Shown: piece by piece, positions 1 to 64,000 of the stretch
How positions within the stretch are numbered: the first letter of the stretch is position 1
Layout of the letters: the number at the start of each line of letters is the position of its first letter
NCBI RefSeq assembly: GCF_002259485.1
Contig: NZ_NPGA01000022.1
Span: 1-64,000, forward strand
Reading direction: 5' to 3'
From: Rhodococcus sp. 14-1411-2a
GTDB taxonomy: Bacteria > Actinomycetota > Actinomycetes > Mycobacteriales > Mycobacteriaceae
DNA length: 64,000 nucleotides
Position numbers and translations under genes: made by a program
The notes under the pieces: model-generated
The model's database searches: none
Seen by the model: the letters and a program-made list of their open reading frames with translations, nothing else
What the model was told of the DNA's origin: nothing

Positions 1-1
1 C

Positions 2-364
2 GCTATCGGCGCGGGTACCGACGTTGCTATCGCGTCGGCCGGAGTGATCCTCGCCAGCGACGACCCGAGGTCGGTGTTGTCGGTGATCGAACTCTCGCGC
101 GCCTCGTACCGAAAGATGAAGCAAAACCTCTGGTGGGCAGCGGGATACAACCTCATCTCGGTTCCGCTCGCGGCAGGAGTGCTCGCGCCGGTCGGGTTCG
201 TGCTGCCGATGTCGATCGGCGCGATCCTGATGTCGCTGTCGACGATCATCGTCGCTGCGAACGCACAATTACTGCGTCGACTCGACCTCACACCCGACAC
301 CATCACCGGAGCGGTGAACGAGGGGAGTTCCAACCCTCCGTCGCAGCGCACACCGTCACTGTGA
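2..364 (+). CDS. P1B-type (copper) ATPase, C-terminal fragment, 5' end outside window
   Basis: The frame is open from the first bases, so only the last 120 residues are present. It starts in the ATP-hydrolysis hinge ([17 protein letters not shown]), which is diagnostic of heavy-metal P-type ATPases. The last two membrane helices follow ([20 protein letters not shown] and [20 protein letters not shown]). The GYN and MS-ST motifs of these helices are typical of copper-type P1B pumps of the CopA/CopB group. The protein would export copper or a similar soft metal across the cytoplasmic membrane. An internal GTG at 44 could be misread as a start, but the conserved hinge upstream of it is in frame. 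Copper-linked DUF305 and DUF6153-like genes follow on the opposite strand. The metal-binding residues are upstream of the window, so copper specificity is inferred. Confidence 0.93.
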
Positions 365-470
365 GAGCTGATCTCGTACCGGGAACGCAGCTCTGACAAT
401 TGTGGAACGTTGATGGCCGCACCTTCTCCGCCGGAGAGGATGCGGCCATCGTTGTCTATAGCGGGCCGGG

Positions 471-1124
471 TCAGCCGAGCAGCCGCTGCATGGTGTCGAT
501 TTCCTGCTGCTGGGTGGCGACGATGGTGCGGGCCATCTCCAGGGCGTCAGGATTGGAACCGTCTGCGATTTCGGTGTTGGCCATCTCGATGGCGCCGGTG
601 TGGTGGGCGATCATCATCGTCAACCACTGGCGGTCGAATTCCGGTCCCGACGCTGCCATCAACGCGTCCATGTCCTGAGCGGTCATCATGCCGCTGCCGG
701 AGCTGTGGTCCATCCCGCCCATGTCACCCATGTCACCCATGTCACCCATGTCACCCCTGTCCATGTCGGGCATGGGCTGGCCCCACTCGGTCAGCCATGC
801 CGTCATCTGGTCCATCTCGGGCTGTTGCGCGGCGGCGATCGCCGATGCCAGCGACAGCACCTCCGGGTTGTCGGTGCGGCCGTCCGCCAAGTCGGCCATC
901 TCCACTGCTTGCGCGTGATGCGGGTACATCATCTGCGCGAACATCACGTCGGCATCGTTGAACTCTGCGGACGCGCTTGCTTGGGCCGAGGACATCGGTG
1001 CCGAGGACATCGATCCCATCGCATGGCCATCCATCGACGAATCCGCCCCGTTGTCGCTACAGCCGACGACGAGGAACGCGCTCGCGGCGGCAGCAGCGAT
1101 CGAGGCAATGACTTTGGTACGCAT
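471..1124 (-). CDS. DUF305 family lipoprotein with Met/Asp-rich repeat
   Basis: A 217-residue exported lipoprotein. I start at the ATG at 1124 because AAGGAG lies 7 nt upstream and the protein then opens with a normal signal peptide and lipobox (LVVGC, Cys22); the longer frame to 1190 adds an implausible extension. Two DUF305-type (ferritin-like helical) halves are seen. Each has a Met/His motif: MMYPHHAQAVEMA and, in the second half, MMIAHHTGAIEMA. Between them lies a methionine/aspartate run made of GDM repeats followed by MDH. DUF305 proteins are commonly found beside copper resistance genes, and Met/His-rich exported proteins can bind Cu(I). The neighbouring P1B pump and DUF6153-like gene support a periplasmic or envelope copper role. 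Binding itself is inferred. Confidence 0.88.
   Translation of the reverse strand: MRTKVIASIAAAAASAFLVVGCSDNGADSSMDGHAMGSMSSAPMSSAQASASAEFNDADVMFAQMMYPHHAQAVEMADLADGRTDNPEVLSLASAIAAAQQPEMDQMTAWLTEWGQPMPDMDRGDMGDMGDMGDMGGMDHSSGSGMMTAQDMDALMAASGPEFDRQWLTMMIAHHTGAIEMANTEIADGSNPDALEMARTIVATQQQEIDTMQRLLG
721..756. repeat. Four perfect 9-bp tandem repeats inside the DUF305 gene
   Basis: ATGTCACCC is repeated four times without error and is followed by a degenerate copy. Read on the minus strand it encodes Gly-Asp-Met units of the putative metal-binding linker. The unit is a multiple of three, so gain or loss of copies would change linker length without a frameshift. Confidence 0.9.
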
Positions 1125-1209
1125 GAGGAAACTCCTTGCAAGAGTGAGTAGTACAGAGGATTCGATGTCGTTCGATCCGCCGACAGACACGCGTCTGCCG
1201 GGCTCCCTG

Positions 1210-1632
1210 TCACACTCGCAAGGTCACCGATCTGTCCAACTCCCACAACGTCCACGGCGGCGCACGCCCCCACTCAGAGTCGGTGCGCCCAACGATCCGG
1301 TTAAGCAGCGTCGGTACCGGGTCGATGGCTGCGCTCGTCACCGGGACCGTCAGCGCGGGCCACGACGCTGTCGTACCCACACAGGGATGCATCATCTGGT
1401 ACCCCGACGGGCAGTCATGTTCCCCGGTCATCACCGGAACCGTGGCGTCCGTGTGGGACGGTGCTGCGAACGAGGCATGGCCGCCGCTCATCGATGTGGA
1501 CATCGAGCCGGTCACGGGCATCGACATCGGTGTCACCGAATGCATCAACAGGACACCGAACACCGTCAGTGCAATCAGTAAAGCTGCCGTCGGAGCTGTG
1601 CCCCGTCGACCGTGCCGATTCACTGAGTGCAT
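1210..1632 (-). CDS. DUF6153-like small membrane protein
   Basis: A 140-residue protein. The start is placed at the ATG at 1632, just downstream of a perfect metal operator at 1653-1669; a longer frame exists but would run through that operator and into the next gene. There is no clear ribosome binding site, so translation may be from a very short leader. An N-terminal hydrophobic helix (ALLIALTVFGVLLMHSV) is followed by a Met/His/Ser-rich extracytoplasmic segment with three cysteines. This layout resembles the actinobacterial DUF6153 family, often near copper genes. Its position between DUF305 and the sulfur genes and its private operator suggest metal-induced expression. The molecular function is unknown. 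Confidence 0.7.
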   Translation of the reverse strand: MHSVNRHGRRGTAPTAALLIALTVFGVLLMHSVTPMSMPVTGSMSTSMSGGHASFAAPSHTDATVPVMTGEHDCPSGYQMMHPCVGTTASWPALTVPVTSAAIDPVPTLLNRIVGRTDSEWGRAPPWTLWELDRSVTLRV

Positions 1633-1652
1633 GCGGCCGATGATACCAACAT

Positions 1653-1669
1653 ATACCCCCTGGGGGTAC
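1653..1669. promoter_or_regulatory. CsoR-family operator, perfect palindrome
   Basis: ATACCCCCTGGGGGTAC contains the exact inverted repeat TACCCCC-T-GGGGGTA. CsoR-family repressors (CsoR, CstR, RcnR) bind TA-flanked G/C tracts of this design. It lies 21 bp upstream of the start of the DUF6153-like gene on the minus strand, where a repressor would block the promoter. Confidence 0.82.
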
Positions 1670-1705
1670 GCCTGTCTCGTCGCGTTCGGTCGTCGAAGCA
1701 TTTCG

Positions 1706-3067
1706 TCATGTCTTCGAGGTGTCGAGTCCGAGATCTGTTGCGCGGTTGTAGTCGTCGTCGATGAGCACCACGCTGCGATGTTCCCGGTCGAGTAGTGAGG
1801 CCGCGATCGAGGCGCGATAGCCGGAGGCGCAGTGCACCCACACTTTGCCGTCGGGAACTTCTGCGAGTCGGTGCGGCAGTTCGTGGAGGGGAATGTTGAT
1901 CGCACCGGGGATGTGGCCGTCCGCGTATTCGGACTGTTGACGGGTGTCGAGCACTGCAATGTCCGAGTCCTCTGCGGCGAGTCCGGCGAAGTCGGACACT
2001 TCGTAGGACCGTACGCGCCCGTCGCTGGCGAGTGAGTGAATCTCTCCGACAGCGGAGCCGGAGGGGTGGTCGATGCCGATACGTGCCAACTCCCTTGTGG
2101 CCTCGTCGATTTGATCGGAGGTGTCGCCGATCAAGGTCAGCGGCGCACCCCACTGGTAGAGCCAGCCGAGGTAGGTGACGAATGTCGTCGACAGCTCGAA
2201 GCCGAGGGAACCGTCGAGATGTCCGGCAGCGAAGGCGGTGCGTGCGCGGAGGTCGACGACCCATTGTCCGTCGTCGATGCGGCGGCGTAGTTCGTCGGGG
2301 TCGACGGGTTCTGGGGTGGACAGGTCGATCGGGGCCGGACCTTCGGTGTTGATGACGCCCATGTGGGCGTAGTACGCGGGGTAGGCCGACAGTCCTGCGA
2401 TCAACTCGTCGACGTAGGTTTGTTCGTCCTGGGTCAGCGCGGGATTGGACTGTTGCTGTTCACCGATGGTCGACGAGTCGCCGCTGGTGGGGGTCGCGGA
2501 GCAGAAGCTACCGAATCCGTGGGTGGGGTAGACCTCGACGTCGGCGGGGAGTTCGGCGGCGATTCGACGGACCGAGTGGAACTGGGCATGGGTGAGCTCG
2601 TCGGTGTGTTCGGAGCCGAGTAGGTCGGTGCGGCCGGTGGATCCGTAGAGCATCGAGCCGCCGGTGAAGATCGCGATCGGTTCGTCTCCGAGTTGCAGTA
2701 CGTAGCTGACGTGATGATGTGTATGGCCCGGGGTGTGCATGACCTGAAACGTCGCCGATCCCGCGTCGACGACATCGCCGTCCCCCACTGCCCGTCGCTC
2801 GAATTCGACCGGGTCACCCTCGGGCACAACGTATTCGGCTCCGGTGGCGCGTGCGAGTTCGAGTCCGCCGGTGACGTAGTCGTTGTGGATGTGGGTTTCG
2901 AGTACGTGGGTGATCGCGGCGTTCTTCTCCGTGGCCAGTGCCAGGACGCGGTCGATGTCACGTTGGGGATCGATCACGACGGCGATGCCGTCGTGGCTGA
3001 TCAGGTAGCTGCGGTCGCCGAGGCTCGACGTTTCGATGATGGCGATGTCTGGATCGGTGGTGCTCAC
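1706..3067 (-). CDS. MBL-fold persulfide dioxygenase-like protein with rhodanese domains
   Basis: A 453-residue protein starting at GTG 3067 with AGGAG upstream. Residues about 1-250 form a metallo-beta-lactamase domain with the THIHNDY motif at 58-64, the variant found in ETHE1/CstB-type persulfide dioxygenases, plus later metal-ligand segments (HTPGHTHHH, THGFG). Two rhodanese-like domains follow. The first (about 255-340) has no active-site cysteine, and the C-terminal one (about 355-450) has VHCASGYRAS with the catalytic Cys. The architecture matches CstB, which oxidises low-molecular-weight persulfides to thiosulfate or sulfite. Neighbours fit a sulfide detoxification unit: a CstR-like regulator directly upstream and a TauE/SafE exporter. 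I infer persulfide as substrate; a generic hydrolase is the alternative. Confidence 0.88.
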   Translation of the reverse strand: MSTTDPDIAIIETSSLGDRSYLISHDGIAVVIDPQRDIDRVLALATEKNAAITHVLETHIHNDYVTGGLELARATGAEYVVPEGDPVEFERRAVGDGDVVDAGSATFQVMHTPGHTHHHVSYVLQLGDEPIAIFTGGSMLYGSTGRTDLLGSEHTDELTHAQFHSVRRIAAELPADVEVYPTHGFGSFCSATPTSGDSSTIGEQQQSNPALTQDEQTYVDELIAGLSAYPAYYAHMGVINTEGPAPIDLSTPEPVDPDELRRRIDDGQWVVDLRARTAFAAGHLDGSLGFELSTTFVTYLGWLYQWGAPLTLIGDTSDQIDEATRELARIGIDHPSGSAVGEIHSLASDGRVRSYEVSDFAGLAAEDSDIAVLDTRQQSEYADGHIPGAINIPLHELPHRLAEVPDGKVWVHCASGYRASIAASLLDREHRSVVLIDDDYNRATDLGLDTSKT

Positions 3068-3124
3068 GGGGTACTCCTACGGTGTAATCGGGTCGGCCTC
3101 GTTTCTGACGTGAAACGTCCTCGT

Positions 3125-3436
<312 letters not shown>

Positions 3437-3452
3437 TTACCCCCGGGGGCAT
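3437..3452. promoter_or_regulatory. CsoR/CstR-type operator before the regulator gene
   Basis: TTACCCCCGGGGGCAT carries the perfect core CCCCCGGGGG flanked by TTA on one side and CAT on the other, so it is slightly degenerate in the TA flank. It sits 43 bp upstream of the CstR-like gene and downstream of tauE, so it could give the regulator and dioxygenase their own promoter. Confidence 0.72.
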
Positions 3453-3473
3453 CGGTTCGGTGTGTGCAGTCGG

Positions 3474-4247
3474 TCATGAAAGAACGAGGGTGTCGACAAG
3501 TACATAGCCCGCGACGGCGAACACCAGGTAGGCGAACCACGTGCGCAGCTTGTCGGTGTCGATGCGTGTGCTCAGTTTTCCGGCGACCAGCGAGCCTGCG
3601 ATCGCCGCACCGGCGAACGCGGCTGTCAGTGGCCAGTTCCCGCCGAGCCCGTCGGCCTGAGCGATCAGTCCGGCGGCGGAGTTGGCGACGATGACCACCA
3701 GCGACGTTCCGACAGCGACACTCATCTCGATTCCCAGCAACAGCACCAGAGCGGGGATGATCAGAAATCCTCCGCCGACGCCGAACAGTCCGGTGAGGAC
3801 ACCGACCCCGAACCCGGTCGGTATGGACCGTGGTGCGCATCGCCGCCAATCGATCCCGGAACTTCCTGTCTTGCAAGCGGTTCCGACATCGTCGGTGCTG
3901 CGCAGCATCCGCGCCCCGGCGATGATCATGACGATCGCGAAGCCGATCATCACTGCGGCCTCGGGCAGATGCCTGCCCAGGACGCTGCCGACCAGCGTGC
4001 CGACGATACCGGTGGCCGCGAAGATCGCCGCCAGTCGCCATTCGACGAGCTTCGCCCGCACCTTGGGGATGGCCCCGGTCGCCGAGGCGACACCGATCAC
4101 CAGCAACGATGTCGGTATCGCCTCCGACAGGTCCATTCCCAGGGCGTAGACGAGAACCGGGACGGCGAGGATCGACCCGCCGCCTCCGAGGAGACCGAGC
4201 AGGATGCCGACGGCGACGCCGAGGACCAGTGCCAGCGTCAGGGTCAT
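3474..4247 (-). CDS. TauE/SafE-family anion (sulfite/organosulfonate) exporter
   Basis: A 257-residue integral membrane protein. The start at 4247 is fixed by a TGATG overlap with the DUF302 stop codon, implying translational coupling. It has two similar halves, each beginning with a glycine-rich re-entrant motif (GLLGGGGSILAVP near residue 20 and GLFGVGGGFLIIP near 150), and about eight hydrophobic helices. TauE/SafE proteins export sulfite, sulfoacetate or related anions. In cst operons TauE removes sulfite made from persulfide oxidation, so its place next to the MBL-rhodanese and CstR-like genes is meaningful. A longer open frame reaching 4919 overlaps upstream genes in another frame and is not used. 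Confidence 0.9.
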   Translation of the reverse strand: MTLTLALVLGVAVGILLGLLGGGGSILAVPVLVYALGMDLSEAIPTSLLVIGVASATGAIPKVRAKLVEWRLAAIFAATGIVGTLVGSVLGRHLPEAAVMIGFAIVMIIAGARMLRSTDDVGTACKTGSSGIDWRRCAPRSIPTGFGVGVLTGLFGVGGGFLIIPALVLLLGIEMSVAVGTSLVVIVANSAAGLIAQADGLGGNWPLTAAFAGAAIAGSLVAGKLSTRIDTDKLRTWFAYLVFAVAGYVLVDTLVLS

Positions 4248-4666
4248 CAGCTGTGGGCTGCGTCCTGGCCACCGAGTGCGTCGATGGCGGCCTGGAGCTT
4301 GGTGGTGGCCTCGGCCGCGACGTCGGACAGTGCTGGCTCGCCGGTCGCTTGGACCATGATGTCGGGGTTCATCGCTTCGACAATGACCGATCCGGAAGCG
4401 GAGGTGTCGGCGCGGACGACGACATTGCACGGCAACAGCAAGCCGATCTGGCGCATGACCCCGACGGCGCGGTGCGCGAGGGACGGATTGCAGGCACCGA
4501 GGATCAGATACTGCTCCATGTCCTCGCCGAGCTTGGCCTTCAACGTGGCCTGCATGTCGATTTCGGTGAGAACACCGAAGCCCTGATCTGCGAGGGAGGC
4601 TTTGACGGCGTCGACTGCGGTGTCGAAGTCGGTGTCGGTCAGAGTGGTCGAGAGTGCGATGTTCAT
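4247..4666 (-). CDS. DUF302 domain protein
   Basis: A 139-residue cytoplasmic protein starting at ATG 4666, with AAGGA upstream at longer than ideal spacing. The sequence shows the DUF302 pattern: an N-terminal amphipathic helix (FDTAVDAVKASLADQGFGVL), the TEIDMQATLKAKLG segment, and the ILGACNPSLAHRAV motif around residue 75 with one Cys. DUF302 proteins often accompany sulfur-oxidation and rhodanese or DUF2892 genes, and some relate to sulfur-carrier biology, but no reaction is established for this type. It overlaps tauE by one base and follows the DUF2892 gene, so it is part of the same leftward operon. Confidence 0.87.
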   Translation of the reverse strand: MNIALSTTLTDTDFDTAVDAVKASLADQGFGVLTEIDMQATLKAKLGEDMEQYLILGACNPSLAHRAVGVMRQIGLLLPCNVVVRADTSASGSVIVEAMNPDIMVQATGEPALSDVAAEATTKLQAAIDALGGQDAAHS

Positions 4667-4708
4667 AAGGGAAGTTCCTTTCGGTGGTCGAACTGCGGTG
4701 ATCTGGGC

Positions 4709-4960
4709 CTACCCGATTCGGGGCTGGCGAATACTCGGCACGCCCACCCTGGTGAGAAGCGCGCTGGCCGGGCACCAGCCGACCGCTGCGTAGAGGGCGA
4801 GGTTGGCGGCAGCGAACGCGCTGAGTAGTCGCCATTGCGGTGCGTGTAATTCGCCGAGTGCCAGACCGGTGGCGGTGACACCGGCAGCAAGGGCGGGGAC
4901 GATACGTTCGATCGGCCATCCTGTGAATGCCGCCGAGTGGGTTGTGTTCGGATCGGTCAT
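4709..4960 (-). CDS. DUF2892 (YgaP-type transmembrane) protein
   Basis: An 83-residue protein with two hydrophobic segments (IVPALAAGVTATGLALG and LLSAFAAANLALYAAVG) followed by the conserved CPASALL motif. This matches DUF2892, the membrane part of YgaP-type rhodaneses, here as a stand-alone unit. The cysteine in the CP motif is typical for the family. It follows the MMPL gene and precedes DUF302 on the same strand. A role as membrane anchor or partner for sulfur transfer is plausible but unproven. Confidence 0.85.
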   Translation of the reverse strand: MTDPNTTHSAAFTGWPIERIVPALAAGVTATGLALGELHAPQWRLLSAFAAANLALYAAVGWCPASALLTRVGVPSIRQPRIG

Positions 4961-4988
4961 GATTGCTCCGTTGGGTGTGGTGAGGGTG

Positions 4989-7145
4989 TCAGTGAGAGAA
5001 GCTGATCGAGGGCAGCACCTTGCGCAGCCAGGCTGGTGACCACCATGCGGCGTGACCGGTCAGACGCAGCAGGACCGGCAGCAGGATGAGCCTGATCAGG
5101 AAGGCGTCGAGCAGTACCGCGACACCGAGAATGATGCCCATTTCTTTCGGTGGGAGCGGATCGGAGAGTGCGAAGGTGAAGAACACGGCGACCATGACCG
5201 CGGCGGCGGCGAAGATGACGCGGCCGGAGTGGGCGAGGCCGTCGACCTGGGCGGCTTTCGGGTCGCCGGTCTTCTCGTAGTGCTCTTTGGCGGTGGCGAG
5301 CAGGAACACGGTGTAGTCCATGGCGATGGCGAAGATCATCGCGAAGAAGAACACCGGTCCCCAGCCGTCGAGGAACCCCTGTGGGGTGAAGCCGAGCAGT
5401 GATGCACCGTGTCCGTCTTGGAAGATCAGCTTCGCTACTCCGAATGCGGCTGCGGTCGAGAGCAGACTGACGGCGGTGCCGAGGATCGCGATCAGCGGTG
5501 CCTGCAGTGCAACGAGCAGCAGGATGAAACCGAGCGCGAGGATGATCCCGATCACCAGCGGCAGGTAGTCGTTGAGGGCTTGCTGCAGATCGAGGTTCTC
5601 CGCCGGTGCCCCGCCGACCAATGCCGACTCCGGGAGCTGCGCGCGCAGGTCACCGAGGATGGTGCCCATACTCTCGTCGGAGGGGTCCACGGCGGGAAGC
5701 GCTTGTAGCAGTGAGTAGTTCGAGCCGTCCGCGGCAGGCTGGGGCGGAGTCACCATCGAGATCCCGTCGACGCTGCTGGCTGCGGTGGCGGTCGCGGCGG
5801 CGTCGGAAGAGGGGACGACGATCTGCAGTGCGCCGGGTGCGCCGTCGCCGAACTGGGCTTGGACGAGCTCGTAGCCTTGGCGAACCGGTGCATCTTCTGG
5901 GACGACGGTGATCGAGGGCATTGCGACTTTCAGTCCGAGGACCGGCAGTGCCAGGACGATGAGGATGCCGACGGAGACCAGTGCGAACGGCCAGGGATGC
6001 TTGTGGAGTAGTTCGCCCCAGGCTGCGAATTTCGGGGAGCGGTGCTGCTGGCGTTTGGCGTAGGGCAGGGATGCGGCGTTGACCTTGGAGCCGAGTGCCC
6101 CCAGGGTTGCGGGGAGCAGGGTCATGGTGGCGATCAGCACGAACGTGACAGCGAGCATGATGCCGACGGCCATGGTCCGCACGGCCGGTGCGGGAACGAG
6201 AAGCACTGCCGAGAGGCTCACCAGGACTGTCAGACCGGACAGGACCACGGCTTTGCCTGCGGTGTCCATGGTTTCGGCGACGGCGGCACGGGGATCGGCG
6301 TTGCGTAGTGCGTCGCGGAACCTGGCGACGATGAAGAGGGCGTAGTCGATGCCGAGGGCGAGCGCGAACATCATCGCGAAGTTCATCGCCCACACCGAGA
6401 TCGGGGTGACGCCGTTGAGCAGCACGAGACCACCGGCGGATGCGACGAGTCCGGCGACGGTGAGTAGCAGCGGCAGTCCTGCGGCGACGAGCGATCCGAA
6501 CGCGAGCACCATGATCGCCAAGGTGACCGGCCAGGAGAACAATTCGGCTTGGATCATGGCATCGTGGTTGGCTTTGTTGAAGTCCGACCACAGTGCGGAG
6601 GACCCGGTCGGGTAGACCTCGATGCCGTCGCCGGAGAGTTCGGTCAGTTCGCCTTTGACCTCGTCGACGGCTTTGACCATGTCATCTGTACTTGCGTTTG
6701 CGCCGGCGATGAGGATGCCGGTGCGGCCGTCGGGGCTGATGGTCATGCCTGGCTGGGGGGCGATGATCTCGCCGAAGCGAGTGTCACCGTCGAATACGGC
6801 CGCGACGTCGGTGAGTGTCTGCTGCACCGCTGCGTCTTCGATCGTGGCGGTGTCGGAGTGAACGACCACTTGCACTGCCGCAGAGGAGTTACCACCGAAA
6901 TGCTGCTGGGCGAGCTCGCGGACCTGGACGGATTCGGAACCGTTGGCCTGCCAGCCGGCCCCGGCCAAGGATGAGAACACCGATGGCGCAGCCGATCCCA
7001 GGGCAACGAGGGCGATCAGCCAGATGCCGAACACCCACCTGCGGCGGGCGACCATCGTGCTTCCCAGGCGGCCTAGTGCGCCGGGTGCCGGTGGCCGATG
7101 GCGGTCGTGGCGGCCGGTGGCCGCCGCGGTAGCGGGCTTGGTCAC
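4989..7145 (-). CDS. MMPL/RND-family membrane transporter
   Basis: A 718-residue transporter starting at GTG 7145 with AGGAG upstream. After one N-terminal helix come a large extracytoplasmic domain and a block of about five helices that includes the GIDYALF motif, then a second such repeat with MDYTVFL. The paired Gly/Asp-Tyr motifs are the proton-relay signature of the MMPL (mycobacterial membrane protein large) group. Length is at the short end for MMPL proteins. MMPL members export lipids, siderophores or drugs. Here the gene is first in a leftward run with DUF2892, DUF302 and tauE, and a G/C-tract operator (7160-7175) sits directly before its ribosome binding site, so it is probably induced by metal or sulfur stress. 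The substrate cannot be read from the sequence. Confidence 0.93.
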   Translation of the reverse strand: MTKPATAAATGRHDRHRPPAPGALGRLGSTMVARRRWVFGIWLIALVALGSAAPSVFSSLAGAGWQANGSESVQVRELAQQHFGGNSSAAVQVVVHSDTATIEDAAVQQTLTDVAAVFDGDTRFGEIIAPQPGMTISPDGRTGILIAGANASTDDMVKAVDEVKGELTELSGDGIEVYPTGSSALWSDFNKANHDAMIQAELFSWPVTLAIMVLAFGSLVAAGLPLLLTVAGLVASAGGLVLLNGVTPISVWAMNFAMMFALALGIDYALFIVARFRDALRNADPRAAVAETMDTAGKAVVLSGLTVLVSLSAVLLVPAPAVRTMAVGIMLAVTFVLIATMTLLPATLGALGSKVNAASLPYAKRQQHRSPKFAAWGELLHKHPWPFALVSVGILIVLALPVLGLKVAMPSITVVPEDAPVRQGYELVQAQFGDGAPGALQIVVPSSDAAATATAASSVDGISMVTPPQPAADGSNYSLLQALPAVDPSDESMGTILGDLRAQLPESALVGGAPAENLDLQQALNDYLPLVIGIILALGFILLLVALQAPLIAILGTAVSLLSTAAAFGVAKLIFQDGHGASLLGFTPQGFLDGWGPVFFFAMIFAIAMDYTVFLLATAKEHYEKTGDPKAAQVDGLAHSGRVIFAAAAVMVAVFFTFALSDPLPPKEMGIILGVAVLLDAFLIRLILLPVLLRLTGHAAWWSPAWLRKVLPSISFSH

Positions 7146-7159
7146 AATTACTTCTCCTA

Positions 7160-7175
7160 ATACGGGTGGGGGTAT
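7160..7175. promoter_or_regulatory. CsoR-family operator before the MMPL operon
   Basis: ATACGGGTGGGGGTAT is a TA-flanked G-tract of the same design as the sites at 1653 and 7452-7487, with a degenerate left arm. It lies 15 bp upstream of the GTG start, next to the ribosome binding site, so binding would block transcription of the MMPL-DUF2892-DUF302-tauE run. Confidence 0.72.
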
Positions 7176-7239
7176 TCAGAAGCGTTGAAGACGCCCAGAG
7201 ATTCCTGCGAAATGCAGTGGAGTGCTGTTGGGGTGGGGG

Positions 7240-7413
7240 TCAGCGACGAAACAGGGAACGAAAGAAGTTGTCGCGTGTAGCTGGGGCGGGTGTCTCCATG
7301 GAGCAGGAGCACTGCTGCGACCGCGGAACGTTCTTCATAACGCTGTCGACATGTCGACCGCAGCCAGCCCAGGTGGTCTTACCGCATGCCGGGCACGGGA
7401 CGGGGTAGCACAT
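7240..7413 (-). CDS. Small zinc-ribbon-like protein
   Basis: A 57-residue protein starting at ATG 7413 with AAAGGA upstream. It opens with CYPVPCPACGKTTWAGCGRH, giving a C-x2-C-x7-C-x2-H cluster (Cys7, Cys10, Cys18, His21), a compact zinc-binding arrangement. A CSC pair (residues 36-38) follows and the C-terminus is basic. Short proteins with a CPxCGKxTWxGCGxH core are widespread and uncharacterised. Two tandem CsoR-type operators lie 39-74 bp upstream, so it is probably co-induced with the transporter operon that follows 94 bp downstream. A metal-binding or chaperone role is inferred. Confidence 0.78.
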   Translation of the reverse strand: MCYPVPCPACGKTTWAGCGRHVDSVMKNVPRSQQCSCSMETPAPATRDNFFRSLFRR

Positions 7414-7451
7414 GGCGGTCCTTTCTGGCGGGTACATCCCTACTGTGACAC

Positions 7452-7487
7452 ATACCTAGGGGGGTATGCAAGTACCCGTGGGGGTAT
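7452..7487. promoter_or_regulatory. Two tandem CsoR-family operators
   Basis: ATACCTAGGGGGGTAT (7452-7467) and GTACCCGTGGGGGTAT (7472-7487) are centred 20 bp apart, about two helical turns. Both have the TAcc...GGGGTA form. They precede the zinc-ribbon gene on the minus strand and mark the right edge of the stress island. Confidence 0.8.
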
Positions 7488-7489
7488 GA

Positions 7490-8401
7490 GGGAAGGGGTG
7501 GGCCGGAGCCGATCGGTAGACGGCAGTGGTCTTGCCGGATCAAACGCGAGGCTGTGCTGGCGGCCGCATAAGGCGTTTGATGGTCGCCAGTCTGCGAATG
7601 CGGTTGCCCCTCACGGGTTGATGCTCCACGTACGCGCGTGTTGCGACGCTATCGTTCGCGAGTTTCTGCGAACCCGCGCAGTTACATCCCACTTCCATTC
7701 CCACACCCAGGCCGGTCCGGACGGGAGCGGCCCAGCAGTGGCAAGCATCGGAGACAACGGATTCGGGGGCATCGGCGACGAATGCCCGCGCCGCTGGCAT
7801 CCGAACCATCTCGAGCAACAGCACCGCGGCTTGCAACACGAAACGGAACTGCTTCACAACGGCGGATCCGCGGTACTTCTAGATCATGTCCGGCAGGCGG
7901 TCGCGCCAGCAGGTAGGATTGACATACGTTGCATGACAATGACTTTCGACTGCAACCTGACATAATATCCGTTATCAGCAATGAATATCGTATTCAACTT
8001 GCTTTCTAGACAAGGCACTACTCGACATGCGCCTCGGGACACGGTCGGCCCGTGCCTGCGACAACCCTGCGTGCCTGAGTGAGGTTGGCTCGCTGGGCGA
8101 GCAAAGAACTCGGTTGTGCGTCAGGTGAACAAGTTGCCGGCCGATGCGATGCAGAGCACCAGCTTCCCGCGCCGGGACTCCGTCCGCGTTCTTGTGGGTG
8201 CCAACGAGGCCGACGAAGTGTTGGATATCCGCGAAATTAAGTGCGTCCGGTAGCTGGCCCCTGCTAACCCGAGGTCAAGCTCAGTAGATCGATGCGATTC
8301 ATCTCCCCCTTGACCGCACAGCCGAATGTCACGTTCGTGATACACATTTGATGTAAAGTCTTTGATACAAGAATGGTCGCAGCGAGCAGGAACGAGCAGA
8401 C
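7490..8401. other. Intergenic stretch between stress island and type I R-M operon
   Basis: No convincing gene is seen over about 900 bp; the long open frames here have shadow-type composition. One short readable frame (8116-8253, 45 codons, GTG start, no ribosome binding site) has natural residue composition but is open upstream only to a stop at 8080 and may be a relic. The last 100 bp before hsdM are AT-richer and contain TTGATGTAAAG and TTGATACAAG, a direct repeat that may belong to the hsd promoter. Confidence 0.5.
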
Positions 8402-10357
8402 ATGGCAGAGTCGACGACGGCGTCCACCAGCACGAGCACGACGACAGCACGCATAGTCTGGGACACCGCAGACAAGTTCCTTCGCAACATCGTCGACGAA
8501 GAAGACTACGGAGATTTCATTCTTCCGTTCACAGTGCTGCGTCGCCTGGAATGCATGCTGGCCGACTCGAAGGAGCAGGTTACCGATTTCGTCGCCTCGC
8601 GGGGCGCGCTGCCTCCGCACCTGATCGACATCGCGGTCAAGGACCGGTTCAAGCTCAGTTTCTACAACGTCTCGCCGCTCGACCTCGCCACTATCGCGTC
8701 CGTCGACGACAACGTCGAGAAGTCGTTGAAGAGCTACATTGCTGGGTTCTCGAATAACATCGCCGACATCTGGGTCTCCTTCGACTTCGTCCGACGAGTG
8801 CAAGTCCTTGCCGAGGCAAATCGTCTGCATTCCGTCGTGAAGCACTTTTCAACGCTAGACCTCGCGCCGAGCAATGTTGAGAACACGACGATGGGCGACG
8901 TCTTTGAGGACATCATGTACCGCGCCTTCAACAAGAAGGGCAAAGCCGCGGGCAATTTCTACACGCCGCGCGACGCGATAAAGCTCATGGTCGACATCCT
9001 GATCACCAACGATGACGACACTCTCGCAGGCGAAAGCGCGGCGCGCTCTGTCTATGACCCAACTGCTGGATCCGGAGGTATGCTGCTCATCGCTCATCAC
9101 GCACTGAAACGGATGAACGACAAGATCGATGTGACGCTCTACGGCCAAGAGCTCATGCCCTCCGCTTTCGCGCTCGGCAAAGCGGACCTGCTCATCCAGG
9201 GAGGCCGACCGGACGCTATCAAGCAAGGAAATACCCTCGTAGAGGACCTCTACGAGGGACAAACTTACGACTATGTGCTTTCCAATCCGCCATTCGGAAT
9301 GGATTGGTCGGCGGACGAGAGGTCCATCCGTGATCAGGCCAAAGCGCTTGGCACGCGCTTCAGCCATGGTCTACCGAGTACGAGCGACGGGCAGATGCTG
9401 TTCCTCGCACACTGCGCATCGAAGCTCAGCCCTGCAGCGAAGAACGGCCAAGGCGGCCGCGCTGCAGTAGTCTCCAACGCCTCGCCGTTGTTCACCAGCG
9501 ATAAAGGTCCCAACGCGATACGGCAGTGGCTACTTGAATCGGACCTCATCGACGCAATTATTGCTTTGCCGATGAGTATGTTCTACGGCACAGGGATTGC
9601 CACCTACGTCTGGATTCTCGACACGAAAAAGGACCCCGAGCGCCAGGGCAAGATCCAGCTCATCGATGGCTCCGGGCAATGGGCCTCAATGCGAAAGGGC
9701 ATGGGCGACAAACGCCGTGAGATGCGTAAAGGTAACCGAACTGTGGTGCTTGAGGCGTACAAGGCGTTTGAGCACGCCGACCCCGTCATCTCGCGGGTAA
9801 TGAGACCCGAGGACTTCATGTTTCGGGACGTACCGGTTTTCAAGCAAGCCAGGCTCGCGACTCGGTTCAGCGAGACGAGTGTCGAGCTTTTACGCAAACA
9901 CCGAGACTTCGCCGACGGGTACATCCCGGTGTTGAAGTCACTGGATCGCACGCCCTGGAACGAGCTGCCGAAGTCATTCCCTCAAGCCGCGAAAGCTGCC
10001 GGGCTGAAGTCCTCCATCAGCCTTATCGGCGCAGTCATGAGCGCGTTGGCGGTGCCCGCCGCCGATGCGCCGCTGGCTGTCGACCGCAAGGGCATGCCGG
10101 TTATCGCTGACGACTGGAAAATGACTGAACGGGTACCGCTGAGCGAGGACGTAGTTGAGCATATGGAACGCGACGTGCTGCCGTTCGCTCCTGACGCGCA
10201 GTGGGATGTCAGCAAAGCCAAGCATGGCAACGAGATCCCGTTCACGCGAATCTTCTATACGCCCGAGGAGCCCCGCCTGCTCGCCGAAATCGACTCCGAT
10301 GTTCAGAAAATTATGGGCGAGCTGGCAGCGATGTTCGAGGCGGTGAGTGAGGAATGA
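8402..10357 (+). CDS. hsdM: Type I restriction-modification DNA methyltransferase subunit M
   Basis: A 651-residue N6-adenine methyltransferase subunit. An HsdM N-terminal helical domain (about 15-150) is followed by the catalytic domain with FYTPRDA at 186, SAM-binding motif I DPTAGSGG at 219 and catalytic motif IV NPPF at 295. The start at ATG 8402 fits the N-terminal domain, which begins within 20 residues. It overlaps hsdS by the ATGA at 10354-10357, so the two are translationally coupled. With two HsdS-bound copies it would methylate the host recognition site and, with HsdR, form the restriction complex. Confidence 0.97.
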   Translation: MAESTTASTSTSTTTARIVWDTADKFLRNIVDEEDYGDFILPFTVLRRLECMLADSKEQVTDFVASRGALPPHLIDIAVKDRFKLSFYNVSPLDLATIASVDDNVEKSLKSYIAGFSNNIADIWVSFDFVRRVQVLAEANRLHSVVKHFSTLDLAPSNVENTTMGDVFEDIMYRAFNKKGKAAGNFYTPRDAIKLMVDILITNDDDTLAGESAARSVYDPTAGSGGMLLIAHHALKRMNDKIDVTLYGQELMPSAFALGKADLLIQGGRPDAIKQGNTLVEDLYEGQTYDYVLSNPPFGMDWSADERSIRDQAKALGTRFSHGLPSTSDGQMLFLAHCASKLSPAAKNGQGGRAAVVSNASPLFTSDKGPNAIRQWLLESDLIDAIIALPMSMFYGTGIATYVWILDTKKDPERQGKIQLIDGSGQWASMRKGMGDKRREMRKGNRTVVLEAYKAFEHADPVISRVMRPEDFMFRDVPVFKQARLATRFSETSVELLRKHRDFADGYIPVLKSLDRTPWNELPKSFPQAAKAAGLKSSISLIGAVMSALAVPAADAPLAVDRKGMPVIADDWKMTERVPLSEDVVEHMERDVLPFAPDAQWDVSKAKHGNEIPFTRIFYTPEEPRLLAEIDSDVQKIMGELAAMFEAVSEE

Positions 10358-11556
10358 CCCAATCAGGTTCGTGGCCCCCGTCTGTACCTGCTAACTGGAC
10401 AACATGCAGGGCCCAGTATGTCCTGCAGCCGGTCTGGCGTGAACCGTTGGAAGACGACGAGATTGTTACTGCGTTCCGAGACGGTCAGGTCACTTTGCGC
10501 CGGAATCGTCGTCAAGAGGGGTTCACCAACGCATTGAAAGAAATTGGCTACCAACATATTTCACAAGGCGACTTGGTCATACATTCGATGGATGGCGGCT
10601 TCGGTGCCATTGGCGTCTCGGACTCTGACGGCAAAGCGTCTCCCGTGGTCCATGCTTATCGGAGCGACGACTGTAACCTCGAATTTCTTGCGTATTACCT
10701 GCGTGCGGCTACTGCAGCCGGCTGGATTGCGGCAAATGGTAAGGGCATCCGAGAACGTTCAACGCAGTTCGACCGTGCCGCCCTCGCGAAGCTGGAGATT
10801 TCCTTTCCGCTCAAGCCCACTCAGCGGGCCATCGCCGACTACCTCGACCGCGAGACGAGTGAAATCGACGCGATGATTGGTAAATTAGACGAACTGGCCG
10901 AAACGCTCAATGCTAGAAGGTCGGCCATGATCCAGGGCGAGACCGTAAACCGTACAGCGGTGTTTACTCGCCTGAAGTTCTGCGCCGACGTTTCGCTGGG
11001 TAAAACTGTGCAGGGTACTCAGAAGCACGACCGCGAAAGTTATGTGAACTACGTGCGTGCCGCATCTATTCAGCCCTACGGCCTTGAGCTTGACGATCAG
11101 CGCATGTGGATGAGTGACGACGAACTCAGCAAATACGATCTGCGGGCCGCAGATGTCCTAATTGTCGAAGGGGGCGGTGGCTACGGTCGGAGCGTCGTAC
11201 TCGAAGACGACATGCCTAACTGGGGGTTCCAGAACCACGTGATCCGCGTTCGCCCCCATCCAGACTCAGACGGCAGATTCCTTAACTACTGCATCAAAGG
11301 CCACTTCACGGCTGGGCTCATCGACATTATCGTCGGCGGTGCGACGATACCGGCCTTGTCTTCCCAGAAGGCTCGCGAATTGCCAGTTCCACATCTATCG
11401 CACTCGGAGCAAACGCGCATCGCCAACCATCTCGATGAGATCACCGACCAGATCGAGGTCATGATGGCGAAAGTTGCAAAGTTTAAGTCCCTGCTCGTTG
11501 AGCGCCGAGCCGCGCTCATAGCCGACGTGGTGACCGGACAGAAAGAAGTCGCATGA
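10354..11556 (+). CDS. hsdS: Type I restriction-modification specificity subunit S
   Basis: A 400-residue specificity subunit with the usual duplicated layout: target recognition domain 1 (about 10-145), conserved helix 1 (PTQRAIADYLDRETSEIDAM and following), target recognition domain 2 (about 200-345) and conserved helix 2 (HSEQTRIANHLDEITDQIEV and following). The two helices act as the spacer that sets the distance between the half-sites of a bipartite recognition sequence. The first domain is compact and starts soon after the N-terminus. It is coupled to hsdM and hsdR by 4-bp ATGA overlaps. The recognised sequence cannot be predicted here. Confidence 0.95.
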   Translation: MTQSGSWPPSVPANWTTCRAQYVLQPVWREPLEDDEIVTAFRDGQVTLRRNRRQEGFTNALKEIGYQHISQGDLVIHSMDGGFGAIGVSDSDGKASPVVHAYRSDDCNLEFLAYYLRAATAAGWIAANGKGIRERSTQFDRAALAKLEISFPLKPTQRAIADYLDRETSEIDAMIGKLDELAETLNARRSAMIQGETVNRTAVFTRLKFCADVSLGKTVQGTQKHDRESYVNYVRAASIQPYGLELDDQRMWMSDDELSKYDLRAADVLIVEGGGGYGRSVVLEDDMPNWGFQNHVIRVRPHPDSDGRFLNYCIKGHFTAGLIDIIVGGATIPALSSQKARELPVPHLSHSEQTRIANHLDEITDQIEVMMAKVAKFKSLLVERRAALIADVVTGQKEVA

Positions 11557-14500
11557 GCCACGAGCAACTAATGGAACGAGAGTTTGAAAGCAACCTCTGC
11601 GCCGAACTTGCCGAGCGTGGGTGGCGGTACGAGGACAGCGGCAAGCCGACCGGCTGGAACATCGCCCTCGCTATGGTCGATGACGACGTGCTGCACTGGC
11701 TCAGCAGCCAGTACCCAGGTGAGTTCGAGAAGGCCGTGCCGGGTGATCTTGTCGACGAGCAGAAGTTAGACGCTGAGCGCAAGCTGCTCCAGCACGTCAC
11801 TAAAGAACTCGCCAAGACAACCAAGATGGACCCGACCACCGGGCATCCGGTCGGCGGGTTGCTCGGTGTACTACGCAAGGGCTTCATCTACGCCCAGATC
11901 GGCCGTCCTGCCGCGAAATTCGGGCCGATGATGGCCTTCCCACCAGCAAACCCCAACTTGACCGAGGTGGTAGAGGCTGCGGCTGCTGTTCGTCTGCGCA
12001 TCCTCCGCCAGGTTCGCTTCGACACGACGTCCAATGAGACCTTCGACGTGGTACTCACCGCCAACGGACTACCAGTCGCGACCCTGGAGTTGAAGACCGA
12101 CAACACTCAGACGGTCAACCACGCGATCCGGCAGTACAAAGAAGATCGGAAGCCAGGCAAGAACCGTGCACTACTCGCGCCGGGGCGCGCGCTGGTCCAT
12201 TTTGCGGTGTCCAACGACCTCGTCTATATGACCACGAAACTCCAGGGCGGGGACACAGTGTTTTTGCCCTTCAACAAGGGCAACGAAGGCCACGGGGGCA
12301 ACCCACCATCGAGCACAGGCTCCTCGACGAACTATCTATGGCGTGAGATCCTCGACCGCCCGATGTTCATGCGCATCCTCAAAGACTTCGCACTCTTCGA
12401 GCCAAGCAAGGCCGGCAAAAACGAAGGACGTCTAGTTTTTCCTCGCTTCCACCAGCTACGCGCTGTCGAGCGAGTCGTTGCCGACATCGAGACCAACGGC
12501 ACCGGGAAGCGCTATCTGATCTGGCACTCGGCTGGTTCAGGGAAGACGAAGACCATCGCTTGGCTCAGCCATCGACTGATCCGCCACATGAGCCCCGATT
12601 CGAAGTCGACGTTCGACTCGGTCATTGTCGTCACCGACCGCACCGTGCTCGACGAGAACATCCGCGAAGACATGAACCTTGTGCAGTCGAGCAAGGGCCT
12701 CGTCGTGGCCGTTGGCGAGAAGTCGGGTGCCAAGTCGCCGCAGCTCAAGAAATCGCTGCTTGAGGGCGATCACATCATCACGTGCACCCTACAGACGTTC
12801 CCCGAAGTCATGAAACTCATCGAGGACACCCAAGAGCTGCGCGGCAGGCACTGGGCCGTGGTGGCGGACGAGGCGCATTCCTCGCAGTCTGGTTCCACTG
12901 CGCGTCAGCTAAAGGAGCTGCTGGCGGACGTCGAGCTTGACGCCGACGAGGACACCATCAGCGCCGATGACCTGTTGTTGGCTAAGGATTCGGCGATTGC
13001 AGCCTCTAGCAACATCACGTTTGTCGCGCTCACCGCGACTCCGAAGGCAAAGACGCTGCGCCTGTTCGGCACCGAGCGAGATGGCCGCTGGGAAGCCTTC
13101 GACACCTACACGATGGCCCAGGCGATCGAGGAGGGCTTCATCCTCGATGTGCTGACCAACTACTCGACGTACGACATGTTCCTCCGGGTGAAGAACACGC
13201 TTGAGGCGGAAGGGTCCGAGACCGAGATCCGGGTTAATACAGGCGAGGCAGTCTCAAATATCGTGCGCTACGCCCGTCTCCACCCGACCGCGATCGCGCA
13301 GAAAGTCCGCGTCGTGATCGAGCACTTCCGGCGGAACGTGATGCAGATGCTCGGCGGTGAGGCAAAGGCCATGGTCGTAACAAGCTCGCGGATGGAGGCG
13401 CTGAGCTGGTCGAGGAAGATGGACGACTACATCGCGACCCAGGGTTACACCGACATGAGCACGTTGGTGGCTTTCTCCGGCGCGCTTACCGATGAGACAG
13501 GCGAGAGTGTCACCGAAGTCTCGGTCAACGGTCGCGGCGGAGTCGCCAAAGCGTTTCGAGAGGAGGGCATCTACCGGGTTCTTATCGTGGCCAACAAGTT
13601 CCAGACAGGTTTCGATGAGCCGCGCCTCATGGCAATGTATGTCGACAAGAAGCTCTCCGGCGTCGCCACGGTCCAGACCCTTTCCAGGCTGAACCGCATG
13701 TATCCGGGCAAGACCGCCCCGATGGTTGTCGACTTCCGCAACACCCCAGCGAGCGTTCAGGAAGATTTCAAGCTCTACTACGTAGATGCTTACGTTGACG
13801 GAGACGTCGATCCCAACGCGCTGTACACGATCGGCGAGCGGCTGGACACGGCTGCGCTCTACGACCAAGACGAGATGGATAAAGTCGCTAAAGCCTTCCT
13901 GAGCGACGCCGGAGGGGAAGCGATCGCTAAGGCTCTCTCGCCGATCAAAAACCGCTGGAGTGGCCGTTGGCGGCAGGCTGTGCTGACTAAAGACAAAGAG
14001 CAGAGGGAAGCTCTCAACGGCTTCCGGACGGACGTGCTCAGCTACCGCAACGCGTGGCAGTTTCTCAGCCAGATCGTCGACTACCAGGACCCCGAGCTAC
14101 ACCGTCGAGCGATCCTTGCAACCTTGCTAGGGCGCAACCTCCACACCGACGACATTGACTACGACGACAGCTACCTTGAGGGCGTGCAGCTTTCGGGAGT
14201 CAAGCTCGTGCCGTCCGCTATTAGTGAGGACCACTCGTTGAGCGAGGGCAGCAGCGAAGGGATCAAGCTTCCAACGTTCGAAGGTGAGCACAAGCCGGGG
14301 AACACGCCGAAACGCGGCCCCTTGGACGAGGCCATCGACAAAGTGAACGAAATGTTCCAAGCCAAGGGCGTGGACGTGAGCCCCAAGAGCGTCTCCGGCT
14401 TCATCACGACTTTCTGGGGGTTCCTCGACACAAACGAAGAGGCCGTGGCGATGGCAAAGAACAACACCGTCGCGCAGCTCAAGGCTTCCGAAGGATTCAG

Positions 14501-14672
14501 CGGAGCCGTTGGACTCGCTGTACTAAAGACGGTGAGCGAGTCGCAGGAGATCCAGTCCTACATGACCGACCCTGCGTTTCTTGAACAGATCGCCGAGATC
14601 GCCGCGGACGCCCTTCATACCCAACATCGCGCTGATCCGGGCTCAATGGTCGAGTCGGAGTTGGAGTCATGA
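11553..14672 (+). CDS. hsdR: Type I restriction endonuclease subunit R
   Basis: A 1039-residue motor and nuclease subunit. The N-terminal PD-(D/E)xK nuclease includes E179-L-K181 (LELKTDN). The SF2 translocase follows with Walker A GSGKT (Lys331), the DEAH box at 439-442 and the TATPKA motif; a second RecA-like lobe includes TGFDEPRL, and a helical C-terminal domain docks to HsdM. HsdR translocates DNA past an unmethylated site and cuts at a distance. Length and motif order are normal, and no disruption is seen, so the system looks intact. It overlaps hsdS upstream and the HTH gene downstream by ATGA. Confidence 0.97.
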   Translation: MSHEQLMEREFESNLCAELAERGWRYEDSGKPTGWNIALAMVDDDVLHWLSSQYPGEFEKAVPGDLVDEQKLDAERKLLQHVTKELAKTTKMDPTTGHPVGGLLGVLRKGFIYAQIGRPAAKFGPMMAFPPANPNLTEVVEAAAAVRLRILRQVRFDTTSNETFDVVLTANGLPVATLELKTDNTQTVNHAIRQYKEDRKPGKNRALLAPGRALVHFAVSNDLVYMTTKLQGGDTVFLPFNKGNEGHGGNPPSSTGSSTNYLWREILDRPMFMRILKDFALFEPSKAGKNEGRLVFPRFHQLRAVERVVADIETNGTGKRYLIWHSAGSGKTKTIAWLSHRLIRHMSPDSKSTFDSVIVVTDRTVLDENIREDMNLVQSSKGLVVAVGEKSGAKSPQLKKSLLEGDHIITCTLQTFPEVMKLIEDTQELRGRHWAVVADEAHSSQSGSTARQLKELLADVELDADEDTISADDLLLAKDSAIAASSNITFVALTATPKAKTLRLFGTERDGRWEAFDTYTMAQAIEEGFILDVLTNYSTYDMFLRVKNTLEAEGSETEIRVNTGEAVSNIVRYARLHPTAIAQKVRVVIEHFRRNVMQMLGGEAKAMVVTSSRMEALSWSRKMDDYIATQGYTDMSTLVAFSGALTDETGESVTEVSVNGRGGVAKAFREEGIYRVLIVANKFQTGFDEPRLMAMYVDKKLSGVATVQTLSRLNRMYPGKTAPMVVDFRNTPASVQEDFKLYYVDAYVDGDVDPNALYTIGERLDTAALYDQDEMDKVAKAFLSDAGGEAIAKALSPIKNRWSGRWRQAVLTKDKEQREALNGFRTDVLSYRNAWQFLSQIVDYQDPELHRRAILATLLGRNLHTDDIDYDDSYLEGVQLSGVKLVPSAISEDHSLSEGSSEGIKLPTFEGEHKPGNTPKRGPLDEAIDKVNEMFQAKGVDVSPKSVSGFITTFWGFLDTNEEAVAMAKNNTVAQLKASEGFSGAVGLAVLKTVSESQEIQSYMTDPAFLEQIAEIAADALHTQHRADPGSMVESELES

Positions 14673-14869
14673 GCGAGCCCGGGCAGGTGGGCTTTGGCGA
14701 AACCATCCGCTACGCCCGCAAGAAACACGGCTGGTCGCAGGCGGAGCTTGGCGAGAAATCGGGGGTTTCCCGCCCGACAATCGCGCGAGTGGAGGCGAAC
14801 TACGATGTCACGACCGCTACGATTGCCAAGATTGCCCAGGCATTGGGGCTCACACTGGAGCTGAAGTGA
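14669..14869 (+). CDS. XRE-family HTH regulator (HipB-like) coupled to hsdR
   Basis: A 66-residue protein that is almost entirely one Cro/C1-type HTH: FGETIRYARKKHGWSQAELG, then SGVSRPTIARVEAN and TIAKIAQALGL. The short size resembles HipB-type antitoxin regulators or R-M controller (C) proteins. It overlaps the hsdR stop by ATGA, so it is made with the R-M operon. Being last in the operon it is more likely a feedback regulator than an early C protein. A short frame just downstream (14894) might be a partner. No HipA-like kinase is present, so a toxin-antitoxin role is not supported. Confidence 0.9.
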   Translation: MSEPGQVGFGETIRYARKKHGWSQAELGEKSGVSRPTIARVEANYDVTTATIAKIAQALGLTLELK

Positions 14870-14893
14870 CAAACAGCGCTACATCAGTCCACT

Positions 14894-15073
14894 GTGCGCA
14901 TACCAGACTCGAAAATCACTGAAAAATTCGCCATCGAACATTTCCTACGGTCCTCAAAGGCCTGGACAGCGGGCCGGCTATGGATGGTGCCTATGGAAAT
15001 GTGGCTAGAGAGCAGACTCGACAAAAAGCTGTACCGAATCCCGAAGACGTTCGGGGCTAACCAAATGGCCTGA
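14894..15073 (+). CDS. Possible 59-residue protein after the HTH gene
   Basis: The frame from GTG 14894 has natural composition (MRIPDSKITEKFAIEHFLRS at the start, then Trp/Met-rich and basic segments, ending FGANQMA). It begins 25 bp after the HTH gene on the same strand. No ribosome binding site is visible and I recognise no family. It could be a small effector of the HTH gene or a relic of a longer gene. Confidence 0.4.
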   Translation: MRIPDSKITEKFAIEHFLRSSKAWTAGRLWMVPMEMWLESRLDKKLYRIPKTFGANQMA

Positions 15074-15159
15074 CATAAGGGCTGCTTATCGGTCGCGGCC
15101 ACGCTGTCATCAGGCCCTGGGACTGCGCTGGCGTTTGCCGTCTCGACGTGCCCGATGGT

Positions 15160-15780
15160 TCAGGCGCGTTCGACCTGGACAGCGCGGGTGGCGCGCAGCC
15201 ACCGACCTAGATAGGCCGAGGAGGCGGCTAGGTCGGGGCGGTCGGTGAGGTAGTCGGTGAACCAGCCCGACAGGCCGTCCCAGTGTTGCGCGTCGCCGGG
15301 TGGGTGCAGCGTCCAGCCGAGCTCGGGCAGGGTCCAGTGCGCTTTGGCGGAGTTGCGCAGCATCGAGGTGGTCACCCAGTTCGAGGCCTCGTCGGCTCCC
15401 CCGCGGGCGACCGGATGGATGTGATCGATGGTCGGGAACAGCTCCCAGAACGCGAAATGGGTCTCGGTCATCTTCCAATTCGAATGTGCGGGAAAGTCGT
15501 TCGGCAGCACGACCGACAGCAACCTCAATGCTCCCGGGTGAATCAATTGGTCGCCGGAGTAGCGGTCGAGGAATCCGTCGCGGTAGAACGTGCGCAGCAT
15601 CTCGGGGAGAGTGTATCGGCGTTGCGCTGCCGTGCCGACGACGTGTGGGTAGTCGGTGCCGATGATGGCCTTGGCGGCGTCAGCGTCTCCGGCGGTCAGG
15701 GCCGCGCAGGCCCGGGCGAGGACGTCCGCTTTCTGTGGCGGCCGGGCCGATTCGGAGGCCACGACGATGTCGCCGGTCAT
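15160..15780 (-). CDS. HNH endonuclease-like protein
   Basis: A 206-residue protein. The C-terminal half has an HNH-type signature: IDHIHPVARGGADEASNW, with the D-H pair, the conserved G-G-x-D and the Asn (residues about 115-135), followed by a helical region. The N-terminal 70 residues (ALTAGDADAAKAIIGTDYPH) look like a helical domain unrelated to the nuclease. Such proteins occur among R-M and defence genes and are often annotated as HNH endonucleases. It points toward the R-M operon but is not coupled to it. No strong ribosome binding site precedes ATG 15780. The target is unknown. Confidence 0.78.
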   Translation of the reverse strand: MTGDIVVASESARPPQKADVLARACAALTAGDADAAKAIIGTDYPHVVGTAAQRRYTLPEMLRTFYRDGFLDRYSGDQLIHPGALRLLSVVLPNDFPAHSNWKMTETHFAFWELFPTIDHIHPVARGGADEASNWVTTSMLRNSAKAHWTLPELGWTLHPPGDAQHWDGLSGWFTDYLTDRPDLAASSAYLGRWLRATRAVQVERA

Positions 15781-15832
15781 GCGGGAAGCTCATTGATGCG
15801 GGCGACCGGGTCGATGGCCGAACACGTTGCCG

Positions 15833-16447
15833 CTACAGCGGCCATTCCCACCCTCCCTGGCCAGGCTCCATGACAACTGGCTGGAACACGATCGTGGTCG
15901 AATCAGTTGGAACGTCGAGCACCATGAAACCTTCGTACGTGGATGCAGGCGACAGCTGCGAAGGGATCGAATTGTTGGACTCGGCGCACACCCATGCCGC
16001 CGGCGACGTAATTTCGGGAATTGTCACTCCCGATTCAAGAACGGCCGAAAACGAATCGGGAGTGAACATGCCCATGTATTGCGCTACGTTCACACCAGGC
16101 AAGATCTCGACTCGAATGGGGAATGCCAGGATCGATCCGAACTCCGGCTGGTACTGCGTCGTCGAGCATTCCGACGCAGGTATTGGCGCTCCGACCACGA
16201 ATTCGACCTCACAGGGAAACCCGCCGCCGCTCTCGCAGCCAAGGCCCGCCCGTTCGTCGAACGCCTTGACCTTGTTCCCTCTCGGACTCTCGCCGGTGTT
16301 TGCAGTCGCTGTAGGAGAACTTGTCGATTCGGAAGTCGCTGCTTGCTGCGTAGGCCGATCCAGCTCCGCTGTCGTCTGTCCGTCGGATGAACATCCGACC
16401 GCGAACAGAAAACTCGCCACACCCACTGCGACGACACTTTTCTTCAA
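15833..16447 (-). CDS. Predicted lipoprotein, family unknown
   Basis: A 204-residue exported protein. I choose the TTG at 16447: GAGGA lies 7 nt upstream and the protein then begins LKKSVVAVGVASFLFAVGCS, a standard lipoprotein signal with the lipobox Cys at about residue 19. A Ser/Thr/Gln-rich linker (20-55) leads to a domain with several cysteines (GLGCESGGGFPCEVEF, SECSTT, AWVCAES). I do not recognise the family. A C-terminal relic of a close relative lies at 18943-19200 on the other strand (VCAES / MCES, YEGFMVLDV / YQGFRVLNL), so the gene has been duplicated. Envelope location is inferred from the lipobox. Confidence 0.75.
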   Translation of the reverse strand: MKKSVVAVGVASFLFAVGCSSDGQTTAELDRPTQQAATSESTSSPTATANTGESPRGNKVKAFDERAGLGCESGGGFPCEVEFVVGAPIPASECSTTQYQPEFGSILAFPIRVEILPGVNVAQYMGMFTPDSFSAVLESGVTIPEITSPAAWVCAESNNSIPSQLSPASTYEGFMVLDVPTDSTTIVFQPVVMEPGQGGWEWPL

Positions 16448-16481
16448 GAGACCATCCTCGTAACCAGCACTCCGGGGCACT

Positions 16482-16773
16482 TCAAATTTCTCGACTCATT
16501 GAAGCACCAGAAGCTTTGGGTTGGAGGAGCATCGAACCGACCGGCGCGGCGAAACTTCCGTATCGAGAAGAACGTAGCCGCGCGCTGGTCGATCGGCCGA
16601 TACCAGTGCGTACGGCAAGCGCGCCGCGTGCGTCGTCGATCGCGAGTCGGTAGCGCCCGACCGGTAGCGCCGAGTCTTTAACTGCGGAATCACTCACGGA
16701 CGCAGCCACCTCTGTCACGCAGTCCAGTCCAACGACGACCTAGAACGCCAAGGGTTGCGTTTGCGAACGCACA
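16482..16773. other. Intergenic stretch with weak minus-strand frame
   Basis: A minus-strand frame (16482-16718) contains a readable stretch around VGRYRLAIDDARGALAVRTG, while a second readable stretch (RGYVLLDTEVS) is in another frame. This may be a frameshifted relic. I see no intact gene. Confidence 0.35.
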
Positions 16774-16838
16774 GTATGGAACATTATGACTACTTATGGA
16801 CAGAACACCATAAATGACTATAGTTCTCCATATGGACC
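16774..16838. promoter_or_regulatory. AT-rich promoter region with three TATGGA repeats
   Basis: TATGGA occurs at 16775, 16795 and 16830. The last overlaps the palindrome TCCATATGGA at the alternative ATG, and its inverted form GTTCTCCATA mirrors TATGGACAGAAC. TTATGG and CCATAA also form an inverted repeat around ACAGAACA at 16794-16813. The cluster lies directly before the ATPase gene and looks like an operator. Confidence 0.5.
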
Positions 16839-18004
16839 CCGCCTTGAATCCCTTCAAACCAGGATCAGGACTGCGGCCACCAGCGCTGGAGGGGCGAACC
16901 CGCCAACGCGAAGAATTCGACCTTCTCGTGGCTCGGAGCAAGAACCGCAACTATGACCGCGGCATGATCCTGTCCGGCCTCCGCGGTGTCGGCAAAACCA
17001 CCCTTCTCAACAACTTGTCCGAGCACGCCGAACGTCAAGGTTGGTTGACGATTGGCCTCGAGGCGCGACCCAACGAGTCCGGCGTCAGCGCCGTGCGCGC
17101 CAAGCTCGGGTCCGAACTCGCCGCCGGCCTGCGCCGGTTCAGCCGCAAACATCAGATGCAGAAGGCGCTCGATGACCTGATCTCCCTCGCCCGCGGGTTC
17201 ACCCTCGGTGTCGGCCTGGGACCGGCGAAGGTCGAAGTGTCGCTCGATCACGGTGCCGCCAGCGGAGACATCGACCTCGATCTCGAAGAACTCGTCGAGG
17301 CGATCAGCGCCGCGATGAAGAAGAAGGGCACCGCGTTCGGGCTGTTCATCGACGAGATGCAGGACCTCGATTCCGATCTCCTCGGCGCGTTGCTGTCGGT
17401 GCAGCATCGGGCCAGCCAGCGGGAGTGGCCGTTCTTCGTCATCGGCGCGGGTCTGCCCAACCTTCCGTCGGTGCTCGCCGACAACCGGTCCTACGCGGAG
17501 CGGCAGTTCGCCTACAGCACCATCGGTCCCCTGGCACCGGCCGATGCCGCCGAAGCTCTGGAGATCCCAGTCAACCAGCACGGCGGGTCCTTCACCCCCG
17601 ATGCCCTGGCCCTTCTCGTCGAGGCCAGCGGCGGGTACCCGTACTTCCTGCAGGAATACGGCAAAGCCGTCTGGAACGTTGCTGCCACAGCAGTATTCGA
17701 CGAAGACGACGCCCATCTCGCGGTCGAGGAAGGACGACGGGCACTGGACGAGGGATTCTTCCCCTCACGATGGAATCGCCCCTCCGACAGGGAGCGCCGC
17801 TACATGCGCGCGATAGCACTTGCCTCAGACGAGGCACCGCGTTCGGGAGTCGTCGCCGCGGCGATGGGACAAACGACGACCGGTGTCAGCGACGTCCGCG
17901 ACTCCCTGATCCGCAAAGGCCTGATCTGGTCCCCCGAACACGGCCGGATCGCGTTCACCGTGCCGGGGATGTCGGACTTCATCCGGCGCCAGCCCACCGA
18001 CTGA
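16814..18004 (+). CDS. AAA ATPase (ORC/archaeal-ATPase type), function unknown
   Basis: A 396-residue P-loop protein. Walker A is GLRGVGKTT (Lys61) and Walker B is LFIDEMQDL (Asp180-Glu181). An arginine-rich sensor segment and a C-terminal winged-helix-like region (about 325-390, GVSDVRDSLIRKGLIWSPEH) complete an ORC/Cdc6-like or STAND-related ATPase layout. An alternative start, ATG 16832, lies within the palindrome TCCATATGGA. Proteins of this type occur as single genes in actinobacteria and as partners in toxin-antitoxin or defence loci, but no partner is clear here. The following gene (18052) is on the same strand 47 bp away and may be co-transcribed. Confidence 0.82.
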   Translation: MTIVLHMDPALNPFKPGSGLRPPALEGRTRQREEFDLLVARSKNRNYDRGMILSGLRGVGKTTLLNNLSEHAERQGWLTIGLEARPNESGVSAVRAKLGSELAAGLRRFSRKHQMQKALDDLISLARGFTLGVGLGPAKVEVSLDHGAASGDIDLDLEELVEAISAAMKKKGTAFGLFIDEMQDLDSDLLGALLSVQHRASQREWPFFVIGAGLPNLPSVLADNRSYAERQFAYSTIGPLAPADAAEALEIPVNQHGGSFTPDALALLVEASGGYPYFLQEYGKAVWNVAATAVFDEDDAHLAVEEGRRALDEGFFPSRWNRPSDRERRYMRAIALASDEAPRSGVVAAAMGQTTTGVSDVRDSLIRKGLIWSPEHGRIAFTVPGMSDFIRRQPTD

Positions 18005-18051
18005 AAAGCCCTGCGATTGCCCAGCGCAGCGCTGTGCACGATCCTGTAGCG

Positions 18052-18627
18052 ATGGCACCGAACAGCAAACGCGTCGTACTGTCCAACGGACGCGACTGGG
18101 TCAGCATCTTTTTCGACGGACGCGTCAAAGTTGCGTCCAGGAAACATCTCTGGGAGATCACCGACACCGGCAGGCACACCGCACTGGGTCAGTACGTCAC
18201 CCTCGGTGTCGGCCGAGAGCTCGACGTGGACCCGCCCAGCGGTGCCGGCAAGGTTCCCGACTTCGCTGTCGACCTCGATCCACAGGGTGGGCAGGCCACG
18301 GCGGCCACCGTGGCCGCGGACAACGGCACCTTCGTCGAGCTTCATCATGACGGCAGAATCACCGTGGGGAACGACGGCCGCGACATCGCCGAAACGTTCA
18401 ACACCGGACGAGAATCGCTCGACGGTGGGCCATCCGGTCGCGGCGGCGCAGTCATGGTCACGTTCGTCGGCACCTACAGGCCATCGCGGTTGCGGGACAA
18501 CAACTTTCTGGTGGAAATACCCGCTCGTGAGCGTCCGGCTGCCAACCGCCTCTACCCGGGCGAGTACGTCATCGACGACGGCAAGATCGGGCCACCGGCA
18601 AATGCTCCCGAAACGTGGTTCAGATGA
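18052..18627 (+). CDS. Hypothetical protein with DGRVKV motif
   Basis: A 191-residue protein starting at ATG 18052, 47 bp after the ATPase gene. No signal peptide or membrane helix is seen. It is rich in beta-type, Gly/Asp-containing segments (WVSIFFDGRVKVAS, VELHHDGRITVGND, AETFNTGRES), suggesting a repeated beta-strand fold with a repeated hDGRhxV motif at about residues 24 and 103. A similar motif (FADGRVKVGR) occurs in the minus-strand relic at 18661-18909, so the family was duplicated locally. No known function is recognised. The start is uncertain since the ribosome binding site is weak. Confidence 0.6.
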   Translation: MAPNSKRVVLSNGRDWVSIFFDGRVKVASRKHLWEITDTGRHTALGQYVTLGVGRELDVDPPSGAGKVPDFAVDLDPQGGQATAATVAADNGTFVELHHDGRITVGNDGRDIAETFNTGRESLDGGPSGRGGAVMVTFVGTYRPSRLRDNNFLVEIPARERPAANRLYPGEYVIDDGKIGPPANAPETWFR

Positions 18628-18660
18628 TCGCGGGCCCGCGCATCGAATTTTCTGCCCCCG

Positions 18661-18909
18661 TTAGCAAACCCGCCCGTTCAGCTCGGGCGCGCGACGGTAC
18701 CTAGTTTTCCGGGTTGTCGAACGCAGCAATGACATGCGCGGTGGGGTTGCTCCCGGAACGGACTGAGCAGTGACTCCGCGTGTGCCACCACGGAGAACGG
18801 ATCCCTGGCGGCCGACCTTGACCCGACCGTCGGCGAAGCGAACGAGCTTGAGGCCATCCGGCCATTCGGTGACGTCGTTGCCGCTGCGGTTCTTGTATGT
18901 CTTCGGCAT
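18661..18909 (-). pseudogene. Relic related to the DGRVKV protein
   Basis: From ATG 18909 the frame reads naturally for about 40 residues (MPKTYKNRSG, WPDGLKLVRFADGRVKV) and then turns into low-quality Arg/Thr-rich sequence. The readable part resembles the N-terminal DGRVKV segment of the 18052 gene. I take it as a truncated, inverted copy. Confidence 0.45.
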
Positions 18910-18942
18910 TCCGAAGTCCAGCCCATCCATAACGCGGAGTCT

Positions 18943-19200
18943 ATGACTGCCGAAGTCGAACGCGCGGCATACCCGTTTACGACGCAGTCAATCTCGCCGG
19001 TGAACGCTGGTTACGGCGACATGTGCGAATCAGCGGCTATCCTGCCAACGAACCCGGCCAGGCCAACGAGGTACCAGGGTTTTCGTGTGCTCAATCTTTC
19101 TCTCGACACTACGTCCATCGAATACGTGCCGTTCAGCGATCAAGGCGGTTGGGAAGGAAAGATCGCGGCATCGCCTAGTCAATCGCGAAGGCCCGTGTCG
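18943..19200 (+). pseudogene. C-terminal relic of the lipoprotein family of 15833-16447
   Basis: The frame contains MCESAAILPTNPARPTRYQG then FRVLNLSLDTTSIEYV and DQGGWEGK. This matches in order the C-terminus of the lipoprotein (VCAESNNSIP, YEGFMVLDVPTDSTTIVFQP, GQGGWEWPL). Only about 75 residues remain, with no signal peptide and no start, so it is a decayed paralogue. Confidence 0.65.
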
Positions 19201-19483
19201 CAGATTCTTCCCACTCTGAGCCCCGATAAGGCCGCCTGCGGCCCGGGCGTCACTCGCCTACGTCAGGGACGGCTCCTACGCACGTGACCGCACTAGCAAT
19301 TAATCGTAGTCATTCAAACAAGTGAATTTGACACGCCATTGTTGGATGCTTCCGGTGCAGGTCTTGTACGGATTTTGTTAAAGTCCGTGGCTCTATTGGC
19401 CCAGCTACATCCAAACAGACCGGGGACAAAGGGTTAACATCCCAGCACCTACGGAAAGTAGGCGGTAATCTGAAGGAGCGAGG

Positions 19484-21310
19484 ATGGTCCTTAAACGGCG
19501 GGGAGTAGTGCTGTCGACAGCGTTGGCTGTGGTGGCGTCTGTCATTGTTCCGCTGTGGGGTGCACCCGTCGCGGCGGCAGCAATCTCCAACTGTGTGCCA
19601 GTAGTGATCATTCCGCTGCGGGGTTCCGGTGAGACGTCTGTAGGAATGACTAGCTACCCCGGACAGACCGGGGGTGGTTGGGAAGGCCCGACACTCCAGA
19701 AACTCCTCGGTGAAGCTGCATGGGGCGGCTACCTGCGTGATGCGCCAATCTTGGATGTCCCGGCCCCAGGAGGTGCACTGGGAACGGAGGGTTACCGGGC
19801 GGTGCCGGTGGTTATTTGGGAGGACGGCACGATCGAAAACACGGAAGAGATCATCACCTCAGCGAACGAGGGTGCGGCCGCGGCCCTGCGGGTGTACCGC
19901 GAGTTCAGTCAAGCACCCGGTTGCGCCGACCCGAAGGTCGTTTTCATTGGTTACTCGCAAGGGGCGATGGCAGCCCGGGCTGCCGCAAATACCCTCGACA
20001 TTGTTTACCCCGGTGAATCCCGGGTTGCAGGTGTATTCACCGTCGGTGATCCGCTACAAAAGCCAAATGCCGACGGCGTCTTCGGATCCGGATCGGACGG
20101 GCAAGGAATATTTCGGCTTCTGCTTGGAGACTACAACGACACGTTCTACGCGCTTCCCGGTGTCGATCGGATCTCAATCTGCCACGACGAAGACGTCATT
20201 TGCGCGGTAGGTCCACCCTTCAACGAAGATACGCACCTGACCTACTTCAACGATGGTATGAAGTTCGTTACGAGTGCCGGCGCTTCGCCCTCGACTACGA
20301 GTGAGGTCGAGTTCATGTCGAAGTCCTTGCAGGCCACCATCACAAAAGCCCGACTGGCGTATGGGATGGGGCCACGGATCGAGCCAGTGAAGGACGCATA
20401 CGGCGTCGGAGATTCAGTCACCGCGACCTACAGTCTGAACCGCCCGGCCATGGCCGGGGAACGGTTGATGATGCAAAACTTTTACGGAGCGCTGGATCAA
20501 TGCCAGGTCGGAATGAGCATGTCTAACCGGAGCGGCACTGAGCCCCCGAACGCACTCGACATCATCCAGATCACCGCCAACGGGAAAAGACTGTCGAGCG
20601 CTGCGAGCCTGCTTGGCTATAGCGACCCGATCGCACTCACCCCAGGATCGACATCGGTGTCTGTGCGTATCACGCTCGACAGTGATGCTCTGAGGAACGC
20701 GGCCCTGACGAAGTTTCAGCAAGGACCGCTGTACGCAGACGAGGAGCGTTTCGACCTTAACGGCAACGGCAAATTCGATGGCACCGAGGCGTACGCCGCT
20801 TACGAGCAAACACTGTCTGGTCGCTGTGGAGGTCTTGATGCCACCGGTGCGGGAACTAACTGGTTTGCCGAAATCATGGATAGCAACAACGACCCGATTC
20901 AGACCTGGCAGGATTCGCCGGCACTGCGACTGCGACTACTCGCCACCGGAACACCGACTGTCACCGCCGGCTATGTGCGGGGCCAGGCGCTCCGCCTGAA
21001 CATCACTGGCCTCGCCAGCGATGCCCCATACGGCGTCTACTTCGAATCCGACCCGGTCCTTCTCACCACGGTCACTGCGAGCAGCAGTGGCACTGCCACA
21101 ACAGACATAACTGTCCCAGACGACGCACAACCTGGTCAGCACCACATCGTGATCCGAAGCGCCGACAACAGTGAGGCCGCACGCGTGGCCATCACTGTCA
21201 CTGCAGTCGGATCGCCAGGACCCGTCATCGACATCCCGCTTTCGGGAGACGGTCCGATCCCCGAAACTCCATCCGCAGGCAGCTCCTCCCCACCATTCGG
21301 AAGCAGCTGA
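19484..21310 (+). CDS. Secreted cutinase-family esterase with extra C-terminal domains
   Basis: A 608-residue exported protein starting at ATG 19484 with AAGGAG upstream, then a clear signal peptide ending near GAPVAAAA. Residues about 35-290 form a cutinase/alpha-beta hydrolase domain with GYSQGA (nucleophile Ser158), the Asp near residue 237 before a Cys (DEDVIC) and the catalytic His251 (EDTHLTY). The C-terminal half is beta-rich, with an EF-hand-like loop DLNGNGKFDGTEAYAAYEQT at about 425-445 (D-x-N-x-N-G) and a final Pro/Ser-rich tail. Typical cutinases are about 220 residues, so more than half of this protein is additional. Mycolate-containing bacteria secrete such esterases against lipids or polyesters. 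A possible TTGACA lies near 19327. Calcium binding is inferred from the loop. Confidence 0.88.
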   Translation: MVLKRRGVVLSTALAVVASVIVPLWGAPVAAAAISNCVPVVIIPLRGSGETSVGMTSYPGQTGGGWEGPTLQKLLGEAAWGGYLRDAPILDVPAPGGALGTEGYRAVPVVIWEDGTIENTEEIITSANEGAAAALRVYREFSQAPGCADPKVVFIGYSQGAMAARAAANTLDIVYPGESRVAGVFTVGDPLQKPNADGVFGSGSDGQGIFRLLLGDYNDTFYALPGVDRISICHDEDVICAVGPPFNEDTHLTYFNDGMKFVTSAGASPSTTSEVEFMSKSLQATITKARLAYGMGPRIEPVKDAYGVGDSVTATYSLNRPAMAGERLMMQNFYGALDQCQVGMSMSNRSGTEPPNALDIIQITANGKRLSSAASLLGYSDPIALTPGSTSVSVRITLDSDALRNAALTKFQQGPLYADEERFDLNGNGKFDGTEAYAAYEQTLSGRCGGLDATGAGTNWFAEIMDSNNDPIQTWQDSPALRLRLLATGTPTVTAGYVRGQALRLNITGLASDAPYGVYFESDPVLLTTVTASSSGTATTDITVPDDAQPGQHHIVIRSADNSEAARVAITVTAVGSPGPVIDIPLSGDGPIPETPSAGSSSPPFGSS

Positions 21311-21734
21311 CTGACCGTCCCAATATGCGCGTCCGTTCCCAGCTATGCGATCGCGGCGCGTCCTACAGTCGACTCAATCTCATGGAGCTGACGCGATACC
21401 CCGCCCTCACTCAATGGTCGGGGTATCGGGTAGTCCCTATCCAACCCACGCCTCCGTGGAACGGAAAGATCTCGAATTGGGTCGCCATAGTGCGAGTCGA
21501 TCCATCACGCCCCCCGACTCATCGCCCGTGTCGCGACTGTCTCCGCCCCACGTGTCGACTTACGGCGCGGCATGCGGCACTAGGAGATTGGGCCGTCATT
21601 CCCGCGATGTACTCGCTGGTCGGCACCACAGTGGCTGCACTTGCCCCGTGGCCGTATCTGCTCGGGACACGTGCGGCGTCGGGTTAGCATCCTGGAACGG
21701 TGCGTAGCACGCGGCTATGAGCTAGTCTGACTCC
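21311..21734. other. Intergenic stretch after the cutinase gene
   Basis: About 420 bp without a gene I can support; overlapping frames here have shadow composition. It is the boundary between the cargo region and the transfer operon. Confidence 0.5.
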
Positions 21735-21766
21735 GTTCGACCGTCGATGAGGGTCACGGTCGAGCG
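21735..21766. promoter_or_regulatory. 32-bp leader element, copy 1
   Basis: Matches 42612-42643 at 30 of 32 positions. It has half-sites GTTCGACCG and GGTCGAGCG in direct orientation, 23 bp apart, around the invariant core TCGATGAGGGTCAC. It lies 91 bp upstream of the leader ORF of the transfer operon and is probably a binding site or promoter element. Confidence 0.75.
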
Positions 21767-21856
21767 TCCATCCAGCAACAGCGCTGCACCGCACCTCTTT
21801 CGGGTGTCGGTGCGATTGTGCTGTGGGCTGGCCGACGCTCCCAGTGAAGGCCCTCC

Positions 21857-21931
21857 ATGTCGATTTCTCACGCGCTCTCGCCGAGCACTCATCACATCTC
21901 GTTCACCATCGACGGTGGTGACCGTCGATGA
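21857..21931 (+). CDS. 24-residue leader peptide coupled to the transfer operon
   Basis: ATG 21857 follows GAAGG at good spacing. The frame begins MSISHALS, ends GGDRR and stops at a TGA that overlaps the next ATG as ATGA. The same ribosome binding context (GAAGGCCCTC) and a similar N-terminus (MSVSPAV) occur at the 42767 gene behind the other 32-bp element. The leader could drive coupled translation of the 21928 gene or act as an attenuator. Confidence 0.6.
   Translation: MSISHALSPSTHHISFTIDGGDRR
21907..21930. promoter_or_regulatory. Inverted repeat covering the start codon of the 21928 gene
   Basis: CATCGACGGT (21907-21916) and ACCGTCGATG (21921-21930) are perfect 10-bp arms around a GGTG loop. 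The second arm ends with the ATG itself. In RNA the hairpin would hide the start unless ribosomes translating the leader peptide open it. Confidence 0.65.
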
Positions 21932-22590
21932 ACACTCGCTCTGTCTCGACCGCGGAGCTGCAGCGCCGCTCACAGATCGCTGCCGCCGCCTACGAACGCG
22001 GTCGCCGCGCCACTCTGGCTGCCGCACGACGCCGCAGCCTGGCCGATCGCGCGCACGTCCGCCGCGAGGAGATCCGCACTCGGTCGCACTCCTACGAGCC
22101 GCGCAGTGACAGTCGAGCATTCGGGCTGCTCGATACTGACGTGTCGCTGGTGCGGGCCGCTGCATATCTCGCTGCGGCCGGTGTCGCGCACGAGCTGATC
22201 ACCGCGCAGACCTTCACCGATCCCGTTCAGCAGGAGTGGGCGGACGCCACCGTCGATCGCACTGCGGTGCACGAGGATGCGTGGCGGGAACGTCTGGTCG
22301 ACAACGGTATCGACGACGCGGTACGCCGGCCGGGTCTGTCGCTGGACGTCCTGGAGTTGCCTGCCGAGCTCGACGGCCTCGATTTCGACGACATCGCCGA
22401 ACACACCCTCGACTTGTCCTCCACCTCTGCCGACGTCGAACCGCTCCGTCTGGCCGATCTCTTGCTCGACACACCGCGCCAGGAACAGTCCTCGGGTTCG
22501 GTCGTCGACATCACCGACCGGGTCGCCCGCGTCATCGAGATCGACCGCGGCGTCGACACAGCCGTCGAGGCTGGTGTGGACGCATGGTGA
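21928..22590 (+). CDS. Hypothetical protein at head of transfer operon
   Basis: A 220-residue acidic protein with a basic, Arg/Ala-rich N-terminal helix region (residues 1-60, RRSQIAAAAYERGRRATLAA) and no membrane segment. I recognise no family. Its start is coupled by ATGA to the 24-codon leader and its end overlaps the coupling ATPase gene by 7 bp, so it is the first full gene of an operon with the coupling protein and DUF4913. A basic helical N-terminus with an acidic remainder would suit a relaxosome or coupling-protein adaptor, but this is inference. Confidence 0.72.
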   Translation: MNTRSVSTAELQRRSQIAAAAYERGRRATLAAARRRSLADRAHVRREEIRTRSHSYEPRSDSRAFGLLDTDVSLVRAAAYLAAAGVAHELITAQTFTDPVQQEWADATVDRTAVHEDAWRERLVDNGIDDAVRRPGLSLDVLELPAELDGLDFDDIAEHTLDLSSTSADVEPLRLADLLLDTPRQEQSSGSVVDITDRVARVIEIDRGVDTAVEAGVDAW

Positions 22591-24482
22591 CCAAGAAGGC
22601 GACATCGAAGGGTGCCGGCGCGTCCTCGTCGATGCTGCCGCTCATCGCAGTCATGCTCGCGATCGCGACTATCGCCCTCGGATACGGGTCGCTGTGGCTC
22701 GGGCACGCGTTCACCGACACCGGCCAGCAGATCCCCGCTAATCCGTTCGTTGCCCTGTTCTCCGTGGCCGGCGGACAGCTGACCTGGCCGACCGTCTCGA
22801 CATGGATCTTCGTGATCACGGTGATCATCGCCTCCGGTCTGACCGGGGTCGCCGCAGCGGCGCGCGCGACCGGAAGTGGCAAGAAAGACGATGTCGACGC
22901 CAAGGCCCGACTGATGGGTCCCACATCGAAGCTCAGTGGAGTGACCGGCAAGCAGGCACTGGAACGAGCGAAGAAGCTGCGACCGGACCTCGTCGACCGG
23001 GACACCCTGGACGACGCCGACATCGGGGTCATCGTCGGGCGCACCGTCCAAGGCAACCAGAAGGTATTCATGTCCTGGGAAGACATGCTCTTCGCCCTCG
23101 CCGGGCCTCGCATGGGTAAGACCGCAGCGCTGGCGATCGACGCACTGTGCACCGCACCGGGCGCGGCATTGTTCACCTCCAACAAGCGTGACGGTCACGA
23201 CTTCACCCGAGGTGTCCGCGAGTTGCTCGGCGCGGTGTTGCGCTACGACCTACAGGGGATCGCCGAAGGCCCCCGCACCGGCGACGACGGGTTCTGGTGG
23301 AACCCGCTGCGCGCGATCGAGACGATCATGGACGCCCGCAAGCTGGCCTCCTACTTCGCTGCCGCATCGAAGGACGATTCGGCCCGCGTCGATGCCTACT
23401 TCGACGGCGGAGCTCAGGAGTTGTTGGCGCAGATGATGCTCGCGGCGGCGTGTGCGGACGGGGATCTGTTGCACGTCTACGGCTGGCTCTCCGACGAGGG
23501 GAACGAACTTCCCCAGCGGCTGCTCGAGGTCCACGGACACCACATCATTGCGAACCGTTTGAAGTCGACCAGCGAACTCAACCCGCGCCAGCGAGATGGC
23601 CTGTACGACATGGCTCGTCGATTCATCGGACTGCTCGAACAGCGCACGTACGCGATGTCGGTGCTCCCACCGAACCGCCGCGACATCTCCCTCGAGGGCG
23701 CACCGGACACCAAGATCGGTGGATCGGTGCGGTACCCGCACTCGATGCGCGAATTCGTCGTCGAGGACTTCGTCACCAGTAACGACACGCTGTATGCGTT
23801 GTCGAAGGAAGGCCCCGACTCGTCGTCGGCGCTGACCACGGCGCTGATCGGGTCGATCATCGACGCCGCCCAGCGCGTCGCTCGCCGCAGCCCGCGCGGG
23901 CGACTTCCGGTGCCGATGCTCGGCGTCCTCGACGAGGCCGCGAACGTCTGCCGACTCCCCGAGCTCCCCGCCTGGTACTCCCACCTCGGATCGCAAGGGA
24001 TCTGCGTGATGACGATCGTGCAGAACCTCTCTCAGGCCCAGAAGGTATGGGGCCAGGACGGGGTCAAGCAGCTTCTCGATGCCGCGAATTTCCTCTGGTA
24101 CGGCGGCGGCGTCAAGGACAAGAACACGCTCTCCGAGCTGTCGGCGCTCGTCGGTGATCACGACGTCGAACGCTGGTCACGATCGAGTAGTGGCGGAATG
24201 TTCGACAGTGGGTCGTCGTCGAAGTCGCAGTCCTGGTCCAAGGAAGCGATCCTGACCGTCGACGATCTCGCCGCGATCCCGAAAACCCGAGCTTTGGTGC
24301 AGATTTCCGGTAATCGCCCGGTATTGGTGAAGAAGATGTATTGGTCCGACGGCCCCAATGCCGACGCGATCGATGCCTCGTTCGAGATGTACGGGATCCC
24401 CGACAAGGACCAGATCCCCGTCCCCGATCGAGTACACGCCACCGCCACCATCGACGACGTCGACGAGGAGCCGTTCCTGTGA
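22584..24482 (+). CDS. Type IV coupling protein (TraD/TraG-like conjugative ATPase)
   Basis: A 632-residue membrane ATPase starting at ATG 22584 inside the end of the previous gene. Two N-terminal membrane helices (about 17-38 and 67-92) precede the ATPase domain with Walker A GPRMGKT (Lys179) and Walker B GVLDEAANV (Asp450). The region after Walker B (LPELPAWYSHLGSQGICVMT, then QNLSQ) matches the TraM-recognition part of TraD/TraG/VirD4 proteins. The family hexamerises at the membrane and feeds the relaxase-DNA complex into the transfer channel. The gene overlaps DUF4913 by GTGA. Only this coupling ATPase of the secretion machinery is obvious in the window; VirB4-like genes must be elsewhere. 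Confidence 0.92.
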   Translation: MVTKKATSKGAGASSSMLPLIAVMLAIATIALGYGSLWLGHAFTDTGQQIPANPFVALFSVAGGQLTWPTVSTWIFVITVIIASGLTGVAAAARATGSGKKDDVDAKARLMGPTSKLSGVTGKQALERAKKLRPDLVDRDTLDDADIGVIVGRTVQGNQKVFMSWEDMLFALAGPRMGKTAALAIDALCTAPGAALFTSNKRDGHDFTRGVRELLGAVLRYDLQGIAEGPRTGDDGFWWNPLRAIETIMDARKLASYFAAASKDDSARVDAYFDGGAQELLAQMMLAAACADGDLLHVYGWLSDEGNELPQRLLEVHGHHIIANRLKSTSELNPRQRDGLYDMARRFIGLLEQRTYAMSVLPPNRRDISLEGAPDTKIGGSVRYPHSMREFVVEDFVTSNDTLYALSKEGPDSSSALTTALIGSIIDAAQRVARRSPRGRLPVPMLGVLDEAANVCRLPELPAWYSHLGSQGICVMTIVQNLSQAQKVWGQDGVKQLLDAANFLWYGGGVKDKNTLSELSALVGDHDVERWSRSSSGGMFDSGSSSKSQSWSKEAILTVDDLAAIPKTRALVQISGNRPVLVKKMYWSDGPNADAIDASFEMYGIPDKDQIPVPDRVHATATIDDVDEEPFL

Positions 24483-24928
24483 CCGCTGACGACGACTTCC
24501 ACCCCGACGACGACTTCCCCGGCGACCATCCCGACAACTTCGATCCCGTTCCCGAGAAGGCTGCGTCGACGAAGTTCTCGAGCTTCGATGCCTGGTTCGA
24601 GACGTGGCTGTCGGCAATCGTGGCCCGCAAGCTCTCGTCGTCTACCGGGAAGAACCGGGTGTTCTGCCCACGTTGGTTCGAGCATCCCGAGGTTGTGGTG
24701 CGTCTGCACGCACTGTGGACGGCATGGGAGGCAGCGTCCGCAGCCGAGGACGGTGCCGCGATGTCGGCGTGGTGGGTCCATCACGCGGACCCGCAACTGC
24801 GCACGATGCTCGACGCCGAGCACGGCCCGATGTACCTGTGCAGCCGCGACTCTCATCAGAAGACACCGCCGATACGACTGAACCTGGCGCAGGCCCCGGC
24901 CGGCTGGTTCGACGAGCTCACCGGCTGA
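24479..24928 (+). CDS. DUF4913 family protein
   Basis: A 149-residue protein starting at GTG 24479, which overlaps the coupling protein stop as GTGA. After an acidic N-terminus (DDDFHPDDDFPGDHPD) comes the DUF4913 core: FSSFDAWFETWLSAIVARKL, CPRWFEHPEVVVRLHALWTA and WWVHHADPQLRTML. DUF4913 genes are common on actinobacterial conjugative plasmids next to TraD/TraG-like genes. No enzymatic motif is seen; a role in transfer or DNA binding is inferred from context. A strong hairpin at 24966 follows and ends the operon. Confidence 0.86.
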   Translation: MTADDDFHPDDDFPGDHPDNFDPVPEKAASTKFSSFDAWFETWLSAIVARKLSSSTGKNRVFCPRWFEHPEVVVRLHALWTAWEAASAAEDGAAMSAWWVHHADPQLRTMLDAEHGPMYLCSRDSHQKTPPIRLNLAQAPAGWFDELTG

Positions 24929-24965
24929 AAAACCTGACACAACCCCTGACCCGAAACAGCCAGAA

Positions 24966-24997
24966 GCCCTGGTGGGTCCTGCATGACCCACCAGGGC
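24966..24997. terminator. Strong hairpin terminator after the coupling operon
   Basis: Perfect 13-bp arms GCCCTGGTGGGTC and GACCCACCAGGGC with a 6-nt loop, located 38 bp after the DUF4913 stop. No T-run follows, as is usual in high-GC actinobacteria. Confidence 0.8.
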
Positions 24998-25109
24998 CCT
25001 TAATGGCCGGAGATTGCGCCTCCAGCCGACGACGACGTTAACGACCCCCACCCGGCCTCGGGTTGCGCGGGTCGCATACACCTCTCGCCCGACTTCAGGA
25101 GCGCACGCT

Positions 25110-28100
25110 GTGGCCAAAGATTCCGACGATTTCCAACTCGATTTGTTCGCCGAGACAGAGGACAGTGACACCCATGATCGACCCGATAACGCAAGACATC
25201 ATGAAGCTCTATCTCCAGCACCAGGGGCTGCCGCCGGAGTTGAGCCCCGAGGATCAACAGGCGTTCCTCGAGAGCGAGAGCGAGCGGATCGCGGAGCGGA
25301 TCGACAACATGAAGATCCATATGCAGGACCAAGTTCTGCGGAACTACATGCGCGACAACGGCCAACCGCCCCCGTACATGGAGAAAGTCGGGTTGATCAA
25401 CCAGGCCTGGGCGCAGGCGACGGACTTCGTGATCAACGAGGAGATCTACAACCAGCTCCCGGAGGACATGGAGGCCTACCCGCCGGATCAGGAGAGCCCG
25501 GAAGCCGAAGCCGAGCGGGATCGAGCACGGATCCAGGTCCACAAGAGCGATCCGGAGCGGTGGCGCAACCCACTGAACTGCGCGGACCCGGACAAGGAAG
25601 CGAACCAGCTGACGGACCTATTGTGGGCGGAGCAACCGATGAGGTTCCGGTACTACGCAGCGCATTTGATCGCGGCGCGGATCGAGGACAACGAGCCCTA
25701 CCCGACGACGACCGAGCACCCACTGTTTCCCACGTTCACGAGCCAGCTCGACGAGCGGGTGGCCGAGCACGCGGCAAGCGGAAAGTAACCCGCCGTAGCG
25801 AATCCGACGCCCAGCTGGATCTGTTCGCGTTCGACGCCGACGGTGCTGCGCCGATCGACCCGACTGCCGTCGATGTCGGCGGCACACCGCTGCCCACACC
25901 AGTCGATCCCGACGTTCTGGTCGCTGAGGCCGACGCTTCCCAACCGGTGCCGAAGTTGCAGCCCACACCAGAGGTTGTCGCGAACACCGCCGTCGACGCC
26001 GCGGTGCTACCGCCGTCCCCGGTCGAGCTGGTGCGCGACGCCTACGGTCGGCTGGCGCGCGAGGACGAAGCGTACGTGCGGTTGGCGCGGATCCGCGCCG
26101 ACCTCGACGGAACACTGACCGCCGAGCAGGTCACCGACGCACTGATGGAGCTGCGCCGCGCAGGCGATGTGTCGTTGATTCCCGAGGAGAATCAGAAGAC
26201 TCTCGGGCCCGACGATCACGCCGCCGCGATCAGCTACGGCAACCAGAGTCGGCACCTGATCGCCGTCGACGGTCGCCACGTCGACCAACTCCTCGCCGCG
26301 CAGAGCACTCCCCCACCCACCGTCGAGACCGACTCCCCCACAGTCGAACCGACCCCCGACCCCACGGCGACTACCGCAGTCCCTGACGCCACCGAGGGGA
26401 TGGTGGTCGACACTCAGACAGTCGCCGAGCGATTGTGGAATGTCGATCCCGTCGACTTCCGGCCCGGCACCGAGATTCTGGTTCCGTCCGGAGCGAAAGC
26501 CCGCGTATCAGCGAACATCGACGCCCTGCGCACCCTCGCTGTCGTCACCGCGCAGGATCGCTACGCCACCGCCGACGAGCAAGCGGTCCTGGCTCGCTGG
26601 TCGAGTTGGGGCGCGACCCCGCAGGTCTTCGACCCGCGACGCGACGATTGGACCGCCGAACGCGAGCAACTACGCACCCTGCTCGACGACGCAGCCTGGG
26701 CTCAGGCACAGCGCACCATCCTCAACGCCCATTACACCGACCCGGCCATCGCGGCGGCGATGTGGAGGGCGACGATCCGGGCCGGGTTCACCGGCGGCCG
26801 TGTCCTCGAACCGGGTTGCGGTGCTGGCACATTCATCGCCCACGCCCCTAGCTCGGCGCAGATGGTCGGGGTGGAGCTCGATGCCACCACTGCCGCGATC
26901 GCCGCGGCGTTGAATCCGTCGGCGCAGATCCGCGGCGAAGGATTCGAGAAGACCACCGCGCCGGCGTCCTCGTTCACCGCGGCGATCGGCAACGTCCCGT
27001 TCGGGGACTATCGGCTCTACGACCCGGTCCACAACCAGGCCAAGCACTCGATCCACAACCACTTCATCGTCAAATCGTTGGCGATGACTGCACCCGGCGG
27101 TTACGTCACCGTCCTGACCTCCCGCTACACCCTCGACGCCCAGAACCAGCGCGCCCGCCGCGACATCGCCGCCCTCGGCGACCTCGTCGGCGCAGTGAGA
27201 TTGCCGTCCAACGCGTTCCGGCGGGTTGCCGGGACCGAGGTCGTCACCGACATTCTCGTGTTGCGTCGCCGCGCAGACGGGGCGAAGCCCGCACCATTGA
27301 CCGAGCGGTTCCTGCAGCTCGAGAACGCCACTGCACTCGATGATGCCGGCGAGGACAAGGGCGTACCGATCAATGCCGTCTACACCGATCACCCGGAATG
27401 GGTGCTCGGTGAGCTGCGGGTCGGGCACGGCATGTACGGCAACGAGACTCTGTCCGTCGACGCGACCGACAGCGACGTCGACCTCGCTTCTCTGGTCGAG
27501 GATCGGCTCACCGCGATCGTCGATGTCGCGAAGACCGACGGGCTCGGGCTCACCGCATCGTGGCGCGACACCCTCGGGCCGACCCGGGAGGACTTCGAGC
27601 GCGGGCTCCTCGCGATCGGGAACGGACCGGACCAGGACGAGCTCGCGGTGGGAACGCTGCGGCACGACGTGCAGATGGAGACCATCGAACGCTGGAACTC
27701 CCGCGAGTGGGAGCTGGTGAACACTCGTGGAGCCAAGCAGGTCGCCGAATGGGGCGAGCTGCTCGCGCTGCGCGACACCACCCATGCCCTGATCGACGCG
27801 CAACGCGGCCCCACCGACCCCGGCCAACGGCAAGCGCTGCGGGAGATCCTGGGTGAGCAGTACGACGCCTACGTTGCCCGCTACGGCCCGATCAACCGGT
27901 TCAAGATGTCGATACCCAAGGACCTCACCGAATCGCAGCACGATGCCGCTCTGGCGAAGCTGATCGAGACGTGGCGTAAGGACGAAGGGGTCGCCGGCGA
28001 CCCGTATGCCGGGGAGATCCCCGAGGACGTCTACGACCGGCTGTCCGACGATGCCTGGATCAACCCGCGACAGCCGACCAAGCTGCAGAGTCACCTCGGC

Positions 28101-31100
28101 CGAGCTATCCGCGCCGACCCGACGTTCGCCGCGGTGCTTTCCCTCGAGCATTTCGACGAGGAGACCATGACGGCCCGCAAGGCGGCGATCTTCCACACCG
28201 ATGTCCTGCACTCGCGTGAGCTGCGCAGTTACGCCGAGACGGTCGACGAGGCGATGGCCATCAGCCTCGACGAGCACGCGCGTCTGGACGTCGGGCGTAT
28301 CGCCGAGCTGCTCGGGACCACCGTCGAGCAGGCCGAGACGCAGATGGAAGGCCGTGCTTTCCGCACGTTGACCGATCCGACACGGTGGGTGTCGTCGTCG
28401 AGGTATCTGTCGGGCAATGTTCGCACCAAGCTCGCCGATGCCGAAGAGGTCGCCGCCCTCGATCCCCGCTACCAGGCCAACGTCGATGCGTTGACCGCGG
28501 TCATCCCGCCGCGCAAGACCGATGTCGATGTCGCTCTCGGTGCTCCGTGGGTGCCGATCGAGACTTACACCCAGTTCGTCCGCGAGACGTTCGAGGTGCC
28601 GGCCGATGTTCCGGTGACCATCGAGCGGGCATCGGGACGATGGTCGGTCACGGTCGGGCACTACGCGGACTCGGGAGCGCAGAATCTCAAATGGGGTCTG
28701 GTGCCCAAACGGGGCGCGTGGTCGACGAAGTACAACTTCGAGCACCGGCCGGCCGAAGACCGCGGTATCGGCAACGCCGGTATGCGCGCCGGGGACTACG
28801 AATGGCCCGCAATGCTCACCGATCTGCTCAACAGCGACCCGATCGAGATCACCAGCTCGAAAGAGTTCCGTGACAGCGCGGGCGCACCGACGGTGCACGA
28901 TGCTGCGACACGCGCCGCTCAGTCCAAGGCGCGACGTCTGGCGCAGGAGTTCGGGCAGTGGGCGTTGCACGCCGACGAGGTGCGCCGCGAACAGCTCCTC
29001 GACATCTACAACGACAAGTTCAATTCCGTTGTTGCGCCGGTGCATTCGGGTGCGCACATGTCCTTTCCCGGTCTCGGGGAGAAGTACTCGCCGTACCCGT
29101 ACCAACGCGACGCCGCCGCCCGGATCGTCTCCGAGCCGACGGTGCTGCTCGATCACGTCGTCGGGGCCGGCAAGACCGGCACCATCTTGATGGGTGCGAT
29201 GGAGCTCAAGCGCCTCGGGTTGGCGAACAAGCCGTGGGTGGTGGTGCCCAACCACATCATCGACCAGGTCGTCCGCGAAGCGGGCCAATGGTATCCCGGC
29301 GCACGGATCCTGTCCGGATCGGCGGCCACCGACGCCGAAGGGCGCCGATTGCTGGTCGCGCAGTCCGCCTCACAGGACTGGGACATGGTGATCGTGCCGC
29401 GGTCGGCGTTCTCCTCGATCGGGGTCGATCCCGGCACGAAAGCCGAATACATCCGCACCCAGGTCGAGGCTATCGCCGCCGAGCTCGACAACGTCGAGAG
29501 CATCCAGACCGGCAAACGTCTCGAGGCGATGAAAGCCAAGCTCGAGGAGAAGCTCGAAACGGCCCTCGAACAGGCCGGGAAGGATCTCGGGCTCACGTTC
29601 GAGGCATCGGGCTGCGACTACCTGTTCGTCGACGAAGCCCACGAGTTCAAGAACCTCGCTCGCGCGTCCGGGGTCACCGAGCTCGCCAACGAAGGCTCGC
29701 ACCGGGCCACCGACCTCGATCTGAAGCTGAACTATCTGCGGTCGATGCGCCGCGAGGAAGCGATCACCAAAGGCATCCCGCCGGAGGAGTACGTCGAACG
29801 TGTGGCCACGTTCGCCACCGGCACACCGGTCGCGAACTCTCTCGCCGAGCTGTGGGTGATGCAGCACTACCTGCGTCCGGATCTCCTTGAGGACGCCGGG
29901 GTCGCCCAGATCAACGACTGGGGAGCGACATTCACCGACACCGTCGAGCGGGTCGAGCTGAATTCGTCCGGATCGAGACTGCGGGCGATCACCCGGGTCG
30001 GTGAATTCACCAACGTCGGCGATCTGATCGGTATGACCAGCGTCTACACCGACGCCGTCACCCGCGATCAGGTGCCGGCGAACCTGCCGGTCAAGGACGG
30101 TGGCCGCAACACCGACGTCACGTTCACTCCAGCGCTGGAAGTGCAGGACTTCATCGCCGATCTGGGCTACCGGGCCGATCACGCCGACGTCAAACGCCCG
30201 GACATCGACAACGCGCTCAAGGTCGCCAACGACGGCCGCAACGCCACCCTCGACCCCAGGGTCGCGCACCTCAATTCGGCACCGCCGGAGCATTCACGTG
30301 CGCACATCGTTGCGCAGCGAATCCTGCACGTGCACAACGACTCCAACGAGAACACCTACCTCGATGCCTCCGGTGAACCGCACCCGACACCGGGTGCGTT
30401 GCAGATCGTGTTCTGCGACCGCTCCACCCCGAAAGCCGACGGGTCGTGGTCGATCTACGACGGGATCCGCGACGAGCTGCTCGCCGGCGGAATGGAGCCC
30501 GCGCAGATCGCGTACGTCCACGACTACCCGAAGCCGTCGGAGAAGGCCCGCCTGTTCGAGATGTGCCGCACCGGAAAGGTATCGGTGGTGTTCGGGTCCA
30601 CCGAGAAGATGGGCACCGGCACCAACATTCAGGATCGCGCGATCGCATTGCATCACGTCGACGTGCCGTGGCGACCGGCCGACCTCGAACAACGTGAGGG
30701 CCGAATCATCCGGCAGGGCAACCAGAACGCCCGCGTGAAGGTGTTCAACTACGTCGCCGAGAAGACCTTCGACACCGTCATGTGGCAGACCGTGCACCGC
30801 AAGGCGTATTTCATCGAACAGCTCAAGAAAGCAGATCGCTCGATGCGCCGCGTGGTCGACCTCGACAGCGACTCGCTCGCCGAGAACTCGGCCATGACCA
30901 AAGCCCTCGCCACCGGCGACGATCGGTACATCCAGCAGATCGAACTCGACTCCCAGCTCCAGGAGCTCCAATCCGAGGCGGATTCGCATTTCGCCGAGCA
31001 ACGCTCGATCGAGCGAGACCGCGACCGCCTGCGCCGCGAAGTGCCACGAGCACGTCAGCGGGTCGCCCAATTGACCGAGGCGGCACCGGTGCTCAAAGGC

Positions 31101-31964
31101 CGGCGCGAGGTCGAGCAGTGGCCCGGCATGACCGTTCGCGGTGTGTTCTACGACAACCGGAGCGACGCCGCGAACGCGATGGCCTCTGCACTGCAAGGCA
31201 CCTATCACTCGCTCAAAGGCGCAGGGTTGACCAAGACAGTGGTCATCGCGGAGATGAGCGGATTCCCGATCGAGGCGTCCCGTCCCGCCCAGGACAGTGC
31301 GCTGTATCTGTCGTTCTCCGGACTGGGGTCGTCGACGAAAGTGATCGAAGCTCGCGACCTGCACCCGAAGATCGGGGACAGTGATCGCAGCCAACACGCT
31401 TTCGGGCTGCTGACGCGGGTCGAGAATATGGCGTACACCGTCGACACCGACCTGGCCAAGGCCGAACGGTCACTCGATCGAGACGAACAACGACTCGACG
31501 ACCTCGAACTCGTCGAGCTCTCCGACTTCCCGAAAGCAGTCCAGCTCAAGGACCTCTCGAACGAAGTCTCCCGTCTGCGGCGCGAGATCAAGGAAGCCGA
31601 AACCAGCCCAGAAGCCCTCGCCCGCGATGCTGCACGCGCCGAACGCGCCGCAGGGAAAGGCCGCGAGCCCAAGTGGTCGCTCATGCTCAACCCCACCCCC
31701 GCACTCGTCGAAGACCTCGGAATGGGTAGCGCAGATGATGTACGGGCAATGATGCACGACAAAGCCATTGCTGCTCAGCTCGCTACCGCGCAAAGCGCAG
31801 GCGGGAACGACCATCTGGAACCGGGCGACACATCGACTCGTCCCGGCAATTTTCTTCGTGCGGTGGACGAAAACCCAGGAGCGGCGAAGCCATGGAAAGG
31901 TACCGAGAACGGGCGACCCGAGCCCGGGCGCGAACCTGACACGGGTTTCGGCCTCGATACCTAG
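25110..31964 (+). CDS. DarB-like N6-adenine methylase/SF2 helicase giant protein
   Basis: The open frame from GTG 25110 (AGGAG upstream) gives 2284 residues. A methylase-like domain has motif I LEPGCGAG at 566 and a motif IV variant NVPF at 628. A helicase part follows with Walker A GAGKT (Lys1355), DEAH at 1508-1511, ATGTPVANS and motif VI EGRIIRQGNQ near 1862, then a coiled-coil C-terminus. Methylase-helicase fusions of this size include phage P1 DarB, which protects DNA in cis from type I restriction; plasmid versions travel with transfer genes. The true start is uncertain: codons from about 25170 to 25788 read as shadow sequence while a different frame encodes a good 204-residue protein, and a QLDLFA motif occurs both before (about residue 9) and after this stretch. 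The conserved protein clearly resumes at about 25788. Confidence 0.85.
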   Translation: MAKDSDDFQLDLFAETEDSDTHDRPDNARHHEALSPAPGAAAGVEPRGSTGVPRERERADRGADRQHEDPYAGPSSAELHARQRPTAPVHGESRVDQPGLGAGDGLRDQRGDLQPAPGGHGGLPAGSGEPGSRSRAGSSTDPGPQERSGAVAQPTELRGPGQGSEPADGPIVGGATDEVPVLRSAFDRGADRGQRALPDDDRAPTVSHVHEPARRAGGRARGKRKVTRRSESDAQLDLFAFDADGAAPIDPTAVDVGGTPLPTPVDPDVLVAEADASQPVPKLQPTPEVVANTAVDAAVLPPSPVELVRDAYGRLAREDEAYVRLARIRADLDGTLTAEQVTDALMELRRAGDVSLIPEENQKTLGPDDHAAAISYGNQSRHLIAVDGRHVDQLLAAQSTPPPTVETDSPTVEPTPDPTATTAVPDATEGMVVDTQTVAERLWNVDPVDFRPGTEILVPSGAKARVSANIDALRTLAVVTAQDRYATADEQAVLARWSSWGATPQVFDPRRDDWTAEREQLRTLLDDAAWAQAQRTILNAHYTDPAIAAAMWRATIRAGFTGGRVLEPGCGAGTFIAHAPSSAQMVGVELDATTAAIAAALNPSAQIRGEGFEKTTAPASSFTAAIGNVPFGDYRLYDPVHNQAKHSIHNHFIVKSLAMTAPGGYVTVLTSRYTLDAQNQRARRDIAALGDLVGAVRLPSNAFRRVAGTEVVTDILVLRRRADGAKPAPLTERFLQLENATALDDAGEDKGVPINAVYTDHPEWVLGELRVGHGMYGNETLSVDATDSDVDLASLVEDRLTAIVDVAKTDGLGLTASWRDTLGPTREDFERGLLAIGNGPDQDELAVGTLRHDVQMETIERWNSREWELVNTRGAKQVAEWGELLALRDTTHALIDAQRGPTDPGQRQALREILGEQYDAYVARYGPINRFKMSIPKDLTESQHDAALAKLIETWRKDEGVAGDPYAGEIPEDVYDRLSDDAWINPRQPTKLQSHLGRAIRADPTFAAVLSLEHFDEETMTARKAAIFHTDVLHSRELRSYAETVDEAMAISLDEHARLDVGRIAELLGTTVEQAETQMEGRAFRTLTDPTRWVSSSRYLSGNVRTKLADAEEVAALDPRYQANVDALTAVIPPRKTDVDVALGAPWVPIETYTQFVRETFEVPADVPVTIERASGRWSVTVGHYADSGAQNLKWGLVPKRGAWSTKYNFEHRPAEDRGIGNAGMRAGDYEWPAMLTDLLNSDPIEITSSKEFRDSAGAPTVHDAATRAAQSKARRLAQEFGQWALHADEVRREQLLDIYNDKFNSVVAPVHSGAHMSFPGLGEKYSPYPYQRDAAARIVSEPTVLLDHVVGAGKTGTILMGAMELKRLGLANKPWVVVPNHIIDQVVREAGQWYPGARILSGSAATDAEGRRLLVAQSASQDWDMVIVPRSAFSSIGVDPGTKAEYIRTQVEAIAAELDNVESIQTGKRLEAMKAKLEEKLETALEQAGKDLGLTFEASGCDYLFVDEAHEFKNLARASGVTELANEGSHRATDLDLKLNYLRSMRREEAITKGIPPEEYVERVATFATGTPVANSLAELWVMQHYLRPDLLEDAGVAQINDWGATFTDTVERVELNSSGSRLRAITRVGEFTNVGDLIGMTSVYTDAVTRDQVPANLPVKDGGRNTDVTFTPALEVQDFIADLGYRADHADVKRPDIDNALKVANDGRNATLDPRVAHLNSAPPEHSRAHIVAQRILHVHNDSNENTYLDASGEPHPTPGALQIVFCDRSTPKADGSWSIYDGIRDELLAGGMEPAQIAYVHDYPKPSEKARLFEMCRTGKVSVVFGSTEKMGTGTNIQDRAIALHHVDVPWRPADLEQREGRIIRQGNQNARVKVFNYVAEKTFDTVMWQTVHRKAYFIEQLKKADRSMRRVVDLDSDSLAENSAMTKALATGDDRYIQQIELDSQLQELQSEADSHFAEQRSIERDRDRLRREVPRARQRVAQLTEAAPVLKGRREVEQWPGMTVRGVFYDNRSDAANAMASALQGTYHSLKGAGLTKTVVIAEMSGFPIEASRPAQDSALYLSFSGLGSSTKVIEARDLHPKIGDSDRSQHAFGLLTRVENMAYTVDTDLAKAERSLDRDEQRLDDLELVELSDFPKAVQLKDLSNEVSRLRREIKEAETSPEALARDAARAERAAGKGREPKWSLMLNPTPALVEDLGMGSADDVRAMMHDKAIAAQLATAQSAGGNDHLEPGDTSTRPGNFLRAVDENPGAAKPWKGTENGRPEPGREPDTGFGLDT
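25174..25788 (+). CDS. Hypothetical 204-residue protein nested in the methylase-helicase 5' frame
   Basis: ATG 25174 opens a frame with excellent GC-rich third positions and balanced composition (MIDPITQDIMKLYLQHQGLP, then long charged helices, ending ERVAEHAASGK). The overlapping frame is Arg/Gly/Pro-rich shadow, so this is the coded frame here. No signal, membrane helix or known motif is found; it looks all-alpha, with helical and Glu/Arg/Gln-rich segments. Its TAA at 25786 is followed directly by the resumed methylase-helicase frame. It may be a cargo gene inserted between two divergent copies of the QLDLFA-coding stretch. Confidence 0.72.
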   Translation: MIDPITQDIMKLYLQHQGLPPELSPEDQQAFLESESERIAERIDNMKIHMQDQVLRNYMRDNGQPPPYMEKVGLINQAWAQATDFVINEEIYNQLPEDMEAYPPDQESPEAEAERDRARIQVHKSDPERWRNPLNCADPDKEANQLTDLLWAEQPMRFRYYAAHLIAARIEDNEPYPTTTEHPLFPTFTSQLDERVAEHAASGK

Positions 31965-31988
31965 ATCCACAATCTCGGTCGACAAGAC

Positions 31989-32032
31989 ACATACTGCTGA
32001 CCGTCAAGATTCATTGACGGTCAGCAGTATGT
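31989..32032. terminator. Perfect 19-bp hairpin after the methylase-helicase gene
   Basis: Arms ACATACTGCTGACCGTCAA and its exact complement surround a GATTCA loop, 24 bp after the stop. It should terminate transcription on either strand. The inner part, CGTCAAGATTCATTGACG (32002-32019), also fits the CGTCAA-N6-TTGACG operator form seen at 50760 and 53405-53450. Confidence 0.82.
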
Positions 32033-32210
32033 GGGGTGCTTTGTGTTCCCCGAATCGATCTGGCTTTGCGAGGGGACTTCGGGCGATCCCGTCGTCGAAA
32101 GGCCGCACCCGGGCGACCAACAAGGGCACGGTTCTCTATTGAGCGCATGTAACGGTTGGTCGCCTGTGGACGACTTTCCGGCAAGCACACCGTGCACCTG
32201 GAGGCAGACT

Positions 32211-33041
32211 GTGGAGACCACGTATCGAGGTTCGGACGGCAACGTGACAGTCGATTCCCAGGGTGTGACGCTCGAGTTCCATCCTGATGCGGGCAAGGGT
32301 TCGGACAAGGTCGCCATCGCGTATGGCCACATCGAGTCGGTGACGTTTCTCTACCCCGGGCCGGGAGCGCCGGGGTACGTGATCTTTCATGTGCCCGGCG
32401 ACGATGAGGGTCTCGCCCCCGAAGAGAACCGGCACTGTGTGCTCGTGACTTCGCCCGAAGCCGGTGATGCTGCAAGGGAATACGTACCCGTCGTCCGATC
32501 CAACATGGCAGGGCGGAGCGCTACGGCAGCGCTCACTTCATCCACAGCAGGCCGTTCCATGAATCGAGGTTTTGGGCTGAGCCGAAGCCGTAACTCTCGT
32601 TCAGCTCGGCGTTCACCTCCCGGCGTTCCTCCCAACAAGAAGTTGCCGACAGGCGAGTTGTTGCGAGACTTGAAATGGCCGGATTCTCCGTCTGATTTCA
32701 CCCGCGCTCATGGGTACTACTGGTCGGCGAAGGAACGGATGTGGGTGCGAGATCCCAGTGCGCCGGCTACTGGCGGCGAGCGCGTGGGAATGGCTTTTGT
32801 TGGTCTGTGCATTATCGCTGTGATCGTGGCGGCCGGGTTTGCTGCCGTCCAGTTCTTCGGTTGGATCGGCTCGGACAGCGACGACGGCCGGTGCGCTCAG
32901 CTATCAGGTTGGTATGCGGACAATCCGGGCGATTCCAACCCCGCCATTGCGGAGGACTACGCCGCTGCGTGCGGGGCAGTTCCGCCCCCTGTCCAGAGCG
33001 GTGAGCTGGTCGAAGAAGACGGCGATTACGTCTACCCGTAG
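32211..33041 (+). CDS. DUF4429-like protein with one membrane helix
   Basis: A 276-residue protein starting at GTG 32211 with GGAGG seven bases upstream. The N-terminal 75 residues follow the DUF4429 pattern (YRGSDGNVTVDSQGVTLEF, IESVTFLYPG, GYVIFHV), a PH-like beta domain. A basic Ser/Arg-rich linker (about 110-155) and a second small domain (LLRDLKWPDSPSDFT) precede one membrane helix (VGMAFVGLCIIAVIVAAGFA, about 183-212). A short outer tail has two cysteines. Longer upstream frames run through the hairpin and are rejected. No transfer role is known; convergent with the relaxase gene. Confidence 0.75.
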   Translation: METTYRGSDGNVTVDSQGVTLEFHPDAGKGSDKVAIAYGHIESVTFLYPGPGAPGYVIFHVPGDDEGLAPEENRHCVLVTSPEAGDAAREYVPVVRSNMAGRSATAALTSSTAGRSMNRGFGLSRSRNSRSARRSPPGVPPNKKLPTGELLRDLKWPDSPSDFTRAHGYYWSAKERMWVRDPSAPATGGERVGMAFVGLCIIAVIVAAGFAAVQFFGWIGSDSDDGRCAQLSGWYADNPGDSNPAIAEDYAAACGAVPPPVQSGELVEEDGDYVYP

Positions 33042-33119
33042 CTGGCTGAGGGACACCTCGGACTCATCCTCGCGACAGCAACGAATGAGACTGGAAAGGG
33101 GACGGCACTCACTGCTTTC

Positions 33120-36100
33120 TCACAGCCCATGATCGTGGTCGATCCCACGCTCTTGTGTGGCCGAGTCCAGCTCCATCGGCTGCTTCCGAGTGTCCGTGGC
33201 TCCGCGCACTCGTCCGGGTCCAGGTGCGTCCGCAAGCAGGCGCGCGATGCTCTTCTGCGCCTCCGGATCAACATTCTCAGCGCTGCGCCCACCGCTACCG
33301 GTGTCTGTGATTCCGTGGATCGAAGAAGCTTCGATCATCTCGATGGCACCGGCACCGGCGCGAATGCGCTGTTCAGCAGCATGGCGGTCGCCCGCCAGAG
33401 TCACTGCTCGCAGACGCCGTCCGCGTTCGGTGATGGCGGTATCGAACACCGCGGCGGCGGCGAGATCTGCGGCGCGGCGTTCAGGGTCAGTGGCGCGTTG
33501 AACGATCGCCGGCCACTCGCCGGTCTCGGCCTGGACACGTCCGGCGGCGTCGCGTGCGGCGCGTTGAGTGTCTCGCACCTGGCGGGTGAGGCGTTCTTCC
33601 CGTAGACGCGCTTCGGCGGCTGCGGGTTCGAGGGTCTTGCGTTCACGTCTCTTCGCGGTCGACAGCTGCTCGGTGAGCGTCGTGTGTTCGGTGTGTGCGG
33701 CTTCGTATTGCGCGGTGACTCGGCGGAGTTCGGCTGCGAGTTCGCGGGCGTCGGCGATGGCTGCAGCTTGCTCGTCGAGTCGGGCGTACAGCTTCTCGGT
33801 GTCCGCGACGACGGTGGGTGCGGTGCGCGATCGTCCAGCGCGGTCGACGAACGCGATCAACTCGGCGTCCGGGACGAGCCGGATCGGGTCCTGTTCCATC
33901 TTCGCGTGTAGAGCGGCGTCGGCCGGCGAGAGCACCGGTTGCGGATCGTTGGCGGTCTCGCTGGTGTCCTTCACCGCCAGTTCTGTCTGGGCAGGCGCTT
34001 CGTGCTCGAGCTGCTCGACCACGGTATCGATTTGTGATGCGTCAACCGCCGCGGTGGTGGCAGTGGGCTGCTCCTGCGTCGTCAAGGTCGGAGTGTCGGT
34101 CATCGCGGAACGCTTCGCTGCCTGTTCGGCCCGCCACAGCATCGCTTCAGTGCGGTCGACATCGGCCTTGAGCTCGGCGAGCGCGGCGAGGTCGATGCTC
34201 TCGGCCGCCAGGCGTGCGGTGGTGACGTCGACTGCGGTGACTTCTCCCCCGTCTGCGGCGGTGACGCGCTCGTACTCGGCGGCGGCTTCGTGTGCGCGGG
34301 TGCGCGCGGCGGTCGCGGTGTCGTCGACGAATCCGGCGCGCCAGATCTCCCAGTCGAGACCGCGCTGAGCGAGGGCGCGGGCATCGTCGTCGTCCCCGGC
34401 GGCTTCGACGTCGGCGGCGACTGCGGGCCGGATGACGGTGTCGATGTGATGCCAGAGCGCTTCGGCCTCGAACTCGCGGTCGGTCCATTCCTGGCGGGTG
34501 TCGAGCATCGCGATCCGGGCGGGTCGTTGCCGGTCGGCTCGCTCCTGCAGCTCGGACAGCATCGTGCGGGCATGGAACTGTGCCGGGCTGGTGCCGTCGG
34601 AAATCCGACCGCGCAGCTCTCGGTACGTGGTTTTTGCGTCGTCGAGATCTTGGGTGAGCAGGCGGACTCGTTCGTCGGTGGTGACCGTCGGGTACGGCAG
34701 CTCGATCGTCTCGACGTACGAGCGCAGCGCCTCCCACACGTCTACTTCGGCGTCGGTGTCGTCGGTGCCGCCCTCGACCGTGGTGTCCTCGATGCCGAGT
34801 GGTGTTGCGTCGGCCTCGTGGTCGATTCCGGGGAACTCGTCGTCGTAGCCGCCGTCGTATTCCGGCGGGGGCGGCTGGTCGTAGTCTACGGGGGCGTCGA
34901 GTGCATCGAGGGAGGCGAGGTAGTCGGCATCAGCATCGACCGGAACCGATGCGGTCGAGCCGTCGACGACGGTGTCGGACGCAGCAGCCTCGGTCGGTAG
35001 TGCTGTCGGGATGACGAACTCGTCCGGCAGCTCACCGCCGACGGTGTCGGAGACCGCCTCGTCGACCACGAGAACGGCTTCTTCGTCCTCGATCGACAGT
35101 GGTTCGGCGGTGGGTGGGGTGTAGGTGCGGGCGAGGTGGTTCTCACGCACCAGCATCTCGGCCCGCCACGTCAGCGCGGTGGCGAGTTCGTGGGCGGGCA
35201 GGGTGACACCGTGATCGACCGGGTCGATGCCGCCGTGCAGGAACTCGTACGCGGTCCCGAGCAACTGTCCCGGTGTCCACAGTGCCGGGTCGGCGTCGTC
35301 GACGGTCGCCACGAGCGAGGGCCACGCCGGATCGGACATGACTCGGACGGCGGCGGTGTAGCCGAGCAGTTCGGTCAGTACCGGTGCCCAGGATGGTTCG
35401 AGGACCGGGCCGTCCGTGTCCGCGTCGACCGCGGCGGCGGAGAGTTCACCGGACAGTCGCCACCACAGGGCGGCAGCGGGCAGCTCGTCGGGCAGCGGCG
35501 ATGCGGCGAGGGAGTCGCGGACGAGGGTGTGGACTTCGATTCCGGCGCGGGCGGCGGCGGAGAGTCGGTCGGCGAGGATCGGGAAGTACGGATCGCGGGC
35601 GATGTGGGTGTCGAGTTCGTCGACGAACGGTCGCCACCGCTTCACGGCGTCGTTGGTGGTGCCGATGACGGTCTCGGCGCGGCGGTCGAGGCTGCGTTGC
35701 GCTTTCGCCGATGCGGCGGCGAGCTGCTCGGGTCCGGTCGGGCGACGGTCGGCCGGGTCGACGTCGTGTGCGGCGCGGAACACCGCGAGATCGGTGAGCA
35801 GCCCCCGGTCGGGTTCGTCGGTGAGCAGCGGGCGCGCCCACACCGGTGCAGTCGTCGGTGTCCACGTGGCGATGTCGGCGGCGATGCGGTCTCGGTGACC
35901 GGTGATGGCGTCGGCGCGGGCGTCGAGGTAGCTCGCCCACTCCGGTTCTTTGCGCAATACCTCGGGGATGGCGGGCAGCCACGGCAACGGTCCCTGCGCC
36001 GACGCTCCACGTGCTGTCGAGTGGCGTCCGGTGGAGTCGAGTCGCCAGTCCAGGACTGCGGCCCGGTCGAAGGCGCTGCCGAGTTCGCGTTCGGTGATTG

Positions 36101-39100
36101 CGGTGTTCAGTGCGTCGACCGGGTCCCGTCCGTGTGCGGCGAGGATCGCGAGGTGTCCACGCAGGACCGGCCATGCGGCGTCGTCGGTGAGGCCGGCGAC
36201 CGCGGCGTCGGCGGCGGTGTCGATCGCGGCCATCACTGTGGGTCCGGCGAGGACTTCGCAGGCGGTGGCGACGGAGTAGTCGTAGGCGTTCGCGGCCGGT
36301 GCCAGATGCGTGTGAGGGTCGTCGGCTGCAGTGAGGGTGGAGTGCGCGGAGACCTGCGCGCCGTCGCGGCGCAGGATCGCCCGGAAGTCGTCGACGGCGG
36401 TCGGGGGCAGCATTCCGCGTTCGGTCATCGCGGTGTGCAGGTCGCCGTCCGATGCGGTCGCGAGATACATGTGGTTGTTCAGTCGCCCGCGTGTGAGTGC
36501 GACGTAGGCGAGCTGTCGGGTTTCGTCGCCGGTGGCCACGACGTGGCAGGTGTCGGCGGTCGAGCCTTGCGCGGAGTGCACCGTTCCGGCGTAGCCGAGT
36601 TCGGTAGCGGACTGGACGTAGTCCGGTGACAGGGTGACGGTGCGTCCGAGTTCGAGGTGCCGCACTATCAGCGATCCGTCGCGACCGACTTTCTCGACGG
36701 TCCAGCGGTCACCGTTGCGGACCCAGTCGGTCTGCGAGAGCGGGTTGCGGCGATCGTTGGAGCGGGTGCGGACGATGTCCCCGACGCTCGCGCGGAGGCC
36801 GTCGGCGAGGACGGCTTCACGTCCGACCTTCGCGTCGGCGGCGGCGAGGCGGTCGGTGCGGGCACGGGTGTTGAGTTCGGCGACGAGTTCACGAGTGGGG
36901 GCGAGCAGCAGTGCGTCCTTGCCGGCGGCGCGGTCGGCGCTCCACGCGCTGTATGCGTCGTCGGTGACGGTGGCGATGGAGCCGACATGCAGCCGGGAGT
37001 GGTCGATGTAGAAGCCGATCGCGGCGTCGTCGCCGTCGCGCAGTGCGAGCGATGCCGCGCCTTCGGCCGCGCCGGTTGCCTTGTCGCGGAAGCGCACCAC
37101 CTGCGAGAGGGTGAGCGCACCGACGCGGTCGTGGATGTCGCGCAGGACACCACCGGAAGCGACGGACGCGAGCTGTTGATCATCGCCGATCAACCGCACC
37201 GTTGCACCGCGTTCAGCGAGGGCGGTGACTGCGTCGTCGAGGTCGAGGGTGCCGGTCATCCCCGCTTCGTCGACGATGACGAGAGTGTCCTCGCCGATGT
37301 CGGTGTACCACTCGGGAACGGACACCGGATCGCCGTTGCGCAACCGCTTGGTGATGTCGACGAACTTCGCCAACGTATCGGTAGTCGTCAAGATATCTTG
37401 ACGCAGGACTGCGGCGGCAGCAGCAGTCGGCGCGAACCCGACAACGTGTCCGCCTGCGTTCTGCCACGACCGTGTCAGCGCAGTCATGGCGGTGGTCTTG
37501 CCGGTTCCGGCGGGAGCGAGTGCGAGCTGAAGTTTCGCACCGGACGTGGCCATCGCCCGCACCAGTGAGCGCTGCCCGGCGTTGAGTTCGCGGCCGTTCG
37601 CCGCGGACTCGAGCAGTGCCATCTCCACGTGCTTGCCGGGGAGGGCCACACCGTCGTTGCGCTGTGCAAGGGCGACGATGCGTGCTTCGGCGTCGAGTAC
37701 GGCAGTGGTGGTGAACAACGTCGCTTCGTGGCGGGTGTGCACGTCTGCGCCGTCGCGGCGGCGCATCACATTCGGGGCGATGTCTGCCGCAACGTCGTCG
37801 CCTGTCTCGTCCCCCAGGGTGACGGCAAGGTCGGTGCTGCACGCGCGGTCTGTGATCGCATCGACGAGTTCGGTGATCCGATCGGCCGGCGGGTTGGCGG
37901 TGCGGACCTGACGGATCGCTTCGGCGCGAATGTTGTGTCGTTGGTAGCGCGAGCGTGCACGGGAGACGACCTCGACGACTTCGGCGGCGGTGTAGTCGAT
38001 CCAGCGTGGGTCGTCGATGTCCACGCTTGCCCGGGTGCGTTTCTTACCGGTCACCTCGGCCACCATCTTCGACAGTTCTTTCGGTGAACCGAGAACGTCG
38101 ACCGCCTCAGCGCGCCACCCGCTGCGTTGCTCGGCGTGCGAGCGCGGTTCGTGTTTGGCCTGCCGGGTCTCCAGGGTCGCGCGCTGCGCAAGCCGTATCG
38201 CTTCGATGGCGGTCGGTTCGCGGTGATGCTCGGCCTGGAACGCGCGTGCGAGCTCGGCGGTGCGCACGACGATGGCGGCGTTGCGCGAAGACCAGCGTTC
38301 GGCCAATCGTGTGTCCAGGCCGACGATTTCGCGGACGGGTCGCTTCGACCGGTCCTCGCTCGGGCGCTCAGTGAAGTCGACTCCGATGCGTTCACGTAGT
38401 TGCGCTTCGAGGGCGGTGTTGTAGACCTCGGAGGCGGGAACGTTGTTGCGGTACAACGCGGCCCCGTCGAGCGCGAGCCACTTCGTCGTCCCGTCCGGCA
38501 GAGTCGTGGAGACCTTGTTCGAGATCGCGACGTGGGTGTGCAGGTTCGGATCACCCGCGCGCGAATCGCGGTGAGTGAACGCTGCGGCAATCAATCCGTT
38601 CGCGTCGACCTGCGCGACACCGCCGTTGCCGAGACGGGTGAAGCAGGCGTGCTCTTCGAGGTATTCGAGGGCTGCTGCGATCGCGGCGTCGTGCGCTGCT
38701 TCGATCTCCTGCGAGATCTCCCGCGGCGCAACCGCCCACAGCGCCGAGACCGACTTGACCGGAGTGAACGTGAGGTCGAACCCGGCGACGGCTTTGGTGT
38801 TCTGCCGCCCCGATTTGGCGACCCACCCGGACAGTTCACGCTCGTCGGCCGGGACGCGTCCGTACTCGCGCTCGAACATCTCCCTCGCGACGCGGGTGCG
38901 GATCGTTGCGCGCGATTCGGCCTCGATCGGTGCGTTCCATTTCTCGCCGGCCGCGAGGTTGTGCTCGACGAACGCCTTCGCGCACGCGACCCGATAGTCC
39001 GACGCTCCGTTGTCGATCTTGAACGCGCGACCGAGCTTGATCGCCGCCGATGCCGCGCGCTCTGCGTTCTTCGTCGACGCACCGGCAGCGAGCTCGGCCG

Positions 39101-39368
39101 CGAACTTTTCCGCGTACATCGTGTCGGCCTCGGGGTGCAGGCCGTCACCGAACAGCGCCTTCATGTGCGCCTCGGACACCTGCTCCCCTGCGCCGATGGT
39201 TTCCAGCTCGGCGAGTCCGGACCCGGTCCAGCGGCCCGGAGATTCGCCTTTTTCGGAGTAGTACTCGGCCAATGATGCGGCCCCTCGTTCGGTGGAATCT
39301 GCCGCTGCAACCTGCCTGGTCAGGTACGTATACCCGTCCCCGGCGGTGAGCTTGTGCAGACCCATCAT
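33120..39368 (-). CDS. MobF-type conjugative relaxase-helicase (TraI/TrwC-like)
   Basis: A 2082-residue protein. ATG 39368 is chosen because the protein then begins MMGLHKLTAGDGYTYLTRQV, the usual N-terminus with candidate catalytic Tyr13 and Tyr15; AAGG precedes it. The HUH metal site is H266-D268 and H277-T-H279 (HRDSRAGDPNLHTH). A RecD-like helicase follows, with Walker A APAGTGKTT (Lys624), IVDEAGM and a late VHSAQGST motif near 940. The last 900 residues are helical, with no recognised enzyme. The relaxase nicks oriT, attaches to the 5' end and unwinds the transferred strand. It is read leftward from a divergent promoter/oriT candidate at 39369-39557. Length is at the upper end for the family. 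Confidence 0.96.
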   Translation of the reverse strand: MMGLHKLTAGDGYTYLTRQVAAADSTERGAASLAEYYSEKGESPGRWTGSGLAELETIGAGEQVSEAHMKALFGDGLHPEADTMYAEKFAAELAAGASTKNAERAASAAIKLGRAFKIDNGASDYRVACAKAFVEHNLAAGEKWNAPIEAESRATIRTRVAREMFEREYGRVPADERELSGWVAKSGRQNTKAVAGFDLTFTPVKSVSALWAVAPREISQEIEAAHDAAIAAALEYLEEHACFTRLGNGGVAQVDANGLIAAAFTHRDSRAGDPNLHTHVAISNKVSTTLPDGTTKWLALDGAALYRNNVPASEVYNTALEAQLRERIGVDFTERPSEDRSKRPVREIVGLDTRLAERWSSRNAAIVVRTAELARAFQAEHHREPTAIEAIRLAQRATLETRQAKHEPRSHAEQRSGWRAEAVDVLGSPKELSKMVAEVTGKKRTRASVDIDDPRWIDYTAAEVVEVVSRARSRYQRHNIRAEAIRQVRTANPPADRITELVDAITDRACSTDLAVTLGDETGDDVAADIAPNVMRRRDGADVHTRHEATLFTTTAVLDAEARIVALAQRNDGVALPGKHVEMALLESAANGRELNAGQRSLVRAMATSGAKLQLALAPAGTGKTTAMTALTRSWQNAGGHVVGFAPTAAAAAVLRQDILTTTDTLAKFVDITKRLRNGDPVSVPEWYTDIGEDTLVIVDEAGMTGTLDLDDAVTALAERGATVRLIGDDQQLASVASGGVLRDIHDRVGALTLSQVVRFRDKATGAAEGAASLALRDGDDAAIGFYIDHSRLHVGSIATVTDDAYSAWSADRAAGKDALLLAPTRELVAELNTRARTDRLAAADAKVGREAVLADGLRASVGDIVRTRSNDRRNPLSQTDWVRNGDRWTVEKVGRDGSLIVRHLELGRTVTLSPDYVQSATELGYAGTVHSAQGSTADTCHVVATGDETRQLAYVALTRGRLNNHMYLATASDGDLHTAMTERGMLPPTAVDDFRAILRRDGAQVSAHSTLTAADDPHTHLAPAANAYDYSVATACEVLAGPTVMAAIDTAADAAVAGLTDDAAWPVLRGHLAILAAHGRDPVDALNTAITERELGSAFDRAAVLDWRLDSTGRHSTARGASAQGPLPWLPAIPEVLRKEPEWASYLDARADAITGHRDRIAADIATWTPTTAPVWARPLLTDEPDRGLLTDLAVFRAAHDVDPADRRPTGPEQLAAASAKAQRSLDRRAETVIGTTNDAVKRWRPFVDELDTHIARDPYFPILADRLSAAARAGIEVHTLVRDSLAASPLPDELPAAALWWRLSGELSAAAVDADTDGPVLEPSWAPVLTELLGYTAAVRVMSDPAWPSLVATVDDADPALWTPGQLLGTAYEFLHGGIDPVDHGVTLPAHELATALTWRAEMLVRENHLARTYTPPTAEPLSIEDEEAVLVVDEAVSDTVGGELPDEFVIPTALPTEAAASDTVVDGSTASVPVDADADYLASLDALDAPVDYDQPPPPEYDGGYDDEFPGIDHEADATPLGIEDTTVEGGTDDTDAEVDVWEALRSYVETIELPYPTVTTDERVRLLTQDLDDAKTTYRELRGRISDGTSPAQFHARTMLSELQERADRQRPARIAMLDTRQEWTDREFEAEALWHHIDTVIRPAVAADVEAAGDDDDARALAQRGLDWEIWRAGFVDDTATAARTRAHEAAAEYERVTAADGGEVTAVDVTTARLAAESIDLAALAELKADVDRTEAMLWRAEQAAKRSAMTDTPTLTTQEQPTATTAAVDASQIDTVVEQLEHEAPAQTELAVKDTSETANDPQPVLSPADAALHAKMEQDPIRLVPDAELIAFVDRAGRSRTAPTVVADTEKLYARLDEQAAAIADARELAAELRRVTAQYEAAHTEHTTLTEQLSTAKRRERKTLEPAAAEARLREERLTRQVRDTQRAARDAAGRVQAETGEWPAIVQRATDPERRAADLAAAAVFDTAITERGRRLRAVTLAGDRHAAEQRIRAGAGAIEMIEASSIHGITDTGSGGRSAENVDPEAQKSIARLLADAPGPGRVRGATDTRKQPMELDSATQERGIDHDHGL
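37386..37403. promoter_or_regulatory. CGTCAA-N6-TTGACG palindrome inside the relaxase gene
   Basis: CGTCAAGATATCTTGACG is a perfect 18-bp palindrome within coding sequence, just after the Walker A region. It differs by one base from the sites at 53405 and 53433 and by two from that at 50760. It may be a partition or silencing site; the coding context could also constrain it. Confidence 0.55.
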
Positions 39369-39557
39369 GGACCGGACCTTACCAGCGAAATCCACAAACT
39401 GTCCTGAATGCATGAGGTCTGTGGGTTGGTTTTGGCTTCGGATCGGTAAAAGGTGATGGGTCGGAGTGGGTGGGTGAACTGGGGTTTCGTTGGTGGTGGA
39501 TCGGTGATGTGGCGGGAGGTTGTGTCAGGATCTGTGAAATTGACGGTGTCTGGGGCT
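39369..39557. other. Divergent relaxase/accessory intergenic region, oriT candidate
   Basis: The 189-bp gap between the relaxase and the accessory gene has strong strand asymmetry: from about 39410 to 39540 the plus strand is G/T-rich and poor in C, with runs such as GGGTTGGTTTTGG. MobF oriT sites usually lie next to the relaxase gene and show this kind of skew. No long inverted repeat stands out. The nick site cannot be fixed from sequence alone. It also must carry promoters for both genes. Confidence 0.5.
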
Positions 39558-39941
39558 ATGGTTGGCCGCATGGCGTCGACACAGGCTCGGATGACTGCGC
39601 GTGCTCGGGCGCGTGCGGCGCAACAGAAAGTGCTCGCGGATCGTCAGCGCCGGGACGCGGCGAACATGGCGTCGTTGACGGCGTTCTTCACCGCCGCCGA
39701 GCAGATCGACGCCGCGAAACTCGCGATGGCCCGCGCGCTCGACGACATCCGCGCCCGCGAAGGAACACTCGTCGCCGCCGCGACACTGACCCAGATCACG
39801 ACCGGCGAAGCACGCAAACTTCTGGCCCTGCTCAGCGACACCGCCGACACCGACTCCTCGGACGACTCCGACACCGGCACCGGCTCGTCGCCGGACACCG
39901 TCGAGGCACCGGCCGACGACACGAACGGAGGACACAGATGA
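39558..39941 (+). CDS. Relaxosome accessory-like basic/coiled-coil protein
   Basis: A 127-residue protein, divergent from the relaxase. Residues 5-35 are Arg/Ala/Gln-rich (ARMTARARARAAQQKVLADR), followed by a helical segment (FFTAAEQIDAAKLAMARAL) and a Ser/Asp/Thr-rich acidic tail. A basic helical protein divergent from a relaxase across the putative oriT is the usual place of a nicking accessory factor. ATG 39570 is an alternative start. It overlaps the next gene by ATGA. Confidence 0.68.
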   Translation: MVGRMASTQARMTARARARAAQQKVLADRQRRDAANMASLTAFFTAAEQIDAAKLAMARALDDIRAREGTLVAAATLTQITTGEARKLLALLSDTADTDSSDDSDTGTGSSPDTVEAPADDTNGGHR

Positions 39942-40756
39942 GCGTCTACACCGGCGAACTGGTGGCGGCATTGACCGACGCGGGCTACCCCGCTCCCCAC
40001 ACACCGGACACGGATCCGAATGTGCTCGCCTGGAGCAGCGACGGCACCGTTCCGCATATCCATGTCGACGACACCGGCCGGGTGCGCGTGCACACCGCGG
40101 CACGCCTCGACGCGCAATTCACCCTCGGCCCGCAGCGTCAGTCCGCCGCCGACTGGGTCGCACTGCTGCACCCGCACCTCGCAACACGTGTCGCCGCCGC
40201 GACCGGCACTGTGATCGCCGAACCCGCGTCGGTCGTGCAGCGCAGCGCGGCGCTGGTGTGGCTCGAACCCGATTTCGCCAGTCACGGGACCTACGCGGTC
40301 TACACCGACAACGCACGCATCCGCGTGTCGGACAAGATCGGCGTCGAGACCGCAACCGACTTGTTCGGCACCGCCCGCGGACACCAACTCGGCATCACAC
40401 CGTCGGTGCTGTCTCCGCTGCACTCGGCACACCTGGGAACGGTGATGATCAACGCCGACCTCGCCTACGCGTCGGCCGGGCAGAGCTCCGGAATGTGGCG
40501 GCCCGCGATCTCCTTCCGCGACACCCGAGGGTTCATGGAGCGAGCCACGATCCGATTCGGCGGACGTGAGAAACCCGCGCAACCGTCCGTTCCCGACGCG
40601 CGTTTTCGTGACTTCCACGCCCCGACGATCGAACTCGCGGCCGGAGGATCGAATACGAGATCGACCTTTGCCGACGCGTCCTCCGTTGCGTTCGTTGTGC
40701 TGCGGAACGCGCGGCGTCGACACCTCGCCGACAGTCACCACTTATCGGGACGCTGA
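39938..40756 (+). CDS. Hypothetical plasmid protein
   Basis: A 272-residue protein starting at ATG 39938 with GGAGG upstream and an ATGA overlap with the accessory gene. No membrane helix or catalytic motif is seen. The N-terminal half has short beta segments (VPHIHVDDTGRVRVH, ALVWLEPDFASHGTYAVYT) and the C-terminus is less ordered. The Arg/Ser-rich end (RRRHLADSHHLSGR) suggests nucleic acid contact. I recognise no family. Operon position with the accessory gene suggests a transfer-related role. Confidence 0.7.
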   Translation: MSVYTGELVAALTDAGYPAPHTPDTDPNVLAWSSDGTVPHIHVDDTGRVRVHTAARLDAQFTLGPQRQSAADWVALLHPHLATRVAAATGTVIAEPASVVQRSAALVWLEPDFASHGTYAVYTDNARIRVSDKIGVETATDLFGTARGHQLGITPSVLSPLHSAHLGTVMINADLAYASAGQSSGMWRPAISFRDTRGFMERATIRFGGREKPAQPSVPDARFRDFHAPTIELAAGGSNTRSTFADASSVAFVVLRNARRRHLADSHHLSGR

Positions 40757-40758
40757 TC

Positions 40759-41313
40759 GTGACCGCGACGACGCAACTGGCACTGTTCGGCGGGGACACC
40801 ATCGTCGAACCGGAGATGTCGGTACGTCGATCGTGGCGTCCGTTGCAGGGACCGTTGACCGCCAAGACCGTGGCCCGGTTCTGGACGAAAGTGGTCATCA
40901 CTCCGACGTGCTGGCTGTGGCGATCGGCCGTCAGTTTTCCCGACGGCTACGGTCGCTACACCTTCACCGACGGCGACACACCACGAACGTTGTCGGCGCA
41001 CCGGTTCGCGCTGTTGCTCGCGCACGGCGACCTCGGTGACGGGATCGTCGGCGAGCACGACTGCGACGAAACCTTGTGTGTACGAGTCGACGACGGTCAC
41101 CTCAAGCGGGGCACCCAATCGGCGAACCTTGCACACGCTGTTGCAACCGGACGCCACATCGGACCGACGCCCGCAGGCGGCGATCCGCGCGGGCGCTACG
41201 GGCGGGCCGTGGCGATCCGTGATGCGCTCAAAAACGGCTACGACGCCGAGCGACTGCGCGCCGCCCTCGCCGGATACAGCTTCGACGCACAAGCACCACC
41301 AACCTTGTTCTGA
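40759..41313 (+). CDS. HNH endonuclease signature protein
   Basis: A 184-residue protein starting at GTG 40759, two bases after the previous stop. It has the phage/plasmid HNH layout: WTKVVITPTCWLWRS, GYGRYTF, AHRFALLLAHG, then HDCDETLCV and GHLKRGTQSANLAHAV, corresponding to the beta-beta-alpha-metal core with conserved His, Cys and Asn. Such proteins nick or cut DNA; plasmid copies may act on oriT or as homing-type nucleases. It closes the rightward operon from the accessory gene, before a terminator. Confidence 0.85.
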   Translation: MTATTQLALFGGDTIVEPEMSVRRSWRPLQGPLTAKTVARFWTKVVITPTCWLWRSAVSFPDGYGRYTFTDGDTPRTLSAHRFALLLAHGDLGDGIVGEHDCDETLCVRVDDGHLKRGTQSANLAHAVATGRHIGPTPAGGDPRGRYGRAVAIRDALKNGYDAERLRAALAGYSFDAQAPPTLF

Positions 41314-41314
41314 A

Positions 41315-41348
41315 CCGAACGCCACCGACACATGTCGGTGGCGTTCGG
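41315..41348. terminator. Perfect 16-bp hairpin terminator
   Basis: CCGAACGCCACCGACA and its exact complement are separated by 2 nt, immediately after the HNH stop codon. It ends the accessory-HNH operon. Confidence 0.8.
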
Positions 41349-41423
41349 TAGAGATAGATCCATCAGGCCTGGGCCGCGCCGCCGCACCGGTGAGAGCAGT
41401 CCTCAACGAAAAGGACGTACGAC

Positions 41424-41759
41424 ATGACGCTCTCCTCGCTTTTCACCGACGACGTCGGACCGCTGCCCCTGCTCGCCGTCGCCGGTGCCGGACTCCTGAT
41501 CTGGTACGTGCGATACCTCGGCGAGAACGACCCCGGATGGAAAGGTTTCGTGGCGAACATTCTCACCGTCATCGGCGTCGGCGCGTACCTCGTCGTCCTC
41601 GCTGTTGTGTTCGGCGCGTTCATCGCAGTGATCGGCGCGTTCATCGCAGTGATGCTGTTCATGCTTCCCCTGTTCGCACTCGGCGGTGCCAGCGGAGTCG
41701 CCGACCGCCGACCCCGACGCGGGTACCACCGCGACCCCTACGGCAACGACTACTACTGA
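41424..41759 (+). CDS. Small membrane protein
   Basis: A 111-residue protein with two to three hydrophobic helices (LPLLAVAGAGLLIWYV, then a long stretch ILTVIGVGAYLVVLAVVFGA and AFIAVMLFMLPLFALGGA) and a basic, Tyr-rich tail (RRPRRGYHRDPYGNDYY). A tandem duplication AFIAVIG/AFIAVM is visible in protein and DNA. No family recognised. It might be part of the mating apparatus but nothing proves it. Confidence 0.7.
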   Translation: MTLSSLFTDDVGPLPLLAVAGAGLLIWYVRYLGENDPGWKGFVANILTVIGVGAYLVVLAVVFGAFIAVIGAFIAVMLFMLPLFALGGASGVADRRPRRGYHRDPYGNDYY

Positions 41760-42091
41760 CCGACCGCAGCGCACGCACCGAAGCTTCTGCACACACCGCA
41801 CTTTGTGCGATGCGCACGCGATGCAACGCCAACTGAGTATGCGTGAAACGGTGTTCATGCAACCGTTGCGTGCGCCGCCTCCAGCGGCCGGTGCACGGTT
41901 GTCGACGCCTCCTTGCCGCGCGTCCAACTGGTGACGTCGTCGTCGGTCACGGTCGACAGAGTGCCAGCAGACGCCTACGGGAAACATCAACCCACCGGGT
42001 GCAGACACACTCGCAGTAGCTGATTGGACATACGCTGGTGACGCACGTTTCCGGGCGCTCACTACACACCCTTTGGGAACTGCGAACGTCG
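41760..42091. other. Intergenic stretch without detectable gene
   Basis: About 330 bp between the membrane protein and a minus-strand gene. Frames here are short and of shadow composition. No clear repeat or hairpin. Confidence 0.45.
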
Positions 42092-42493
42092 TCAGCGCGC
42101 TCGAAGCCAACTCATAAGCGCACCACGGACCTGCCCTGCGGTTGGAGGCGTCAGCGAGGAGTAGCTGGGATCGGAGCTGGGCATGCCGCCGTGATTGCAC
42201 AGGACAACCGTGCCATTGCTGTATATCCGCACCTTGGCACCGTTGGAACTTATGTAACCATCATCGAAGATCTCCCCGTTGGGGACGCTGAGGTCAAGGT
42301 CCCAGCGAGGTCGAACCCACCCATTTGTGGGCTTTATTTTCAGACGGCGAGCTGAGGCAATGAAGTCCTCAGCCTGATCTTCGAGATGCTTCTTAAGTGT
42401 GCCGCGCGCAGCGGCACGTTTCGCTTCCCATTCAAGTCGGTCGCGCTCCACGCTGCTGCGGTGAGAGTTGATGTCGTCCGCCATACTCATCAT
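42092..42493 (-). CDS. Hypothetical protein
   Basis: A 133-residue protein; several clustered ATGs (42493, 42490, 42484) give near-identical products starting MMSMADDINSHRSS. The N-terminal half is a charged helix (RDRLEWEAKRAAARGTLKKH), and the C-terminal half is beta-like with GYISSNGAKVRIYSNGTVVL. The second half has some resemblance to the short DGRVKV-type strands of the 18052 protein, too weak to call homology. No family recognised. Lower GC than neighbours suggests separate acquisition. Confidence 0.6.
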   Translation of the reverse strand: MMSMADDINSHRSSVERDRLEWEAKRAAARGTLKKHLEDQAEDFIASARRLKIKPTNGWVRPRWDLDLSVPNGEIFDDGYISSNGAKVRIYSNGTVVLCNHGGMPSSDPSYSSLTPPTAGQVRGALMSWLRAR

Positions 42494-42611
42494 GGAATTG
42501 TGGCGCATCCAGCTTTTGGCTGCACCCCTCCAGGGCGCTGTGAACCAAAAGCCCAGACGTCGGTTGCGACTCATGGCGGGACACACTGGTTTGCCCTAAG
42601 CTGTAGACCAA

Positions 42612-42643
42612 GTTCGAGCGTCGATGAGGGTCACGTTCGAGCG
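42612..42643. promoter_or_regulatory. 32-bp leader element, copy 2
   Basis: Contains two exact direct half-sites GTTCGAGCG, 23 bp apart, around TCGATGAGGGTCAC; 30 of 32 positions match copy 1 at 21735. It lies 124 bp upstream of ATG 42767. Two half-sites two helical turns apart suggest a regulator dimer or activator site. Confidence 0.75.
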
Positions 42644-42766
42644 CGCCCCACCCGTACCGATTGACTCCGCACTGCGTTCACCGCACTGCCGGTTGTGCAG
42701 CTCTGTGAGCGATCGGTGCCAGTCCGGTGGGGGATATCCGCGCACCGAATCTGGAAGGCCCTCACC

Positions 42767-43192
42767 ATGTCTGTCTCTCCCGCTGTCGACAAAGACACCG
42801 CGCTGGCGCGCGCCCGCGCCGCGATCGAGAACCGCACCAAATACATCGAGTCACTCTTCGACGCCGCCCAGGCGTCCGCTGATGCGCGCGAGAAGGTCGC
42901 CGACGCAAACCGCGCGGCCGAACGCGCGAACGCCGACCACGCGGCCGCGTACAAAGAAGCGCTCGATGCCGGATGGACGGTCGCCGAACTCACCGGAAGT
43001 GGTCTGACCGCTCCGACACCGGTGGGCAAGAAATCATCCAAGACCTCCAAGCGGACGACCGGTCGCGGTGCGCCGCGCCGCCGCGTCGGTGCCGAGAACA
43101 CCACCGGCCTCGACCGCCGACCCGACGACGCCTCGTCGACGACACCCGGTACGCCGTCCGAACCGCAGACCTCGGCTGCAGACGCGCACTGA
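42767..43192 (+). CDS. Hypothetical coiled-coil protein behind leader element 2
   Basis: A 141-residue protein starting at ATG 42767 with GGAAGG upstream. A long helical, Ala/Arg/Glu-rich region (RARAAIENRTKYIESLFDAA, then ADAREKVADANRAAERANAD) ends with DAGWTVAELTGSGL, an arrangement like small nucleoid- or transfer-associated proteins, then a basic Lys/Arg/Thr-rich tail (KKSSKTSKRTTGRGAPRRRV). DNA binding is inferred. Its control region is shared with the transfer operon at 21735, so the two may be co-regulated. Confidence 0.72.
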   Translation: MSVSPAVDKDTALARARAAIENRTKYIESLFDAAQASADAREKVADANRAAERANADHAAAYKEALDAGWTVAELTGSGLTAPTPVGKKSSKTSKRTTGRGAPRRRVGAENTTGLDRRPDDASSTTPGTPSEPQTSAADAH

Positions 43193-43310
43193 CACTTCCG
43201 CTCTCGCACCACCTGCGACCGGTACTGGTCGCGCCACTGCCCTGCCATTTGCGCGCTCGCCACGTCTTCTCGTGCGGGCGCACCCACATCACTGAGAAGG
43301 ACCACCGACT

Positions 43311-44264
43311 ATGAGCCAGCCCGAATTCAACGTCGAAGTAGCCACCCTCGACCGCAACGGCGATCCCGGTTTCGTGCACTACCGCGGCGCGTTCTACACC
43401 TCCCGCTCCGCCGGACAGTTCGCCCTCACCCAAGCAGCAGCACTGGCAGACACCTACGAGCTCGACACCGTCTCGGTCGTCATCGACGCAGTCGACGAGG
43501 GAACCTCACGCCGTGATGTCGAGTTCATCGGCAGCCCCGGCGAGCTCGCCGCCGAACTGACCGCACTCCCGGCCTACGCCTCCGGTGCACGGCGCACCGT
43601 CATCCCCGCACCCCGCAACGTCACCGCCGCAGTAGCCGCCGTCGTCGAAGCGTCACCGCCGCTTCCCGATTCGGCGGTCGACGGTCCCGACGCAGTCGCA
43701 GTTCTCGACGTGGAGGTGTACTCCACCCGACCCGGCCCGATCCCCAACTCACGCACCGACGTCGGCTCATACACCCCCGATGACGCGCACCGCATCGCCG
43801 AGCAGCTCGCCGCCGATCTCGGCGGCACCATCGAACCGATGCGCAACGACACCGTCCTGCGCGTGACCCACACAGCGGATGTCTCGGACACCGATCGCAT
43901 CGCCGCCGAGCGGTCCGTGCAGGTGCGGAACCTGCGCGCGAACCTCGCCGTCCTCGACCCGGTCGCCGACGCCGAACACATCACCGCACTCGCCGCCGAC
44001 CTCGAGGATCTGCGGGCACGGTCGAGGCCGGCCGCCCGTCCGGACGACACTGCGAATGCGACTGTGTCCGCCTCGGTATCGACGTCACCCGTGATGCACG
44101 CGGTCAAGGCCGACCGTGCATCGACGCGGCCTCGTGGGTTGGTCACTCCCCCGCAGGCCCGCTCGACCGGATCGCTGCGGGCGGACTCCCCGACACTGCA
44201 CACACCACCGCCCGCGGCGCACACCGCAGCGACATCGCGCGTGGTCGATCACGGACTCGGATGA
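43311..44264 (+). CDS. Hypothetical plasmid protein
   Basis: A 317-residue protein starting at ATG 43311 with AAGGA upstream. The first 90 residues look like a compact domain (FNVEVATLDRNGDPGFVHYR, GQFALTQAAALADTYELDTV). The middle (about 130-245) includes YTPDDAHRIAEQLAADLGGT. The last 70 residues are a low-complexity Ser/Thr/Pro/Ala tail. No catalytic motif or membrane helix is seen. It follows the 42767 gene at 118 bp and may be in the same unit. Confidence 0.68.
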   Translation: MSQPEFNVEVATLDRNGDPGFVHYRGAFYTSRSAGQFALTQAAALADTYELDTVSVVIDAVDEGTSRRDVEFIGSPGELAAELTALPAYASGARRTVIPAPRNVTAAVAAVVEASPPLPDSAVDGPDAVAVLDVEVYSTRPGPIPNSRTDVGSYTPDDAHRIAEQLAADLGGTIEPMRNDTVLRVTHTADVSDTDRIAAERSVQVRNLRANLAVLDPVADAEHITALAADLEDLRARSRPAARPDDTANATVSASVSTSPVMHAVKADRASTRPRGLVTPPQARSTGSLRADSPTLHTPPPAAHTAATSRVVDHGLG

Positions 44265-44399
44265 GCGCCGAACATGGGTCACGGGCGGCATCGGCTGCGA
44301 ACCGAACCACAGATCGGAACCAAGCCTGCTCATCGGCTACACGGCGGCGACATCGGCTGCCGGGTGACGTTCGCGCCACTGCGGTGGACCGACACTGCG

Positions 44400-44579
44400 A
44401 TGACCGGCGAGCTACGACAGATACACATGTCGGCGGACGAGATTCACATCGCGGTGCTGCAAACCGATCAGCAGAAGGGGGCGTACCCGATGTTCGAGAG
44501 CAGCGGCATGGACGACGCCCCGTATTTCGTGGACTACCAGGTCGACTGGGACGCAGACGTCGACGTGTGTGATCGGTAG
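44400..44579 (+). CDS. Small acidic protein
   Basis: A 59-residue frame from ATG 44400 (MTGELRQIHMSADEIHIAVL onward) ends in a strongly acidic tail (DYQVDWDADVDVCDR). An internal ATG at 44490 has a better ribosome binding site (AGAAGGGGG) and would give only 29 residues. I keep the longer form because the upstream residues read naturally. Function unknown; an acidic small plasmid protein could be a DNA mimic, but nothing beyond charge supports that. Confidence 0.5.
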   Translation: MTGELRQIHMSADEIHIAVLQTDQQKGAYPMFESSGMDDAPYFVDYQVDWDADVDVCDR

Positions 44580-44626
44580 CGTCCACACCGCACCACCGAA
44601 GATGGCCACCGAATCACTGCCACGAC

Positions 44627-44662
44627 AAGGAGGCACCTGCACGATCGTGCGGGTGTCTCCTT
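44627..44662. terminator. Hairpin terminator between convergent genes
   Basis: AAGGAGGCACCTGCAC and GTGCGGGTGTCTCCTT pair over 16 positions with two G-U type mismatches and a GATC loop, followed by TTC. It separates a plus-strand gene from a minus-strand gene. Confidence 0.75.
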
Positions 44663-44728
44663 TCGTTCAGGACCTCAGTTCCGGCAGGGGCAGTATGTGG
44701 TGGAGTCCAGTGCCCGGCGGCGTATGTC

Positions 44729-44932
44729 TCAGGCTGCGCTGTAGAGGTCCAGTCCGACGGCCCATGCGGTCACGGCGCGTTGCTCGGCTTCGGTCATCTC
44801 GAAGGCGCGGAGGTAGTCCCAGTCTTGGAGCGCCTCGACGTCGAAGGGATCGGCACCGACACCGCTGCACCAGACGAGGTAGTCCGCGGGCGGTGAAAGG
44901 GTGCCACCGCCTGCGATCATGCATTCGGGCAT
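44729..44932 (-). CDS. Hypothetical 67-residue protein
   Basis: Starts at ATG 44932 with GGAAGG upstream. Opens MPECMIAGGGTLSPPADYLV and continues with a helical acidic part (EALQDWDYLRAFEMTEAEQR). Two cysteines, no membrane helix. No family recognised. It lies downstream of the WhiB-like gene on the same strand. Confidence 0.62.
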   Translation of the reverse strand: MPECMIAGGGTLSPPADYLVWCSGVGADPFDVEALQDWDYLRAFEMTEAEQRAVTAWAVGLDLYSAA

Positions 44933-45033
44933 CGAATTTCACCTTCCAGGTTTCGTTGACGCTCGTGTTGCTGACGAAAATAGGGTTCTACGAACGCAAT
45001 CTGTTACGAGGCAGGGGTCTCGACAGTCGTTGG

Positions 45034-45519
45034 TCAGGCGATACGTCGGCGGCGTTGTTCGGTGGCGCTCACCGGTGGTTCCCAGCGTCCGGTGTGCCCG
45101 TTGTAGGAGTATCCGCGTTCGTCGATCCATCGGGTGTCGCGTTCGTTGCGGGGCCCGGTGCGGGCGCGGGGACTGTCGAGGTCGACGACGTCACCGTTGT
45201 AGTCGTAGGCGATCCCGGCCACGACCATCGACACGGGTGTCACTGCGCCGGCCGCGAGCGCGTCCCGGCACGCCTGGTAGACCGGGCACTCGAACCGGCA
45301 GGTTCGGACGGCGATTTTCAACCGATCCTTCGTCGAGGCGTCGAGATCCCAGGACGACGGGTCGGCGCTGCACGCCGGGGTCGCGTCGTCGTCGACGGCG
45401 GAGGGTCGCTGGATGGTCATGGTTCCTCGCTCGGGCCGGTAGTCGGAGATGTGGGTCGTCGGTGCGGATGAGTGACGGCGTGGCGGTGAGCCGCTCGGGG
45501 TGGTGTCGGAGACGGTCAT
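45034..45519 (-). CDS. WhiB-like iron-sulfur regulator, variant Cys spacing
   Basis: A 161-residue protein. ATG 45519 overlaps the preceding stop as ATGA, implying coupling; ATG 45420 with GAGGA close upstream would give a shorter form. The WhiB core has PACSADP with the first Cys, then TCRFECPVYQACRDA with three more. Canonical WhiB proteins space these C-x2-C-x5-C; here the first gap is C-x3-C. The usual G-[VI]-W-G-G turn is replaced by GIAYDYNGD. A C-terminal GYSYNGHTGRWEPP segment is unusual. WhiB proteins bind a [4Fe-4S] cluster and modulate sigma factors. Plasmid versions like this are divergent and may not bind the normal partner. Confidence 0.72.
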   Translation of the reverse strand: MTVSDTTPSGSPPRRHSSAPTTHISDYRPERGTMTIQRPSAVDDDATPACSADPSSWDLDASTKDRLKIAVRTCRFECPVYQACRDALAAGAVTPVSMVVAGIAYDYNGDVVDLDSPRARTGPRNERDTRWIDERGYSYNGHTGRWEPPVSATEQRRRRIA

Positions 45520-46112
45520 CGTTCACCGCGAAAAGTGTTGAGCCGGTTCCACAGTGCGCGTTGAATGCGTCCGCGCTCGACCATGTGGTCGAACAGATAC
45601 TCCTCGGGTAGCTCGTCGGCTGCCTGAGCGATGGCCTCGCCTACGGTGCGGTAGCTGCGTCGGTAGGCCTGCGAGAGCACCATGTCGGCGTAGTGGGCCG
45701 CAGCGGCGGCGTGACCACCGGCGGTGGCCACGCCGGTGAGGCGGTGACGTAGCGAGTCTCCGGCGGGTCCGCCGGATCCGGCGCGGGCAAGAGCGTGGGT
45801 GACACTGGCCGGGTCGTGCTGCTCGTCGGCCGCGACGAGTGCGGCGATGACCTCGTACAGACTCGCGTAGGCGGCGGTATCGAAGTCGGCGGCGGTGACA
45901 GTGGCGGCGATGCGCCGGGTCTCGGCGGTAGGCCCGTCGGGGTGATTGCTCCACATCAATGCCGACAGCAGCAGGGCCTCGGGGTCGGTGGAGGGTCGGT
46001 GGGCTGCGCTCCAGTCATCGACCGCGCCGTCGTCGTCCACGGACACCAGACCCTGCGCGGTGATGCCGGTGGGCTCGTCGGCGGGTGAGGGAACTGCACT
46101 CAGGGGCGTCAT
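45516..46112 (-). CDS. DnaB N-terminal-domain-like protein without helicase domain
   Basis: A 198-residue protein starting at ATG 46112. The part from about 40 to 120 (PEALLLSALMWSN, TAADFDTAAYASLYEVIAAL, DPASVTHALARAG) matches the helical N-terminal domain of replicative DnaB helicases, which mediates ring assembly and primase contact. No P-loop follows, so it is a stand-alone domain; such proteins occur on actinobacterial plasmids next to WhiB-like genes. It might act on the host DnaB during plasmid replication. The stop overlaps the WhiB-like start. Confidence 0.72.
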   Translation of the reverse strand: MTPLSAVPSPADEPTGITAQGLVSVDDDGAVDDWSAAHRPSTDPEALLLSALMWSNHPDGPTAETRRIAATVTAADFDTAAYASLYEVIAALVAADEQHDPASVTHALARAGSGGPAGDSLRHRLTGVATAGGHAAAAAHYADMVLSQAYRRSYRTVGEAIAQAADELPEEYLFDHMVERGRIQRALWNRLNTFRGER

Positions 46113-46164
46113 CGAAAGACTCGTTTCGCTGGCGGGGTTTCGAGCAGGGACAGAGGCGAATCGG

Positions 46165-46422
46165 TCAGGCGGTGGCGGCGAGCTTGTCGAGTGCGTCGAT
46201 CCGGAAGCCACTCCAGTGTTCGAGGTGTGTGCCGTTCTCGGTGGCCTCTTCGACGACCACGACGGGCATCTGCCGGTACCCGAGTCGATCGGCGACGAAC
46301 TCGCGCGCCGCCTCATCTTCGGTGACATCGACCGTTTCGTATTCGAGGCCGTGCTTGTTCAGACGCCGTTTCGTTTGATCGCAGTTGTTGCATTCAGGCT
46401 TCGTGTACACGGTGATCGACAT
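46165..46422 (-). CDS. nrdH: NrdH-type glutaredoxin-like redoxin
   Basis: An 85-residue thioredoxin-fold protein starting at ATG 46422 with AGGAG six bases upstream. It shows ITVYTKPECNNCDQTKRRL with a C-x2-C active site CNNC, a cis-Pro motif MPVVVVE and the C-terminal WSGFRIDALDKL segment typical of NrdH redoxins (W-S-G-F-R). NrdH reduces class Ib ribonucleotide reductase and is recycled by thioredoxin reductase. CNNC differs from the common CVQC of NrdH. There is no reductase gene in the window, so it would act on the host enzyme. It lies upstream of the DnaB-N-like gene. Confidence 0.88.
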   Translation of the reverse strand: MSITVYTKPECNNCDQTKRRLNKHGLEYETVDVTEDEAAREFVADRLGYRQMPVVVVEEATENGTHLEHWSGFRIDALDKLAATA

Positions 46423-46813
46423 GAACAACTCCTCGAAAGAATGTCGGTGATGGGTTCAATTCTATCTCAAAAAGCGCGAATAGGCCATGGGTAACATAGA
46501 TGTATATTCCTTCGATTTCATTGCAGCCCTTGACTTTACGAATAGAAACCACAAGGCGCAACATGCACTCGAGGGGGTTGTGCATTAGGCATTCCAAGAA
46601 TTTATTCGAGCGCCGAAATAGAGTTTCAATTGCGTCGGCATTCCCGAGGAGACATCGTTGTCAGGAAATGCGAAACGCCGCCGGAGCTGGTGCTCTACGG
46701 CGGCGTTGTGGGATACAGCGGGCGGGGATTCTGCGTGGGAGCGATGGAGGGTGACGAGGCTCGTCAGTGGTCGAGTTCGTAGCGTCGGGTGCGGGCGACG
46801 TTCGTGTTCGCGG
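46423..46813. other. AT-richer intergenic island upstream of the redoxin gene
   Basis: From about 46440 to 46650 the sequence is visibly AT-richer than anything nearby, with stretches such as GATGTATATTCC and AAGAATTTATTCG. It holds the redoxin promoter and possibly a small minus-strand frame (46394-46597), which I do not call because it overlaps the redoxin start. An origin or a recently acquired fragment are both possible. A terminator lies at 46674-46707. Confidence 0.45.
46674..46707. terminator. Hairpin terminator of the leftward membrane cluster
   Basis: AACGCCGCCG and CGGCGGCGTT form a perfect 10-bp stem with a 14-nt loop, 107 bp downstream of the 46814 gene on the minus strand. Confidence 0.7.
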
Positions 46814-47170
46814 TCAGCCTTCGTTCCGAAGAGAGCTGGCCGTGTCCACGAAGACATGTGCCGAGACAACGAGCTTGCGGACCATGAGTAGCCAGCGCAT
46901 GTTCCAGGTAATCGGCACCATTGCCGCGATCACCCACACCCATATCGCGATGGTGGCCGGGACCGGCGGGGCGTTGAGAAGGAAGTACAACGCTCCGAGA
47001 GCGACGAATCCCGCCATGCCGATCCGGAAATAGAGGCTGATTCGATGATTGAGGAAACCCGTGTAGATGGTCGCTGCGGCGTCGTACTGTTCGAGATTGT
47101 CGAGTGTGGGTTCGTCCATCACCAGATCGAGAGCTTTCTGGTGTCCGTCCGCAGCGGTGGCGATGTCCAT
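46814..47170 (-). CDS. Two-helix membrane protein, cluster member 1
   Basis: A 118-residue protein starting at ATG 47170 with GGAG upstream. A soluble helical N-terminus (about 1-40) is followed by two close helices (IGMAGFVALGALYFLLNA and ATIAIWVWVIAAMVPITW) and a short basic end. It shares length, topology and ribosome binding context (GGAGACACC) with the next two genes, so the cluster looks like related small membrane proteins. A part in the mating channel is possible. Confidence 0.68.
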   Translation of the reverse strand: MDIATAADGHQKALDLVMDEPTLDNLEQYDAAATIYTGFLNHRISLYFRIGMAGFVALGALYFLLNAPPVPATIAIWVWVIAAMVPITWNMRWLLMVRKLVVSAHVFVDTASSLRNEG

Positions 47171-47203
47171 GGTGTCTCCGTTCGTTGTGTCGAGGTCGGC
47201 CGG

Positions 47204-47584
47204 TCAGTGGTCTGACGGGTTGTTGCGGCGTTGATCGCCGACGAACTTTGCCCTGTTCGCGGTGGCGACGATCTCTTTCGTCCCTTTCGAGCCCAGCTCG
47301 TTGCCGATACGGACAAGAGCGAACACCAATGCCACTGCAAGAGCGGGAAATAAGAGTTCGATGATGCTGACGTCAGATCCGTCGAAGCGCATCTTGACGT
47401 TGTACGCGGCAGCGGCGATCCCGAGGATGCCCACCACAACAGCGGCGAATCTGTTGAGCCCGATCCGAAGCCCGTCCATTGCGTCCGCTGACTCGAAGTA
47501 ACGTGCCGCATTCTCTTCGCTGTCGTCGGACAGGAATTCCTGGCGGATCCGGCGGTGGTCGCGGAAGGTGGTGAACGGGTTCAT
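47204..47584 (-). CDS. Two-helix membrane protein, cluster member 2
   Basis: A 126-residue protein starting at ATG 47584, overlapping the previous gene's stop by ATGA. The N-terminal segment FLSDDSEENAARYFESADAM leads to two helices (FAAVVVGILGIAAAAYNV and IIELLFPALAVALVFALV). Topology parallels cluster member 1, though sequence similarity is weak. No family recognised. Confidence 0.68.
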   Translation of the reverse strand: MNPFTTFRDHRRIRQEFLSDDSEENAARYFESADAMDGLRIGLNRFAAVVVGILGIAAAAYNVKMRFDGSDVSIIELLFPALAVALVFALVRIGNELGSKGTKEIVATANRAKFVGDQRRNNPSDH

Positions 47585-47913
47585 CGGTGGTTCCTGTCTT
47601 CTTCGACGGTGGCCTGGACGAAGCTGCGCTGCTGGCTGGCCTCGTACTCCTCACGGGTGCTGTTGAACATCCGTGCGCACTGGTAGCCGAACAAGATGAA
47701 GCCTGCAATAAGGGCGGCTTTCCATCCCCAAGCGAGGTCTGGATAGGTAAGGGCAAAGACAGTGGCAGCGACTACGGCGAGGCTGATGAGAGCAAGTGCG
47801 TTGCTATGCAGTGCGGTGCGGGACGGTCTGCGTATGTAGAGGATACCGAGGGCGTAGGCCCCGGTGACGGCTACCACGAACACGGTCAGCGCTGTGGGGT
47901 TGACGAGATTCAT
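47581..47913 (-). CDS. Membrane protein, cluster member 3
   Basis: A 110-residue protein starting at ATG 47913 with GGAGACACC upstream. Three hydrophobic segments (ALTVFVVAVTGAYALGILYI, ALALISLAVVAATVFAL, WKAALIAGFILFGYQC) and a charged Glu/Gln/Arg tail. First gene of the three-gene membrane cluster. Small multi-helix proteins in such operons can be VirB2/VirB3-like or entry-exclusion proteins; no motif decides. Confidence 0.66.
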   Translation of the reverse strand: MNLVNPTALTVFVVAVTGAYALGILYIRRPSRTALHSNALALISLAVVAATVFALTYPDLAWGWKAALIAGFILFGYQCARMFNSTREEYEASQQRSFVQATVEEDRNHR

Positions 47914-47995
47914 GGGGTGTCTCCGTTTCGAGCTGTGGTCCAGTCGTAGTCGACGGTTGTGTTCGTTGTTGTGTCGTTGATGGGTCATGTTGCCA

Positions 47996-48031
47996 GGTGG
48001 TGCCGACACACTGCTGGGTGTCGACACCACC
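47996..48031. terminator. Hairpin downstream of the 48047 gene
   Basis: GGTGGTGCCGACAC and GTGTCGACACCACC pair over 14 positions with one mismatch and an 8-nt loop. It lies 16 bp beyond the stop of the minus-strand gene at 48047. Confidence 0.65.
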
Positions 48032-48046
48032 GGGGCCGGGTTGGGG

Positions 48047-48994
48047 TCAGCTGGTGAGCTGTTTGCGCGTGGTGGTCTCTATGGCGATCTTGACGTTGTC
48101 GTAGATGCGGTCGGGGACGGTGACAATGCCGACCGCGAGTTCCTCGACGGTGCGTAGCGCAGTCTCGCGTTCCTGCCCGGTGGCCGAGGTGTCGAGGGCG
48201 ATACCGAGTGCGCTGCGGATCCGGCGAACGGTTCGTTGGCCCTCGACGCTTGTCACGCGCAGCCCCATGGTGCGGGCGTAGCCGTCGGCGCTGCGCCAGG
48301 CGGTACGTGCTTTCTGCGCAGCGACGGCGAAGGCCTGCACGCGCTCTGCGGTGTCGGGGCACTGTTCGGGCCGGACATCGTTCATGGCGGCAAAGGCGTC
48401 GATGAACGCTGCGGTGCGCGGCTCGGTGAGGTCGTCGAGCAGGGGCCTGATGAAGATGGAGTACGGGTCGGCCAGGTAGGCGGCGTAGGCGTCCGCGACC
48501 TCGCTGTAGACGGCGTGGGCGGCGGCGTAGTCGGCTTCGAGTGCCTTCTTGGCGTTGCGTCGGTCGACGACATGGCTGCGGGTCCGAACGCTCAGGTACG
48601 CGGCCAGCGCGAGGGCAAGCACAACCACGACCATCCCGACCAACGGAGTCCAGTCCATCGGAACGTCGGGTGCGGCATCGACTATCGGCGGTGCCGGGGC
48701 GGCTGCCGGAATCGCGAGCGGGTCGGCGGACGGGAGATCCGTCGCCTCCTCGGTCGACACCGGCAAGAGGACCACTCGGACTGCGGTGGCGGCGACGGCA
48801 ACGAGGAGCCCTCCCCCGCACATTTGCGGGGCTGTCCTGGCCTCTCCACCTGACATGCGGGACCAGTAGAGCGTGGCTCCGCCGTAAATCATGCCCGCGA
48901 TACCGAGCGCGGTGCATCCCCACAGGACGTACGACAGGAACACTTCCAGATCGGCGGTATAGGCGAGAGGCGGCTGAGGTATCGGGTTGTTCAT
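48047..48994 (-). CDS. Three-helix membrane protein with large cytoplasmic domain
   Basis: A 315-residue protein starting at ATG 48994 (MNNPIPQPPLAYTADLEVFL). Two N-terminal helices (YVLWGCTALGIAGMIYGGAT and GGGLLVAVAATAVRVVLLP) resemble the two-helix layout of VirB2/TrbC-like proteins. A third helix at about 115-135 (LVGMVVVVLALALAAYLSVR) is followed by a 180-residue helical soluble domain. A Pro/Ala-rich loop joins helices 2 and 3. It is probably a membrane component of the transfer apparatus, by context and topology only. Confidence 0.65.
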   Translation of the reverse strand: MNNPIPQPPLAYTADLEVFLSYVLWGCTALGIAGMIYGGATLYWSRMSGGEARTAPQMCGGGLLVAVAATAVRVVLLPVSTEEATDLPSADPLAIPAAAPAPPIVDAAPDVPMDWTPLVGMVVVVLALALAAYLSVRTRSHVVDRRNAKKALEADYAAAHAVYSEVADAYAAYLADPYSIFIRPLLDDLTEPRTAAFIDAFAAMNDVRPEQCPDTAERVQAFAVAAQKARTAWRSADGYARTMGLRVTSVEGQRTVRRIRSALGIALDTSATGQERETALRTVEELAVGIVTVPDRIYDNVKIAIETTTRKQLTS

Positions 48995-49032
48995 CGGAGA
49001 TGGGGCCTTTCCGGCTCGGTGGGGCATCAAGA

Positions 49033-49689
49033 TCAGGAGTGGCGGGCGAGGTGTGCGTCAGCAGAGGCGGCGGCGACGTCGTAGCCACCCCACGGTGAGC
49101 GGTTCGGGACCGAGCGCAGGCCGATGGTGTCTCCACGTCGGGTGATGACGGGCCATCCGGTGGGGCGTTCCCCGACGACCTCGATGACCTTCGCTGCCCA
49201 CACCTGGTCCTTCTGCGACGGTCTGCGTTCGGGGATCACGGTCGGGAGGTCGTCGATCCAGCCGGGGTGGGCGTGATCGAGGGCGTCGCAGACTGCTTCG
49301 TGTTCGTCGGCGCGGTTCTCCCCTTCCCACGGGCAGCCGGTGCACGCGCCGCGGTAGAGGTCGCCGCCGACGCACTGACATGGAGCGTCCCTGCTCGTGT
49401 CCGGGCACTGGCAGTCGAGGTCCGCTGCGATGCAGGTTGGTTGGCAGGTGTCGGTGGGTGTGGTGGGGTCGCAGATCCCCGGTGCGAACGCGTGGGAAGC
49501 GGCGCTCGAGCCGTGCCGTCCCCAGGTGGTCGCCCAGGTCTCGAATTCGGCGATGCGAGCTGCCACCCCTCGGGTGGGGCTGGCGAACAGGATCGGGATG
49601 CCATGGCGGTCGACGCGGCTGTTCTGCACCTCGGCTTCGGCGGCGGCGAGCACCTCGAAGATGTCGATCTGGCCTACGGTCTCGGCCAT
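49033..49689 (-). CDS. Cysteine-rich hypothetical protein
   Basis: A 218-residue protein starting at ATG 49689, overlapping the previous stop as TGATG. The centre (about 75-130) has a dense cysteine cluster: CDP, CQPTC, CQCPD, CQCVGG, then GACTGCPWEGEN, likely binding zinc or an iron-sulfur cluster. The C-terminal part contains DDLPTVIPERRPSQKDQVW and WPVITRRGDTIGLRSVPNRS. No known family is named with confidence. Related plasmid and phage proteins exist in actinobacteria as far as I recall, but without function. Confidence 0.7.
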   Translation of the reverse strand: MAETVGQIDIFEVLAAAEAEVQNSRVDRHGIPILFASPTRGVAARIAEFETWATTWGRHGSSAASHAFAPGICDPTTPTDTCQPTCIAADLDCQCPDTSRDAPCQCVGGDLYRGACTGCPWEGENRADEHEAVCDALDHAHPGWIDDLPTVIPERRPSQKDQVWAAKVIEVVGERPTGWPVITRRGDTIGLRSVPNRSPWGGYDVAAASADAHLARHS

Positions 49690-49964
49690 CACCGCACGCC
49701 CAGCTCGGGGCGGGTGAGGGACTGCAGGGCGAGCGAGAGTCGTACGTCGCTGGCATCGAGGACGACGGGGTGGGTGCGGCTGTACCAGGCACCGGGTGCG
49801 TCGAGGATGGCGGTGACCTCGACGCGGCCTGCGGGCGCGGTGCGGTAGCCGAGAATGTCGACAACCGTTCCGTCGAACTGGGTGTCGAGCGAAATCAGTT
49901 TCATTCCAACTCCTTTGAGGCGGCGGCGCGTGGGCATAGTGGGCGCGGTGAGGGTGGCGGTCAT
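49689..49964 (-). CDS. Hypothetical 91-residue protein
   Basis: Starts at ATG 49964 with GGGGAG upstream. After a Thr/Pro/Arg start (MTATLTAPTMPTRRRLKGVG) comes a beta-rich domain (LDTQFDGTVVDILGYRTAPA, VEVTAILDAPGAW). It is coupled to the cysteine-rich protein. No family recognised. Confidence 0.66.
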   Translation of the reverse strand: MTATLTAPTMPTRRRLKGVGMKLISLDTQFDGTVVDILGYRTAPAGRVEVTAILDAPGAWYSRTHPVVLDASDVRLSLALQSLTRPELGVR

Positions 49965-50027
49965 GAGTACTCCCCAGGTCGGGTGGAGAAAAGATGAGGG
50001 AGAGAGGCGCGGGCTCTGTGCAGCTAC

Positions 50028-50405
50028 TCAGACCGGCAGGGCCTGGCAGTCGGTGCATTCCCAGCGTCCGCCGGTAGAGGTGCAGGTTCGCCGCTCGTTG
50101 CAGAGCCAGCAGATCTGGTTTCGCTTGCGGGCCGAAACCTGCTGCGCCGCAGCCACGGTCGCGGCCTGCGCTCGGTACTGGTCGCGGGTGCTCGCGTCGC
50201 GGGCGGCGAGGTCGGCGCGGACCTGCTCTGGGTCGAGGTCAGGACCATCGGCTCGCACGGTCAGCATGTCCCCGAACGCCGCGCGGCAGGACTGGCACAC
50301 GTCCCCCGGCACGGCAACGGGGGTAGCACAACCGGGCAATGCGCAGTCATCGAACAGCGTTGACTGCCAGTCACATTGGTGTGATTCGGTGCGTGTCGTG
50401 GCCAT
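50028..50405 (-). CDS. Zinc-finger-like protein under the CCTTACAG operator
   Basis: A 125-residue protein starting at ATG 50405. It has two cysteine groups: C-x2-C type elements at the N-terminus (CALPGCATP, VCQSC) and at the C-terminus (CWLCNERRTC, WECTDC), linked by a charged helix (RADLAARDASTRDQYRAQAA). Two treble-clef or ribbon zinc sites are likely. The operator at 50413-50435 begins 8 bp before the start and contains its only Shine-Dalgarno-like AAGG, so binding would shut the gene off tightly. DNA or protein binding is inferred. Confidence 0.72.
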   Translation of the reverse strand: MATTRTESHQCDWQSTLFDDCALPGCATPVAVPGDVCQSCRAAFGDMLTVRADGPDLDPEQVRADLAARDASTRDQYRAQAATVAAAQQVSARKRNQICWLCNERRTCTSTGGRWECTDCQALPV

Positions 50406-50412
50406 GCCCCAA

Positions 50413-50435
50413 CCTTACAGTCTGAGACTGTAAGG
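50413..50435. promoter_or_regulatory. CCTTACAG operator, copy 1 (perfect)
   Basis: Arms CCTTACAGTCT and AGACTGTAAGG around a central G form a perfect 23-bp palindrome. It starts 8 bp upstream of ATG 50405 on the minus strand. The same context, CATGCCCC then AACCTTACAGTCT, precedes the 52864 gene. Confidence 0.85.
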
Positions 50436-50456
50436 TGCAAGGTGCGGAACCAAAGT

Positions 50457-50479
50457 CCTTACAGTCGGAGCCTGTAAGG
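50457..50479. promoter_or_regulatory. CCTTACAG operator, copy 2
   Basis: CCTTACAG and CTGTAAGG arms with a 7-bp centre of imperfect symmetry, 44 bp centre to centre from copy 1. It lies 37 bp upstream of the plus-strand HTH gene, so copies 1 and 2 sit in a divergent promoter. Confidence 0.8.
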
Positions 50480-50515
50480 TCAGGGCATCGCCAACCACGA
50501 CCCAGGAAGCACCCG

Positions 50516-50734
50516 ATGCCCGACGAACTCACCACCGCCGACGTGCTGGCGCTGATCGAAGACAAAACCGGCAAGGCCATATCGACCAAGACGTGGTCGT
50601 CGTACGTCGCGCGCGGGCAGGCCCCGAAACCGGCGCGACACCTCTCGCGCACGCCGCTGTATGCGCGGGAGGACATCGAGCAGTGGATCACCGACCGGCC
50701 AGGGAGCGGTGCAAGGACCGACCTCCGACCGTGA
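50516..50734 (+). CDS. Excisionase/AlpA-type HTH DNA-binding protein
   Basis: A 72-residue protein starting at ATG 50516 with AGGAAG upstream. It fits the MerR-like winged HTH of excisionases: LTTADVLALIEDKTGKAIST, WSSYVARGQAPKPARHLSRT, PLYAREDIEQWITDRPG. It is divergent from the zinc-finger gene, with two CCTTACAG palindromes in between, so it is the best candidate for the protein that binds them. It could be a plasmid copy-control or transfer repressor, or an excisionase for an integrated form. Confidence 0.82.
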   Translation: MPDELTTADVLALIEDKTGKAISTKTWSSYVARGQAPKPARHLSRTPLYAREDIEQWITDRPGSGARTDLRP

Positions 50735-50759
50735 CGAGCGAACCCACCAACCCCTCGAT

Positions 50760-50777
50760 CGTCAACATCTCTTGACG
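50760..50777. promoter_or_regulatory. CGTCAA-N6-TTGACG site at the 3' side of the HTH gene
   Basis: CGTCAACATCTCTTGACG differs by one base from the sites at 53405 and 53433. It directly abuts the bidirectional terminator and lies 60 bp from the end of the ParB-like gene, so a role in transcription start is unlikely; a partition or loading site is possible. Confidence 0.65.
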
Positions 50778-50824
50778 AACAGGAAGGGCCCCTGCCATCG
50801 GGTGATGGTCGGGGCCCTTCTGTT
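50778..50824. terminator. Bidirectional terminator between HTH and ParB-like genes
   Basis: AACAGGAAGGGCCCC pairs with GGGGCCCTTCTGTT, with one bulged base and a loop that forms a smaller CCATC/GATGG stem. It separates convergent genes. Confidence 0.8.
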
Positions 50825-50836
50825 GTTGCGGTTCGA

Positions 50837-52489
50837 TCAGGCGTCGTCGTCGACGGCGGCGTAGGCGGTGTCGACGGTGATGTTGCCGATCGCGGCCTGT
50901 TCCACCGGGGTCAGGGTGTGCCCGCTGTCGGCGAGGAAGGTCAGGTAACTGTCGATGCCGACCATGCCTCGGTAGTGCTTGGAGGAGAAGCGCCAGTAGT
51001 CCTTGGCGTCCTGGGGGCCGGTGAGTCGGGCCTCGAACGCGGTGAGCACGCGAGCAAGGAGCAGCACCTCGGCGCGGGCGGCGGTGGCACCGTCGACCTT
51101 TCGGGTGACCTCACGTAGGGAGGAGCCCATGATCTCGGCGTACCGCTCCGAGCACTTTGATTCGGTGAACACATCACCATGGGTGGACAGGGTGGTCACC
51201 ATCCACTTGGTGGCGTTCTTCGGGACGTCCTTGCGTGAGAGCAGGCCGGTGAGGAACGTACGCCGTGCCTCGGTCGCGGTCGCTCCGGCGCGATTGAGTG
51301 CCTTGACCTTTCGGCGTTCGGCCCGCTCTTTCTCGATGCGTTCGGCTTCGGCACGGGCCGCTTTCCGCTGCGCCGGGGTCAACCCGTCCTCAGCGTCTCC
51401 ACCACCCTCTGTGTCGGCGGCGGCGATCTTCTCGGGGGAGAGTTCGAGGCCGGCCGCAGTCCGTCTGTCGTGATGGAGGAAGAACTCGTGGCCCCAGGCG
51501 GTCACCTTCTCGACCGTGTTTGCGTGCCGCAGCTCCTCGTACGCCTCGGCCTCGGCCTCGTCATCGCCCTCGGTGTCGAAGTCGATGTCGTCCTCGTCGA
51601 CTTCCTCGCGGGTGGTCTTGTCGACCCAGATGATGCCGGTCTCGTGGACGTGGACGTGCCACAGGTGCGGTGCTTGCTCCGGGGCGTCGGCCGGGACTGC
51701 CGCGCCGTCGGCGGTGCGCAGGTCTACGAGGGTGTACCACTCCCCCTCGCTGGTGGACGGTTCGTCGTGGAGCAGGGTGAAGCCGCGCGCGATGTAGTCG
51801 GCTGCGGCGGCAGTGGTCTCGGCGCGTTCGTCGATGCGGCGCTGGAGGGTGGCCAGGCGGTACTCGAAGCCGAATCTGTTGTCGAAGATCTGCTCGATTG
51901 CCTCGGTGATCCACGGCTCCGTCTGCGCGGCGTCTTCGAGATCGGCCAGAATCGCGGCCCCTTCGAGGGTGAGCTGACGGTCGTCGAGCTGGCGGCGAGC
52001 GCGCTCGGATCTCCCCGCGCGACCGGCCTTTTCGACGTAGGCCTTGGGGACGTGCAGTGCTGTCGCGACCTTCTGCACGTTCAGACCCAGGTCGAGCAGG
52101 CCGGTGACGGCGGCGGCGCGTTGCCCGGTGGTGAGGTCTTCGCGCTGATCGTTGGATACGACCTGCTCGGTGATGCGTTCGATGCCTGCGGCCTTCTCGT
52201 CGTCGGACTGCTCCCGGACCATCACCGGTATCGAGGTGAGACCGGCTTCGCGGGCCCCGAGAGTTCTGCGCTGTCCGTCGTGGACGACCAGGGTTCCGTC
52301 GGTGCGGCGGACCGCCGAGACGGCCTGGAGGACACCGTGGGCGGCGATGGAGGCGACGAACTCGGGGTCGGCGGTGATGTCGACGCCGTCGCGGACGTTG
52401 GCGGTGATGTCGAGGTCGTGCGGGTCGGCGTGGACGAGGGTGTAGCCGGTCGAGGTCGGTGCCGATTGTGCAGCCGTGGCGATGGTCAT
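50837..52489 (-). CDS. ParB-like protein
   Basis: A 550-residue protein starting at ATG 52489 with AGGGAG upstream. Residues about 15-95 form a ParB/Srx N-terminal domain (LDITANVRDGVDIT, EFVASIAAHGVLQAVSAV, VHDGQRRTLGAREAGL), the part that binds CTP in ParB proteins, followed by a HTH linker (LTTGQRAAAVTGLLDLGLNV, VPKAYVEKA) to about 180. The rest is acidic and helical (EEVDEDDIDFDTEGDDEAEA) with a C-terminal domain of unknown type. At 550 residues it is longer than a typical ParB. No ParA gene is seen. Candidate binding sites are the CGTCAA-N6-TTGACG palindromes flanking it (50760, 53405-53450). Confidence 0.88.
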   Translation of the reverse strand: MTIATAAQSAPTSTGYTLVHADPHDLDITANVRDGVDITADPEFVASIAAHGVLQAVSAVRRTDGTLVVHDGQRRTLGAREAGLTSIPVMVREQSDDEKAAGIERITEQVVSNDQREDLTTGQRAAAVTGLLDLGLNVQKVATALHVPKAYVEKAGRAGRSERARRQLDDRQLTLEGAAILADLEDAAQTEPWITEAIEQIFDNRFGFEYRLATLQRRIDERAETTAAAADYIARGFTLLHDEPSTSEGEWYTLVDLRTADGAAVPADAPEQAPHLWHVHVHETGIIWVDKTTREEVDEDDIDFDTEGDDEAEAEAYEELRHANTVEKVTAWGHEFFLHHDRRTAAGLELSPEKIAAADTEGGGDAEDGLTPAQRKAARAEAERIEKERAERRKVKALNRAGATATEARRTFLTGLLSRKDVPKNATKWMVTTLSTHGDVFTESKCSERYAEIMGSSLREVTRKVDGATAARAEVLLLARVLTAFEARLTGPQDAKDYWRFSSKHYRGMVGIDSYLTFLADSGHTLTPVEQAAIGNITVDTAYAAVDDDA

Positions 52490-52579
52490 GATGGCGGTCT
52501 CCCTGGTTAGTGTGTGCAGGTGAGGCACCGGGCAGATATCAGCTGCCCGGTGCCTCGCAGGTGGAGGGTCGAGCGAGGG

Positions 52580-52864
52580 TCAGCGGTCGGCGGTCTTCGC
52601 GACAGGTAGTTCCCAGATCGGATCTTCTGCACAGGGGGCGCTGATGTCGACCCAGCGCCCGGTGACCGCGTATCCGCGGCGGTCGAGCAGCACCTGCGCC
52701 ATGTCCGGGGTCCAGTCCATCGGTGCGTGCTCCTCGATGCCGGTCGCGTCGATGTACTCGACCTCGATGCCGCCCCGTCGGATGGACACTCCCAGGCCGC
52801 GTTCGGGGCGTTCGTCGCCGTATTCGGAGGTGACTGCTGTGAGGTCGCGCTGCGTTTCTCCCAT
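52580..52864 (-). CDS. Hypothetical protein under the CCTTACAG operator
   Basis: A 94-residue protein starting at ATG 52864. Segments LGVSIRRGGIEVEYIDATGI and MDWTPDMAQVLLDRRGYAVT suggest a small alpha/beta fold. No family recognised. It is upstream of the ParB-like gene on the same strand with 90 bp between, and probably co-transcribed. Its start context (CATGCCCC before an operator) is the same as at the 50405 gene, implying one regulator controls both. Confidence 0.68.
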   Translation of the reverse strand: MGETQRDLTAVTSEYGDERPERGLGVSIRRGGIEVEYIDATGIEEHAPMDWTPDMAQVLLDRRGYAVTGRWVDISAPCAEDPIWELPVAKTADR

Positions 52865-52872
52865 GCCCCTAA

Positions 52873-52895
52873 CCTTACAGTCTCAGACTGTATAG
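52873..52895. promoter_or_regulatory. CCTTACAG operator, copy 3
   Basis: CCTTACAGTCT and AGACTGTA form a palindrome with two mismatches at the outer right arm. It starts 8 bp upstream of ATG 52864, exactly the spacing of copy 1 at the 50405 gene. Confidence 0.8.
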
Positions 52896-53014
52896 TCAAG
52901 TGCTGCAACGTATTTCGATGCCAACGCGCAGGGGAGCTGATTCGTTGCGGGTTTCGAGAGGTGGCATCGCGCACACTCGGATCGCTTACAGCGCAGGATG
53001 ATCGAGCCTGCGAC

Positions 53015-53413
53015 TCACGCCGGGTCGGTGCGGCGGGTGGGGTTCTCGATGCGAGGGCGCAGATTGTAGGTGTCGTACCACTGCTGTGCGGCTTGCTTGC
53101 TCATGCCGAGGATCTCGCCGATCTTCGACCACGGCACGGGTCGCTCCTGGCTGCGGAGGCGTCCGATGATGGCGTAGCGGTCGGCGATCATCGTCGAGGC
53201 GAGGAAGGCGTTGATCTCGAGTGCGTCGACATCGGAGACCGCGTCGTCCATGCGTCGTTGGGCGTTCGCGGTCCACGTCCCGGCGTCCTTGCGCCCCTGC
53301 TCGCGCACCATATCGGCCAGGTCGACGTCGACGAGAGCGTCCTTGTACTGGACGTAGAGCTCCGTCAGCTCGGTTGCGGTGAGGGCCTTCTCCGATTCCA
53401 TAATCGTCAACAT
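53015..53413 (-). CDS. HTH regulator, candidate binder of CGTCAA-N6-TTGACG sites
   Basis: A 132-residue protein. ATG 53413 has GGAG 13 bases upstream; ATG 53401 is an alternative without one. Residues about 95-120 form a HTH (PWSKIGEILGMSKQAAQQWY) of the type seen in sigma-like and phage regulators. The helical N-terminal part (TATELTELYVQYKDALVDVD, LEINAFLASTMIADRYAIIG) probably dimerises. Two palindromes overlap its start and ribosome binding site, consistent with autorepression. It precedes the 52864 and ParB-like genes. Confidence 0.75.
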   Translation of the reverse strand: MLTIMESEKALTATELTELYVQYKDALVDVDLADMVREQGRKDAGTWTANAQRRMDDAVSDVDALEINAFLASTMIADRYAIIGRLRSQERPVPWSKIGEILGMSKQAAQQWYDTYNLRPRIENPTRRTDPA

Positions 53414-53450
53414 ATCTTGACGCTCTCCATATCGTCAAGATATGTTGACG
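53405..53450. promoter_or_regulatory. Paired CGTCAA-N6-TTGACG operators
   Basis: CGTCAACATATCTTGACG (53405-53422) and CGTCAAGATATGTTGACG (53433-53450) are each palindromic in their arms, and one is the exact reverse complement of the other, with centres 28 bp apart. The first covers the start codon region of the 53413 gene, the second its upstream promoter. Confidence 0.85.
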
Positions 53451-53462
53451 ATTGGTCGAGTG

Positions 53463-53624
53463 TCAGTCGACGGGAGTCGCTGCCTCGGCAGGGCACCACT
53501 GGCCTTCGAGACGAAGAAAGCCTTTACCGTTACCAATGGGGATGTCGAAGCTCAAACAGCAAAGCCACTGTCCCCGTGATGTTTTCACCCACGCCGAGAG
53601 CAGACCGGGGACCTTGACGTCCAT
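53463..53624 (-). CDS. Small protein, probably 5'-truncated by the recombinase unit
   Basis: From ATG 53624 the frame gives 53 residues (MDVKVPGLLSAWVKTSRGQW, then LCCLSFDIPIGNGKGFLRLE, to a TGA at 53463). In the same frame natural-looking residues continue upstream through about 53750 (GHLSIRAQNIALTVAGSSGG) but no start codon of usual type is found before the recombinase gene. I suspect the C-terminal end of a longer gene cut by insertion of the recombinase unit. No family recognised. Confidence 0.5.
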   Translation of the reverse strand: MDVKVPGLLSAWVKTSRGQWLCCLSFDIPIGNGKGFLRLEGQWCPAEAATPVD

Positions 53625-53752
53625 TGCCAAACCTTCGGAACGGATTTTGAGAGGTGTCCCGTCACGGAAAGAGCCGCCTCCGGACGAACCTGCAACGGTG
53701 AGCGCTATGTTTTGTGCACGGATGGACAGATGTCCACGTACTGTTGCCCACC

Positions 53753-55237
53753 ATGCCGAAACCTGGTTGGCGTGTTTGTATCACTCCACACGAGTTGGTG
53801 CCGCGGCCAGCGGTTCCGGACACAAATTTGGAGTGGCCTGGGTTCGCGCGGCCAGAGTTGGTGGCCGGCACGCCGTTCCTCATCGACCCGGTATTCGAGT
53901 ACGACGTCGAACTAAATGCCTTCTTCAGATCAGTCGATATGCAGACGAAGGCGCGCAACACCCAGGTGGGCTACGCCCGCGATCTAGCCGCGTTTTTGAA
54001 CTTCGTTGCTGTCTCACGAGACAGAACTCGTTGGCGCGACGTCAACGAGGCTGACCATCTGGCGTACTGGCGCTGGCGCAGGATCGACCCCCAAGGGCCG
54101 CACATACAAGGTGCGACATGGGACCGAGAGGTTGCCGCAGTCGACAAGTTCTACCAATGGCAGGTCCGCGCGGGCCACATATTGACAAACCCTGTGCCGC
54201 ACAGAGTTCGACAGCCAACACCGTTCGGCGCGGGCTTCGTCCGTCATGACTCTTCGACCACAACACCGGCAACCTACTCGCACGATGCCGCGACGGATCG
54301 TATCGAGTGGCTCCCACCCCAGTCCTACCGTTTGTGGCGCGATGTCGGGATTCGCGGATATCGCGCCGACGGTGTCCACGACACCGGGTTTCGCGGTCGC
54401 TGGGCGGCGCGCAACGCGTCATTCTGCGACTTGATGGTGCGCACCGGGATGCGGTTGTCCGAGCAAGCGGCGCTGACGGTATTCGATGTGCCCGCAGCTC
54501 GCAGTCTGGGGGGCTATCAACGTTTTTGGTTGCCGACGGCCATCTCCAAAGGTCGTTCGGCCCGCCGGGTCTACGTTCCTGAATCCGTGATCGCCGACCT
54601 GATCGGGTACGTGACACTCGATCGCGCGGAGGTCGTCGACCGCGCACGCGCCTGCGGACGGTACGAACAGGTTCGCCGCCCGCTCGTGATCCCTGATCCG
54701 CATTCGCCGGTCGTCGTGCAGACTCGGTCCGGTCTGAGATCGACCGTGAAAGTTTCCAACCTCGATGCCGACGAGCGCCGCCGTTTGCTCATCGACGGGC
54801 CCGATGGTTTGACGCCGGCCGCGTTCTGGCTGTCGGAGTTCGGCACCCCCATGGCGGTCTCGACCTGGAAAGACATGTTCGCAGTCGCCAACACACGGTG
54901 TCGTCGAGCAGGAGTTCCTCTGTCTGCACATGCTCACCTCCTGCGGCACACGTTCGCGGTGGTGACTCTGGAACAGCTTCAGCGCGGACATATCAGCGCG
55001 ATGACTGAGATGACTGCCGAACAGCGAGGGCAATGGACACAGATCTTCGGTGACCCTCTGGACTGGGTGCGACGTCGGCTCGGGCACCGCTCCGTGGTGA
55101 CAACACAGATCTACTTACACGCGCTGTCGGAATTGGAAATGGAAACGCGAATGATGTTGGTGCCCAACACATGGGAAGATCCCCGCGACACTCCACTCGA
55201 TGTCTTCGACGTCGCCACTGAGAACAAAACGCAGTGA
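53753..55237 (+). CDS. Tyrosine recombinase A of the trio
   Basis: A 494-residue recombinase starting at ATG 53753 (MPKPGWRVCITPHELV); a GTG at 53714 would add 13 residues. An N-terminal SAM-like core-binding domain (about 60-150; TKARNTQVGYARDLAAFLNF) is followed by the catalytic domain with the full set of residues: Arg234 in RTGMRLSE, His395 and Arg398 in HLLRHTF, His445 in LGHRS and nucleophile Tyr454 in TTQIYLH. All look intact, so it should be an active strand exchanger. Overlaps gene B by GTGA. Confidence 0.93.
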   Translation: MPKPGWRVCITPHELVPRPAVPDTNLEWPGFARPELVAGTPFLIDPVFEYDVELNAFFRSVDMQTKARNTQVGYARDLAAFLNFVAVSRDRTRWRDVNEADHLAYWRWRRIDPQGPHIQGATWDREVAAVDKFYQWQVRAGHILTNPVPHRVRQPTPFGAGFVRHDSSTTTPATYSHDAATDRIEWLPPQSYRLWRDVGIRGYRADGVHDTGFRGRWAARNASFCDLMVRTGMRLSEQAALTVFDVPAARSLGGYQRFWLPTAISKGRSARRVYVPESVIADLIGYVTLDRAEVVDRARACGRYEQVRRPLVIPDPHSPVVVQTRSGLRSTVKVSNLDADERRRLLIDGPDGLTPAAFWLSEFGTPMAVSTWKDMFAVANTRCRRAGVPLSAHAHLLRHTFAVVTLEQLQRGHISAMTEMTAEQRGQWTQIFGDPLDWVRRRLGHRSVVTTQIYLHALSELEMETRMMLVPNTWEDPRDTPLDVFDVATENKTQ

Positions 55238-57054
55238 GCGGTCGCGGCAGTACCGGGACCGGGCGCCGCGCGATGCTCCCATCTGGCCCGTACACACCGA
55301 CCGAAGGCGAACACGCCATCGCCTCCGGCCTCACGGTCCGATTCGATGGTGAAGACGGCCGGACTCTGCTGGTGGACGTCGCGAAGATGGCGCTGCCCGG
55401 TTGGCACACGGCAGTTGCAGAGGCTCTGGCCCTTGCCCTCGGGGCGACGGGACGCAGCAGGACGCTCAGCTCAGCGAAGGGACTGGTTACGAGGGTGCGA
55501 TCCATGCTGCGATCCCTCTCGGAACTGCGGGATCCGCCGACCGGACCACCGTTGCTGGAGACCGCCCACCTCCAATCTGTCTACAACCAGCGCAGAGTAA
55601 CGCAGAAGGACGTCTACGCCTGGCGAGGCATCGCACTTTTCGGACAGTTCCTGACGTTGCCACCGCTGGTCGATACGGTGAATTCATCAGTGATCGACTA
55701 CACCTGCCGCCAGATCGGGCAGACCCGGATTGGCCAACCTGGCTACTCGGACGGAGAGTTCGATCGTATTCTCTCAGCCGCTCGGTCTGACATCACCGCA
55801 TTGCGCGATCGGATTCGACTCTCGGAAGCTGCAATAGGACAAACGGGTGAACGGGAAGGCTTGGAGGGCGACAAAGAGCTCGTCGCGATTGCGGAATCAG
55901 GAGTCGTACCCCCGAGCCGGAGCTTCAGCGCGCACGTTGTCAGACTGGAGCTTGCGAGCCGGCTCTATATGACGATCCGGGACCTCGCGCCGATGCTCGT
56001 GTTGATGGTGGCGCTGACCGGCCGCAATATCGAAACCATCAAAGAGCTCCCCTGGGAACACCGAATCCTGGAGACACGCGCCGTCGAAGTTCGTGTCATC
56101 AAACGCCGCCGCGGCAATCACCGATGGTTCGAGACCGCGACGTGGGAGATCGGGCCACCGGGTCGCGAACTGCACTATCCCGGCGGTCTTTACCTACTGC
56201 TACACGAACTGACCACTCGCAGCAGGAACACTTCTGGCAGCGCATCCGTTTGGTCGATCTGGCGTAGCGGCCACAACACCGGCCTTCGCGGTATCGAAGA
56301 ACATTTCGACCCATTCGCTCGCGAACTGACCGCGACAGCAATCAACCTTGCCGGATGGCGCACCCGGCATTGCCTCCACGCTGACGTCGTCGACGGAACG
56401 CCCCCGGCTCCGCTTGCGGTCACCGGCAACCGGATCAAGACCACGGCAGACGTGCGCCGTACCAAACAGATCGGCGGTCACCTCCCGTCCGCTGCCCGGA
56501 GCAACACCATCCCGGTTCTGTTCCGGAACTATCTACGCGGAGACCCGACAACACAGGAATGGGCACACACCGTTGTTGCGGCTGCCGTCAGCGACGCCGA
56601 ATCGAGCGCTCTGGCAGCACACAGACGGGCGCTGCACGTTGCAGGAGGCACACTGAACGTGCAGCCGGAACGCTCCGCCACCGATCCCGATGGTGAAACC
56701 CCGTCGACGCATGCAGACGCAGCCGATACCGCCTGGTCAGCGTGCCGGGATCACGACCACCATCCCGCCACCGGGAGAAGCTGTCGCGCATCGTTTCTCG
56801 ACTGCTTTCACTGCGGAAACTGCGTGGTCACACCGGATCACCTTCCTGGACTGCTCGGATTGCTCGATGCGCTGGCGGCCCGCCGCGATCAGCTGTCGGA
56901 GGCCGATTGGTGGGTCCGATACGGACCGACGTGGGCGGCCATCCGCCATGACGTTCTCTCGAAGTTCAATCGGTCCGAGATCCTGGCGGCAACGGAGATC
57001 AAACCCACCGATGCACTTCTCGATCTCGTCGAATCACCATGGGAGCAAACATGA
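55234..57054 (+). CDS. Tyrosine recombinase-like B of the trio
   Basis: A 606-residue protein starting at GTG 55234. The catalytic-domain start is recognisable (MLVLMVALTGRNIETIKELP, in which the Arg may be the first catalytic one). The later part has KTTADVRRTKQIGGHLPSAA in place of the normal H-x2-R box, as in Tn554 TnpB-like proteins. The C-terminus has a Cys/His cluster (ACRDHDHHPATGRSC, FLDCFHCGNC) that probably binds zinc. It may be catalytically divergent or serve as structural partner. No clear nucleophile Tyr is identified by eye. Confidence 0.85.
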   Translation: MSGRGSTGTGRRAMLPSGPYTPTEGEHAIASGLTVRFDGEDGRTLLVDVAKMALPGWHTAVAEALALALGATGRSRTLSSAKGLVTRVRSMLRSLSELRDPPTGPPLLETAHLQSVYNQRRVTQKDVYAWRGIALFGQFLTLPPLVDTVNSSVIDYTCRQIGQTRIGQPGYSDGEFDRILSAARSDITALRDRIRLSEAAIGQTGEREGLEGDKELVAIAESGVVPPSRSFSAHVVRLELASRLYMTIRDLAPMLVLMVALTGRNIETIKELPWEHRILETRAVEVRVIKRRRGNHRWFETATWEIGPPGRELHYPGGLYLLLHELTTRSRNTSGSASVWSIWRSGHNTGLRGIEEHFDPFARELTATAINLAGWRTRHCLHADVVDGTPPAPLAVTGNRIKTTADVRRTKQIGGHLPSAARSNTIPVLFRNYLRGDPTTQEWAHTVVAAAVSDAESSALAAHRRALHVAGGTLNVQPERSATDPDGETPSTHADAADTAWSACRDHDHHPATGRSCRASFLDCFHCGNCVVTPDHLPGLLGLLDALAARRDQLSEADWWVRYGPTWAAIRHDVLSKFNRSEILAATEIKPTDALLDLVESPWEQT

Positions 57055-59144
57055 CCAACGCCCACCCTCAACCGTCGACGTCGCATCCGTTCGACGAACG
57101 ATGCGTATTGAACGGGCGGCCGGTGCGCCCGGAGACAGAACTCAGCCGAGCTTCCCGATTCGTAGACGACGTCTGGGATCTCAGTCCAGCTTTCTTTCAG
57201 CAACATCATGTTGCTCTGATCCTCGACTTCACATCCGTGCCATCTGTCTATCGCACCGTGGCCAAAGAACTTTTCATCGGGCTACTGGGCGGGCCTGCAC
57301 CCGCCAGAGGACGCGGCTTACCGAAGGTAGCAACGATTGCCTCGATGTTGCCCACGCTACGCCACTTCTTCTCCTGGCTCGCCTCGCGACCCAACCTGCG
57401 CCAGCCGCTGCTATCGGAGTTGCAACCTTCCGATTTGATTGCGTACCAAATGCATTTGCTCGCGACGCAACCCACTCTCACGGTTCGTGATCGCTATCGC
57501 AGTTCGGTTCGGTCGCTCTATCGCTACCGCGGACTCATGGTTACCGATCAGCTGACTTTCGACCCGTACCACATCGATGGTTGGAGCGAGTCCGGCGACA
57601 GGAGCGGACCAGACAACGCGACCGCCAGAATTCCGGAGGCGGTGCTCGGACCCCTACTCACATGGAGTCTGCGATTCGTCGATGAGTTTGCATCGGACAT
57701 TCTCGCGGCAGACCGCGAGTGGCGACGAGTTCGATTGGGACAAGGGTCAATTCCGCCCAAGACGAGACGATGGGTCAAGGAGGAGCTGGACCAACTCATA
57801 GCTGAATACCGTGCCGCGGACCGCCCACTACCGGGGCATAACGGACAACCGAGCATTCGCCACCTGTCCCGCATGCTTGGATGCGATCGCACGACCTTGC
57901 GGACCTACCGCCACCTCATCGAAGACACAGCTCGACTGGTCGGGGTCGACAACGACGTCTCGTGTGACGTGGTGATCAACGGACGGATCAACGGGTCCCC
58001 CTGGATCGACCGCATCCTGTTCAATCGACGTGATCGTCAAGCCGGGATCTTGCACCTGCTGTCGGCGCTGAGCGCAGCCTGCTACGTCATTATTGCGTTC
58101 CTGTCCGGCATGCGTGACAGCGAGATCAAGCATCTGCAGCGGGGCTGCATCAGCGTCAAACGTGACCCTCACGGCAGGCCCTACCGGTGGATGATGACCA
58201 GCCTCGCGTTCAAAGGTGAACGCGACCCCACCGGAGTGCAAGTGACCTGGGTTGTCGGCGCTCCGGCCGCCCGCGCCGTGGCGGTCCTCGAACTCCTCCA
58301 ACCCGGTAACGAAACCCGGCTGTTCGCACCCTCAACTCATGGCACCGCAGTGCGGATCGGCAAAACCGCCGCCCACGTCAATTTGACCAAGACCACGAAC
58401 GACCACATCAACAATCTGGTGTCCTGGATCGACGGCTATTGTCGCGCACATGGTCTCGCAGAGAACATACCGGCTGTGAATGCCCAAACCTGGCGGCTGA
58501 CAACCCGCCAGTTCAGACGAACGCTCGCCTGGTTCATCGCACGCCAACCCGGCGGATCCATTGCCGGAGCAATTCAATATCGCCACCAAGCTGTCCAGAT
58601 GTTCGAGGGCTACGCCGGCACATCGGATAGCGGTTTCCGCGCCGAAGTCGAGTCAGAGGTGGCCCTTGCCCGAGGGGAGGGTCTGATGGCAATGATCGAT
58701 ACCCATGAACACACCGATCTCGTTGGACCCGCCGCCGACGAAGCCCGCCGACGTCTGAGCGAGCTCGAGTCGAATATCCGATACCAAGGACAGGTCGTCA
58801 CCGACCGGCGTCGGCACGACCGCTTGATACGCCGATTCGACCCAGCAATCTATCCAGGCCGATACGCCACCTGCGTCTACGATCCGGACAAGGCACTGTG
58901 CACACGCGCACAGAACCTTTCGGGCCAGAACGCGCCGACGCTCGGTGATTGTCGACCGCTCGAATGCCGCAACGTCGCGCTCACCTCAGGCAACCTCGAC
59001 GAGTTGCGTTCGGAGAGCTCCGATATCGAGCGCGAGCTCGAACGAACACCGTCGCTGCCTCCGTTGCTGCAGCATCGACTACGGCAACGGAGTGAGCAGA
59101 TAAATCAGTTCGTCGACCGACACGATCCGAACTCAATCCGATGA
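57051..59144 (+). CDS. Tyrosine recombinase C of the trio
   Basis: A 697-residue protein starting at ATG 57051, which overlaps the previous stop as ATGA. N-terminal core-binding region (ATIASMLPTLRHFFSWLA), an internal basic segment (WVKEELDQLIAEYRAA), then the catalytic domain with Arg in FLSGMRDSEIKHLQ, an R-x2-R box in TTRQFRRTLAW (the usual His is Arg/Gln here), His in YRHQAVQMFEGY and a Tyr nearby. A C-terminal cysteine set (CVYDPDKALC, GDCRPLECRN) may bind zinc. The extra central insert makes it unusually long. Overlaps the helper gene by ATGA. Confidence 0.87.
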   Translation: MTNAHPQPSTSHPFDERCVLNGRPVRPETELSRASRFVDDVWDLSPAFFQQHHVALILDFTSVPSVYRTVAKELFIGLLGGPAPARGRGLPKVATIASMLPTLRHFFSWLASRPNLRQPLLSELQPSDLIAYQMHLLATQPTLTVRDRYRSSVRSLYRYRGLMVTDQLTFDPYHIDGWSESGDRSGPDNATARIPEAVLGPLLTWSLRFVDEFASDILAADREWRRVRLGQGSIPPKTRRWVKEELDQLIAEYRAADRPLPGHNGQPSIRHLSRMLGCDRTTLRTYRHLIEDTARLVGVDNDVSCDVVINGRINGSPWIDRILFNRRDRQAGILHLLSALSAACYVIIAFLSGMRDSEIKHLQRGCISVKRDPHGRPYRWMMTSLAFKGERDPTGVQVTWVVGAPAARAVAVLELLQPGNETRLFAPSTHGTAVRIGKTAAHVNLTKTTNDHINNLVSWIDGYCRAHGLAENIPAVNAQTWRLTTRQFRRTLAWFIARQPGGSIAGAIQYRHQAVQMFEGYAGTSDSGFRAEVESEVALARGEGLMAMIDTHEHTDLVGPAADEARRRLSELESNIRYQGQVVTDRRRHDRLIRRFDPAIYPGRYATCVYDPDKALCTRAQNLSGQNAPTLGDCRPLECRNVALTSGNLDELRSESSDIERELERTPSLPPLLQHRLRQRSEQINQFVDRHDPNSIR

Positions 59145-59575
59145 GTAAACGCATCGACCTCCCGAGCGAGCAGGACGTCCGTCGAGTGATGACAGAGCAC
59201 CTCGAAGACGCAGCATCGGCCGGCGGCCGCGCCACTGTCATCGGCCTTGCCCGTCGACTGGGTCTGTCCAACGCAACCTTCTGGCGGCACTACCCCGCTA
59301 TCGCTGCCGAACTCAGAGCCGCTTCCGTCGCAGCTCCCGTCGCCACACGGCATGACGACCGGACCGAACTCCTTGCCTCCAACAAGCGCGTGCAACGAGA
59401 CAACGCGGCGCTGACTCAAGACCTCACCCTCGCACTGGCCGTCATCCAGCGGCTAACACTCGACAACCACGCCCTACGGAAAGAACTGGAAACAACGTCA
59501 GGGGTGATCTCCCTGCAGTCACGCTCGAACTCCGCGGACGCTGTCGTGGGCGCGTGTGGCCGGCAGGACCGCTAA
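59141..59575 (+). CDS. Small HTH/coiled-coil helper (DUF6262-like, TnpC position)
   Basis: A 144-residue protein starting at ATG 59141. Residues about 25-55 form a TetR-like HTH (RATVIGLARRLGLSNATFWR, HYPAIAAELR). Residues about 75-125 form a coiled coil (LLASNKRVQRDNAALTQDLT, LDNHALRKELE). This resembles the DUF6262 family found with integrase sets, and the position corresponds to TnpC of Tn554, which sets orientation and efficiency of transposition. DNA binding at the element ends is inferred. Confidence 0.78.
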   Translation: MSKRIDLPSEQDVRRVMTEHLEDAASAGGRATVIGLARRLGLSNATFWRHYPAIAAELRAASVAAPVATRHDDRTELLASNKRVQRDNAALTQDLTLALAVIQRLTLDNHALRKELETTSGVISLQSRSNSADAVVGACGRQDR

Positions 59576-59679
59576 GCCTCGATAAAGCTGCAAGATACTG
59601 GCGTCGGGGAGGAAGTATCCTCTGACCAGAATTGATTCGAGTTCTCACACAGCGAATCAGACCAGACCACCGAGTATGT

Positions 59680-60033
59680 TCACCGCTGTCCTTTTTGAGA
59701 TGACTCGTTCAGCTTTTGACGTCGGACGGCAGATACACCAACGACAATGCTTGCGATCCCAGCCATGAGGACAAGCGTTGACAGCGGGTCAAATTCATGA
59801 GTCTCCACACGCGTGTCAAAATCCTGTGCAGCGCAACGCACGACGACCAGCGGTAGAAGGGGACGACTGGACTCGACGTCGACAGCCCCCGGATAAGCAT
59901 TCTCGCAAATCTCTGAGGCCGAGCGACCGAGCCCAATCTGGCTGGTCGCCCCAAAAGCAACACCAACGAGCAAGACGCCGACTAGAACCAGCAGGACAGC
60001 TGGCCGTAGCCACCGAGAACCTGTATTGCTCAT
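59680..60033 (-). CDS. Two-helix membrane protein
   Basis: A 117-residue protein starting at ATG 60033. Helix 1 is AVLLVLVGVLLVGVAFGATS, helix 2 STLVLMAGIASIVVGVSAVR, with an outer domain of about 55 residues containing two Cys (ICENAYPG, VVRCAAQD) that may form a disulfide. No family recognised. Divergent from the metalloprotease gene across 253 bp in which I see no other gene. Confidence 0.68.
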   Translation of the reverse strand: MSNTGSRWLRPAVLLVLVGVLLVGVAFGATSQIGLGRSASEICENAYPGAVDVESSRPLLPLVVVRCAAQDFDTRVETHEFDPLSTLVLMAGIASIVVGVSAVRRQKLNESSQKGQR

Positions 60034-60286
60034 GCGTTCGAAGTCTAGCCGCCGTCGAGTTGGCGGCGGTCACGGTGACCGAATTGTGACCAAACTCGTG
60101 TTCGCGTGCCTCTCCAACGGTGGGCAAACTGACCGTACTGTTCGGTTCGTCCTTGATGCCCTTCACTGTGGGAGCTCCATGAAACCGAGCAGGTTACCTC
60201 TCAAGTCGCATATTGGCGATCCAAGCCCATTGATCAATGTCCGCTTCAGGCAGCATCGGACGCGAAACTAAATTGTCGCTCGAAGA

Positions 60287-61396
60287 ATGTCACTTATCGG
60301 TGCGTTAATTACATCCCTTGCATTGCTAGTTTCTACACCTGGCGTTGCGAACGCCGATCAATTTCGCAACAACCAGTGGGTCCTCGGCTCCATCGAACGC
60401 GAATTTATCGATTTCCTTTCGGGCGCTAACCAATACGGCCAAGGCGGCACCTCGAGTATCGGAGAACCCACCAGTGGCGAGCTCTGGGCAGGAAACAGCA
60501 ACGAGGGGCGGTGGCAGGAATTCGGGTTCACGAATCGCATTTACTGGTCGCCAAATGTCGACCCAAATAAAGGTCGTCAAATCGGCGGCTTGATCATGAA
60601 CAAGTGGCTCAATTTGCCATCGCGTCAGTACAGAACGTATGTCAACGGCCCGTATCAATACGAGAAGCGAAGCGACGAACGTGGACGACTCGGCTACCCG
60701 GTCACACGTGAGAGCCCTGCTTCGGGCGGGCGATACAACAACTTCCAGGGCGGCGCGATTACATACAAGTTCGGAGCCACATCCGCCTATGCCACCTGGG
60801 GGAACATTCGCGATCAGTGGGCTGCGCAGAATTACGAGCTTGGACCCTTGGGCTTCCCGAGCAGTGATGAGTACCTGTGTCAAGATGGAACAACGTCCAA
60901 TGATGGTTACGAGTCATATGGCGCTTCCGGACAGAACTTCCAGAACGGCCAGTATCTGACGTCAGGACGCAAGCCGCCGACATTGGGCTACAGCTCGGTC
61001 CTCTTCTCCAAACTCACCTATCAGTCATCTTCCCAATACACGACCGCAATTTCGCAGGCATCCACTGCTTGGAATGCACTTGGGAGCGTCCAGGTTACCC
61101 CCTATGACCCTGTGAACCCGACGCTCACTAATGTGGAAATTTCCGACGCCAACCGTCCGGACGTCACATGGGCCGGGCTATACAGCAACACCGACTTTGG
61201 GGTGGACACTATTCAAATGAATACAGCGAAGCTCGGTAACGCCAGTAATCAACGGAACGTTATGACACACGAGATGGGTCATGCGCTCGGTTTGGCGCAC
61301 AACTGCAAAAGTCAGCTGATGGATCCGATTTCAAACTCATCGGTTTTTGCGCCGCAGTTCATGGATCAAGCCGCCTACCGTCAACTCTGGGGATGA
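60287..61396 (+). CDS. Secreted LGFP-repeat protein with matrixin-like metalloprotease domain
   Basis: A 369-residue exported protein: N-terminal signal (MSLIGALITSLALLVSTPGV, cleavage near ANA). Residues about 30-215 hold LGFP-type repeats (SSIGEPTSGEL, GRLGYPVTRESPASGGRYNN, LGPLGFPSSDEYL), which bind cell-wall arabinogalactan or corynemycolate layers. Residues about 225-369 form a metalloprotease with HEMGHALGLAH (His328, Glu329, His332, His338) and the Met-turn QLMDP (Met345), the metzincin arrangement. Targets could be envelope or competitor proteins. The start ATG 60287 has only a weak ribosome binding site. The lipoprotein gene starts 1 bp after it. Confidence 0.87.
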   Translation: MSLIGALITSLALLVSTPGVANADQFRNNQWVLGSIEREFIDFLSGANQYGQGGTSSIGEPTSGELWAGNSNEGRWQEFGFTNRIYWSPNVDPNKGRQIGGLIMNKWLNLPSRQYRTYVNGPYQYEKRSDERGRLGYPVTRESPASGGRYNNFQGGAITYKFGATSAYATWGNIRDQWAAQNYELGPLGFPSSDEYLCQDGTTSNDGYESYGASGQNFQNGQYLTSGRKPPTLGYSSVLFSKLTYQSSSQYTTAISQASTAWNALGSVQVTPYDPVNPTLTNVEISDANRPDVTWAGLYSNTDFGVDTIQMNTAKLGNASNQRNVMTHEMGHALGLAHNCKSQLMDPISNSSVFAPQFMDQAAYRQLWG

Positions 61397-61397
61397 C

Positions 61398-62054
61398 ATG
61401 ATGAAGGTCAGAAGTTTAGGATCAAAGTACGGCAGGGTGGGCGTTGCGAGCTTATTCGCCTGCATTGTATTAGTTGGCTGCAGCACTTCGGCAGGCACGC
61501 AACCTGGAGATGCTGGCGCGACTGCCAGCGTGACTACGCGCACACAAGCAGTGGAAATGGACTCGGCTTTCGATGTGACAGACCCTCAGCAGCTTGCCGG
61601 TTGGGCCGACGCGGTCTTCGTCGGAACAGTGATTGAGCAAGTCGGTACGAAGGCAGTTGGGCCGTTTCCCGAGACGCAGTTTTCTGTTGAGGTGCTTCAG
61701 ACCCTAAAGGGTGACGTCGCGGGCCAAATACTCGTCAATCAGCAAGGCGGGTATGGCACCGACGGTACGTTGTACTTACTGGACGATGACCCACTGATCG
61801 AGCCGGGAGCAACATACCTTATGTCGGCTGGCTTCTTGCCGTCCGAAAACTGGTACACGGTCGCTCCACGCGCGGGCAAAGTGACGTTGTCAGCAGAGGA
61901 AGTTGCTGCCGTCAGCGATGGAACTGCGCGGCGATCAACCGATGAGCCAGCGCCGGTCGCAACAATGCGAGATGCCATCGACAACGAGATTCCGTTCGAT
62001 CCGAACCGCGAATCGGAGCCCGTCAGCTCCGAACCGCCAGTGCCACCAAGGTAG
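61398..62054 (+). CDS. Predicted lipoprotein paired with the metalloprotease
   Basis: A 218-residue protein starting at ATG 61398 (or 61401), 1 bp after the metalloprotease stop. Signal and lipobox: VASLFACIVLVGCS (Cys about residue 28). The mature part has a beta-rich domain (WADAVFVGTVIEQVGTKAVG, ETQFSVEVLQTLKGDVAGQI, LVNQQGGYG) resembling the OB-like exported domains often found next to matrixin-type proteases. Being directly coupled it may be the inhibitor, chaperone or anchor of the protease. A terminator follows at 62106. Confidence 0.8.
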   Translation: MMKVRSLGSKYGRVGVASLFACIVLVGCSTSAGTQPGDAGATASVTTRTQAVEMDSAFDVTDPQQLAGWADAVFVGTVIEQVGTKAVGPFPETQFSVEVLQTLKGDVAGQILVNQQGGYGTDGTLYLLDDDPLIEPGATYLMSAGFLPSENWYTVAPRAGKVTLSAEEVAAVSDGTARRSTDEPAPVATMRDAIDNEIPFDPNRESEPVSSEPPVPPR

Positions 62055-62105
62055 GTGTGTGTGACTTCAGTCGACTGGACCGGAAGCTGATCTTCACGTC
62101 CCACC

Positions 62106-62146
62106 AGTGCAGTTCGGGGGTGTATGCCTTATTCCCGAACTGCACT
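62106..62146. terminator. Rho-independent terminator after the lipoprotein gene
   Basis: Perfect 13-bp arms AGTGCAGTTCGGG and CCCGAACTGCACT with a 15-nt loop, followed within 3 nt by GTTTT on the plus strand. Confidence 0.85.
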
Positions 62147-62203
62147 GACGTTTTAGCCTGTCTTGGCTGTCGACGGGCCAAATCCTCATCCGCGTTGGCT
62201 CCG

Positions 62204-62417
62204 CTACAGCGGCAGCTCATGGTCCGAGCCTGATTCGGGCAGGTATCGAACCTCGTTGGTGATGGCCCGAAACAGCGGGAGACTAATCGGATGCACAGTG
62301 GTCAGAGGCAAACCCCGTCTACAATATGTTGACCAGGACTCTCCGAGGTGGATCGACGATGCGGCGCGTGGGGGGATCGAAGCTCACGGGCCAGTTCTCG
62401 TACAGGTCGGGGGTCAT
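62204..62417 (-). pseudogene. Small gene coupled to imuA', frameshifted at a six-base C run
   Basis: ATG 62417 overlaps the imuA' stop as ATGA and the frame reads MTPDLYENWPVSFDPP, then stops at 62319. One frame over, natural sequence continues from the C run (plus-strand G6 at 62370-62375): SSIHLGESWSTYCRRG, then ISLPLFRAITNEVRYLPESG to a TAG at 62204. With five instead of six C the two join into a 70-residue protein. Either a real frameshift or a sequencing error in the homopolymer. No family recognised; it takes the place usually held by imuB. Confidence 0.6.
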
Positions 62418-63265
62418 TGTGCGACCGCCAATCGGTGCGGCCCATGTTCGGCGACTGCGTCGGTGACCGCGGGGGCCCAGCGCAAGCCGTGTTCGCCGAA
62501 CATCGGTGCGGTGAGGGTGTAGCGGCCTGTGCGCTGGGTGATTCCGCGTCCGTGGACGGTGGTCTCGAGGGTGATCGAGCCGATGCGGCCCCTGCCTTGC
62601 TCGATGCCGCCGTAGCCGACCGGCCGAGAGAAAATCGTCAGATCGAGACCAGGCATTCGACCGTCCGTGATTGCGAATACCCCTGCGTGAGTTCGGTTTC
62701 GGGCCAGCAGGGCACGTGCGCGGGTCGGCGGTACGTCGCGACCGTGGACGGTGCTGATGACCAGATCGATCCCATCGATGCAGATATTGGCGGCGTCGAG
62801 AGGGTCTGCTTGACCGGGGTCGATCAGGGCGATCTTCGACAAGTCCCCGCCGTGTTCGTGGACGGCGAGGAGCCCGAACTTGGGTTGACCGATCAGTGCG
62901 ACGTGGTGGCCGGCCGCGGTGGCGGTGGCGACGAGTCCGACGAGAATCGATCCGGCACCGGTGATCGACAGGGCCGTTCCGCGGGCCAGCGCGCCGCGTG
63001 GCAGCAGTTCCGACAGCGGCATGGGCACCGGCAGGGTTTTGAGGGTTCGTGAGCGCACGGGGCCGCTCAGTGCCCGTTCATCGCCGTCGGTCGCGGCGGC
63101 CTGCGCGTTCGGCTGCGAGGGGGCGAATGCGGGCGAGTCGTCGGAGTCGGTGGGTGCGTGGTCGCGGCGTCCGGGGATCGCGGCCATGCTGCGGCGAAGA
63201 GCGGCGAGCTGTGCAGCCTTGTCCAGGCTGGTCAGGTCGGGAATCGTGTCGGCGATACCGGCCAT
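62414..63265 (-). CDS. imuA': ImuA'-like SOS mutagenesis accessory protein
   Basis: A 283-residue protein starting at ATG 63265 with AAAGG upstream. The opening (SLDKAAQLAALRRSMAAIPG) and the central RecA-like region (LPRGALARGTALSITGAGSI, LVGLVATATAAGHHVALIGQ, GGDLSKIALIDPG) resemble actinobacterial ImuA', which works with ImuB and DnaE2 in error-prone gap filling after DNA damage. The P-loop position reads GAGSILVG, so ATP binding is doubtful, as in ImuA' proteins. A SOS box lies 44 bp upstream. No imuB or dnaE2 is present in the window; the next gene is a small frameshifted ORF. Plasmid copies may raise mutation rates with host ImuB and DnaE2. Confidence 0.82.
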   Translation of the reverse strand: MAGIADTIPDLTSLDKAAQLAALRRSMAAIPGRRDHAPTDSDDSPAFAPSQPNAQAAATDGDERALSGPVRSRTLKTLPVPMPLSELLPRGALARGTALSITGAGSILVGLVATATAAGHHVALIGQPKFGLLAVHEHGGDLSKIALIDPGQADPLDAANICIDGIDLVISTVHGRDVPPTRARALLARNRTHAGVFAITDGRMPGLDLTIFSRPVGYGGIEQGRGRIGSITLETTVHGRGITQRTGRYTLTAPMFGEHGLRWAPAVTDAVAEHGPHRLAVAQ

Positions 63266-63308
63266 GAGTGCGACCTTTCGCCGAACGGATCAGTGCCCTC
63301 AATCTATG

Positions 63309-63322
63309 CGAACATACGTTCG
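63309..63322. promoter_or_regulatory. SOS (LexA) box upstream of imuA'
   Basis: CGAACATACGTTCG matches the actinobacterial LexA core CGAAC-N4-GTTCG exactly, with outer bases TG and AT. It is 44 bp upstream of the imuA' start on the minus strand, where LexA would block the promoter. It supports DNA-damage induction. Confidence 0.85.
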
Positions 63323-63330
63323 ATGTCGAA

Positions 63331-63531
63331 CTACCTGCGTGTGCCCGAAGCTGGCCCTGGTTCGCGAACCCTAGCGGCGTTCGCGAGGTGGTCGAGGGAG
63401 AGTTCGGGGTCGGCCGTCAGGTGGCGATGTTCGGCGAACAGACGCCTGACGTGATCGAGGTCCGCGCGCACGGCCGGGTCGTCGGGGTCGTAGCCCTCGT
63501 CGATGATGGCGGCGCGTTCGTCTGGGTCCAT
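63331..63531 (-). CDS. Hypothetical 66-residue protein
   Basis: Frame from ATG 63531 reads MDPDERAAIIDEGYDPDDPA, then a helical charged part (VRADLDHVRRLFAEHRHLTA). It ends 9 bp before the SOS box of imuA'. No ribosome binding site is clear and no family is recognised. Small acidic proteins of this look occur as antitoxin-like regulators, but no toxin is adjacent. Confidence 0.55.
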   Translation of the reverse strand: MDPDERAAIIDEGYDPDDPAVRADLDHVRRLFAEHRHLTADPELSLDHLANAARVREPGPASGTRR

Positions 63532-63647
63532 GTCTAGTTCGACGCAGCAGCGCCGGGCGCGGTTCCCGTGTCGTAGATCAGGTCGTCAGAGCCGTCGTAA
63601 CGGAGGCGCGCGAGTTCACCATTTCCTGATCCTGCTCGCCGTGGCGA

Positions 63648-63677
63648 GCCGGTCCCTGGCTAGATTCAGGGACCGGC
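63648..63677. terminator. Hairpin terminator
   Basis: Perfect 11-bp arms GCCGGTCCCTG and CAGGGACCGGC with an 8-nt loop, 51 bp downstream of the last minus-strand gene. Confidence 0.75.
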
Positions 63678-63727
63678 GCGCCCCTGGTGTCTTTATGGCC
63701 GCTCATAAAATCCCGTGCGGGCGGCGG

Positions 63728-64000
63728 TCACGACGGATAGATCACTTTCATGGCGGCCAGCAAGCTCAGACTGTCCGAGTCCAGGTAGATGGACCAGTAG
63801 CTGTCGACGAGCGCGAAGTGGATTCCCAACCCCGAGCCGCCCCGAGCAAGAACCTGAAGGGTCTCGTCGTATCCGATGGTCAGTTCCGAGTTGTAGGTCC
63901 CTCCTGCAATCGCGTCGTACCTGTCCCGCAGATCGGTGACGACCATCGCCGGCCAAACCGGTACTGACCTTTTTCTCAGATCCTCTCGCAGTTGCTGGAC
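63728..64000 (-). CDS. Hypothetical protein, 5' end outside window
   Basis: The frame is open to the window edge. The visible 90 residues include VQQLREDLRKRSVPVWPAMV, a beta-rich middle (GTYNSELTIGYDETLQVLAR) and a C-terminus (IHFALVDSYWSIYLDSDSLS). No catalytic motif is seen and I do not recognise the family. An internal ATG at 63946 could be a start, but upstream residues read naturally, so a longer gene is likely. Confidence 0.6.
   Translation of the reverse strand, partial: VQQLREDLRKRSVPVWPAMVVTDLRDRYDAIAGGTYNSELTIGYDETLQVLARGGSGLGIHFALVDSYWSIYLDSDSLSLLAAMKVIYPS

What the first reader, a model, noticed from the sequence alone, without database searches (positions are those of the whole stretch)
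53405..53450. CGTCAA-N6-TTGACG palindrome family, possible partition or regulon sites
Two sites, exact reverse complements of each other, overlap the start of the HTH gene at 53413. A third lies at 50760 beyond the ParB-like gene, a fourth is inside the relaxase gene (37386), and a fifth-like core sits in the hairpin at 32002. Distribution around parB and inside a coding gene fits a parS-like set or a plasmid-wide repressor.
Basis: partly seen in the sequence, partly recalled or inferred. Interest (0 to 1): 0.7.

Follow-up and report, generated by a model that had tools for sequence, protein, structure and literature searches.

The report
Plasmid repressor with scattered operator sites
A short mirror-image DNA word repeated on this bacterial plasmid looks like the docking site of a small plasmid-encoded switch protein that shuts off its own gene, and the same kind of switch, with the same docking word in the same place, turns up across the actinobacteria.

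Summary
In detail: six exact CGTCAA-N6-TTGACG sites lie in the window, about 0.01 expected; one (17033) fits the fuller motif badly. The motif is best explained as the operator of the small helix-turn-helix protein at 53413 (P0001), not as a parS of the ParB-like protein. It stays at the P0001 promoter where ParB is absent; where ParB occurs without P0001, the P0001-type motif is missing except for one relic. In 16 of 17 P0001 genes a site ends 2-3 nt before the start codon; 13 have a second site 27-28 bp upstream. The two cover the -35 and -10 boxes of a predicted leaderless promoter, the architecture shown experimentally for ClpC2 autorepression (PMC10030653). It recurs across the class: 36 of 70 loci with related HTH proteins, against 0-2 of 70 for seven control palindromes. 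Many of these proteins are HTH-only, which suggests that ClpC2 reads DNA through its N-terminal HTH, not the proposed C-terminal patch. The plasmid branch has extra conserved sites after the hairpin behind parB, at the tip of a covarying hairpin, and inside mobF in rare codons. I propose that these act like phage stoperators (elongation roadblocks); that step is inferred.

The parts
53433..53450 (-). Distal operator CGTCAAGATATGTTGACG; the predicted -35 box of the P0001 gene (53438-53433, minus strand) lies in it
   Evidence: Exact match; promoter-like hit on the minus strand, TTGACG-18-TATGTT; distal site in 13 of 17 P0001 genes, allowing 1 mismatch of ten
53405..53422 (-). Proximal operator CGTCAACATATCTTGACG; contains the predicted -10 box TATGTT (53414-53409, minus strand) and ends 3 nt before the start codon
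   Evidence: Exact match; proximal site in 16 of 17 P0001 genes (W03 with 1 mismatch); in W04 a 1-mismatch site overlaps the annotated start
53015..53401 (-). P0001: 128-aa helix-turn-helix protein, proposed binder and autorepressor (ORF listed from 53413; start more likely 53401)
   Evidence: Weak Pfam HTH_23, below cut-off; conserved PWSKIGEILGMSKQAAQQW; hhalign to the HTH-only family, probability 97.9%, E 5e-13
50760..50777. Class-B site just beyond the GC-rich hairpin (about 50780-50822) that follows parB; the hairpin is terminator-like by position only, it has no T run and one search lists no terminator-like site here
   Evidence: Exact match; same place in 10 of 10 plasmid stretches of this type examined (in W02 displaced by an IS30), absent after parB in P0001-less G002
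37386..37403 (.). Class-C site inside mobF, spelling RQDILT with codons CGT CAA GAT ATC TTG ACG
   Evidence: Exact match; 18/18 in 8 of 21 mobF homologues plus W01 and W02; 11/18 in the 86%-identical mobF of P0001-less G002
31988..32033 (.). Class-D hairpin after the giant helicase gene, with site 32002-32019 at its tip
   Evidence: Palindrome scan; covarying arms with invariant inner six pairs in 9 such hairpins
17033..17050 (.). Sixth exact match (core GGTTGG) inside an AAA ATPase reading frame; doubtful member, possibly chance
   Evidence: poor fit to the 46-site profile
52580..52864 (-). ORF94, between P0001 and the ParB-like gene
   Evidence: No Pfam hit; a small gene in the same place in W01 and W02
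50837..52528 (-). P0002, ParB-like protein (ParB_N), not the likely binder of this motif
   Evidence: Pfam PF02195, 29.2 bits against cut-off 26.3; presence does not track the motif
52875..52893 (.). Second motif TTACAG-N7-CTGTAA (1 mismatch) at the ORF94-parB promoter
50415..50433 (.). Second motif, first copy of a pair between divergent genes beyond parB
50459..50477 (.). Second motif, second copy (pitch 44)
33120..39413 (-). MobF relaxase-helicase gene that contains the class-C site
   Evidence: Pfam TrwC 5.4e-84; NCBIfam MobF 4.7e-67

Best explanation
The palindrome is the operator of P0001, a small plasmid-encoded HTH protein, probably a dimer. Two operators cover the -35 and -10 boxes of P0001's own leaderless promoter, so P0001 represses itself (inferred from geometry; the same design is shown experimentally for ClpC2). 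A second promoter on related plasmids carries the same sites. Further single sites, mostly with no recognisable promoter, sit just after the hairpin behind parB, at the tip of a hairpin behind the helicase gene and inside mobF. Bound P0001 would act there as an elongation roadblock, like a phage stoperator, keeping transfer and maintenance genes quiet and sealing operon ends (inferred, about 0.4). P0001 belongs to an Actinomycetes-wide set of HTH autorepressors that share the half-site GTCAA and a recognition helix of type [ST]-[KR]-Q-A. The confidence given is for binder and autorepression.
For: Enrichment and fixed spacing. Site 2-3 nt before the start codon in 16 of 17 P0001 genes, paired in 13. 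The motif tracks P0001 and not ParB. The mobF palindrome is kept in rare codons on plasmids of this type and erased in G002. Class-wide test: 36 of 70 loci have a proximal site 0-6 nt before an in-frame start, 28 of the 36 with a second site 25-30 bp upstream; seven control palindromes gave 0,0,0,0,0,0,2 of 70. Site density 45/26,833 nt upstream of the HTH against 3/140,348 nt elsewhere in the same loci. ClpC2 precedent with reporter and EMSA (PMC10030653). Covarying hairpins with invariant inner site. Recognition helix aligned to that of the TipsytheTRex stoperator repressor, whose R45 and Q46 contact bases.
Against: No binding data for P0001. G030:C77 keeps an 18/18 mobF site and two hairpins although no P0001 homologue (E<=1) and no P0002 homologue (E<=1e-20) was found in that genome. 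The mobF of G013 (same coordinates as the NBC_00297 plasmid) keeps 17 of 18 without P0001. A second invariant 27-nt run, not palindromic, starts 27 nt past the beginning of the mobF site, so run conservation alone is weak evidence. At the helicase 3' end two plasmids of this type (G003, W01) have a hairpin without the motif. 34 of 70 class-wide loci did not pass the site test. The promoter scan reads the pair in both directions: one of its three hits is on the plus strand. The roadblock role rests on position and analogy only, and the hairpins lack the T run of a classical terminator.
Confidence: 0.8

Rival explanations
1. The sites are parS-like centromeres loaded by the ParB-like protein P0002.
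For: One site follows parB at a conserved place; P0002 aligns with Spo0J, Noc and weakly KorB.
Against: The motif persists without P0002, and the P0001-type motif is absent with P0002 alone apart from the G013 copy in mobF; the parB operon has a different palindrome that G002 retains; two of the sites are built into a promoter at -35/-10 spacing.
Confidence: 0.06
2. P0001 is mainly a plasmid-organising or stability protein (like SpdA2 with sps on pIJ101) that bridges or positions plasmid copies through its scattered sites; promoter control is secondary.
For: Site classes B, C and D mostly have no promoter; SpdA2 binds palindromes inside a coding region and affects segregational stability (PMC4170104, abstract and passages).
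Against: P0001 genes that come without P0002 or this mobF keep the promoter site(s), and four of five keep a site just downstream, so a plasmid role is not needed to keep them; the annotated backbone sites of W01 and W02 lie at promoters, gene ends or in mobF.
Confidence: 0.2
3. Class B, C and D sites have no function; only the promoter pair matters.
For: One-base decay and retention without P0001 occur (G013, G030); exact conservation in mobF could reflect shared ancestry.
Against: The window mobF and nine others at 73-94% nucleotide identity to it share all 18 bases in rare codons, while G002 does not; hairpin arms turn over while the inner site does not (rows chosen as hairpins); site after the hairpin behind parB in 10 of 10.
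Confidence: 0.12

Closest known systems
ClpC2 autoregulation in mycobacteria (Rv2667; PMC10030653: abstract, sections 7, 11, 13 and passages read)
   Same: CGTCAAC-n5-GTTGACG 1-2 nt before the ORF, repeated upstream, over -35/-10, leaderless, dimeric autorepressor; N-terminal region related to the HTH-only family (8ADA matched by profile A6, E 6e-5).
   Different: P0001 has no Clp_N domain and no known ligand; its sites spread through a plasmid backbone. The paper places DNA binding in the C-terminal domain; the comparative data here point to the N-terminal HTH.
Cluster A mycobacteriophage repressor and stoperators (PMC9283540 and PMC6550527, passages read)
   Same: One repressor with operators at promoters and many sites in short intergenic spaces that block elongation; recognition helix TRQAV aligned to SKQAV (E 0.0016).
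   Different: Phage sites are 13-bp, asymmetric and oriented with transcription, bound by a monomer with two DNA-binding domains; here the sites are palindromes and fewer (about 5-8 per plasmid).
KorA/KorB of RK2 (PMC11790492, listing and passages read)
   Same: Small HTH repressor and a ParB-family protein encoded close together; operators at core promoter elements plus distal sites.
   Different: P0001 and P0002 had no Pfam hit named for KorA or KorB (that such models exist is recalled). Here the distal sites carry the small protein's motif, whereas in RK2 distal OB sites belong to KorB.
SpdA2-sps of pIJ101 (PMC4170104, abstract and passages read)
   Same: Small actinobacterial plasmid DNA-binding protein with conserved palindromes, some inside coding sequence or over a start codon.
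   Different: sps is a 12-bp palindrome, within spdA2 in pIJ101; the proteins were not compared directly here; the known phenotype is stability.
C.Kpn2I roadblock (PMC6237814, abstract read)
   Same: A small regulator whose site inside a coding region stalls elongating RNA polymerase.
   Different: A restriction-modification controller, site in its own gene; no homology tested.

Membership tests
ClpC2-type HTH autorepressors with CGTCAA operators | Palindrome with CGTCAA/TTGACG halves ending a few nt before the start codon | tested here: met
   Ends 3 nt before ATG 53401; 1-2 nt in ClpC2
ClpC2-type HTH autorepressors with CGTCAA operators | Second copy upstream so that the pair covers -35 and -10 of a leaderless promoter | tested here: met
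   Predicted from sequence only: TTGACG-18-TATGTT, 7 nt to ATG; transcript start not measured
ClpC2-type HTH autorepressors with CGTCAA operators | Related HTH (SW..IG..LGxSKQA) | tested here: met
   hhalign A1 against A6, probability 97.9%, E 5e-13
ClpC2-type HTH autorepressors with CGTCAA operators | Binding to own operator and derepression on loss of the protein | not testable with these tools
   Shown for ClpC2 in PMC10030653; needs EMSA and reporter for P0001
ClpC2 proper | C-terminal Clp_N domain | tested here: not met
   No Clp_N hit in P0001; L267 has it, PF02861 3.7e-17
ParABS parS set | Motif co-occurs with the ParB gene | tested here: not met
ParABS parS set | parA next to the parB in question | tested here: inconclusive
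   No ParA among the annotated neighbours of P0002 in W01 and W02; AAA_31 hits lie at C5:122793 and W01:58567, far from P0002; the annotated ParA of W02 did not score in that search
Stoperator system | Repressor sites outside promoters at gene ends | tested here: met
   Classes B and D
Stoperator system | Sites asymmetric and oriented with transcription | tested here: not met
   Sites are palindromes
Stoperator system | Bound repressor halts elongation | not testable with these tools
   Needs a transcription assay
KorA family | Hit to a KorA/TrfB Pfam model | tested here: not met
   Only weak HTH_23 and HTH_11 hits for P0001 at E<=0.1

The most novel reading that the evidence does not exclude
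One operator word (CGTCAA-N6/7-TTGACG, paired at 27-28 bp over a leaderless promoter) serves a class-wide family of HTH proteins in Actinomycetes whose fused partners vary (Clp_N, none, plasmid-specific). The shared HTH is the DNA reader, including in ClpC2, whose deposited N-terminal structure ends just before the recognition helix. A plasmid branch has multiplied the site into a stoperator-like set that silences transfer genes by blocking elongation, with one site kept inside mobF by rare codons.
Probability: 0.5. Interest if true: 0.8.

Novelty: new variant of a known kind. Interest (0 to 1): 0.66.

Why it matters
The result gives a likely DNA-binding specificity and a promoter architecture to a large set of small actinobacterial HTH proteins that the libraries searched name only as generic HTH, if at all. 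It proposes a correction to where a published mycobacterial regulator reads DNA, and it suggests that conjugative plasmids, like phages, can use scattered operators as transcription stops. Each point is testable by a gel shift or a reporter.

Tried and rejected
Considered and rejected. (1) ParB/parS: rejected on co-occurrence and on the separate TTACAG-N7-CTGTAA motif. (2) Link to the neighbouring recombinase trio: the roughly 8.6-kb insert (about 53706-62328) is absent at this place in G011 and W01, which keep the sites, so the neighbourhood is incidental. (3) Class-E repeats (GTCAA-N6-TTGACGGTGCGGTAACTG) as part of the same set: in 32 copies with at most one mismatch the left half and the core are only weakly conserved and the right flank strongly, and they occur in P0001-less genomes; treated as a different element. 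(4) Single sites as promoters: no partner box of 5 of 6 or better at 16-18 bp in class D (9 sites) or in the 5 of 10 class-C sites tested; in B two exceptions of 10, CTGACA in G007C13 and TTGACT in G007C15. (5) Codon-run conservation in mobF as proof on its own: rejected because a neighbouring non-palindromic run is as conserved; codon rarity and the G002 comparison are used instead. A first version of that test had two rows in the wrong orientation, and a first codon table mis-read minus-strand rows; both were redone. (6) Viral contigs: 39 stretches hold CGTCAANATATNTTGACG (not followed up); 104 stretches matched peptide patterns of the P0001 alignment but none was a relative by tblastn. (7) Distant relative L101 (an acidimicrobiial MAG) has no site.

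Rows chosen before counts: the nine hairpins were picked because they looked like hairpins around a site, so 100% pairing is partly built in; one imperfect hairpin (G026:16357) was dropped. The 70 loci are 27 loci (L222-L248), the next 40 rows of its printed list after the last of these (fetched), and three plasmid loci. Two earlier rows without a locus (G524:C5, G063:C2) were not fetched, and rows below the 40 were not either. The loci include near relatives, so they are not independent. L086-L089, L102 and L017, which gave the idea, were left out of the 70, as was L101. The 30 loci L222-L251 had already been looked at with a looser test (19 of 31 including L101, against 53 of 782 other ORFs), and the criterion was set, so only its control palindromes and the density contrast guard against tuning. 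The lengths of the HTH-only proteins rest on start codons chosen, for all but three, for lying near a TTGAC.

Papers: PMC10030653 outline with abstract, sections 7, 11, 13 and passages; PMC11790492, PMC6550527 and PMC9283540 passages; PMC4170104 abstract, outline and passages; PMC6237814 abstract and outline. No paper in the library held any of four exact motif strings. Two searches by half-site plus family words brought up the ClpC2 paper and nothing else that I recognised as the same system, judging by titles and abstract starts of the 4 and 12 listed. Claims that the family-wide code is not in print rest on those searches only.

Full report
THE OBSERVATION. The window holds six exact CGTCAA-N6-TTGACG sites: 17033, 32002, 37386, 50760, 53405 and 53433. 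The two half-words (21 CGTCAA, 20 TTGACG) meet in this orientation at spacing 6 and at no other spacing from 0 to 30; about 0.01 sites were expected. With two mismatches allowed the excess is small (8 against a mean of 4.28 in shuffles). The window is bases 1-64000 of a 171,577-base contig. The other 107.6 kb of that contig have no exact site and the remaining genome has three, all overlapping a different repeat.

WHAT BINDS IT. P0001 (the 53413 gene) has homologues in 13 of 37 genus genomes and on four plasmids of 72,556 (Cryobacterium pA26BH1 = W01, R. fascians pA21d2 = W02, Rhodococcus NBC_00294 = W03, R. opacus = W04). In 16 of these 17 a site ends 2-3 nt before the start codon (W03 with one mismatch of ten half-site bases); in W04 a one-mismatch site overlaps the annotated start. 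Thirteen have two sites 27-28 bp apart, one of the two with a mismatch in W01, W03, G028 and G032; G021, G029, G020 and W04 have one. Five genomes (G020, G021, G028, G029, G032) carry P0001 without the mobF type studied here; G028 has a 40%-identical one elsewhere. P0002 is absent at E<=1e-20 in four of the five; G020 has a 39% homologue on another contig. In G028, a one-contig genome, the P0001 neighbours look like ordinary metabolic genes (read by eye, not searched). Conversely, nine genomes with a P0002 homologue lack P0001. Five of these have no CGTCAANATNTNTTGACG, three have only the class-E repeat, and G013 has one copy in mobF. The ORF94-parB operon has its own palindrome, TTACAG-N7-CTGTAA (three in the window at up to one mismatch, 0.01 expected), which the P0001-less plasmid of G002 keeps and the five P0001-only loci lack. 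The motif therefore belongs to P0001.

PROMOTER GEOMETRY. The TTGACG of the distal site is the -35 box and TATSTT inside the proximal site the -10 box, 17-18 bp apart, followed after 6-7 nt by ATG (three close homologues have only the proximal site). A consensus scan of 50600-53600 lists three promoter-like hits: this pair on the minus strand (TTGACG, spacer 18, TATGTT), the same pair read on the plus strand, and a CTGACA-18-TATCTT. A leaderless transcript is predicted. A second promoter on related plasmids carries the same sites: a pair in W01 and W02 and one site in G003 before a small gene, and one or two sites in G018 and G019 before a gene whose protein start looks like a D12-type DNA methylase (that name is recalled from motif, not searched).

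SITES AWAY FROM PROMOTERS. Class B: a site follows the GC-rich hairpin behind parB in 10 of 10 stretches of this type (G007 counted twice; in W02 an IS30 intervenes). G002 has the hairpin without the site. I call the hairpin terminator-like by position; it has no T run, and the scan lists no terminator-like site in 50600-53600. Class C: codons CGT CAA GAT ATC TTG ACG in mobF. Their shares in the window's mobF are 0.10, 0.29, 0.15, 0.92, 0.08 and 0.16. Of 21 mobF homologues, 8 match 18/18, two 17/18 (G013, G007C15), G002 (86% identical, no P0001) 11/18, and ten more distant ones 9/18 or less; W01 and W02 are 18/18. Class D: within 110 nt after the giant helicase gene, 6 of 8 plasmids of this type (G030 among them) have a hairpin with the site at its tip. 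G003 and W01 have a hairpin without it there, and G002 and NBC_00297 have no site. W01 and G026 have such a hairpin elsewhere. Across nine such hairpins 8 of 15 pairs change on both sides, the inner six never change, and all cells pair (rows were chosen as hairpins). Classes B, C and D mostly lack a recognisable promoter.

AGAINST. G030:C77 keeps the mobF site and two hairpins without a detectable P0001 (E<=1) or P0002 (E<=1e-20) in its genome. G013, whose plasmid has the coordinates of NBC_00297, keeps 17 of 18 without P0001. A non-palindromic run beside the mobF site is equally invariant. No binding data exist.

A CLASS-WIDE FAMILY. A profile of P0001 with such relatives (A5) matched 237 of 394 genomes of the class at E<=1e-5; these were not sorted, and some are probably other HTH proteins. 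In 70 loci not used to form the idea, 36 have GTCAA-N6-8-TTGAC (at most one mismatch of ten) 0-6 nt before an in-frame start. Of these, 28 have a second site 25-30 bp upstream (22 of the 28 at 27 or 28). Seven control palindromes gave 0, 0, 0, 0, 0, 0 and 2 of 70. The 12-base form with at most one mismatch occurs 45 times in 26,833 nt between 90 nt before the open frame and the HTH, and 3 times in 140,348 nt elsewhere in the same loci; 30 of 70 loci have it. The P0001 and HTH-only profiles align with probability 97.9%.

THE PUBLISHED ANCHOR. Taylor et al. 2023 (PMC10030653) report for ClpC2 a pseudopalindrome CGTCAAC-n5-GTTGACG one to two nt before the ORF, repeated upstream, over -35 and -10, with a leaderless transcript suggested. 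They show autorepression by reporter and EMSA. Locus L267 of my set is a ClpC2-like HTH + Clp_N protein with such a pair at pitch 28. The authors place DNA binding in the C-terminal domain (R185/R189) and describe the N-terminal domain as the dimerisation domain; they also find that the dimerisation-deficient R57A form and the C-terminal domain alone support a need for the dimer in tight binding. Proteins with the same operator here include ten read as 66-101 aa long with a proximal site, and the five of these scanned against Pfam have no Clp_N domain. The deposited N-terminal structure 8ADA ends at ...GASWSDIGKSMGV, just before the aligned SKQAV helix. I infer that the N-terminal HTH reads the operator and that the crystallised fragment lacks its recognition helix. 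The reported weaker binding of R185A/R189A would then need another reason, for example backbone contacts or altered assembly. This is a prediction, not a result.

HOW IT MOST LIKELY WORKS. Shown: enrichment, geometry, co-inheritance, conservation. Inferred: P0001 dimers bind each palindrome and repress P0001's own promoter (confidence about 0.8). At classes B, C and D they block elongating polymerase (about 0.4). The closest working model for the second part is the stoperator system of cluster A mycobacteriophages, where one repressor acts at promoters and in short intergenic spaces. The recognition helix of its TipsytheTRex member aligns with this family (TRQAV with SKQAV, E 0.0016). The L5 stoperator word is, from recall only, one that ends in GTCAAG; the two phage papers searched do not hold that string in their text.

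NOVELTY. An autorepressor with operators over its promoter is a known kind, and the ClpC2 paper shows this design. New here, as far as the listed searches go, are the class-wide family sharing one operator word, the predicted reader domain, and a plasmid branch with stoperator-like sites including one held in rare codons inside mobF.

Noticed in passing
G000:C18:13347, C25:288807, C25:333246; L073:10383, L053:10015, L068:7802 and others: Repeat GTCAA-N6-TTGACGGTGCGGTAACTG, in 32 of 37 genus genomes at up to 2 mismatches of its right part, on some contigs several copies in the same orientation. The 6-bp spacer between inverted halves resembles a tyrosine-recombinase core; it may be an integration or cassette-type site.
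   Followed up: partly
window about 53706-62328: Roughly 8.6-kb insert with a recombinase-like gene trio (53714-59144) and other genes, absent at this place in G011 and W01; 5.2 kb from 53322 on is present in the stretch of G008 held. Only the first of the three has a Pfam integrase hit over cut-off.
   Followed up: partly
window 50415-50477 and 52875-52893: Second palindrome family TTACAG-N7-CTGTAA at the ORF94-parB promoter and a divergent promoter; binder unknown (ORF94, P0002 or the gene at 50435).
   Followed up: partly
window about 24966-24997: Palindrome with 16-bp arms, GCCCTGGTGGGTCCTGCATGACCCACCAGGGC, before the giant helicase gene, with close relatives in W01, W02 and G002.
   Followed up: no
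L076:10437, L072:9910, L056:15878, L044:1194, L054:6396: Palindrome of type TCTAGTC..GACTAGA, in W02 between the hicA and lsr2 genes; contexts of the others not checked.
   Followed up: no
G018 (L056:2196), G019 (L057:17920/17947): P0001-type site(s) before a leaderless GTG reading frame that looks like a D12-type DNA methylase.
   Followed up: no
L064:8444, L065:9428, L066:9122, L063:9096: Four of five P0001 homologues without P0002/mobF neighbours also have one site 27-64 nt beyond the end of the matched frame, again at a gene end.
   Followed up: partly
PDB 9SDC (RelI, 84 aa): Solved structure related to the HTH-only family (E 1.3e-11); its paper was not searched for and may bear on DNA recognition.
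   Followed up: no
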